A stretch of 31,191 nucleotides of DNA, from positions 1 through 31,191 of the IMG/VR virus record IMGVR_UViG_3300034418_013373; one strand, given 5' to 3'. Origin of the DNA: a virus. Made by a program: the position numbers and the translations under genes. Positions 1-31,191 of the stretch are shown piece after piece. The notes beneath the pieces were generated by a model. It was not told the DNA's origin. It searched no databases and saw nothing but the letters and a program-made list of their open reading frames with translations. How positions within the stretch are numbered: the stretch's first letter is position 1; every line of letters starts with the position of its first letter.

Positions 1-90
1 TCTAACTGACTTTTATATTATAGATCCTTAAATCTTTAATGTAAACAATTATTTTACATATTTTAAAATTTATTTTACATATTTTAAAAT
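1..90 (-). promoter_or_regulatory. Leftward sigma70-type promoter with operator palindrome (copy 1)
   Basis: On the minus strand TTTACA (45-40) is followed after exactly 17 bp by TATAAT (22-17). The palindrome ATGTAAA-N7-TTTACAT (39-59) covers the -35 box. Upstream lies an AT-rich block, ATTTTACATATTTTAAAAT, present twice in tandem (51-69 and 72-90), which could act as an UP element or extra binding site. Bases 1-69 match 564-632 at 63 of 69 positions without gaps, and all mismatches fall in the -10/-35 spacer. Transcription would run left out of the window, so the gene served is not visible. Confidence 0.75.
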
Positions 91-91
91 A

Positions 92-304
92 TTATATTTG
101 AGGAAAATAACCTAAAAGATTACCTTTATGCCATTTAAGGAAAAGAACTCTCTCTATTTTCCCTCTCATCTTTATACCATTAATTGTTATTCCGAAAATT
201 GGATCATATTTAATAAATTTTTGAGAAATAGTGTTTGCTATACCTTCTATCATTATAGTATCGCCCGGATTAACTTCGGAGGCATTAATAAATTCAATTT
301 TCAT
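92..304 (-). CDS. Small hypothetical protein, leftward early-type gene
   Basis: This is a 70-residue protein I do not recognise. It has alternating hydrophobic and polar residues and a VNPGDTIMIEG stretch near residue 11, which suggests a small all-beta fold, with a basic C-terminal third. It has no signal peptide or membrane segment. The start is supported by a 21-nt leader directly before the ATG that is identical to the leader of the next gene upstream (332-535), although the two proteins are not similar. It is probably transcribed together with 332-535 from the promoter at 580-608. Its position among small genes behind a regulated promoter suggests an early host-takeover or accessory role, which is inference only. 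Confidence 0.6.
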   Translation of the reverse strand: MKIEFINASEVNPGDTIMIEGIANTISQKFIKYDPIFGITINGIKMRGKIERVLFLKWHKGNLLGYFPQI

Positions 305-328
305 AATTTTATCATTTTAAAGTTTTTA
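302..328 (-). repeat. Conserved 5' leader with four-codon minicistron (copy 1)
   Basis: Read leftward, AAACTTTAAAATGATAAAAT is followed by TATG at the start of the 92-304 gene. The same leader precedes the 332-535 gene at 533-556. Both contain a tiny frame, ATG ATA AAA TTA TGA, whose stop overlaps the real start codon (ATGA). This could couple translation or could be a by-product of a duplicated leader. Confidence 0.5.
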
Positions 329-331
329 TTA

Positions 332-535
332 TTAATTAACAACATAACCGGCTTCAATAAAACCGTCACCATCAATAACTATTTGTTTACCTTCTTTTGT
401 GATTTTAGTATCTAAAATTGAAGTAAGTGTTTGACCGTAAAAATTAATAGTAAATTCAACTAATTGGTAAAATAAGTTTTCATCACCTTTTGGAGCTTTA
501 ACTTTTTCTAATTTTTTAATTTGTAAGTTTTTCAT
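332..535 (-). CDS. Small hypothetical protein, leftward early-type gene
   Basis: This is a 67-residue protein with no family recognised. It is lysine-rich at the N terminus (about residues 6-16), followed by aromatic and beta-prone segments, and has no membrane segment. It is the first gene behind the leftward promoter at 580-608, with a leader of about 40 nt. The start ATG is fixed by the leader it shares with the downstream gene 92-304. There is no Shine-Dalgarno sequence. A small early phage protein is the best description available. Confidence 0.6.
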   Translation of the reverse strand: MKNLQIKKLEKVKAPKGDENLFYQLVEFTINFYGQTLTSILDTKITKEGKQIVIDGDGFIEAGYVVN

Positions 536-563
536 AATTTTATCATTTTAAAGTTTGTATTTG

Positions 564-640
564 TCTAACTGACTTTTATATTATAGATCTCTACTTTTTA
601 AATGTAAACAATTATTTTACATATTTTAAAATATATTTTA
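564..640 (-). promoter_or_regulatory. Leftward sigma70-type promoter with operator palindrome (copy 2)
   Basis: On the minus strand TTTACA (608-603), 17 bp, TATAAT (585-580). The palindrome ATGTAAACAATTATTTTACAT spans 602-622 and is followed by the ATTTTAAAAT block at 623-632. It drives 332-535 and probably 92-304. It is divergent from the rightward promoter at 658-686, so a protein bound here could affect both. Confidence 0.8.
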
Positions 641-645
641 TTTTT

Positions 646-687
646 TGCAATTTAAGGTTTACAAATAAGAAATTGCATTTTATAATT
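646..687 (+). promoter_or_regulatory. Rightward sigma70-type promoter for the HTH gene
   Basis: TTTACA (658-663), a 17-bp spacer, TATAAT (681-686), about 35 bp before the ATG at 721. The -35 box sits between the arms of an inverted repeat, TGCAATTT (646-653) and AAATTGCA (670-677), a possible second operator. The box sequences match those of the leftward promoters exactly. Confidence 0.75.
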
Positions 688-720
688 ATTTTCTTTATTA
701 ACCTTAAATTAAAATAAATT

Positions 721-921
721 ATGTCTACTGATGATTTAATGTCTTTAGAAGAAATACAAGCTTTGCTTAAAGATAAGAAGCTTTATGTGATTGCAGAAGC
801 TACAGGATTAACTTATCCGACTCTTAAAAAGCTTGCTGATGGTAAAAAAGCTAATTATACTTATGGTACTTTACTGAAAGTAACAAACTATCTAAGACCT
901 ACTAAAACTACGGCAAATTAA
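721..921 (+). CDS. Small Cro/CI-like helix-turn-helix regulator
   Basis: This 66-residue protein has a compact helix-turn-helix fold. Residues about 22-36 (VIAEATGLTYPTLKK) read as the two HTH helices, with a turn at GLT and a recognition helix rich in Tyr, Thr and Lys. They are followed by ADGKKANYTYGTLLKVTNYL, the typical tail of XRE/Cro-type domains. Such small proteins bind DNA as dimers and repress phage promoters. It is divergently transcribed from the repeated promoter/operator at 564-640, which makes it the prime candidate to bind the ATGTAAA...TTTACAT palindromes; that link is inference. It has no Shine-Dalgarno sequence, and its leader AAATTAAAATAAAT (706-719) recurs before the next gene at 957-970. 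Confidence 0.8.
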   Translation: MSTDDLMSLEEIQALLKDKKLYVIAEATGLTYPTLKKLADGKKANYTYGTLLKVTNYLRPTKTTAN

Positions 922-977
922 GCTTCATCTTAGTTTGATTGGAACGTAAATATTATAAATTAAAATAAATATTTGAT

Positions 978-3287
978 ATGGTTAAAAATTCTATTATTGA
1001 CCAATATCTTTCAGCTGGTAAAAACTTAATGCCTTTAGATGTTAAAATACCTAGAAAGAATTGGAGAACTACAATATTTTCTAGTGAACAGCTTCATAGC
1101 CACAATAGCAATATTGGTTGGCAAATAGGTTTTAAAGATCTTGTTGTTGATGTTGATCCTAGGAATAATGGAGATAAGAGTTGGGCTAAATTATGTGAAA
1201 GATTTAATTTAGATTTAACCCCTACAGTTAAAACGCCTAGAGGTGGTTATCATTATTATTTAAAGATTCCTGAAAAATACAATGATTATTCTTTCAAGAA
1301 AACTTTAAAAGAATATGAGGGTGTTGATTTTTTAACTGAAGGATCTTATTGCCTAATAACTTCTTGCTCAACTGATAAAGGTGATTATGTTTGGTGCGAT
1401 GATTTATTTGGTAAATTCGAACAACAAGAAACCCCTGAAGCAATATTTAATCTTATTGCTTACAAATTAGAAACTAATGACTTAGGAGATTTTGAAGGTT
1501 TAATCGGTGGTAAATCTGCTAATTGGTCCGAAGATAAAGTATTAGAAATGCTTGAAAAACTTGATCCATCAATGGGAAATGATGAATGGGTTAAAGTTGG
1601 AATGGCTTTGCATGATTGGGACCCAGTTAAGGGTTTAGATTTATGGGAAGATTGGAGTCAAGACGGTGATAATTATGAAGAAGGAATGACAGAAACCAGG
1701 TGGAAGAGTTTTGATGTTTCTGGCGGTGTTACTCTTGGCACTATATCTTATATGGTTAAAGAAGTTAATTATGATGAAGCTTCCGAGCAAGTAAATAGAT
1801 ATTTAGATAAGATTAAATATGCTAATGAAAAGGATTTAGAGTTTGAATTAATACCTAAAATTAAAAAGCATAACTTTTCTAAGATTAATCTTGAGAAGAT
1901 TGTAAAAGCTATTCAAGATAGATATAAAGATATTTCTAACGTAAAAATCCCGATAAGCAATATCAGGAATCTTTTAAGCGGTGTTGAAATAATTAATGGA
2001 ACTTTTGTTGAAGAAGGTGAAGCGCCTGATTGGTGTAAAGAATGGGTTTATATTAATAGTCATACAGCCTTTGCAAATCTTAATACTTTAAAGATATTAA
2101 AAACAGAAGCTTTTAATATTAAAAATGGTAAACACGTTCCTCCTTCTGTTAATGGCTCAAAACAATCAGCAGCTAAATATATTGCTGATAGCGGTTTTAT
2201 TGATACCGTTGATGCAATGGCTTATTTACCTAATACTCATGAGCCTGTTGTTGAAATAGATGAATATAAAGTATTAAATTGTTTTAATCCTAAAACAGTT
2301 CCTACAGCAGCAATTGAATATTCTGAAGAAGGAAGAGCCGCAATAAGTTTAGTTAAAAAACATATTAAATTTATTTGCACGACTAAAAATAATAGCGATA
2401 TTTTTACTCAATGGCTAGCTCATCAAGTGCAATTTCCAGGTAAACAAATCCTTTGGAGTCCGGTTATTCAATCAATTCAAGGTGTAGGTAAATCATTTTT
2501 TGGCGAATTACTTAGATGTTGTTTAGGTGATAGGAATGTAGGAACAGTAAGCCCCGGACAAGTTGTAAGTGATTTTAATGGTTGGGCTACAAATGTTAGT
2601 GTGAATGTTTTAGAAGAATTAAGGGTAAAAGGACATAATAGATATGATGCTATTAATAGTTTAAAACCTTTAGTTACTGATCGGATGATTCAAATTAATG
2701 ATAAAGGTGTAAAGCAATATATGACTTACAACACAACTAATTATATTTGTTTTACTAACTATAAAGACTCATTGCCTATTGATCAAGATGATCGAAGATG
2801 GTGGATAATATTTACTCAAATAGAATCATTAAATGAATTAGTTGAATATGTAGGCGAAAGTGCTGAAACATATTTTCCTAAACTATTTGGAGCGGTTAGA
2901 ACTTACGGTAATGAAATTAGAAAATGGTTATTGGAATATAAATTATCTGATGAATTTTTAGCTATAAAACAAGCCCCTATGACTGATGATAAACTTTCTA
3001 TGATTGCAACTGAAGAATCTTCTTTTGAAGGGTATTCAGAATTAAAAGAATTGATCGAAAAAGGGGGAAAATATTACAATAAAGAGGTTGTTTCTTCATC
3101 AGATTTATTCGATGCTTTGCTTTTTGAATATCCGGATTTAGACATTCAAACTAGTAAAAAACATCTTTTGATGAAAAAATTAGGATTTAGTGCTGTTGCA
3201 AAACCGATAAAAATTGACGGAAAAGCGAGAAGAATTTGGCGAAAGAAAAATTACTCTAATGAAAAAATTAGAGAATTATTAAAATAA
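978..3287 (+). CDS. Primase-polymerase / helicase replication protein
   Basis: This 769-residue multidomain replication protein is likely the phage replisome core, able to make primers and unwind DNA. Residues about 5-150 form an archaeo-eukaryotic-type bifunctional primase/polymerase domain: VVDVD carries the paired acidic residues D58 and D60, TPRGGYHYY contains H92, and VDFLTEGSY has D117 as the likely third metal ligand. Residues about 183-260 resemble the PriCT-2 domain (W204, W214 and W223 with the GGVTLGTISYM end). Residues about 430-680 form a superfamily 3 / DUF5906-type helicase core with Walker A GVGKS at 502-506 and an acidic NVLEEL strand. The C-terminal ~100 residues are basic and may form a winged-helix domain. 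The gene is followed by a possible terminator and an origin-like region. Confidence 0.9.
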   Translation: MVKNSIIDQYLSAGKNLMPLDVKIPRKNWRTTIFSSEQLHSHNSNIGWQIGFKDLVVDVDPRNNGDKSWAKLCERFNLDLTPTVKTPRGGYHYYLKIPEKYNDYSFKKTLKEYEGVDFLTEGSYCLITSCSTDKGDYVWCDDLFGKFEQQETPEAIFNLIAYKLETNDLGDFEGLIGGKSANWSEDKVLEMLEKLDPSMGNDEWVKVGMALHDWDPVKGLDLWEDWSQDGDNYEEGMTETRWKSFDVSGGVTLGTISYMVKEVNYDEASEQVNRYLDKIKYANEKDLEFELIPKIKKHNFSKINLEKIVKAIQDRYKDISNVKIPISNIRNLLSGVEIINGTFVEEGEAPDWCKEWVYINSHTAFANLNTLKILKTEAFNIKNGKHVPPSVNGSKQSAAKYIADSGFIDTVDAMAYLPNTHEPVVEIDEYKVLNCFNPKTVPTAAIEYSEEGRAAISLVKKHIKFICTTKNNSDIFTQWLAHQVQFPGKQILWSPVIQSIQGVGKSFFGELLRCCLGDRNVGTVSPGQVVSDFNGWATNVSVNVLEELRVKGHNRYDAINSLKPLVTDRMIQINDKGVKQYMTYNTTNYICFTNYKDSLPIDQDDRRWWIIFTQIESLNELVEYVGESAETYFPKLFGAVRTYGNEIRKWLLEYKLSDEFLAIKQAPMTDDKLSMIATEESSFEGYSELKELIEKGGKYYNKEVVSSSDLFDALLFEYPDLDIQTSKKHLLMKKLGFSAVAKPIKIDGKARRIWRKKNYSNEKIRELLK

Positions 3288-3303
3288 GGTTACTACTAAG
3301 GCT

Positions 3304-3357
3304 AAAGTTACAAGAAAAAGTTATAGGTTTTGAAAGGGTTGTAACTTTTTTATTTTT
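3304..3357 (+). terminator. Possible terminator after the replication gene
   Basis: Perfect 10-bp arms AAAGTTACAA (3304-3313) and TTGTAACTTT (3339-3348) are followed by a T-rich run to 3357. The 25-nt loop is long for an intrinsic terminator, so it could instead be part of the repeat set of the non-coding region. It starts 16 bp after the stop codon at 3287. Confidence 0.45.
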
Positions 3358-3483
3358 TCCTGAAGCCTTTTATTTATTGCTTTTATTATTATTTTATTTA
3401 TATAAAGTTACAAGTTACAAGTAATAATTAAAGTATACATATAATAATAATAAAAAATATATAAAAAATAAAATAATAAATAT

Positions 3484-3510
3484 GTATATAAGGGCTTAGC
3501 GCCTATATAC
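3484..3510. repeat. Inverted repeat GTATATA / TATATAC hairpin
   Basis: GTATATA-AG-GGC-TTAGC-GCC-TATATAC forms a 10-bp stem with a 2-nt bulge and a 5-nt loop. It sits directly after the AT-rich tract. Confidence 0.6.
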
Positions 3511-3640
3511 CTTGAAACCTGTGACTTTTAACCCCCTGGAGATAAGCATACCTTGGCTTTAAGAGGGTTACTAGGCCTGAAACCTTAGTGTAACCTATTA
3601 AAAAGGGTTAGTTTTGAATGTACTTTTAGGATTTGTAAAA

Positions 3641-3646
3641 TATAAT
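3641..3646 (+). promoter_or_regulatory. Candidate -10 box for the late (packaging/head) genes
   Basis: TATAAT at 3641-3646 lies 30 bp before the small terminase start. No good -35 is present at the usual distance: the best is TGTACT at 3620-3625, a 15-bp gap, and TTGAAT at 3614-3619 is 21 bp away. Late transcription may therefore need an activator or may start upstream. Confidence 0.35.
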
Positions 3647-3676
3647 TTATGTTTTTAATATTAATTTAGTTAAAAA

Positions 3677-4117
3677 ATGGCACAAAAAGATTTAATTCCT
3701 GTTACCCAAAGAACCAAAGAGGAAGCAAAGAAAATTAGTAGCAATGGTGGAAAAAAATCCGGAGAGGCTAGAAGGAAGAAAAGAGACTTGAAAGAACGCT
3801 TTAAAATTGCTTTAGAATTTATGGGAAATGAAAAAGCAAAAGCTCTTAAAAAATCTGGCCAATTAGATAAAGCCGCATTAGTAAAAGAAGTAGGCTTAGA
3901 AGTTTATTCTCTATTAGAAATTGCGAGCAATACTTTAATTGATGAAAAAGTTCAAGCTTCAGCATGGAATGATGTAATGGACAGAACAGAAGGTAAACCC
4001 GTTCAGAAAAATATTCTTGATGCTACAGTAAATGAATCTCAAGAACTTTCTGATAAGGAAAAAGAATTAATTGATAGGCAAATTGCAAAGCAAGCTAAAA
4101 AACTAAAGAATGACTGA
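3677..4117 (+). CDS. Putative terminase small subunit
   Basis: This 146-residue, highly charged helical protein sits immediately before and overlaps the large terminase gene. The N-terminal third has the segment SNGGKKSGEARRKKRDLKE (residues about 23-41), a glycine/lysine/arginine pattern common in phage proteins encoded in front of large terminases and likely to contact DNA. The rest is helical with a lysine-rich C-terminal tail. Small subunits recognise the packaging site and recruit the motor. The assignment rests mostly on position and the basic motif, so it is less firm than that of the large subunit. There is no Shine-Dalgarno sequence, and the start is in an AAAAAATG context. Confidence 0.7.
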   Translation: MAQKDLIPVTQRTKEEAKKISSNGGKKSGEARRKKRDLKERFKIALEFMGNEKAKALKKSGQLDKAALVKEVGLEVYSLLEIASNTLIDEKVQASAWNDVMDRTEGKPVQKNILDATVNESQELSDKEKELIDRQIAKQAKKLKND

Positions 4118-5615
4118 TCTTTATAATACTGATACATTAGATCACCTCGTTCAGAGCAAGTTAAGCTGCTTTTATGAGCAATCTTTTCCTAAATTTGACG
4201 CCGGAGAGGTTTATTTAGATAATTGGTATATTGAGCTCCTGTGTGAGTATTTAGAGGCATTTGGTAGAGGTGAAATTAAAAACCTTAATATCAATATCCC
4301 TCCTAGATTTGGTAAATCAGCTTTATGCAATGTTGCTTTTTCGATGTGGTTACTAGGCCATAATCCTAAAATGAAAATAATAACTATTTCTTATGGTGCA
4401 ACATTATCTCAAAAATTACATGGTTACGGTCGAGCAATTTCAAATACTTCTTGGTATAAAAGGGCTTTTCCTAGATTTAAAATTGATAATTCTGCTAAGT
4501 TTGGAAAGATTGATGAAAGCGAAACTAAAAATACTCAAAGCCAATTTATTACAACTGAAGGAGGTTTTAGAATAGCTGCTTCAACAAATGGAGCATTAAC
4601 AGGTGAAGGTGGTAATATTTTAATCTTTGATGATTTAATGAATCCGGCTGAAGCTTTATCAGTAACACAAAGAGAATCAGCTTTAAATTGGACTAGAGGA
4701 ACTGCTTTTTCCAGGTTTAATAATAGGAAGCTAGGTCAAAAGCTTAATATTCAACAAAGATTAGGCGATGAAGATTTTACAGGAACTTTTGTTGATGATG
4801 GATGGGAAAATGTAATTATTCCTATTCAAGCAAGACAAACTAAAATTTATAGTTTTGGTGATGTTGTTAAAGTTTATAAGAAAGGTGAATTTATAGAGCC
4901 TAGAAGGTATGGGCCTAATGAAATGAAGCAAGATAGAATTGATATGGGTTCTAAAGTTTATGAAGCTCAATTCTTTCAAGAGACAGAGCCAGACGACGGC
5001 GAAGTATTTAAAAAAGAATGGTTTAAATACTGGATGTTTTTGCCTAAGATGGATTATTATGCTATTTATGCTGATACTGCTTCAAAGGAAGGAAGGGACA
5101 ATGACTATACTGTTTTTATGTGTTGGGGACTTCTTACTAAAAATGGAAGAAAATACGCATATTTGATTGATGTTTATAGGGAGAAAGTAACAACCCCTAA
5201 GCTTTTAAAGGCTTCTAAAGAGTTCTGGTTAAAGCATAAAAATAATGAATATAAAGTTCCATTGATTAAATTTGCTGTTGAAGATAAATCTTCCGGCATA
5301 GGATTAATTCAATTGTTAGAAGATGAGACAAATATACCAGTTACTAAATTAATTCCTGAAAAGGATAAGGTGGCTAGAGCTAATGATATACTGCCTAGAA
5401 TGGAATCATCACAAGTTTTATTTCCTAAAGATGCTCCATTCTTAGCAATATTAGAAAAAGAATTGCTTCTTTTTTCATCTAAAAAGAACAATAATAAAAA
5501 AGATCAGGTTGATACACTGACTTATGCAATAAAAGATTTACTTTTTGATCCTGAAGATGATAAAAATAAACCTTTAAACTATTCGGCTTTAATAAACGAA
5601 GTTAATAAATTATGA
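4110..5615 (+). CDS. terL: Terminase large subunit
   Basis: The 501-residue packaging motor has an ATPase and a nuclease domain. The Walker A variant is PPRFGKS at 64-70, Walker B is ILIFDD at 170-175, and a coupling-motif-like QQRLGD lies at 215-220. The C-terminal RNase H-like nuclease shows D321 in YADTAS, E391/D392 in VEDKSSG and the DQVD acid pair at 465-468. Length and motif order are normal for the family. It cuts concatemeric DNA and pumps it into the prohead through the portal encoded next. The gene overlaps its upstream neighbour by 8 nt and the downstream portal gene by an ATGA stop/start, which implies translational coupling. Confidence 0.95.
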   Translation: MTDLYNTDTLDHLVQSKLSCFYEQSFPKFDAGEVYLDNWYIELLCEYLEAFGRGEIKNLNINIPPRFGKSALCNVAFSMWLLGHNPKMKIITISYGATLSQKLHGYGRAISNTSWYKRAFPRFKIDNSAKFGKIDESETKNTQSQFITTEGGFRIAASTNGALTGEGGNILIFDDLMNPAEALSVTQRESALNWTRGTAFSRFNNRKLGQKLNIQQRLGDEDFTGTFVDDGWENVIIPIQARQTKIYSFGDVVKVYKKGEFIEPRRYGPNEMKQDRIDMGSKVYEAQFFQETEPDDGEVFKKEWFKYWMFLPKMDYYAIYADTASKEGRDNDYTVFMCWGLLTKNGRKYAYLIDVYREKVTTPKLLKASKEFWLKHKNNEYKVPLIKFAVEDKSSGIGLIQLLEDETNIPVTKLIPEKDKVARANDILPRMESSQVLFPKDAPFLAILEKELLLFSSKKNNNKKDQVDTLTYAIKDLLFDPEDDKNKPLNYSALINEVNKL

Positions 5616-6961
5616 CAAACAAAAATAAAATATCTAAAATAACTAATGTGGATAATACTGATGAAGCATTAAATACTGATGGTTATGTTGATTGCGCTAA
5701 AAAATTAGGCACAAGAAAATCAGGCAATACTGGCTTTTCATTAAATTTAGGCGATGATTCATTATTTGCTGCTTTATATACAGGAAATGGATTAACTAAA
5801 AGATATATTGATCTTTTAAGTGATGATATGACTCGTCAATGGGTTACTATTCCTGAAGATACTGACGGAATAATTTTAAATTATCTTGAAAGATTAAAAG
5901 CTAAGAAAGAATTTAAAAATGCTTTAAGGGCTTCAAAATTATTCGGTGGATCAATTATCTTTATGGTTATAGATGATGGCGGAGAGCCCAACGATCCTGT
6001 AAATGTCAATAATATTAGATCAGTTCAAAAGCTTAAATTCTTTAGTAGAAAATATGTTACTATTGATACTTTGAATTATTATACTGATGCAGCAAGCCCT
6101 AAGTTTGGTGATCCTGAATTCTTTACGGTAACAAGTGGAAGCCAGGTATTAACTATTCATGAAAGTAGATGTTTAGTTTTTAGAGGAGAATATTATCCTT
6201 TTGATGAATTAGGATTGCAAACAAATTATGAAACTTATTGGGGATTATCAATATTACAATCAATCCATGAAGAATTAGAAGATTATGGATTAGCTCAGCA
6301 AGCTTTAATGAGATTATTAACTAAAGCAAATATTGATGTTCTAAAGATCAAAGGTTTAATGGGTTTATTATCAACTCCAGATGGTTTAAAACAATTAGAT
6401 GCAAGAATAACAAGTTTTGATTTAGCTAAATCAGTTTCAACAACATTACTTTTAGATAATGAAGAAAATTTTGATTCAGTAAATCAAACATTAACTGGAG
6501 TTGCTGAAACTTTTACTAAATCTCAAACCGCTTTATTTGGTGTTATGGGTGTTCCTCCAATGCTATTTGGTATTCAAGGAAAATCTTTAGGCGGTAATGA
6601 TGATAACCAATTAAGATTATATTATGATAGAATAAAATCTGATCAAGATGAAGAAATGCTTGATCCTTTTGATAAATTAAAAGGTTATATTGTTAAAGCT
6701 AAAGACTCTAAAGTTAATGAGAATCAAGAATATAATATTAAGTTTAATTCTTTATGGCAACAAACAGAAAATGAAAAAGTTACTATGAGAAAAGAACAAG
6801 CAGAGACTGATCAGATTTATATTAATAATGGGGTTGTAGGTCCTGAAGAAGTTAGGGAAAGTAGATTTGGAGGAGGAACTTACTCTATTGAAACTGAAGC
6901 AGAAGGCGAAGTTGATTTAGGAGAAATACCTCAAGAACCTAAAGCAAAAGAAAATGAGTAA
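5612..6961 (+). CDS. Portal protein, DUF1073 family
   Basis: This 449-residue protein is the dodecameric ring through which DNA enters the head and to which the neck attaches. It matches the DUF1073 portal family: the N-terminal TGNGLTKRYIDLLSDDMTRQW segment (residues about 53-73) is typical of portals that begin by removing paired membrane or DNA sites. The central GVPPMLFGIQGKSLGGNDD segment (about 314-332) precedes a YYDRIKSDQDE helix. The C terminus is acidic. Databases now name this family after Acb1 anti-CBASS proteins, but this protein has normal portal length and I see no paired HxT/HxS phosphoesterase motifs. It overlaps the large terminase gene by 4 nt. Confidence 0.9.
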   Translation: MTNKNKISKITNVDNTDEALNTDGYVDCAKKLGTRKSGNTGFSLNLGDDSLFAALYTGNGLTKRYIDLLSDDMTRQWVTIPEDTDGIILNYLERLKAKKEFKNALRASKLFGGSIIFMVIDDGGEPNDPVNVNNIRSVQKLKFFSRKYVTIDTLNYYTDAASPKFGDPEFFTVTSGSQVLTIHESRCLVFRGEYYPFDELGLQTNYETYWGLSILQSIHEELEDYGLAQQALMRLLTKANIDVLKIKGLMGLLSTPDGLKQLDARITSFDLAKSVSTTLLLDNEENFDSVNQTLTGVAETFTKSQTALFGVMGVPPMLFGIQGKSLGGNDDNQLRLYYDRIKSDQDEEMLDPFDKLKGYIVKAKDSKVNENQEYNIKFNSLWQQTENEKVTMRKEQAETDQIYINNGVVGPEEVRESRFGGGTYSIETEAEGEVDLGEIPQEPKAKENE

Positions 6962-7160
6962 ATTAATTCATACTAAAGATAAAACTCAAATTTATTTAAA
7001 CGAACTTGATAATGAAATAATAATTGATATTGACGAGCATTCTATGCACAATGATATAAGTTCTAGAATTATTTTTTCAGGTTGTTTAAGATATGAATAT
7101 TGTAAAAGTTTTTTAAAAACTAATTATTCTATTGAATTAGATAATTTTATTGAAGATTAA
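6954..7160 (+). CDS. Hypothetical 68-residue protein in the head operon
   Basis: This small acidic protein is of no family I recognise. It overlaps the portal gene's end by 8 nt (ATGAGTAA) and ends 1 nt before the next gene's ATG, so it fits tightly into the operon and is likely translated by coupling. It contains two cysteines and several aromatic residues and lacks membrane segments. Its place between portal and Mu F-like genes suggests a head-assembly or accessory function, but no sequence feature shows this. Confidence 0.6.
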   Translation: MSKLIHTKDKTQIYLNELDNEIIIDIDEHSMHNDISSRIIFSGCLRYEYCKSFLKTNYSIELDNFIED

Positions 7161-7161
7161 T

Positions 7162-8022
7162 ATGGCTTTAAATCCAATATTCAAACAACAAGCTTTACTT
7201 GCTAATAATGGTAAAGTTAAGGTTAGAAAGAATTTTGCTAAATGGCTTTATCCTCACAATGCTCAAAGAACTTACGAAAAAGAATTAGTAGCATTAAATA
7301 AGCAATTAAGCAGAATAGCTTTGCAAAATGTTATTGATTTATTGCCTTCTTTAGTTGAAGAAGCTAAGGTTGAAAGGGGTGATAATTCTGAATTAAAATT
7401 AGATTTAGGGTTAGTTGATTCAATTAAAGAAATAACTAAAGCAACCCTTTTTGATTACAATTCTTTTGTAAGTGATCCAACACTAAATGAGCTAACAGGC
7501 CAACAAGCTGCTAGAATATCAAATTATAATAAAGGGCAATTAGTTAAAGTAATTCATTCAGCGGTTAAAGTTAATCCTATAATGGCCGAGCCTTATTTGA
7601 GGCCACAAATAGAATTATTTCAAGCTCAAAATTCAGCATTAATTAAAAAATTATCAGCGGAACAAGCTACTAGAATGGAAGGAACTCTATTTAGAAATTT
7701 GTCAGCTGGTAATGGTGTTAAAGTAATTAGGGAAGAATTACAAAAGAATTTTGAAATAAGTGAGAATAGAGCAAGACTAATTGCCAGGGATCAAACAAAT
7801 AAATTTAATGGTGATTTAGCTCAATTAAGACAACAGGAATTAGGAATAGGCGAATATTGGTGGTCAGGTTCTTTAGATGAAAGAGAAAGACAAACCCATT
7901 TAGATAATGAAGGTAAACATTTTGCATGGAATAAACCGTCACTTATTACAGGCCACCCAGGTTCACAAATAAGATGCAGATGTACTGCTCAGCCTATACT
8001 AACTGATGAAATGTTTCTTTAA
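7162..8022 (+). CDS. Minor head protein, phage Mu gpF-like
   Basis: This 286-residue minor capsid/head-morphogenesis protein is encoded right after the portal, as in Mu-like and SPP1-like phages. The C-terminal domain (about 170-280) holds the family pattern: ARLIARDQTNKFNG, then a YWWSGSLDERERQTH segment, GKHFAW, HPGSQIRCRC and a final TAQPIL. The RCRC cysteines and nearby histidines are the conserved signature. The N-terminal half is helical. I chose ATG 7162 over an upstream in-frame TTG at 7150 because it gives the AATATG context used by neighbours and avoids overlapping the previous stop. Confidence 0.88.
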   Translation: MALNPIFKQQALLANNGKVKVRKNFAKWLYPHNAQRTYEKELVALNKQLSRIALQNVIDLLPSLVEEAKVERGDNSELKLDLGLVDSIKEITKATLFDYNSFVSDPTLNELTGQQAARISNYNKGQLVKVIHSAVKVNPIMAEPYLRPQIELFQAQNSALIKKLSAEQATRMEGTLFRNLSAGNGVKVIREELQKNFEISENRARLIARDQTNKFNGDLAQLRQQELGIGEYWWSGSLDERERQTHLDNEGKHFAWNKPSLITGHPGSQIRCRCTAQPILTDEMFL

Positions 8023-8032
8023 CTTAAAAATA

Positions 8033-8062
8033 GTGTCATTTTAGCTTAGAATGCGCTATAAT
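8033..8062 (+). promoter_or_regulatory. Candidate internal promoter for the lipoprotein gene
   Basis: GTGTCA (8033-8038, 4 of 6 matches to TTGACA), 18 bp, then a perfect TATAAT (8057-8062), 40 bp before the lipoprotein start. It lies in an 80-bp gap, whereas most neighbouring head genes are separated by a few bases. Confidence 0.55.
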
Positions 8063-8102
8063 TGGTTTATATGTTTACTTTAAAAACTTAAAAGCTAATA
8101 TT

Positions 8103-8585
8103 ATGAAAATATTTACAATTGTAATTTTACTATTTACTGTATCTTGTACTTCATTAAGTCAATTTGCTTTGAAGGTAGATTTTGAACAAAGATTAAAAGA
8201 AAATACATTTGATTCAGATCTTTCTTTAAGAAAAACTAATGAAAAGGTAGATAAAGTAGAGTTAATAAGATTAGAAGAGATTAAAGATATACCAACAACT
8301 TTGGTTGCATTATCTGTAGATTTAGAAGGTTATGCAGTTACGCATATTACTAAATTTGCAACTGATGAAATGTTTGTTGTTGATGAACAAAGTCTAAAAG
8401 ATTTTGCTAAATCTAAAAATTCTAATTTAGTTGTTTACATTGAAATAAAAGACGTGTTAAGGTATAATTTATACAATGACAATAAAACGATAAAAGTTAT
8501 AGAAAGAAAAGGAACGAAATTATTTAATGCTTTTCTATTTTCTAAAGTGAATATAGATGGTTCAAGAAAGATAAACATTAATTAA
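8103..8585 (+). CDS. Putative lipoprotein, moron-like insertion in the head operon
   Basis: This 160-residue protein has a short lipoprotein signal: MK, the hydrophobic run IFTIVILLFTV, then S-C with C15 as the likely lipidated cysteine. The lipobox T-V-S-C has a non-optimal threonine at -3. The mature part is charged, with alternating beta-prone segments and no repeats. No family is recognised. It interrupts the conserved order Mu F-like protein / DUF2213 protease, and has its own candidate promoter upstream. Independent promoters and envelope targeting are hallmarks of phage moron genes, which often alter the host surface or block superinfection; that role is inference. It could also be a virion or lysis-linked lipoprotein. 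Confidence 0.65.
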   Translation: MKIFTIVILLFTVSCTSLSQFALKVDFEQRLKENTFDSDLSLRKTNEKVDKVELIRLEEIKDIPTTLVALSVDLEGYAVTHITKFATDEMFVVDEQSLKDFAKSKNSNLVVYIEIKDVLRYNLYNDNKTIKVIERKGTKLFNAFLFSKVNIDGSRKININ

Positions 8586-8590
8586 AGATT

Positions 8591-9766
8591 GTGACTAAAG
8601 ACAATATAACAATTGACAGCTTAAAATTAGATGGCTTAGATACTGTTGAAGCTGTAAGATATGATAATCTAAACTTAGATGAAGGAAAGCTAACTAAAAC
8701 CGATGAAGGTTATTTAGAAGGTTTTGCTATTGCTACCAGAACTGGAGTTTTTAATTATGTAAGAGCTGATGGTTCAATCCAAAGAGAGTTAAGACTTCCT
8801 GAAGAAGTATTTAAAGAAGATGCAATTAACTCTTTCAAAATGCTCCCTATTACAAACGATCATCCAAAAGAAGAAGTAAATGCTGATAATGTAAAAGAAC
8901 TTTCTGTTGGATATACAGGGGAAGAAATAAAGAAGCAAGATAATTTTTTAGTTACAAAATTAAAAATAACTGATAAAACTGCTATAGAACAAATTAATGC
9001 TGGTAAACGCGGCCTTTCTTATGGATATAAAGTTAATCTAGTTAAGAAAGATGGTATTTACAAGGGTGAACGATATGATCATGTTCAAACTGGCATTAAA
9101 GGGAATCATTTGGCCATTGTTTATCAAGGCCGAGCTGGTGATAAAGCTAAGCTTAGACTTGATGGGCAGGACGCCATGTGTGTTTTTAATAACTTCAATA
9201 ATAACAATAATCTAATTATGAAAAAATATAAGCTAGATGGAAAAGAAATTGAAGTTTCAGAGGAAGTCTTTTCAAGACTTGATACTCTTGAAACAGAAAT
9301 TACTTCTCTTAAAAACACTGAAAAGGAATCAAAAAATAAGATCGATTCTTTGGAAGGCGAAAAAGACGCTTTAAAAGTAGAGAAAGATGCTTTGAAAGTA
9401 AAATTAGACGAATTATCTAAAAAAGATGATTCAGAAGAAATTGCTGAAAAAGTTAAAGCTAGAATTTCTTTAGAAAAAAAGTGTGCTGAATTTTTGAAAG
9501 AAGATGAAGATATTTCTTCTCTTTCAGATTCAGAACTTAAATCTAAAGTTATTTGTGCATTTTCTCCAGAATTTAAATCTGATGAAAAAAGCGAAGAATA
9601 CTTAACTGCTAGATTTGATGCTATTTTAGATCTTAAAAAAGATTCTAAACTAGCTGCAAATTTCAAAGTTGCAAGCAATAAAAAAGATTCTGATGAGTCT
9701 AAAATTGCTGTTAGCAATTCTGATTTACAAGCAGATTTAATTAAAAGATCAACCTTAAATAAATAA
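8591..9766 (+). CDS. DUF2213 prohead protease-like protein fused to a scaffold-like C terminus
   Basis: The protein has 391 residues. Residues about 20-195 match DUF2213, a family found next to capsid genes and thought to act in prohead maturation: GYLEGFAIATRTGVFNY, LPITNDHP near 96-103, LSVGYTGE, GKRGLSYGY and a late GIKGNHLAIV segment with conserved histidines. An asparagine-rich linker (NNFNNNNN, about 200-207) leads to a highly charged coiled-coil-like region (about 215-345), typical of scaffolding proteins. The start is GTG; the next in-frame methionine lies far inside the conserved domain. An in-frame ATG at 9218 may start a separate scaffold. It is followed by cement and capsid genes. 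Confidence 0.85.
   Translation: MTKDNITIDSLKLDGLDTVEAVRYDNLNLDEGKLTKTDEGYLEGFAIATRTGVFNYVRADGSIQRELRLPEEVFKEDAINSFKMLPITNDHPKEEVNADNVKELSVGYTGEEIKKQDNFLVTKLKITDKTAIEQINAGKRGLSYGYKVNLVKKDGIYKGERYDHVQTGIKGNHLAIVYQGRAGDKAKLRLDGQDAMCVFNNFNNNNNLIMKKYKLDGKEIEVSEEVFSRLDTLETEITSLKNTEKESKNKIDSLEGEKDALKVEKDALKVKLDELSKKDDSEEIAEKVKARISLEKKCAEFLKEDEDISSLSDSELKSKVICAFSPEFKSDEKSEEYLTARFDAILDLKKDSKLAANFKVASNKKDSDESKIAVSNSDLQADLIKRSTLNK
9218..9766 (+). CDS. Possible nested scaffold protein from an internal in-frame start
   Basis: ATG 9218 is codon 210 of the DUF2213 gene and is preceded by AATAATCTAATT, the same AT-rich TAATT-ATG context seen at most true starts in this phage. The product would be 182 residues, lysine/glutamate-rich and coiled-coil-like, which fits an internal scaffold for the prohead. 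Nested scaffolds made from an internal start in the protease gene are known (lambda Nu3 inside C). The asparagine-rich stretch just upstream looks like former intergenic sequence now read through. Confidence 0.5.
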   Translation: MKKYKLDGKEIEVSEEVFSRLDTLETEITSLKNTEKESKNKIDSLEGEKDALKVEKDALKVKLDELSKKDDSEEIAEKVKARISLEKKCAEFLKEDEDISSLSDSELKSKVICAFSPEFKSDEKSEEYLTARFDAILDLKKDSKLAANFKVASNKKDSDESKIAVSNSDLQADLIKRSTLNK

Positions 9767-9771
9767 TTATT

Positions 9772-10533
9772 ATGTCTATTATAAAATATCAAGATTATTA
9801 CGACGTTGGCCAAGCTGGTCAAGTTGCAACTTTAGAAGATTCTAATATCAAAACAAGAAACGCTCAAGAAGTTATCGGTTTTGGTAAAGGGGTTGTTAAA
9901 GGTTCCACTGGCGGAACTGATGTTAAGAATATTGCTAAAAATATAGCAACTCTTGATTTCGATGCTGACTTTGTAACTTCAAATACTATCAACTTAAATG
10001 TTAATGGTGTTGCAATTTCTGAAGTAACTTTTGACACTGACCAAGCTACTACAAAAGCTGCTTTGGTTGCTGCAATTGATGCTTTAACAGGAATTAGTGC
10101 TGTTGATGCTGCTTCAAGAGCAATCACAATTACAACTGATGCTGGTGATAATATTACCGTTTCAGATATTGTTGTTGCTGCTGGTGCTTCTCAAGCTAAT
10201 GGTTCTGTTGCTTATACTTCTTCAGATGTTGTTGAAGGAATTAGTGCTTTAAGACATGGCCAACCAGTAACTATTGGCGGCGATGATGCTTACCAAATTA
10301 ATGATGCTGTTAATGTTTTAACTAAAGGCGTTATTTGGGTAAATGTTATTGCTACTGTTGCTTATGGTGATTCAGTTTATATCGCTAACGATAAAACAGA
10401 TTCTGCAAATCAAGGTAACTTTACAAATGCTTCTAGTGGAAACTTAGCTGTTTCTTCTGCTAAATTTGTAAGTGCTGCGACTGGAACAACTGGAACTCCT
10501 GCTTTAGCAAAAGTAGAAATTAACCAACCGTAA
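9772..10533 (+). CDS. Head decoration / structural cement protein with inserted domain
   Basis: This 253-residue protein, encoded directly before the major capsid, resembles structural cement (Gp24-like) proteins that stabilise the capsid surface. The frame is split: residues 1-65 and about 148-253 look like the cement protein (GQVATLEDSNIKTRNAQE at the start; LRHGQPVTIGG, GVIWVNV and GDSVYI later). Residues about 66-147 form an Ala/Thr/Val-rich beta-alpha-beta insert (NVNGVAISEVTF, then a helix, then ITITTDAGDNITV). A similar insert occurs in the baseplate protein at 20583-22028. It starts 5 nt after the previous stop, with no Shine-Dalgarno sequence. Confidence 0.75.
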   Translation: MSIIKYQDYYDVGQAGQVATLEDSNIKTRNAQEVIGFGKGVVKGSTGGTDVKNIAKNIATLDFDADFVTSNTINLNVNGVAISEVTFDTDQATTKAALVAAIDALTGISAVDAASRAITITTDAGDNITVSDIVVAAGASQANGSVAYTSSDVVEGISALRHGQPVTIGGDDAYQINDAVNVLTKGVIWVNVIATVAYGDSVYIANDKTDSANQGNFTNASSGNLAVSSAKFVSAATGTTGTPALAKVEINQP

Positions 10534-10559
10534 TTAATAACTTAAAAATTAGTAAAACA

Positions 10560-11588
10560 ATGACTATTAAAACTTTTAAATTAGATAATGGAGAGGAGTT
10601 GAAAATCGACACTTCTTCAAGTGAGTTTAAAGCTTACGAAAGAGCGGCAGAGCAAGTCGGTATTGTAAAAAATGATGAAGCATTCTTTTTTGCAAGAAAC
10701 CTTGAATTTATCCGTCAAAAAATATTCACTCCAGTATATGCTGAATTGAAATTATTGAATGGTGGTTTACTACCAATTAATAGTGCAATTCCAGAAGGCG
10801 CTGAAACTGATACTTATGATGTTTTGGATTCTTCAGGTGAAGCTGATGTTATCGGTGATTTTGCTGATGATATTAATACTGTTGAAGTATTTGGCGAAGA
10901 AGAAACCAATAAGATCAAGTCAATCGCTGATGCTTATATCTATTCTGTACAAGATATGAGACGCGATAAAATGCTTAATCGTCCTGGTCATTCTGTTGTT
11001 ACCAATAAAGCTTTAGCTGCTAGACGTGCTGTTGATCAAAAAATCGAGAAAATGCTTGGTTTTGGTGATTCAAGATATGGAATTACTGGTATGTTCAACA
11101 ATGCTAATGTGCCTAATGCTGCTGTTGCTGCAACTGGTACCGGTTCTTCAACTTTATGGACAACTAAAACTGCTCAACTAATTTTAGACGATGTTGCTTC
11201 AGCAATGGACGACATGGACGATATTAGTAAAGGTAATGAAATGGCTGATACTATGTTGCTTGATAATACTAATTATGAATTAATTAGAAAGAAAGCTCTT
11301 GATGTTACCAATTATTCTGGTATGTCAGTTCTTAAATATATCGAGCAAGAGTATAATTTGAAAGTTGTTAAAATGTCTCAACTTAAAAATGCTTTTGTTA
11401 GTGGTACTAAATCAGGTTTTTGTCTTTATAATAATTCTCAAGAAAAACTTGAAGGTGTATTACCAATAAGAATGATGCCTCACGCTCCACAAGTTAAAAA
11501 TCTTGCAACTAAGAATATCTTAGAAGCTAGATGCGGTGGAACAAGAGTATTCTTCCCTTATTCTGTATCTATCAATACTGGTATATAA
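10560..11588 (+). CDS. Major capsid protein, DUF2184 / HK97-fold family
   Basis: This 342-residue protein is the main shell component. Family features include FFFARNLEFIRQKIFTPVYAE near residues 42-62, a long acidic loop (TDTYDVLDSSGEADVIGDF), and the mid-region KALAARRAVDQKIEKMLGFGD, GITGMFNN, plus the C-terminal FFPYSVSINTGI with a MPHAP segment. The length fits a DUF2184 capsid without a cleaved prodomain. It is preceded by scaffold and cement genes and followed by a strong terminator-like hairpin, consistent with very high expression. Synonymous codons here are slightly less AT-biased (GGT, CGT, ATC), as expected for an abundant protein. Confidence 0.9.
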   Translation: MTIKTFKLDNGEELKIDTSSSEFKAYERAAEQVGIVKNDEAFFFARNLEFIRQKIFTPVYAELKLLNGGLLPINSAIPEGAETDTYDVLDSSGEADVIGDFADDINTVEVFGEEETNKIKSIADAYIYSVQDMRRDKMLNRPGHSVVTNKALAARRAVDQKIEKMLGFGDSRYGITGMFNNANVPNAAVAATGTGSSTLWTTKTAQLILDDVASAMDDMDDISKGNEMADTMLLDNTNYELIRKKALDVTNYSGMSVLKYIEQEYNLKVVKMSQLKNAFVSGTKSGFCLYNNSQEKLEGVLPIRMMPHAPQVKNLATKNILEARCGGTRVFFPYSVSINTGI

Positions 11589-11600
11589 TATTGAAAACTT

Positions 11601-11640
11601 AATCAGGAGGATAAATTATTCTCCTGATTATTTTATATTT
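11601..11640 (+). terminator. Intrinsic terminator after the major capsid gene
   Basis: Arms AATCAGGAG (11601-11609) and CTCCTGATT (11621-11629), both perfect 9-mers, with an 11-nt loop and a T-rich tail ATTTTATATTT. It would reduce transcription into downstream genes. The first arm contains AGGAGG, a Shine-Dalgarno-like sequence with no start codon near it. Confidence 0.75.
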
Positions 11641-11662
11641 ATTAACACAAAAAAGTATTAAC

Positions 11663-12130
11663 ATGAAAATATTAAAAAGAACTAAAGGCCTTTTAAGATT
11701 TAAAGTTTCAACAGGAACTATTACTTTAAAAGAAGGTGAAAATGAATTATCTGATGCTGAATCAAAATTAATTAAAGAACATCCTATGTATGAAGCTTTA
11801 GTTAAAACTTCAGGATTAGTTGAAGTTGCCGAAGCTCCGAAGCCAAAAGCTAAAACTGCTGCTCAAATTAAAGCAGAAAAAAAAGCTGCTAAAAAAGCTG
11901 AAGAGGAAAAATTAGCTGCTGAAGAAGCTGCTAATGCTGATTCTGAAGGTGAAGAAGATGAGTCTAAAGAAGATTCTGATTCTGAAGGCGAAGAAGGAAT
12001 TGATCTTTCTGATATTGATCTTAAAAAACAAGATAAAAAAGCTTTAGTTGAAATTGCTACTGCTTTAGAACTTGATACTAAAGGATTAAATGCTGATCAA
12101 ATCATCAAATTAATTGAAAGCAAAAAATAA
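11663..12130 (+). CDS. Head-associated protein with acidic linker and HeH/LEM-like C terminus
   Basis: The 155-residue protein has three parts. The N terminus (1-60) is basic to neutral and may bind the capsid. Residues about 60-120 are low complexity: lysine/alanine-rich, then strongly Glu/Asp/Ser-rich. The C terminus (about 120-155, LKKQDKKALVEIATALELDTKGLNADQIIKLIE) has the helix-extended loop-helix pattern of HeH/LEM/Rho-N-like folds, often seen in small phage proteins encoded after the major capsid gene. Its exact role is unknown; neck or head-completion accessory is likely. It shares one base with the next gene (TAATG). Confidence 0.65.
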   Translation: MKILKRTKGLLRFKVSTGTITLKEGENELSDAESKLIKEHPMYEALVKTSGLVEVAEAPKPKAKTAAQIKAEKKAAKKAEEEKLAAEEAANADSEGEEDESKEDSDSEGEEGIDLSDIDLKKQDKKALVEIATALELDTKGLNADQIIKLIESKK

Positions 12131-12486
12131 TGACAACTGCCCTTGAGTGGTTGGCATGTGTTGCTCCAGCAATTGATGCTGCTAATTCCACGGATGTAAA
12201 AAATAAGTTTATTGGTATAGCTACAAGCGAAATAGATGCTACTTTGTTTACTGAAACTAATACTTATAATATGGCCGTGGCTTATTATGCAGCTCATTTG
12301 TTGGAGCTTAGCTCTCGAGATGGTAATTCTCGAGGAGTTTTGACAATGGAAAAAGAAGGCGATTTGTCAAGAAGTTATGGGGGTGGAAGTAGCAAAGAAA
12401 CGAATAATACTCAATATTTAGATTCTTATAAAAGATTAATAAAGGCACGAGTGCCACAATTTTATATGCAAAGTGGCAGTTGTTAA
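12130..12486 (+). CDS. Head-tail connector, DUF4054 family
   Basis: This 118-residue helical adaptor probably binds under the portal. It has the DUF4054 pattern: alternating helices, an AVAYYAAHLLEL helix at about 48-59, then LTMEKEGDLSRSYGGGSS and an LDSYKRLIKAR segment near the C terminus. It starts at a TAATG overlap with the previous gene and its end overlaps the next start by 14 nt, consistent with a tightly coupled neck operon. Confidence 0.8.
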   Translation: MTTALEWLACVAPAIDAANSTDVKNKFIGIATSEIDATLFTETNTYNMAVAYYAAHLLELSSRDGNSRGVLTMEKEGDLSRSYGGGSSKETNNTQYLDSYKRLIKARVPQFYMQSGSC

Positions 12487-12940
12487 AACAAAAGATACAG
12501 GATTTAATAATTATAAAGATGCCTTTAAAGAATTAGATTCTAAAAAGGTTGCCGTAGGATTATTTGCTGATGTTGGCGATGAAGTTTTGACAAAAGGTGT
12601 TGTAAATGAGTTTGGTACAACTCAAGCAGGAAAAAATCATAATATTACTATTCCGGAAAGATCTTTTATCAGATCGACTTACAATAAAAATTATAAAAAA
12701 GTAGGGCGAAGGTTCGGTCAGATAGCTAAATCTATTTCTAATGGTAATTATAAAGTAAAAAGTAAATTAAAGCTTATAGGATTAGAGCAAGAAGCAGCTA
12801 TTAAAAAAGCAATGGTTGATTTAAGAACTCCGGCAAATGCTGAATCAACTATAAGAAAAAAAGGTTCATCAAATCCTTTAATTGACACAGGAGAAACTAG
12901 ATCTAAAATATCAAGCGAATTAAGAGGAGCAAATGAGTAG
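12473..12940 (+). CDS. Neck / virion morphogenesis protein (HK97 gp10- or Mu G-like)
   Basis: The protein has 155 residues and starts at GTG 12473 inside the previous gene; no ATG gives a full-length product. VAVGLFADVG (about 26-35), VVNEFGTTQ and a TIPERSFIRST segment (about 59-69) are the recurring pattern of phage neck/tail-completion proteins. The C terminus has DTGETRSKIS, which is also typical. It most likely sits at the head-tail junction or acts in tail completion. It overlaps the following gene by 8 nt. Confidence 0.75.
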   Translation: MAVVKTKDTGFNNYKDAFKELDSKKVAVGLFADVGDEVLTKGVVNEFGTTQAGKNHNITIPERSFIRSTYNKNYKKVGRRFGQIAKSISNGNYKVKSKLKLIGLEQEAAIKKAMVDLRTPANAESTIRKKGSSNPLIDTGETRSKISSELRGANE

Positions 12941-13304
12941 TTTTAGACAAACATTGACAGTCAAAAGAAAAGCTAGCGGTTCTTATAATGCTGCAGGATT
13001 TTTTGAAGTTACCGGAGCAGATTCTACATTTGAAATTCAAGCAAGTATTCAACCGATTTCAGGTAGTGATATGAAGTTATTGCCAGAAAATAGAAGAGAA
13101 GAAGAAATAACAAAATTATATACAGATACAAAATTGAATGGTATAATTAAAGGAAGTGGATTAAATCCTGATTTTGTTGTAATTGATGGAGTTGATCATG
13201 AAGTAATTAGGACTTTTAATTGGCGAAATAATGTGATTAACCATTATAAAGTTTTTGTTGCTAAGAGGGTAACAAATGACGCCGTACCACCAATAGGAGC
13301 TTAA
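12933..13304 (+). CDS. Putative head closure / neck protein
   Basis: This 123-residue beta-rich protein is placed where head closure or stopper proteins are encoded. FRQTLTVKRKASGSYNAAGFF at the start and ASIQPISGSDMKLLPENRREEE (about 37-58) fit the small beta-barrel neck proteins of this module, which seal the DNA-filled head before tail attachment. Unusually for this phage, it has a clear Shine-Dalgarno sequence, AGAGGAGCAA-ATG, inside the end of the upstream gene. Family identity is moderately certain from order and pattern. Confidence 0.65.
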   Translation: MSSFRQTLTVKRKASGSYNAAGFFEVTGADSTFEIQASIQPISGSDMKLLPENRREEEITKLYTDTKLNGIIKGSGLNPDFVVIDGVDHEVIRTFNWRNNVINHYKVFVAKRVTNDAVPPIGA

Positions 13305-13305
13305 T

Positions 13306-13845
13306 ATGTCAATAAATTTTATAGATTTAAAAACAAATATTGCAACTGTAATTACTACATTAACAAGTAAGCCGGTTATCTGGTCAGATCAGAATGCTCC
13401 TACTCCTGATGGTGATTATATTGTTTTAAAAATACCAACTGTTAGAAACCCGGGGGGAACAGATTGGGAAAGTAAGCCAAATGCTGCTGAAGAAATTGAG
13501 ACGCAAGGAGATAGAGAAGTAATTTTATCATTAATAGCTGTTGGTGAAACAGGAATGGATATTTTGACAAATTTAGATAGTTCTTTAAATTTAAGTTCCA
13601 ATTTAGAATTATTGTGTCAAAATAAATTAGCATATGTAGGATTAGAAAGTGAGGCTACTGATATAACAACTATTATTGGTAATAGTTTTGAAACAAGAGC
13701 TGCAGCTGAAATAATTTTTAGAATTTCTAAAAATTATTCTGCTGCAGGAGATACTGTTCCAGCTGTTACTTCTATAGATGTTGATGGCACTGCTCAAAGT
13801 GAGAATAGTGTTGATCCATTTTCTATAGAATTTACAGTGGATTAA
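13306..13845 (+). CDS. Neck terminator protein (gp12 / LIC_12616-like)
   Basis: This 179-residue protein directly precedes the sheath gene, the usual place of the neck terminator that caps the tail tube at the head end. It has a helix at residues 5-20, PVIWSDQNAPTPDGDYIVLKI (about 23-43), and a beta-hairpin region ending in VILSLIAVG, as in LIC_12616-type proteins. The last ~25 residues (VTSIDVDG..., about 154-179) look like an appended beta segment. The start has an AGGAG site in the previous gene (GGAGCTTAATATG). Confidence 0.7.
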   Translation: MSINFIDLKTNIATVITTLTSKPVIWSDQNAPTPDGDYIVLKIPTVRNPGGTDWESKPNAAEEIETQGDREVILSLIAVGETGMDILTNLDSSLNLSSNLELLCQNKLAYVGLESEATDITTIIGNSFETRAAAEIIFRISKNYSAAGDTVPAVTSIDVDGTAQSENSVDPFSIEFTVD

Positions 13846-13874
13846 TTTTTAATAATAATTAAAAGAAAATAAAT

Positions 13875-15155
13875 ATGTCAAATAAATTAGATCAGATAAT
13901 TGATATTTCAATTAGTCTTTCAACTAAAACCGTAACCCAACAAGGTTTTGGTATTCAGATGATTTTAGGTGAAAGCATGAAATTAGATAGAAGAGTAAAA
14001 AGTTATGCTAATGTAACTGAAGTTTTAGTTGATTTTGCTGAAACTGATACAGAATATAAAATGGCTCTTGCTGCTTTTTCACAAGAAAAAACTCCTCCTT
14101 CTGTTTATATCGGAAAAAAGATTGTTGCTACTTCAACAGCAATTACAGCCGCAACTAATCCTTCCGGAGATTTAGTTAATATTAATAAAACTGCTCATAA
14201 TTTAGAGTCAGGTGCTTCTGTAACAGTTACAGGATTTAATAAAGCTGAATATAATGGAACATTTGAAATTACTAAAATTGATGATGATAATTTCCAATAT
14301 ACAGCTGCTTCAACGCCTTCAGCAACTCCTGCTACCGGTTCAGGTTCTTATACTGCTCAAGAAACCTGGTCAAATGCAATTCAAAAATGTTTTGATTATG
14401 ATTCTACTTGGTATGGCTTAACAATTAGTTCAAATGTTGAAGCTGACATTTTAAGTGCTGCAGGTAAAGTTGAAGCTTTGAAAAGAGTATTTTTGGCTAG
14501 AACTTCTGATGCTGATAATTTAGATGTTGCTCAAACAGGAAGCTTAATGTATCAATTAAAAGCTTTAGGTTATGATAGAACTATGACTATTTATAATGGT
14601 GATACAGCTAGTTATTTTGCTGATGCTGCATGGTTTGGAAGAATGTTACCAACTGTTCCTGGTTCTTCAAACTGGGCATTTAAAACTTTATCTGGTATTG
14701 TTGCTGATGAATTATTATCTTCTGAATCAGGTGCTTCAGGAGTATTTGGTAATAATGGAAATACTTATGAATCTATTGCTGGAAATTCAGTTACTAGATA
14801 TGGTACTGTTGCAAGCGGTGAATATATTGACGTTATTCGTGGAGCTGATTGGTTACAAGCAAGACTTCAAGAAAATTTATATTCAACATTAATTAATGTT
14901 GAAAAAATACCTTATACTGATGCCGGTGGCGATATTATTGAAAATGACATTAGAGAAATTTTAGATATTGGTGTAGCTAATGGCTTAATTGCTTCTGATG
15001 CTGAAGGTAATGGTATTTATACAATTTTTGTTCCTGATGTTGCTGATATAGCTGAAGCTGATAGATTAGCCAGATTATTTTCAGGGGTAACTTTTGAAGC
15101 TACTTTAGCTGGTGCAGTTAATAAGATTGCCATTGCTGGTAACCTTTCCGTATAA
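13875..15155 (+). CDS. Tail sheath protein, DUF3383 family
   Basis: The 426-residue contractile sheath subunit defines this phage as a myovirus. The N terminus (LDQIIDISISLSTKTVTQQGFG and ILGES) and the C-terminal GVTFEATLAGAVNKIAIAGNLSV match the DUF3383 family, whose C-terminal strands interlock neighbouring subunits. Residues about 86-162 are an insertion: the segment around HNLESGASVTVTG, EYNGTFEI and NFQYT is a small beta domain of a kind that recurs in unrelated phage proteins, flanked by Ser/Thr/Ala-rich linkers. It would decorate the outer surface of the tail. It is followed by the tube gene 22 nt downstream. Confidence 0.9.
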   Translation: MSNKLDQIIDISISLSTKTVTQQGFGIQMILGESMKLDRRVKSYANVTEVLVDFAETDTEYKMALAAFSQEKTPPSVYIGKKIVATSTAITAATNPSGDLVNINKTAHNLESGASVTVTGFNKAEYNGTFEITKIDDDNFQYTAASTPSATPATGSGSYTAQETWSNAIQKCFDYDSTWYGLTISSNVEADILSAAGKVEALKRVFLARTSDADNLDVAQTGSLMYQLKALGYDRTMTIYNGDTASYFADAAWFGRMLPTVPGSSNWAFKTLSGIVADELLSSESGASGVFGNNGNTYESIAGNSVTRYGTVASGEYIDVIRGADWLQARLQENLYSTLINVEKIPYTDAGGDIIENDIREILDIGVANGLIASDAEGNGIYTIFVPDVADIAEADRLARLFSGVTFEATLAGAVNKIAIAGNLSV

Positions 15156-15177
15156 TAACTTTAAATAAAAATATATT

Positions 15178-15609
15178 ATGTCTCAATCAATAGGAACTTT
15201 CGATTTTAAAAAACTAAGTGTTATCTTCGGTGTGTCTCAAATTACAGGATTTGCTGAAGGTGATGCTGTTGAAATAGCTGAAGAAAATGACGCTTTTAAT
15301 TCAGTAGGTGGAGCTGATGGTTATGTTGATAGAGTTAAAAATAACTCTAACTTCTTAACTATTACTTTAAGGCTTCGTCAAACTTCTCCAACAAACCAGG
15401 TTCTTTCAGCTATTCATAATGCTGATCGTCTTGCAAGTGCTCCTCTTCCTATTTTAATTAAAGATAGATCAGGAAATACTTTAATTTCAGCAACTGCTGC
15501 CTGGATTGTTAAACATCCTACAACTTCATTTGGTAATGAAGCAAAAGAAAGGGAATGGATGATCAAGACTGGATCAACTTATGTTGTTAACTTAGGAGGA
15601 AATAATTAA
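15178..15609 (+). CDS. Tail tube protein, DUF3277 family
   Basis: The 143-residue inner tube subunit stacks inside the sheath. The N terminus, FDFKKLSVIFGVSQITGFAEGDAV, and GADGYVDRVKNNS (about 44-57) are characteristic of the DUF3277 (KPP10 ORF10-like) tube proteins, which have a single beta-barrel domain. Length and position between sheath and tail chaperone genes are standard. It is encoded 22 nt after the sheath stop and 2 nt before the next ATG. Confidence 0.88.
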   Translation: MSQSIGTFDFKKLSVIFGVSQITGFAEGDAVEIAEENDAFNSVGGADGYVDRVKNNSNFLTITLRLRQTSPTNQVLSAIHNADRLASAPLPILIKDRSGNTLISATAAWIVKHPTTSFGNEAKEREWMIKTGSTYVVNLGGNN

Positions 15610-15611
15610 TT

Positions 15612-16052
15612 ATGGCTATCAAAACAAAATCAGTTAAAATTGGCGAGCATGAAGTTACTATAATTCAATTTAATGCTTTAGAAGCTTTAAAACTAAGAAA
15701 AGAATTAGTTGAAAGTGTAAAAAGACAAGTTGGAAATGATGTATCTTTCGGCGAAGATTCAGGAGCTATTTTAAAAGCTGTTGCAGGTTTAGTCTATGAG
15801 ATTCCAGAAGATATGTTTTTAAAATTGTTTAAAAACTGTTCAGCTAATGGAATAGGCTTAGATAATTCTGACAATTTTAATACAGTTTTTTCTGATAATT
15901 TAGATGGCCCTATAGAACTTGCTATGGAGGTGCTAGATATGAATGGTTTTTTTTCACTAAATATAGTTTCAATATTAGTAAAGAAGATTCCGATGCTAGC
16001 TCCAATGGAGGAAGGGTTAAAACAGTTCTTGAAAGACGCAAAGAAGGGTTAG
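15612..16052 (+). CDS. Tail assembly chaperone, short (G-like) form
   Basis: This 146-residue protein lies between tube and tape measure genes, where phages encode chaperones that coat the tape measure during tail assembly. It has an N-terminal KSVKIGEHEVTIIQFNALEALKL segment, as in other phage tail chaperones, and a helical remainder. At codons 112-114 the sequence GGT TTT TTT TCA contains the heptamer T TTT TTT (15947-15953). A -1 slip there opens a frame that runs to 16258. The short protein is the default product, ending at TAG 16050-16052. Confidence 0.85.
   Translation: MAIKTKSVKIGEHEVTIIQFNALEALKLRKELVESVKRQVGNDVSFGEDSGAILKAVAGLVYEIPEDMFLKLFKNCSANGIGLDNSDNFNTVFSDNLDGPIELAMEVLDMNGFFSLNIVSILVKKIPMLAPMEEGLKQFLKDAKKG
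15947..15979 (+). promoter_or_regulatory. Programmed -1 frameshift site
   Basis: The slippery heptamer T TTT TTT (15947-15953) is in the correct phase of the chaperone frame (GGT TTT TTT TCA). A weak AT-rich hairpin follows 2 nt later: ACTAAATAT (15956-15964) can pair with ATATTAGT (15972-15979) with one bulged A. This is closer and weaker than typical stimulators, so its role is uncertain. Confidence 0.75.
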
Positions 16053-16258
16053 TAAAAAAATTAGACTCAGATATTTTAGATGAGTTATTTATTTGGAGAC
16101 TTGTTGTTGATAAAGTAATTAGTTATTCTGAAATTGAAAGTTTAAATTTTATTGACGCTTTAAAGTTAAATGCAATCTTAGATTTTAGGAAAGCATGCGA
16201 ACAACTTGAGCAGGATGATTTAAATACTAATACAGAAAACAATGGCAACAAGTCTTAA
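15953..16258 (+). CDS. Frameshift extension of the tail chaperone (T-like part)
   Basis: After a -1 slip the frame continues TTC ACT AAA... and encodes 101 residues to TAA 16256-16258. This gives a 215-residue fusion of codons 1-114 plus the extension. The extension is charged and helical, with LDSDILDELFIWRLVVDKVISY and LKLNAILDFRKACEQLEQDD resembling the small C-terminal domains of phage GT-type chaperones. It has no start codon or intergenic space of its own, fills the otherwise unexplained 190 bp before the tape measure gene, and overlaps that gene's start by 17 nt. Confidence 0.8.
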   Translation, partial: FTKYSFNISKEDSDASSNGGRVKTVLERRKEGLVKKLDSDILDELFIWRLVVDKVISYSEIESLNFIDALKLNAILDFRKACEQLEQDDLNTNTENNGNKS

Positions 16259-17684
16259 AGAATTAATAGTTACTTTTCAAGCGAATGCTAAGCCAGTATT
16301 AAACGCTTTAAATCAAGTAGACTCAAAATTAAAACAAACAAGTAGAAGCTTAAGAGCTACAGGCGAATCATTTAGCAGAATGGGGCGTGAATTAGGTTTA
16401 GTAGTTTCTTTGCCTCTTGCTGCTATGGGTGCAGCTTCTATTAAGGCTGCTGCTGATGTTCAAAGTTTAGAAGCTTCATTAACTTCAATCCTAGCTAAAT
16501 TTAATAAAGAAGGAAATATAGATGATGCTATAGCTAGCGAGATGCAATTCTTAAAAGAAACTGCTGAAGAATTAGGCGTATCTCTTCAATCTATTCAAAA
16601 ACCTTACGTTCAATATTTAGCCTCTTCAAAAGATAGTTTAGAAGTTACTAGAAAAACTGCAAAAAGTTTTTTAGGCCTTTCAACTGCTTTAGGTTTACCT
16701 GCTGCTCAAACCCAATTAATTATTAAAGCCTTACAACAAATGCAGTCAAAAGGAACTGTAATGGCTGAAGAATTAAGATTGCAGTTAGGCGATAGTGTTC
16801 CAGGTGCTGTTGATTTATTTGCTGAAGCGATGGGTGTAGGAACAAAAGAATTTTTAAAATTAATGGAACAAGGTAAAGTTTCATCAAAAGTTCTTCAAGA
16901 TGTTGCTGCAGTAATTGATAAAAAATATGGGGCTGCAATTCAAAAAGGATCAAGAAATATTAGAGCAAGTACAAACAGAATTTCAAATGCCTTCTTTTTA
17001 CTTAGAGTAAATGTAGGTAGAGGATTGGATGAGACTTTTAAAGTTAATGAGAAAATGGCAGCTTTTGCCGAATGGTTAACTAAAGTTGCTAATAATTTTG
17101 CCAGGTTAGATGCTAAAGGTAAAAAAGTTATTTTAACTATAGGTTTATTTTTAGCTATAGCCGGTCCTTTATTATTAGCAATAGGTGCAATAGCAAGAAT
17201 ATTAAGTCTTGCTGTTCTAGGATTTAATTTATTAGTTAAGCCTATTGTTTTATTGGTCGGTTTTCTTCCAAAAATAATTGCTGCATTTAGAGTTTTAGGT
17301 GTTGTAATGGCAGCAAATCCAATAGGAGCTTTTATTACTGCAACTTCATTAATAATTATTTATTGGAAAGAAATTGTAGGTTTATTTGAAAAAGCTTTTT
17401 CTTGGTTATCAAAAATGAATTTAAGCGGTGTTTGGAGTAAGTTTAAAGATTTTACAGGATTAGGCGGAGAAGATACTGTTGTAACAAATGCTCAAACTGC
17501 TGTTGCTTCAGGTCCACAATCAACCCCTGCTAATTTTAATAATCAAAGAACAGTTAATAACAGTTTGACAGTCAATGTTCCACCTGGAATGGGTGCAAGT
17601 GATGCTTTAGGCTTAAAAAATGCAGTTAAGCAAGCATTACAAGAAGAAAATAGACAGTCATATATTGAATTAGGAGCACAATGA
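16242..17684 (+). CDS. Tape measure protein
   Basis: At 480 residues this is short for the family, implying a short contractile tail, perhaps around 70 nm by the usual ~0.15 nm per residue rule. The N-terminal ~270 residues are helical with the tape-measure-domain motif LRLQLGDSVPGAVDLFAEAM at about 178-197, followed by GVGTKEFLKLMEQGKV. Residues about 296-378 are a long hydrophobic stretch with several potential membrane helices that could form the DNA channel in the host inner membrane. The C terminus is Asn/Ser/Gln-rich. It begins inside the frameshift extension of the chaperone gene. Confidence 0.88.
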   Translation: MATSLKELIVTFQANAKPVLNALNQVDSKLKQTSRSLRATGESFSRMGRELGLVVSLPLAAMGAASIKAAADVQSLEASLTSILAKFNKEGNIDDAIASEMQFLKETAEELGVSLQSIQKPYVQYLASSKDSLEVTRKTAKSFLGLSTALGLPAAQTQLIIKALQQMQSKGTVMAEELRLQLGDSVPGAVDLFAEAMGVGTKEFLKLMEQGKVSSKVLQDVAAVIDKKYGAAIQKGSRNIRASTNRISNAFFLLRVNVGRGLDETFKVNEKMAAFAEWLTKVANNFARLDAKGKKVILTIGLFLAIAGPLLLAIGAIARILSLAVLGFNLLVKPIVLLVGFLPKIIAAFRVLGVVMAANPIGAFITATSLIIIYWKEIVGLFEKAFSWLSKMNLSGVWSKFKDFTGLGGEDTVVTNAQTAVASGPQSTPANFNNQRTVNNSLTVNVPPGMGASDALGLKNAVKQALQEENRQSYIELGAQ

Positions 17685-18277
17685 GTTTTTTTAGCGAAGC
17701 AGCGTCAATAATATTTAAACAACCATTTACTCAAAAACTAGGTAAACTAGAAGTAGATATTGTTTCATCAAGGAATATTACTGAAAAAGTATCTATTAGT
17801 AATAATCCAATTGAAGGCGGATTTAATACTGATAATGCTAAAGATGAACCTACTGAAATTTCTGTCAGTGGAATAATCAGTAAATTTTCATTAAAAAATT
17901 CTAAAATAACTCAAGTAACAACTTTACTTTCTGGAAGTATACCTAATAGATTAAAAGATGCTCATGATGAATTATATAGAATAAAAAATGAAAAAGAGCC
18001 TATAACTCTTGTGATGAAATACAAAAGTTATTCTAATATGCTTTTATCAAGTTTGAATTTTCCAGATGAAGCTAATAGCGGAGAAACTTTAAGATTTACA
18101 GCTGTTTTTAAAGAAATTAGAATAGTTGAAAGCCAATTAGTTAGTTTGGATAATTCAAGAATAAAAACTGATAGTGCTAAAAAGAAAAGTAGTTTTGGTA
18201 GACAAACAGGAACAGAAAAAGCTTTTGAGCCTAAGTCTACTATAAGTTTAGGGCAATTTGTTAAATCATTATTTTAA
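17681..18277 (+). CDS. Dit-like baseplate hub protein
   Basis: This 198-residue protein connects tail tube to baseplate. GKLEVDIVSSRNITEKVSISNNPIEGG (about 21-47) followed by PTEISVSGIIS is the recurring N-terminal beta-domain pattern of Dit-like hub proteins in sheath-tailed phages of the KPP10 type. A RIKNEKEPITLVMKYKSYSNMLL segment follows. The C-terminal ~50 residues are basic and probably disordered. The start overlaps the tape measure stop by 4 nt and has a Shine-Dalgarno-like TTAGGAGCACA-ATG, one of few in the window. Confidence 0.75.
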   Translation: MSFFSEAASIIFKQPFTQKLGKLEVDIVSSRNITEKVSISNNPIEGGFNTDNAKDEPTEISVSGIISKFSLKNSKITQVTTLLSGSIPNRLKDAHDELYRIKNEKEPITLVMKYKSYSNMLLSSLNFPDEANSGETLRFTAVFKEIRIVESQLVSLDNSRIKTDSAKKKSSFGRQTGTEKAFEPKSTISLGQFVKSLF

Positions 18278-18282
18278 ATATT

Positions 18283-18612
18283 ATGGCTATAATAATACCT
18301 ATAAAAGACAATCCTAATCATACTATTACAATTGAATTAGAATCGGTAATTTATAAATTAGGTTTTGTTTATAATACTGAAGGAGCTTTTTGGTCAATGA
18401 CAATATGGGATGAAGATGATAATTTATTACTTTCAGGAATAAAAATTGTTGCCAATTATCCTTTGCTTTTTTCTCATAAAAATAATTCATTGCCAACTGG
18501 AGATTTTTATTGTGAAATAGCTGATACTCAAGCTTCAATAAATAGAAATAGTTTTTTATCAGGCGAAGCTAAATTATTATATTTAACTTTAGAAGAGGTG
18601 CAATCAATATAA
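18283..18612 (+). CDS. Baseplate plug protein (DUF6983-like)
   Basis: This 109-residue all-beta protein follows the Dit-like gene. It begins IIPIKDNPNHTITIELES, then VYNTEGAFWSMTIWDEDDNLLLSGI (about 27-51), and ends LLYLTLEEV. This order of strands and the central W-M-T-I pattern is that of the baseplate plug family, which closes the tube at the baseplate before infection. The gene ends 2 nt before the next ATG (TAATTATG). Confidence 0.75.
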   Translation: MAIIIPIKDNPNHTITIELESVIYKLGFVYNTEGAFWSMTIWDEDDNLLLSGIKIVANYPLLFSHKNNSLPTGDFYCEIADTQASINRNSFLSGEAKLLYLTLEEVQSI

Positions 18613-18614
18613 TT

Positions 18615-19463
18615 ATGGGAAGATTATTTAACCGTCAAGCACAAATTTTAATAGGTAAGATAGGCTCAGTAGGCAAATTGCTTGATGGTGTAAGAGTTTC
18701 TTTTGATATTGATATGGATGATAACAAAGAAACTAATACGGGAAAAATTAATATTTATAATTTATCAGATGAAACTATAGGTTTACTTGAAGAAAAAGAT
18801 ACGTCTATTATTTTAAAAATAGGTTATGATAATGAAGAGTTAAGCACTTTATTTATAGGTAATGTTGTTTCTTATGAGCATGATTTTAATGAAAATGATG
18901 TTGTTACTAAAATAACTTGCAAAGATGGTTATATTCCTTTAACTCAAAAGAAATTATCTTTATCTTTTATTGAAAATTCAAATACTAAACAAATTATTGA
19001 TAAAATTGTAGGTGATTTAAATTTAGCTAAAGCTGATTACTCTACTCTTCCTAATTATGTTTATAAACAAGGTTTTTCTTTTGTAGGAAGCCCCGGAACA
19101 GTTTTAGATACAGTAGTTAAAAGAATAGGATATGAATGGACAATTGCAAATAATGTTTTAATTATTAGTAAACCTAATGAGTCTAATACTCAAACTATAG
19201 CTCAATTTATATCACCTGGAACAGGATTAATAGATAAGCCTAAAAGATTTAAAGAAAAAAAGGTTAAAACTAAAAGTGAAAATAATAAATTAATTGATGG
19301 TTGGATTATAACCTCTTTAATTATACCTTCAGTTCAACCAAAAGTTTTAATTAAAGTTCAAAGTGATTCTGTTGATGGAACTTTTTATGTGAAAAGTACA
19401 AAATTTACAGGTGATACTCATGAGGGTCCCTGGTTATGCACAATTAAAGCTATAGAAAAATGA
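18615..19463 (+). CDS. Baseplate hub protein (gpD/gp27-like)
   Basis: This 282-residue hub component probably forms the trimeric ring that carries the spike. RVSFDIDMDDNKETNTGKINIYNLSD (about 27-52) and ILKIGYDNEELSTLFIGNVVSYEHDF are the typical first barrel of this family. The middle (FIENSNTKQIIDKIVGDL) resembles the linker helices, and GYEWTIANNVLIIS with RFKEKKVKTKS fits the second barrel. It is followed with a 4-nt overlap by the spike gene, matching the hub-spike pair in Mu-like and KPP10-like phages. Confidence 0.78.
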   Translation: MGRLFNRQAQILIGKIGSVGKLLDGVRVSFDIDMDDNKETNTGKINIYNLSDETIGLLEEKDTSIILKIGYDNEELSTLFIGNVVSYEHDFNENDVVTKITCKDGYIPLTQKKLSLSFIENSNTKQIIDKIVGDLNLAKADYSTLPNYVYKQGFSFVGSPGTVLDTVVKRIGYEWTIANNVLIISKPNESNTQTIAQFISPGTGLIDKPKRFKEKKVKTKSENNKLIDGWIITSLIIPSVQPKVLIKVQSDSVDGTFYVKSTKFTGDTHEGPWLCTIKAIEK

Positions 19464-20140
19464 ATACAATAGAACTATTAAACATTGTTATGGCTAATCG
19501 AATTGCAGATATGCATATTTGTATGCCAGGTAAAATAACTGAATATGATTATACAAAACAAAGAGCTAAGGTTCAACCGGCTTTAAATCAAACATATAAT
19601 GATGGTGAAGAAATAGTTTTACCAATTATTCATAATGTTCCGGTAATTCATCCTGCAGCAGGCGGGGCTTCTATTACTTTTCCCGTAAATGTAGGTGATA
19701 ATGTTTTATTAGTTTTTTCTGAAAGAAGCTTAGAAGAATGGTTAAATGTAGGTGATAAAGTAACTCCTGATGATCCTAGACAAAATAATTTAACTGATGC
19801 GGTTGCTCATTTAGGTTTAAATCCTTTTTCAACAACTTCACCGGCTGCTAATAATACAGATTTATTAATAAAATATGATGGATCAGAAGTTAAATTAAAA
19901 CCTTCAGGGATTATTGATATTAATGCAACAGAAGCTAATATAACAACTCCTAATTTAAATATTACAGGTGATGTTGATATTACCGGAGATGTTACTATTT
20001 CTGGTAAAGTAACCGCAGCAAATGTTGAAGCGACAGCTGAATTAAAAGGAGCTACAGCTTTAATTGGTGGAAAAGATTTTGCTACTCATACTCATTCTGG
20101 TGTAACTTCTGGGCCGAGTAATACTGGACCCGTAACTTAA
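19460..20140 (+). CDS. Baseplate spike, Gp138/gp45-like membrane-puncturing protein
   Basis: The 226-residue protein has an N-terminal OB-like domain (about 18-100; GKITEYDYTKQRAKVQPAL, then LPIIHNVPVIHP and FPVNVGDNVLLVFSERSLEEWL), as in Gp138/Mu gp45-type spikes. Residues about 130-200 are a repetitive beta-helix (INATEANITTPNLNITGDVD and DITGDVTISGKVTAANVEA). The C-terminal tip has ATHTHSG with H210 and H212, the H-x-H motif that coordinates a metal ion at the spike apex. It pierces the outer membrane during contraction. Confidence 0.9.
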   Translation: MNTIELLNIVMANRIADMHICMPGKITEYDYTKQRAKVQPALNQTYNDGEEIVLPIIHNVPVIHPAAGGASITFPVNVGDNVLLVFSERSLEEWLNVGDKVTPDDPRQNNLTDAVAHLGLNPFSTTSPAANNTDLLIKYDGSEVKLKPSGIIDINATEANITTPNLNITGDVDITGDVTISGKVTAANVEATAELKGATALIGGKDFATHTHSGVTSGPSNTGPVT

Positions 20141-20154
20141 AATAGAATAAAATT

Positions 20155-20526
20155 ATGACAACATTAGCAATAAATTCAGATAATGATTTATATTTTACAG
20201 ATAGAAGATTAACTATTATATCTGGTTCTAATACTGATGAAGAAATTTTACAAAGAATTAAAATAAGACTTAGATTCTTTAAAGATGAGTGGTATTTGAA
20301 TTCGGATCATGGTTTACCTTACTTTGAAGATATATTAGGAACTAAAAATGTTGATATAAATGGGGTTGAAAGTTTATTTAGAGAACAGATTTTAGATGTT
20401 GAAGGAGTGAGGGAAATAACAGAATCAGCAATAGATTATGATGGAACTACTAGGAAGCTCTCATATTCTTTTAGTGCTGTTTCAATTAACAATACAGTAA
20501 TAACCGAAGATTTGGTTGTACTTTAA
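20155..20526 (+). CDS. Baseplate wedge protein, gp25/GpW-like
   Basis: This 123-residue protein has the gp25-like pattern: ILQRIKIRLRFFKDEWYLNSDHGLPYFEDILG at about 32-63 contains the characteristic helix, the EWYLNSDHGLPY segment and a LG turn, followed by LFREQILDVEGVREI. It nucleates sheath assembly on the baseplate wedge. The gene order spike, gp25, J-like is conserved in contractile systems. Confidence 0.88.
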   Translation: MTTLAINSDNDLYFTDRRLTIISGSNTDEEILQRIKIRLRFFKDEWYLNSDHGLPYFEDILGTKNVDINGVESLFREQILDVEGVREITESAIDYDGTTRKLSYSFSAVSINNTVITEDLVVL

Positions 20527-20554
20527 AGAAATTTTATTTAAAATTTAATTTCTT
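20526..20554. repeat. AT-rich inverted repeat between wedge genes
   Basis: AAGAAATT (20526-20533) and AATTTCTT (20547-20554) can pair. An alternative inner stem uses AAATTTT (20529-20535) and AAAATTT (20540-20546). It lies in a 56-bp gap, longer than the neighbouring spacers. There is no T-run, so it is not a clear terminator; it could be an mRNA processing or stability element. Confidence 0.35.
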
Positions 20555-20582
20555 ATGTAATAAACAAAAATTATTATAAACT

Positions 20583-22028
20583 ATGACATTTGGAGTAACT
20601 TCTACAGGTTTTAATAGAAAGACAAATGAAGATATAATATCAGATTTAGAAACTGCATGGAAAAATGAATTCGGACAAGATTCAGATTTGAGTGAAGATT
20701 CACCTAACTCAATTATTATTGGATTAATTGGTGGAATGAGTGATTCATTATGGCAAGTTGCAGAAGATACTTATAATTCATTAAATGTAAATACTGCAGA
20801 GGATGTTTCATTAGATAATGCTTCTTCTTTAACTGGAACAGAAAGAAAAGGCGCTTCAGCTTCAACTGCCAATGTAAGTTTCAGAGGAGATAATGCAACT
20901 TCAATTCCTACAAATACTCAAGTAAAACAATCTTCAACAGGATTAATTTTAAAAACTTTAACTGATGAATTTATAGCTCAAGGATCTACAAACTGGATTC
21001 AAATTACAGTTACAACAATTACAGATAATGCCACATATAGATTTTATATTAACGGTAATACTTATTCTTATGTTGCAGATGCGACAGCAACGGCTGATGA
21101 AATTGTTGCAGGATTAAAAGCTGTTGTAGAATCAGCAGCAATCGGCTTAAGTATAACTGATGAAGGAAGCGGTTTAATGACTATTGAGGCTGATGATAAA
21201 AATGATATTTATGATATTACAGCAGATTCTAAAATGACTGTTGGTAAAGTTCAAAGTGTAATAGGTGTAGTTGCTTTAGAAATAGGAACAAATGAAATTG
21301 CAGCAAATACTATTGATGAAATTTCGACAGCTATTTCAGGGTTAGATTCTGTAAGAAATTATTTTGCAGGTGAAACTGGAAGAGAAATTGAGTCTAATCA
21401 AGAATTAAGATTAAGAAGAAAACAAGATATAGCCGTTTCAGGATTTAACTTTACTGATGCTATAAGAGCAAAAATTTTAGATGAAGTTGTAGGGGTAAGT
21501 TATTGTAGAGTTTATGAAAATGATACTCTTGCTATTGATTCTGATGGTATTGAACCAAAATCTTATGAGGCTATAGTCGAGGGAGGATCTAATACTGATA
21601 TTGCTGAAAAATTATCTAAACTTAAAACTGCAGGTTTGCCTTCTGATGGTGATATAACTGTTGAAGTAACAAATGACCAAGGTATTCCTAATAATATAAA
21701 GTTTTCAAGACCTACAAATAATTATTTATGGATTGATGTTGTAATTGATTCATATAATACTGAAGAGACTTTTCCAGTTGATGGTGAAGCAGCAATTAAA
21801 GCAGCTTTATTAGAATTTGCTGAAGATGAATTTAATATAGGTGATATTATTGTTACTCAAAAATTTAATACTCCTGTCTATTCAATACCTGGAATCGGAT
21901 CAGTAACAATAACTATAGCCTCTACAGGAACGCCTGGGGGAACTCCTAGTTATTCAGCAGCTAATATTAATTTATCAATTAGGGAAAAACCTAATTTTGA
22001 TTTAAGTAGAATGACTGTAACATTATAA
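20583..22028 (+). CDS. Baseplate J-like wedge protein with inserted domain
   Basis: This 481-residue baseplate wedge protein is of the Mu gp47/P2 J/T4 gp6 type. The start FGVTSTGFNRKTNEDIISDLETAWKNEFG and DLSEDSPNSIIIGLIG are the family's N-terminal signature. GRESNQE-like ETGREIESNQELRLRRKQ (about 264-281) and SYCRVYENDT fit the central J domain, and the IGSVTITIA segment the C-terminal part. Residues about 138-226 are an extra beta-alpha-beta domain (NATYRFYINGNTYSYVADAT, helix EIVAGLKAVVES, then LMTIEADD), comparable to the insert in the cement protein at 9772-10533. Confidence 0.88.
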   Translation: MTFGVTSTGFNRKTNEDIISDLETAWKNEFGQDSDLSEDSPNSIIIGLIGGMSDSLWQVAEDTYNSLNVNTAEDVSLDNASSLTGTERKGASASTANVSFRGDNATSIPTNTQVKQSSTGLILKTLTDEFIAQGSTNWIQITVTTITDNATYRFYINGNTYSYVADATATADEIVAGLKAVVESAAIGLSITDEGSGLMTIEADDKNDIYDITADSKMTVGKVQSVIGVVALEIGTNEIAANTIDEISTAISGLDSVRNYFAGETGREIESNQELRLRRKQDIAVSGFNFTDAIRAKILDEVVGVSYCRVYENDTLAIDSDGIEPKSYEAIVEGGSNTDIAEKLSKLKTAGLPSDGDITVEVTNDQGIPNNIKFSRPTNNYLWIDVVIDSYNTEETFPVDGEAAIKAALLEFAEDEFNIGDIIVTQKFNTPVYSIPGIGSVTITIASTGTPGGTPSYSAANINLSIREKPNFDLSRMTVTL

Positions 22029-22030
22029 TT

Positions 22031-22789
22031 ATGAGCATTTACGATACTATAAAATTATTAAACATTGAGCAATTTAAAGATGCTCCTAACTTCAATAAAG
22101 TATTGCAGGTTGCAGCTACTACTTTTGATGAATTAAATACTGTATTTGAAGATTTAAAAATTTTATTAAGTATTTCAACTCAAGTAGGAACTCAATTAGA
22201 TTTAATAGGTGATATTGTTGTTGAAAAAAGAGAAGCAAGAAGCGATGAAGATTATAGAAAAGCTTTAATATTAAAAATATTTAAAAATACTTCTAGGGGT
22301 TTTGTTGATGATGTAGTTGAAATTTTAACAGTAATTACAGATGCAACAAAAGTTGTTTATTCTGATAATCCACCGGCAGCATATACAATATTTACAAACG
22401 GACCTACACTGCCTGCAAATATTCATTCTGTAATGGATAAATTATCAGCAGCGGGAGTTGCTGTTTTAATATATGCTTCCCCTGGTGATGTTCCTTTTAT
22501 TGCAACCGAAGTTGCTACAACCGCCGCTAATTTGCAAGATGATTTAGGTAATAATCTTGTAGATGATGCAGGCTCTCAATTTGTAGCTAACTATGAAGGA
22601 AGCGGTTTAGATGATAGATTGCAAGAAATATTTGGAGGTAGAGAGCTTGGAGTTGTAGAAACTTTTAATTTAACTACTGATACTGGTGATACTATAGTTA
22701 CTGATACAGGAGCAATTTTAGGAGCTTATGATGAAGATCAAACAATTTTAGATAGCGGCTTAGCCGTTTTAGCTTATCAACGACAATAA
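22031..22789 (+). CDS. Baseplate / tail protein, DUF2612-like
   Basis: This 252-residue protein occupies the gpI position after J. Residues about 1-140 follow the DUF2612 pattern: a helical N terminus, SISTQVGTQLDLIGDIVVEKREARSDEDYRKAL (about 48-80) and NTSRGFVDDVVEILTVIT. It probably links the wedge to fibres. The C-terminal ~100 residues are acidic and repetitive (LQDDLGNNLVDDAGSQFV, DTGDTIVTDTGAIL, DEDQTILDSGLAVL), a likely fibre-docking extension. It begins 2 nt after the previous stop (TAATTATG). Confidence 0.78.
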   Translation: MSIYDTIKLLNIEQFKDAPNFNKVLQVAATTFDELNTVFEDLKILLSISTQVGTQLDLIGDIVVEKREARSDEDYRKALILKIFKNTSRGFVDDVVEILTVITDATKVVYSDNPPAAYTIFTNGPTLPANIHSVMDKLSAAGVAVLIYASPGDVPFIATEVATTAANLQDDLGNNLVDDAGSQFVANYEGSGLDDRLQEIFGGRELGVVETFNLTTDTGDTIVTDTGAILGAYDEDQTILDSGLAVLAYQRQ

Positions 22790-22798
22790 ATATTAATT

Positions 22799-23251
22799 AT
22801 GGCAACAAAACCAATTATAACAATAGAATGGGCTACTGATGATGCAGTAGAAACTAGACAAGGTGGAAGTAATAAATTAGAACCCACTGATGAATTAAAA
22901 TTAAATGGTAGTTTAGATGGAAATTATGCATTAAATCATTTAAATTTTATGTTTAATGTTTTAGGATTATGGAGTCAGTTTACAAATGATATGGTTGAAG
23001 CAACAACCGGCCTTGGAACTGGTTTAACTAAAGACGAACATTTTTCTATGATTCTTGCATTTGATACAACAAATTTAGATGATTATGTTTTAGGTTTTGC
23101 TTATAAACCAACATCTTCAGCAGGAACTACAAAAATAATTAGTAATAATACTTTGACTTTTGGAACGCCAGATGCAAATGGGGATATTCCTATTTCAGGC
23201 GCTACAGCAGCAAATATTAGAGCTTTTAGTATAAACTTTAAAAATAGTTAA
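22799..23251 (+). CDS. Putative tail fibre-associated protein
   Basis: This 150-residue protein is encoded between the baseplate I-like gene and the tail fibre gene. It has Gly/Asn/Thr-rich beta segments and a central helix (LNHLNFMFNVLGLWSQFTNDMVE, about 42-64) that could mediate trimerisation. No firm family is recognised. Position suggests a fibre adaptor or short fibre. Its start (AATTATG) and spacing match the other tail genes. Confidence 0.55.
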   Translation: MATKPIITIEWATDDAVETRQGGSNKLEPTDELKLNGSLDGNYALNHLNFMFNVLGLWSQFTNDMVEATTGLGTGLTKDEHFSMILAFDTTNLDDYVLGFAYKPTSSAGTTKIISNNTLTFGTPDANGDIPISGATAANIRAFSINFKNS

Positions 23252-23253
23252 TT

Positions 23254-24186
23254 ATGGCAAATATTACAATACCGGGCTTACCAGCCAAAACAGGAACAAT
23301 TAGTGATGCTGCTTATTTACATTTGAACGAATCAAGTGTTGATAAGAAAATGACAGTTGCTCAATTATTGGCAAAAATATCAGATCAATATTCAGCTGAT
23401 ATAGTTACTTTTTTAGGTTCTGCAGATAAAGCAGAAGCAAGAGCAAATTTAGATATTGATAGAAGAGTAACTGTTGATGATGCAAATTATACCATTTTAG
23501 CTACAGATAAGGTTGTGGCTCAGATTGGAGCTATGTCAGCAGCTAGAACATTTTCTCTTCCTGAAGCTTCAACTGTCCAAGCAGGAGCAGAAATTATTGT
23601 TATTGATGAATCAGGTTCTGTTGATTCTACGAATAAAATTACAGTTCAAAGAAACGGAACAGATACTATTGATGGTTTAACGCAAAAAGAAATAGTAAAT
23701 CCTTATGGGTTTTTAAAATTAATTTGCGATGGTGTTAATTCTTGGAAGTCACTTAATGAGTTAGAAGCATCTGATACAGTTAAAGGGATAGTAGAATTAC
23801 TTACAGATGCAGAATTAACTATAGGAACGGATACTACAAAAGCAGCAACGGCAGCTAATATATTAAGTTTATTTGCAGCTAGTTCACAATTAACAAATGG
23901 TTATATTAGAATTCCTATTAATATAGGAGGGTCTTTTAATGAGATAATTATTCAATGGGGAACTTATACAGGAGGAGCTAGCAATCCTACAGTTAATCTT
24001 AATTTAACATTTCCTAACGCTAATTTAGCAGTTTTTACTAATGGTGTTCAAATAAATTTTAATACAAATGCACAAATAACTAATGTTCTTAGTAAAACAC
24101 CATCAAATTTTACTGCGGCAACAGTAAATTCTACTAATGCTAGTGCACAAGTATGGGATTTTTACTGGATGGCTATAGGATATTAA
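23254..24186 (+). CDS. Tail fibre protein with gp53-like receptor-binding tip
   Basis: This 310-residue host-recognition protein has an N-terminal attachment region (about 1-90) with ITIPGLPAKTGTISDAAYLHLNES. A middle part (about 75-165) resembles the small beta domain VDDANYTILATDKVVAQIG...AARTFSLP, found in many fibres. A GIVELLTDAELTIGTDTTKA segment (about 182-201) is a common shaft motif. The tip (about 222-310) starts RIPINIGGSFNEIIIQWGTY and ends FYWMAIGY, the pattern of gp53/gp37-like fibre C termini. It is followed by a DUF4376-like protein, often encoded next to fibres. Confidence 0.82.
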   Translation: MANITIPGLPAKTGTISDAAYLHLNESSVDKKMTVAQLLAKISDQYSADIVTFLGSADKAEARANLDIDRRVTVDDANYTILATDKVVAQIGAMSAARTFSLPEASTVQAGAEIIVIDESGSVDSTNKITVQRNGTDTIDGLTQKEIVNPYGFLKLICDGVNSWKSLNELEASDTVKGIVELLTDAELTIGTDTTKAATAANILSLFAASSQLTNGYIRIPINIGGSFNEIIIQWGTYTGGASNPTVNLNLTFPNANLAVFTNGVQINFNTNAQITNVLSKTPSNFTAATVNSTNASAQVWDFYWMAIGY

Positions 24187-24205
24187 TAATTTATTACAAA
24201 ATAAT

Positions 24206-24784
24206 ATGAAAATAAAAGTTAGTTACGATTCACAATCAGGATTAGTAAAAGGTTATTATCCTAATAATATTAATTATAATGTTATTCCTGAGCCATTTAT
24301 AGAAATCAATGAAGATGCTCAAGATAAAACAGGAAAACAAATGGTTGTAGAAAACGGTGAATATAAAGAATATAAAAGTTTAGAACAAAAAATTATTCTT
24401 AAATTACAACAATTAGATAATTACCATTTTAATTCTTCTGAAATAAGAGAAATGAAAATAAATGATTATTTCATTTTATCATTATCAGGAAATGGTAGAG
24501 CTTTAATTGCTGAACAAATACAAAGTTTAGAACAACAAATAAAATTAAATGTTATAACTGAAGAAAGTGCAATATTTGAATATTTTTATAATGGAGGATC
24601 AATTGAAATTACTTTAGTTCAATTAAGACAATTGTATATATTTATGCTAAATGTTGTTAATACTAACTATGGTGTTTATAAAGCTCATATTCATGCAATA
24701 AAAAATCTATCTACAATAGAAGAAGTAGAAGCTTATGATTTTACAGTGAATTACTTAAAAAATCAAAATCTTGACTTAGTATAA
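24206..24784 (+). CDS. DUF4376-like fibre-associated or fibre-assembly protein
   Basis: The protein has 192 residues. The N terminus (KIKVSYDSQSGLVKGYYPNNINY and PEPFIEI) resembles proteins encoded directly after tail fibres. The C-terminal part (FMLNVVNTNYGVYKAHIHAIKNLSTIEEVEAYDFTVNY, about 147-184) has the H-x4-5-I...L-x-T-x-EE-x-x-x-YD pattern of DUF4376. It may be a fibre chaperone or a minor fibre component. It is AT-rich and lysine/asparagine-rich like its neighbours and shares one base with the next gene (TAATG). Confidence 0.6.
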   Translation: MKIKVSYDSQSGLVKGYYPNNINYNVIPEPFIEINEDAQDKTGKQMVVENGEYKEYKSLEQKIILKLQQLDNYHFNSSEIREMKINDYFILSLSGNGRALIAEQIQSLEQQIKLNVITEESAIFEYFYNGGSIEITLVQLRQLYIFMLNVVNTNYGVYKAHIHAIKNLSTIEEVEAYDFTVNYLKNQNLDLV

Positions 24785-25374
24785 TGTTGTATAAAACTGA
24801 TTCTTGCAAATATTTATTTGATAATCTTAAAAGCGGTGATTTCCTAGGATTTTACAAAAAGCCCTGGTATTATTTATTTGCAAGAATCATCTGGTTTATA
24901 ACTGGTAATAAATTATCTCATATTGCAGGCGTCTTCGATGTTAGAAGAAGGCAAGGCGTAGTTACTTTTAAATTAGGTGAACAGATTGTATCAGAAGGTA
25001 AAATAATAAAAAAATATTCTATAGTTAAAATAGATGATAATGGCTATACTATTGATTCTAGGTTTAGACAAAAACATATAGATTTATATTTATTACCAAA
25101 TGAAAATAAATTATCAATTGCTCAAAATAAAACTTTAAGAGAATACTGGAATAAAAAAGAAGATTATTCTTTTGAAGAGTTACCTTTCACAATAAATTGG
25201 ATTCATAAATTATTTGGTGATAAAAATAAAATTTATGATAATAATTGTTCAACAGCGTGCAGACAATCAATGGTAGAAGTAGGAATAACAGATAATAAAT
25301 TTGATGATTTAGTGCCTAATCCTACAGAATTTGCTAAGTTTAGCTACATTGGAGAAATAATTAAAATTATATAG
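24784..25374 (+). CDS. Permuted NlpC/P60-like (YiiX/YebB-type) cysteine hydrolase homologue
   Basis: The protein has 196 residues. LKSGDFLGF (about 15-23), a hydrophobic aromatic helix (WYYLFARIIWFITG, 28-41) and KLSHIAGVF (43-51, H46) precede a late NCSTACRQ motif (154-161, C155). This His-before-Cys order is that of circularly permuted NlpC/P60 proteins such as YiiX/YebB and LRAT-like enzymes, which act as amidases, peptidases or acyltransferases. No signal peptide is visible. It starts the block of host-interaction and lysis genes, so peptidoglycan or membrane-lipid work is possible, but the substrate cannot be told from sequence. Confidence 0.65.
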   Translation: MLYKTDSCKYLFDNLKSGDFLGFYKKPWYYLFARIIWFITGNKLSHIAGVFDVRRRQGVVTFKLGEQIVSEGKIIKKYSIVKIDDNGYTIDSRFRQKHIDLYLLPNENKLSIAQNKTLREYWNKKEDYSFEELPFTINWIHKLFGDKNKIYDNNCSTACRQSMVEVGITDNKFDDLVPNPTEFAKFSYIGEIIKII

Positions 25375-25382
25375 GTTATTTT

Positions 25383-26015
25383 ATGAAGTCTTTTACTAAA
25401 ATAAAAAATAAGTTATGGTGCCCTCTTGTGAGTGCTTGTATTCAAATATTTGTTATAATGACAATATTTATGCAATTTTTTGAAATTAAAGATCATTATT
25501 ATGCTTCTATTTCTAATGCTGGTATTAAAAAGAAAATTGAAAAAAGAATAAACCAGTGTGGTAAAGATTATTGGCTTAGTTGGATTGTTTTAGATGGTAA
25601 TGTATCTAAAAGAAAATATTACTTTCAAGATGTTATAGGATGTAACCCTGAAAGCGGTATTAAAAATGATTGTTCTTTTTCAGTTAAAAATTCTAAGTTA
25701 AATCCGTTTTATAACGAGACTTATCATAAATTAGATAAAAATACTTATAAGCTTCTTATGGGTATGGACACGGGGCTTGTTGGGTATTATGATAATTTAA
25801 CTAAATTAAGAACTTATAAAGCTATGAATGAAGCTTTAAATAGTTTTAATAAAGAAATTAAAGTATTAGGATTAACTGTAACTAAAAATATTAAACAAAA
25901 TATTGTTTATGTTTTTGCTATGACTAAAACTGGTGATAGTAAAATGACATGCAATAAATCTGATATAATTAATATTTTAGAAGATTTATCAATATATGCT
26001 AAAGAGAAATTATAA
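25383..26015 (+). CDS. Single-span membrane protein with cysteine-rich outer domain
   Basis: This 210-residue protein has one N-terminal membrane helix (about 13-33, with C13 and C19) and a basic N terminus, so the C-terminal ~175 residues are probably periplasmic. C59, C87 and C97 lie in that domain (C55-100 region), with a late C190-area cysteine, and may form disulphides. No family is recognised. It sits between the NlpC/P60-like gene and small membrane-protein genes, suggesting an envelope role in lysis, lysis control or superinfection exclusion. This is inference. Confidence 0.55.
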   Translation: MKSFTKIKNKLWCPLVSACIQIFVIMTIFMQFFEIKDHYYASISNAGIKKKIEKRINQCGKDYWLSWIVLDGNVSKRKYYFQDVIGCNPESGIKNDCSFSVKNSKLNPFYNETYHKLDKNTYKLLMGMDTGLVGYYDNLTKLRTYKAMNEALNSFNKEIKVLGLTVTKNIKQNIVYVFAMTKTGDSKMTCNKSDIINILEDLSIYAKEKL

Positions 26016-26020
26016 TAACT

Positions 26021-26359
26021 ATGTCAGAATTATTTACAGAAAAAGCTTTTTGGTTTATGGCTGCTCTAGTTTTATCACTAGTTGCTGTAATATATAGATT
26101 ATTTAATGGCTCTTTGCAAAAAGATTTAAAAATACAAAAAAGCGATTTAAAATCAGAATTAATAAAATATTTTGAAGTTAAATTTGCAACTGATATTAGT
26201 GATTTAAAAACTAAATTTAGTGAAGTTAAAAGTGAATTAGAGTCATTTAAAAGGCATGAAGATAATAATTCTAAAATGCAAGTAAAATTATTAAATAAAT
26301 TATTAAAAAAATTAGATAAAAAAGATCCTAATATTTTTGATGATATAATGGAAGATTAA
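26021..26359 (+). CDS. Membrane-anchored coiled-coil protein
   Basis: This 112-residue protein has a membrane helix at about 9-28, then a lysine/glutamate-rich heptad-like region (about 32-105). The layout (short N terminus, one span, long coiled coil) resembles inner-membrane spanins or other lysis accessory proteins, but a second candidate spanin pair lies downstream at 26794-27118. No family is assigned. It starts 5 nt after the previous stop and ends 2 nt before the next ATG. Confidence 0.55.
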   Translation: MSELFTEKAFWFMAALVLSLVAVIYRLFNGSLQKDLKIQKSDLKSELIKYFEVKFATDISDLKTKFSEVKSELESFKRHEDNNSKMQVKLLNKLLKKLDKKDPNIFDDIMED

Positions 26360-26361
26360 TT

Positions 26362-26541
26362 ATGAAAAAACAAACTTTTGAACTTATTAAAATTTTTTTA
26401 GATCATTTTGATAAGCATAAAATTCAAGGTCGTATGTTTTTCTTTAATTTGAGTTTATCTTTAAGTTTATTCTCTATAATATTAGGAATATATACCGGTC
26501 AAGCTATTTACGACTGGATTTATAATTTTAATTGCAAATAA
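26362..26541 (+). CDS. 59-residue single-span membrane protein, possible holin or lysis accessory
   Basis: This is a short gene, ATG 26362 to TAA 26539-26541, with the same AATTATG start context and 2-nt spacing as its neighbours, which supports that it is real. The first ~24 residues are charged (FLDHFDKHKIQGR), followed by a hydrophobic span at about 26-45 (MFFFNLSLSLSLFSIILGIY) and a short polar tail ending NFNCK. It sits in the lysis block between two other membrane-protein genes. It could be a holin, antiholin or regulator; the sequence alone does not decide. Confidence 0.55.
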   Translation: MKKQTFELIKIFLDHFDKHKIQGRMFFFNLSLSLSLFSIILGIYTGQAIYDWIYNFNCK

Positions 26542-26542
26542 T

Positions 26543-26791
26543 ATGACAAACGATTTTTTACAAGATTCTAAAGGAAATAAAAGCTCTAAAAGATTATGGG
26601 GTTCAATTTGTTTAGCTAATGGTATTGGTTTAAAGAACGCCGAATGGCTTTGCGGCTTTTTTGGTAAAGTTATAAGTGCTGATCAAATTGTGGCTATGCA
26701 ACAAGCTTCTTCATCATTAATAACTATAGGTTGTGTTCTTTTAGGTTTAGGTATAGGTGAAAATTTAAATAAAATATTTAAAAGAAAATAA
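26543..26791 (+). CDS. Putative holin-like membrane protein
   Basis: The protein has 82 residues: a polar N terminus (TNDFLQDSKGNKSSKRLWGSI), a weakly hydrophobic segment (about 19-31 and 35-42), and a strong membrane helix at about 57-76 (SLITIGCVLLGLGIG), ending in basic FKRK. The SSKRLWGSI-then-LITIG...LGLG-GE arrangement is seen in small putative phage holins encoded near endolysins. It would form the inner-membrane lesion that releases or activates the muralytic enzyme. Confidence is moderate because several small membrane proteins compete for this role here. Confidence 0.55.
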   Translation: MTNDFLQDSKGNKSSKRLWGSICLANGIGLKNAEWLCGFFGKVISADQIVAMQQASSSLITIGCVLLGLGIGENLNKIFKRK

Positions 26792-26793
26792 AT

Positions 26794-26991
26794 ATGTTAA
26801 GTAAAATTATTGCAGCTTTAGGATTTGTAGGAGGAATATTTTTATTCTTTTTAGGAAAACAAAGTGAAAAAAATAAACAAACTAAAAGAAAAGTAAAAAC
26901 TTATGATGAAGCAAATAAAACTCGTAAAGAGGTTAAAAATATTTCTGATGACAAGCTTGATGATGAGCTTGATAGCTTGCTCAACGATTAA
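26794..26991 (+). CDS. Putative inner-membrane spanin (Rz-like)
   Basis: This 65-residue protein has a membrane helix at about 4-20 (KIIAALGFVGGIFLFFLG) and then a charged helical domain (EKNKQTKRKVKTYDEANKTRKEVKN...) ending acidic. Topology fits an i-spanin, though it is much shorter than lambda Rz (153 aa). The strongest support is a lipoprotein gene that starts inside it in another frame (26903-27118), the classic overlapping Rz/Rz1 arrangement. The two would bridge inner and outer membranes and fuse them at lysis. Confidence 0.6.
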   Translation: MLSKIIAALGFVGGIFLFFLGKQSEKNKQTKRKVKTYDEANKTRKEVKNISDDKLDDELDSLLND

Positions 26992-27118
26992 ACAAAGTGA
27001 ATGTATTTGGGTTGAAGATAATTTAATTACTTCTTCTGAAGCTAAATCTTTAAGTATTGAGTCTAAAAGAAATATTATAAGACATGAAAAAAATTATGAT
27101 AAATTTTGCACTAAATAA
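26903..27118 (+). CDS. Putative outer-membrane spanin lipoprotein (Rz1-like)
   Basis: This 71-residue protein is read in a different frame and overlaps the i-spanin candidate by 89 nt. It has a basic n-region (MMKQIKLVKRLK), a hydrophobic core (IFLMTSLMMS) and a good lipobox L-I-A-C with C26 as the lipidated residue. The mature part is ~45 residues, polar, with two more cysteines and no proline-rich stretch. An alternative start at ATG 26948 would still keep the lipobox but with a very short signal. Its stop shares a base with the next gene (TAATG). Confidence 0.65.
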   Translation: MMKQIKLVKRLKIFLMTSLMMSLIACSTIKQSECIWVEDNLITSSEAKSLSIESKRNIIRHEKNYDKFCTK

Positions 27119-27696
27119 TGTTTAAACAATTCTTATTTACATTTCTATTAATCCTACCTTTTCAGTGTTCTCCTCTTCTTGCAGAAACAACTAAATTTAG
27201 TGTAGGCCTTTCTTATATGTATGCTAATATTAATGATAAAGATTTTGATTTCGTTGAGAAATACGAACTTGTTAAAAATCCTAAAGACCAATTACAAAGT
27301 TTTAATATTAGTTCTTCTGTTTTTTATGATAACGGGATTAATATAGCTTTTAGTACAAATAGATTATTTAATAAAAGTATTAAAAGAAGTGTAAAACGTA
27401 AATCAGATGGTTTAATATTTAAAAATGAAACTAAAACTACTATAGATTCTATAAATTTAGCTTATAAAGTTAAAAGATTCAATCCGGGTATTGTTTTGGC
27501 AAACGTTGGAATGAGTAAACATTTATTTTATAATGACCGGGTTGTAGGTTATGAAAAGAAAAATGCTATTGTTGGAGGATTTAACTTAGGTTATTTTGCG
27601 ACAAAGCATTTATTGCCTTCAGTAACTTATATCCTGCCAAATAAAGAATTAGATCTTGAAGGCGCAGTTTCTATTAATATTAATTATTTATTTTAG
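27118..27696 (+). CDS. Outer-membrane beta-barrel protein
   Basis: The protein has 192 residues with a Sec signal peptide (MFKQFLFTFLLILPFQCSPLLA, cleavage likely before E23). The mature part has repeated amphipathic strands with alternating aromatic and polar residues (KFSVGLSYMYANI, QSFNISSSVFYDNGINIAFSTN, TIDSINLAYKVKRF, IVGGFNLGYFATK, LDLEGAVSININYLF). It ends in phenylalanine, the usual C-terminal signature read by the barrel-assembly machinery. Size suggests an 8-stranded barrel like OmpX/Lom. It lies between spanins and endolysin. A lysogenic-conversion or receptor-masking role, as for Lom-type proteins, is inference. Confidence 0.7.
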   Translation: MFKQFLFTFLLILPFQCSPLLAETTKFSVGLSYMYANINDKDFDFVEKYELVKNPKDQLQSFNISSSVFYDNGINIAFSTNRLFNKSIKRSVKRKSDGLIFKNETKTTIDSINLAYKVKRFNPGIVLANVGMSKHLFYNDRVVGYEKKNAIVGGFNLGYFATKHLLPSVTYILPNKELDLEGAVSININYLF

Positions 27697-27699
27697 ATT

Positions 27700-28191
27700 A
27701 TGAATGGTTGTAAAGTTATAACTAAAGAAGATTTAACTAGAGAAAATTTTCACTGGACAGAATGGTTTAAATCTGATACAGCTAAAAAATTAGGTATAGA
27801 TAACTATCCGGATCCTATAGATGAATTTTTAATATTAGATAATCTTATGTCAACTGCAGATATGGGCCAGGAAATAAGAGATATTTTAGGTTGTGTTGTT
27901 AGTGTTAGTAGCGCTTTTAGATGTAAAATTTTAAATGATGCAGTTGGTTCTTCAGATAGATCTCAACACTTACAAGGTTTAGCTATTGATTTAAAATCAA
28001 ATAGTTTTGGAACACCTAAAGAAATTATGATAAAATTACATTCTGTAGGGTTTTTAGTTGATCAATGTTTATGCGAGGGAAGTTGGCTACATGTAAGTAG
28101 ATTGAATAATCAAGAAAGTAAAAATAGAATGATGTACGGATATTACTTACCAAATCCTAAAACAGGTAAAAGAGAATTTAAAGCAATATAA
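27700..28191 (+). CDS. Endolysin, peptidase M15 family (D-Ala-type peptidase)
   Basis: This 163-residue zinc peptidase probably cleaves peptidoglycan peptide cross-links for lysis. The M15_3 motif is visible: VSSAFRC at 69-75 (R74), SQHLQGLAIDL at 89-98 with zinc ligands H90 and D97, and the third ligand H131 in SWLHVSR, with E126 as likely catalytic acid. The N-terminal LTRENFHWTEWFKSDTAKKLGI and DNYP resemble the M15 domain start in phage endolysins. There is no signal peptide, so export would need a holin. It starts 4 nt after the beta-barrel gene. Confidence 0.88.
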   Translation: MNGCKVITKEDLTRENFHWTEWFKSDTAKKLGIDNYPDPIDEFLILDNLMSTADMGQEIRDILGCVVSVSSAFRCKILNDAVGSSDRSQHLQGLAIDLKSNSFGTPKEIMIKLHSVGFLVDQCLCEGSWLHVSRLNNQESKNRMMYGYYLPNPKTGKREFKAI

Positions 28192-28214
28192 TTATTAACA
28201 ATTTTAAATAAAAG

Positions 28215-28928
28215 ATTATATCAAAAAAATTACATTTAGCTAAATTACCGGCACCGGAAACAGATTTAGCTTTTGATAGAATATTAGGACTTAAAGAAGG
28301 TGATAAATTCGGATATATTCCGTCTTTAGCAGCTTCAATAGTTAGAACCGATGATGCAACTTGGGTTGATTTGTGGGCTTTTGGAGGTAAAAGGGAATTT
28401 AATGATACTAATTTTACTCCGTTTTTAGCTAGTAGTAACGCCGCTGATACAAGTATTCCTATTGAAATTACATATTTAGATACTGATGGCAATGAACAAA
28501 CAACAACAGTTACAACTGATGCTGCTGACGGTAGAACTCCGGTTAGTTTAGGAATAGAAATTTCTGAATCATTTAGAGCAGGTATTTCAGGAGATACAGA
28601 AATTCAAGGTAATATATCTTTAGTAACTATTAATAATTTTACTAATGGTGTTCCAGATGAGCAAGATGAAGTTGTATGGCATATTTTAGCAGGAGATAAT
28701 CAAACTCAACTTTGTTTAGGTAGAGTACCCGCCGGAATGAAAAGAAGAATAAAAAATATTGATTGCGGTGTTCTAAGAGATAATGGTGGAGGAACTGCAA
28801 TACAAGCTGTTTTTCAAACTAAAGCACCTGGTGGCGTATGGAAAACAAGTAGAATAAGAATTAGAGATGTTTCTGATGCAACTACTTTTGTTTCCGGAAC
28901 TATTGATTTTGAAGATATATCAGTTTAA
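28215..28928 (+). CDS. Putative virion protein with no ordinary start codon
   Basis: An open frame from 28212 encodes about 237 residues if started at ATT 28215. The only standard start is a TTG at 28371, which would remove a coherent N-terminal segment (KLHLAKLPAPETDLAFDR, GDKFGYIPSLAASIV and TWVDLWAFGGK). The rest is beta-rich (IPIEITYLDTDGNEQTT, VVWHILAGDNQTQLCLGRV, IRIRDVSDATTF), like small fibre or decoration proteins. I do not recognise the family. ATT initiation, an indel in the sequence, or a decayed start are all possible. It ends tail-to-tail with the leftward gene at 28925, sharing TTAA. Confidence 0.6.
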   Translation: MISKKLHLAKLPAPETDLAFDRILGLKEGDKFGYIPSLAASIVRTDDATWVDLWAFGGKREFNDTNFTPFLASSNAADTSIPIEITYLDTDGNEQTTTVTTDAADGRTPVSLGIEISESFRAGISGDTEIQGNISLVTINNFTNGVPDEQDEVVWHILAGDNQTQLCLGRVPAGMKRRIKNIDCGVLRDNGGGTAIQAVFQTKAPGGVWKTSRIRIRDVSDATTFVSGTIDFEDISV

Positions 28929-29146
28929 AATAATTTTTTCCAACAAGCTAGAATATTCATAAACAATATTTCTAGTTTACTTGGGCAATTTAAATGGTAC
29001 CTTTCAGGACTAAAAGACTTATTATCACTACTTATAAATATTTTATAAGAATAAATTTCACCTTTAGAAATAATAGTTCCGCATTTATTACAAGTATATT
29101 CTTTTCTTGCTCTTGGTTGTTTTATATCAATAAGTCTTTTAGTCAT
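28925..29146 (-). CDS. Small zinc-binding (treble-clef-like) protein
   Basis: The protein has 73 residues. TCNKCGTIISKGEIYSYK (about 18-35) has a CxxC knuckle followed by the KGE-x-Y pattern, and YHLNC (about 50-54) supplies the His and second Cys, together a likely zinc site. The C-terminal ~20 residues are hydrophobic and basic (LEILFMNILACWKKLF) and may be amphipathic. It is the last gene of the leftward set read from the promoter at 29609-29637. Such small zinc proteins often bind nucleic acid or a host enzyme; the partner is unknown. Its stop overlaps that of the rightward gene. Confidence 0.65.
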   Translation of the reverse strand: MTKRLIDIKQPRARKEYTCNKCGTIISKGEIYSYKIFISSDNKSFSPERYHLNCPSKLEILFMNILACWKKLF

Positions 29147-29175
29147 TTTGTTTTATAAATAAAGTTAATAAAAAA

Positions 29176-29403
29176 TTAAATAGGATCATTCTTATAATAT
29201 TTCATTGCTGGTATAAGAATTTCTATAGCTAATCTATCATTATCTTTATTTAAAGCTGATTCTACAGCTTCTAATTGACTTTTTAATTGTACAATATCTG
29301 TTAATATTGCTTCTTTATTATAATTATTAGCAGTCAAATATTCTATATCTGACATTACTCTTACCATTGATCTAGGTTTAGTTGGTTTAAAATCTTTACA
29401 CAT
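29176..29403 (-). CDS. Hypothetical helical protein, leftward early-type gene
   Basis: This 75-residue mostly helical protein has a basic N terminus (CKDFKPTKPRSMVRVM) and a coiled-coil-like middle (ILTDIVQLKSQLEAVESALNKDNDRLAIEIL, about 34-64). No family is recognised and it has no membrane segment. It lies 29 nt upstream of the zinc-binding gene and 11 nt downstream of a small membrane-protein gene, all read leftward. Confidence 0.6.
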   Translation of the reverse strand: MCKDFKPTKPRSMVRVMSDIEYLTANNYNKEAILTDIVQLKSQLEAVESALNKDNDRLAIEILIPAMKYYKNDPI

Positions 29404-29414
29404 AATAATTTAAT

Positions 29415-29573
29415 TTAAATATTCATACAAAATCTATAATCTTCTATAGTAGAATTAGTTGCTTTACACCTATTATGTGAAGCCATACCTGCTTTATATA
29501 AAATAAAAGCTGCTAATATGATTGCTGAAGAAAACAAAATAATTTCTAAAGACTTTTTATATAAGTTTTTCAT
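29415..29573 (-). CDS. 52-residue membrane protein, leftward early-type gene
   Basis: This short gene is the first behind the promoter at 29609-29637. The start ATG (29573-29571) is preceded by GGAACGT, a motif also seen at the 30189 gene (GGAACGAC-ATG). The product has a basic start (MKNLYKKSLE), a membrane span at about 11-27 (IILFSSAIILAAFILYK) and a short polar tail with C36 and C49. The function is unknown; small early membrane proteins often act on the host envelope or superinfection. Confidence 0.55.
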   Translation of the reverse strand: MKNLYKKSLEIILFSSAIILAAFILYKAGMASHNRCKATNSTIEDYRFCMNI

Positions 29574-29608
29574 ACGTTCCATTTATGATTAAATTAATAA
29601 TTATTTGT

Positions 29609-29660
29609 ATTATAAATTGTAATATTTAATATGTAAACTATATTTTGCATATTTTTAAAT
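29609..29660 (-). promoter_or_regulatory. Leftward sigma70-type promoter with operator palindrome (copy 3)
   Basis: On the minus strand TTTACA (29637-29632), 17 bp, TATAAT (29614-29609). The palindrome ATGTAAACTATATTTTGCAT (29631-29650) is one base from perfect arms and has a 6-bp centre, against 7 bp in copies 1 and 2. An AT block ATTTTTAAAT follows (29651-29660). It serves 29415-29573, 29176-29403 and 28925-29146. The promoter runs up to the end of the 29661 gene. Confidence 0.78.
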
Positions 29661-29912
29661 TTAATTGCCAAACCTAGTTAATCTAGGAAAATCAGATCTT
29701 ATAAAACCATTTATTTCATCAGTTTTATTCATTTCATTTAATCTGATTCTTTCTCTTCTTCTTGATTGCCTTCTAATTAAAGGCTCAGAAATTTTAATAA
29801 ATCTAGTAAAAGAAAAATCAGGTTGGCAAATTATATCGGCAACTCTTTCTTCTAAAGGAGTTGAAGTTGTTTTAAAATTTAAAATACTATCTCTTAGTTC
29901 TGAATGTGTCAT
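29661..29912 (-). CDS. Hypothetical basic protein, leftward early-type gene
   Basis: This 83-residue protein has an acidic-to-neutral N terminus and a strongly basic segment, LIRRQSRRRERIRLNEMNK (about 45-63), which could contact nucleic acid. No family is recognised. The start has a good Shine-Dalgarno sequence (CAGGAGAATAAT-ATG) inside the end of the upstream gene, 1 nt away, which supports this strand over the opposite open frame at the same place. It is transcribed with 29914-30189 from the promoter at 30245-30273. Confidence 0.6.
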   Translation of the reverse strand: MTHSELRDSILNFKTTSTPLEERVADIICQPDFSFTRFIKISEPLIRRQSRRRERIRLNEMNKTDEINGFIRSDFPRLTRFGN

Positions 29913-29913
29913 A

Positions 29914-30189
29914 TTATTCTCCTGAAATTATATTAAGTTCATGATCTAAAGCTTTTATTTCTTTATTTAATAATAAAATAAAATTAACTTGATCAGCAAA
30001 ATTAGATTTAGCTCTTATAAACATTGACTTTACACAAATATCAGTGTTTAAATTTAAAAAGTATTCTAAATAATGGCTTACTTCAAAAACAGGATTAACT
30101 TTACCTGCAGAATATAAGCTATAAAGCTTATTGATTTTATTACTAACTATTTTTTGTCTTTTATTTATAAATTTATTTAAATTTTTCAT
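29914..30189 (-). CDS. Hypothetical helical protein, leftward early-type gene
   Basis: This 91-residue protein has a lysine/asparagine-rich N terminus (MKNLNKFINKRQKIVSNKINK) and helical hydrophobic patches (VFEVSHYLEYFLNL). It lacks a clear membrane span and no family is recognised. The ATG follows AAGGAACGAC, a Shine-Dalgarno-like site similar to that of 29415-29573. It is the first gene behind the promoter at 30245-30273, with a ~50-nt leader that can form a hairpin (AATATGA 30215-30221 with TCATATT 30235-30241). Confidence 0.6.
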   Translation of the reverse strand: MKNLNKFINKRQKIVSNKINKLYSLYSAGKVNPVFEVSHYLEYFLNLNTDICVKSMFIRAKSNFADQVNFILLLNKEIKALDHELNIISGE

Positions 30190-30214
30190 GTCGTTCCTTA
30201 CATTTAATTAATAA

Positions 30215-30241
30215 AATATGAATTAATCTTTAACTCATATT
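30215..30241. repeat. Inverted repeat in the leader of the 30189 gene
   Basis: AATATGA (30215-30221) and TCATATT (30235-30241) with a 13-nt loop, between the promoter -10 box and the start of the 29914-30189 gene. It could be a leader hairpin or a binding site. Confidence 0.35.
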
Positions 30242-30244
30242 AAT

Positions 30245-30296
30245 ATTATAATATATAAGAACTTAAATGTAAACTACATTTTACATATTTTAAAAT
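30245..30296 (-). promoter_or_regulatory. Leftward sigma70-type promoter with operator palindrome (copy 4)
   Basis: On the minus strand TTTACA (30273-30268), 17 bp, TATAAT (30250-30245). The palindrome ATGTAAACTACATTTTACAT (30267-30286) has perfect 7-bp arms and a 6-bp centre, and ATTTTAAAAT follows (30287-30296). It serves 29914-30189 and 29661-29912 and sits just downstream of the helicase gene end at 30313. Confidence 0.8.
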
Positions 30297-30312
30297 ATAA
30301 TTTATTATTGCT

Positions 30313-31191
30313 TCATTTTGATACAACATCTTTGAATTTAAGATAGTTTATAAGTTCTTGTTGGCTTAAGGCTTTACCTTGTAAAGAAGGCATTACTTTT
30401 TTATGATCTAAGCAGTTTGAAGCTAATATATGTATTATTCTAACCGGTTTTGTTAATCCTCCTTGCCTTCCTAATCTTTTATTAAACTGTTGATAATGTT
30501 CAAGATTATTAGTTAAGCTGAACCAAACTATAATAGATCCACCTTTTTGTAAGTTTAAACCATGTCCGGCTGACGCAGGATGGGCTATTAACATTTTTAT
30601 TTTACCTGCATTCCAATCATCTTCATGTTTTGCAGTTTTTAATTGAACAGCTTTAGGAAAGTATTTTTTTATTCTTAATAAATCTGATTGATAATGATAA
30701 GCTACTAAAATATTTTCTCCAGGGTTTTCTTCAACTATTTCTTTTAAATCTTTTAGTTTTTCATCATGTATTATATGAATATTTTTATCTTCATCATAAA
30801 TAGCTCCATTACACATTTGCAATAATTTATTTTCTAATGCTGAAGCTGAAGCAGCAGTTATTTGAATTTCTTTTTTAAGTTCTTTAATACGATCATTATT
30901 TTCTTTAATTTTATTATCATCAAAAGTAGCAGATTTCTTTAAGTTTCTTAATTCTTTATGTAAATCTTCTGAATGTTCTAAATCAATAATAAAATGTTTT
31001 TTAAGTTCTTTATATTGTTCTTTTGCTTTATCTGGTAAATCTATAAGACGAGTTAAAGGTATTACTTCAGGTAATTGTAAATAATCTTTTGATTCCATAC
31101 TCATACAAATATCACTGATTAATTTATCAATTTCTTCTTTTGCCCCTGGTTTTAATTCATAGTTAAAACCTGTATAATCTTTATTAAAAAA
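30313..31191 (-). CDS. SNF2-type superfamily 2 helicase, C-terminal part (cut by window edge)
   Basis: The frame is open to the window edge, so the visible ~292 residues lack the ATPase N-terminal half; an internal ATG at 31104 is not the true start. Visible features are a YELKPGAKEEIDKLISDI segment near the edge, then DYLQLPEV, and helicase C motifs: NILVAYHYQSDLLRI, LIAHPASAGHGLNLQ (motif V) and HYQQFNKRLGRQG (motif VI with its arginine finger). Between AKEQYKELKKHF and KLLQMCNGAIYDE lies a lysine/glutamate-rich helical stretch of roughly 50 residues, longer than usual in this family. Phage homologues act in replication or recombination. Confidence 0.85.
   Translation of the reverse strand, partial: FFNKDYTGFNYELKPGAKEEIDKLISDICMSMESKDYLQLPEVIPLTRLIDLPDKAKEQYKELKKHFIIDLEHSEDLHKELRNLKKSATFDDNKIKENNDRIKELKKEIQITAASASALENKLLQMCNGAIYDEDKNIHIIHDEKLKDLKEIVEENPGENILVAYHYQSDLLRIKKYFPKAVQLKTAKHEDDWNAGKIKMLIAHPASAGHGLNLQKGGSIIVWFSLTNNLEHYQQFNKRLGRQGGLTKPVRIIHILASNCLDHKKVMPSLQGKALSQQELINYLKFKDVVSK

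Follow-up and report, generated by a model that had tools for sequence, protein, structure and literature searches.

The window, a stretch of 31,191 nt, belongs to the IMG/VR record IMGVR_UViG_3300034418_013373, an aquatic phage. Its rightward genes include a terminase, a portal, a protease, a major head protein, a tape measure and a baseplate-type protein. Small leftward genes lie towards both ends, and the right end truncates a gene for an SNF2-type helicase. On the reading-frame map used, non-coding sequence makes up only about 6% of the window; all four leftward operator-promoters (sites 1 to 4) are intergenic. The features of the locus are as follows.

17-59, minus strand: operator-promoter 1, with the -10 box TATAAT (17-22), the -35 box TTTACA (40-45) and an N7 palindrome (39-59); predicted to fire off the left record end.
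60-90, minus strand: two copies of the A/T block upstream of site 1, and a one-mismatch second dyad (GTAAAATAAATTTTAA) at 63-78.
92-304, minus strand: 70-aa early gene, PHROG 3623, no assigned function.
332-535, minus strand: 67-aa early gene; the near-identical phage G2 has an unrelated 122-aa gene instead.
580-622, minus strand: operator-promoter 2, with -10 box (580-585), -35 box (603-608) and N7 palindrome (602-622); predicted to drive 332-535 and 92-304.
623-640, minus strand: upstream A/T block of site 2.
658-686, plus strand: putative divergent promoter of the HTH-primase operon, TTTACA-17-TATAAT, without a palindrome.
721-921, plus strand: 66-aa Cro/C1-type HTH protein, candidate regulator by PHROG match and predicted fold.
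978-3287, plus strand: primase-polymerase, by family matches (Prim-Pol, PriCT_2, DUF5906).
28925-29146, minus strand: 73-aa early gene, last in the unit after site 3.
29176-29403, minus strand: 75-aa early gene.
29415-29582, minus strand: 55-aa early gene, first after site 3; its counterpart in the relative G1 is 81% identical.
29609-29650, minus strand: operator-promoter 3, with -10 box (29609-29614), -35 box (29632-29637) and N6 palindrome (29631-29650) with one arm mismatch.
29661-29912, minus strand: 83-aa early gene, second after site 4.
29914-30189, minus strand: 91-aa early gene, first after site 4.
30245-30286, minus strand: operator-promoter 4, with -10 box (30245-30250), -35 box (30268-30273) and N6 palindrome (30267-30286).
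30313-31191, minus strand: SNF2-type helicase of the early arm by family matches, truncated by the record end.

An earlier, sequence-only reading of this DNA had described four minus-strand promoters of the form TTTACA-N17-TATAAT, and all four are exact (17-45, 580-608, 29609-29637 and 30245-30273). The palindrome ATGTAAA-N6/7-TTTACAT, which it had placed on the -35 box, is present at every site. It is perfect at sites 1 and 2 with N7 and at site 4 with N6, and has a single mismatch at site 3, where one arm reads ATGCAAA. The upstream block had been called conserved; three of the four sites have ATTTTAAAAT in exact form, and the copy at 29651-29660 deviates from it. A further copy stands in tandem at 81-90, upstream of site 1. 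About 21 bp, or two helical turns, upstream of the main dyad, several modules carry another dyad with one mismatch (GTAAAATAWATTTTAA), which may be a second operator or only part of the A/T-rich tract. Spacers differ overall, as had been stated, but sites 1 and 2 agree in the final four bases of the spacer and in the leader that follows, and are therefore partly copies of one cassette. The plus-strand promoter at 658-686, a fifth of the same -35/-10 form, was absent from the earlier list.

The 5' leader behind sites 1 and 2 (AGTCAGTTAGA, then CTTTAAAATGATAAAATTATG) also occurs in relatives (1-30 and 564-590, with 305-325 and 536-560); no obvious Shine-Dalgarno sequence was found in it. Position 1 of the window falls inside the repeated promoter-leader module. 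This record start is probably an assembly break at the repeat and not a genome end.

Several of the compared relatives are fragments. G1, a relative of 41.8 kb, has a primase 80% identical to that of the window. Its early arm of about 14 kb diverges from the HTH gene, the primase and the late genes and encodes a DUF2800 exonuclease, an Enc34-type single-strand DNA-binding protein, a DNA polymerase, a thymidylate synthase, a dCMP deaminase and the SNF2 helicase. L013 overlaps the right end of the window at 99.8% identity and extends into dCMP deaminase and thymidylate synthase genes. From the G1 gene order, the four window sites belong to one continuous leftward early arm that is interrupted by the record ends. 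To call the regulon scattered, as had been done, is misleading.

The early arm of G1 also encodes a Fic/Doc-domain protein (Pfam Fic, 30835-31320). A gene of the GapR DNA-binding family is located in the early arms of G1 (31444-31641), G10 (8691-8894) and L013 (13226-13429). Caulobacter was the sole carrier of a GapR-family gene among 14 control genomes, which hints at an alphaproteobacterial host. The head and baseplate genes of the window (4110-22028) suggest a contractile tail, but the replication arm, with the primase gene (978-3287), has the layout seen in the Casjensviridae phage BcepNazgul.

At least seven small genes had been placed under the control of the sites, and seven small leftward genes do follow them inside the window. 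Two are downstream of site 2 (332-535, 92-304), two downstream of site 4 (29914-30189, 29661-29912) and three downstream of site 3 (29415-29582, 29176-29403, 28925-29146). The proposal that they form a host-takeover or anti-defence set was not supported. The blocks that the operators precede in relatives contain genes for exonuclease, DNA polymerase, thymidylate synthase, dCMP deaminase and SNF2 helicase; the regulon in relatives takes in replication genes and not mainly host-takeover genes. Family searches recognised no anti-defence family, and none of their matches supports a part of the small genes in anti-defence or takeover.

The HTH gene is the first gene of the divergent operon; it marks the point of divergence and precedes the primase. 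Autoregulation is not evident in the window because the gene's own promoter has no palindrome. The protein matches the transcriptional regulator PHROG 18104 (E 4e-9), and a match to Pfam HTH_26 lies only below the cut-off of that family. The predicted model is a four-helix domain (pLDDT 83). Its nearest structures are Aca11, the N-terminal domain of AcrIIA15 and SinR, all weak matches with E > 0.001. The predicted fold is that of a Cro/C1-type HTH domain. The protein has relatives in 18 viral contigs, and the predicted recognition-helix region is nearly invariant. No relative was confirmed in bacterial and archaeal genomes, and none was present in sequenced phages at E < 0.01.

Ten third-order Markov simulations of the window yielded one match in total at ≤1 mismatch, compared with four real sites. 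The long form of the motif was found in only 13 stretches in 2.9 million viral contigs, each belonging to this phage family. The genomes of relatives were scanned with a matrix made from the four window sites, a check that the sequence-only reading had proposed. The operator sites of G1 and G2 are all located in the early arm, before genes in the early direction. G1 has five strong matches (23205, 24503, 25148, 33425 and 36229) and a weak one (31338), all in the early arm and its direction, and the only further match is the HTH operon's own promoter with a low score. A looser mismatch scan added a weak early-arm site at 27500. The matrix scan found zero operator sites in the late arm of G1. 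G2 has four sites (15086, 15593, 17510 and 18033) and a low-scoring shadow of one. The reversed-sequence control had no match at the matrix threshold. Since hits are confined to the early arm, the motif is not found at random genome sites, a distribution that would have spoken against the regulon.

The spacing of the dyad was counted as GTAAA-Nk-TTTAC over eight phage genomes carrying the HTH gene. Spacing k=6 gave 7 dyads and spacing k=7 gave 15, with about 0.65 expected for each (22 versus about 1.3 together), in counts that are not fully independent because close relatives, the window and G2 among them, were included. The other 14 spacings yielded 8 dyads altogether, and the enrichment is limited to k=6 and k=7. 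Dyads are kept in G8, L089 and L090, in which the HTH protein is 51-57% identical (about 50-57% overall) and the flanks differ. L089 and L090 have perfect dyads upstream of their HTH genes. G8 (57% identical, flanks different) has four k=6 sites by itself: one is intergenic, two overlap short predicted reading frames and one, which may be due to chance, is inside a long gene. Two G8 sites retain the dyad with poor -10 matches, outside a T4-type context. G11 has one exact dyad only, within or beside a reading frame, and G9 has the HTH gene and no exact dyad. The sequence comparison upheld the claim of one regulator on a leftward early regulon: even in relatives whose HTH protein is only about 50% identical, the operator accompanies the HTH gene, and the 721-921 protein is the best candidate. 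A shared operator read by a Cro-like repressor is the best reading and a likely one.

In early promoters of T4-like phages, GTTTAC occupies -36 to -31 and is preceded by an A-rich stretch at -40 to -44 (PMC1524935; see also PMC2988021). All four window sites have GTTTACA; the N7 sites have AAAA at -45 to -42, and in the N6 sites it is shifted one base closer. The TGn element of the T4 type is absent, with no TG at -15/-14 at any of the four sites. The putative window promoters are of the T4 type, a form also used by unrelated T4-like phages. Part of the conservation therefore needs no repressor, as the boxes and the A-rich tract match this known early promoter. The boxes and the palindrome had been taken together as the conserved mark of one regulon; this stands for the left palindrome arm, which is specific to the HTH family, but not for the boxes and the A-rich tract, which are T4-type.

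The sites could thus be plain strong T4-type promoters in which the A-rich tract serves the polymerase alpha subunits and the boxes serve sigma70, the palindrome being a by-product of GTAAAAT opposite GTTTAC. The placement of GTTTAC and the A-rich stretch is that of T4-like early promoters (PMC1524935; PMC2988021), and the conserved A/T block extends past -60. About 48 further stretches, in which family genes are missing or only distant, match a shorter form of the motif. Where examined, the gene behind the site suggests a T4-like phage: ribonucleotide reductase was found by similarity search, and other genes, judging from their protein starts, we take to encode polymerase, clamp and gp32. In T4-like aquatic phages (L025-L059, L061-L069 and L071-L075; e.g., L046:1050-1090 and L040:2361-2401), GTAAAATAnnnGTTTACAT-N16-TATAAT precedes replication and nucleotide genes; almost all of these sites are N7, and the spacers vary. 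The HTH homologue is absent from 28 T4-like records matching the short motif, whereas 17 of 20 family records contain it by the same search, and a regulator shared with these phages was rejected.

The left arm separates the two groups. Exact GTAAA at N6 or N7 is present in 14 of 31 GTTTAC promoters of the HTH family versus 1 of 47 in T4-like loci, a set that the pattern had not selected; the Fisher p of 3e-6 is optimistic, with close relatives within the family set, although identical spacers were counted once. Per-column information content was computed on sites picked by the boxes and so lends those columns no independent support. The restriction of the spacing enrichment to two values of k and the dyads of G8 beside poor -10 boxes also speak against a by-product. 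Plain promoters are for these reasons an unlikely explanation. The left-arm counts and the distribution of the HTH gene indicate a widespread promoter type with an operator that belongs to the HTH-bearing phages. The T4-like comparison further shows that a repressor should be proposed only once conservation of the promoter has been told apart from conservation of the operator.

The mechanism considered most likely, and probably the correct one as judged from sequence, is immediate firing by the host polymerase followed by collective shut-off by the HTH protein. Each site would be a strong sigma70 T4-like early promoter with a GTAAA-N6/7-TTTAC dyad operator laid on its -35 box. Host RNA polymerase would fire all sites at entry and express the early arm, with its genes for replication and nucleotide metabolism and its small accessory genes. 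The 66-aa HTH protein would accumulate from the divergent primase operon, and its dimers would occupy the dyads, block the -35 boxes and silence the early arm collectively. The degenerate second dyad about 21 bp upstream may assist. We infer the binding and dimerisation of the HTH protein, repression rather than activation, and the timing. Repression by exclusion is the usual outcome of an operator on a near-consensus -35 box. The coexistence of N6 and N7 dyads speaks against a single-dimer repressor, since it is unusual for one dimer.

The HTH protein might instead bind the dyad as an activator that contacts sigma70 from a centre near -40. By sequence, the dyad centre is indeed near -40, and class II activators usually bind at about -41.5. 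However, the boxes, 17 bp apart, are already near-consensus, and an activated early arm could not start before a protein from the divergent operon had been made; activation is very improbable. The TyrR box has the consensus TGTAAA-N6-TTTACA with G and C 14 bp apart, boxes over the -35 repress tyrP and aroG (PMC4374768), and the window matches the box in 12 of 12 positions at 30268-30285 and nearly so at 29632-29649. A host regulator such as TyrR, linking early phage genes to the host state, is nevertheless the most remote of the readings and was rejected as the main one: the N7 of sites 1 and 2 is the wrong spacing for the G-N14-C of TyrR (PMC4374768), the dyad tracks the phage HTH gene within this phage family, and a search of 257 Gb of bacterial and archaeal genomes matched the N7 operator-promoter only twice.

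Apart from shut-off by the HTH repressor, the operator-promoter-leader modules would double as exchange points for early gene cassettes. The window and G2 (L079) are 99.89% identical over 15,159 bp. The identity stops at window position 535 (G2 15159), where the gene behind operator-promoter 2 has its start codon. The genes beyond this point in the window and in G2 have no similarity to each other, and the same module reappears before the next gene beyond the breakpoint. Several genes behind modules are without counterpart in the compared relatives. G16 (L106) has a complete operator-promoter at 4864 (cassette 4843-4910) between the terminase and primase genes, oriented in the early direction and opposite to the late genes. 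Gene shuffling at promoter early stem-loops (PeSL) is reported for T4-like phages (PMC4503421), which makes a second parallel with T4. As in PeSL-type exchange, an early promoter sequence lies at the boundary of the exchanged genes in the window and G2. By sequence comparison, the modules look like recombination joints for early gene swaps. If this is true, the module provides a rule for spotting early accessory genes in metagenomic phages and predicts swap positions. A possible history, put forward tentatively, is that the lineage fused a T4-like strong promoter with a Cro-like operator and copied the module along the early arm, as a regulon-wide off switch and a landing pad that would bring newly captured early genes under this control, in phages with no recognised lysogeny genes.

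The components are familiar, and the regulon itself appears undescribed. Among the results listed from the open-access literature, none on the early control of Casjensviridae, or on Cro-type operators repeated within lytic phages, describes this arrangement. T4-type early promoters and PeSL likewise have the A-rich tract, GTTTAC and TATAAT in many copies before early genes and apparent gene-shuffling cassettes (PMC1524935; PMC4503421). They differ in that the dyad over the -35 box is tied to a phage HTH gene in the window family and that the window sites have no TGn. Phage repressors of the Cro/CI type are also small HTH proteins at a divergent control region with dyads over early promoters; here, in contrast, copies of the operator stand in front of many units of the early arm, and the proteins screened included no recognisable integrase or CI-like gene product.

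In the repressor-stoperator system of mycobacteriophages, one repressor binds many genome-wide sites (PMC9283540). Stoperators are asymmetric and also affect elongation, whereas the sites of the window family are dyads in intergenic promoters of the early arm. Aca regulators include the best sequence and fold matches of the HTH protein, Aca11 and the N-terminal domain of AcrIIA15. Unlike in Aca systems, the HTH gene precedes a primase in the window and relatives, and the sites are spread along the early arm; no acr gene was recognised near the HTH gene in the window and relatives. The gene order is shared with BcepNazgul (Casjensviridae), the Vibrio phages LP.1 and 1.017.O and the Xanthomonas phage FoX4, in which a small gene followed by the primase diverges from an exonuclease-to-helicase arm. 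The small gene is annotated as 'putative cro protein' in FoX4 and as 'DNA-binding domain protein' in 1.017.O. Homology of the HTH protein to the small proteins before the primase in Nazgul, LP.1, R16L, 1.017.O, PIN2 and FoX4 was not detectable. If the HTH protein shuts all promoters, it would provide a compact one-protein early-to-late switch in phages with a replication arm like that of BcepNazgul and LP.1.
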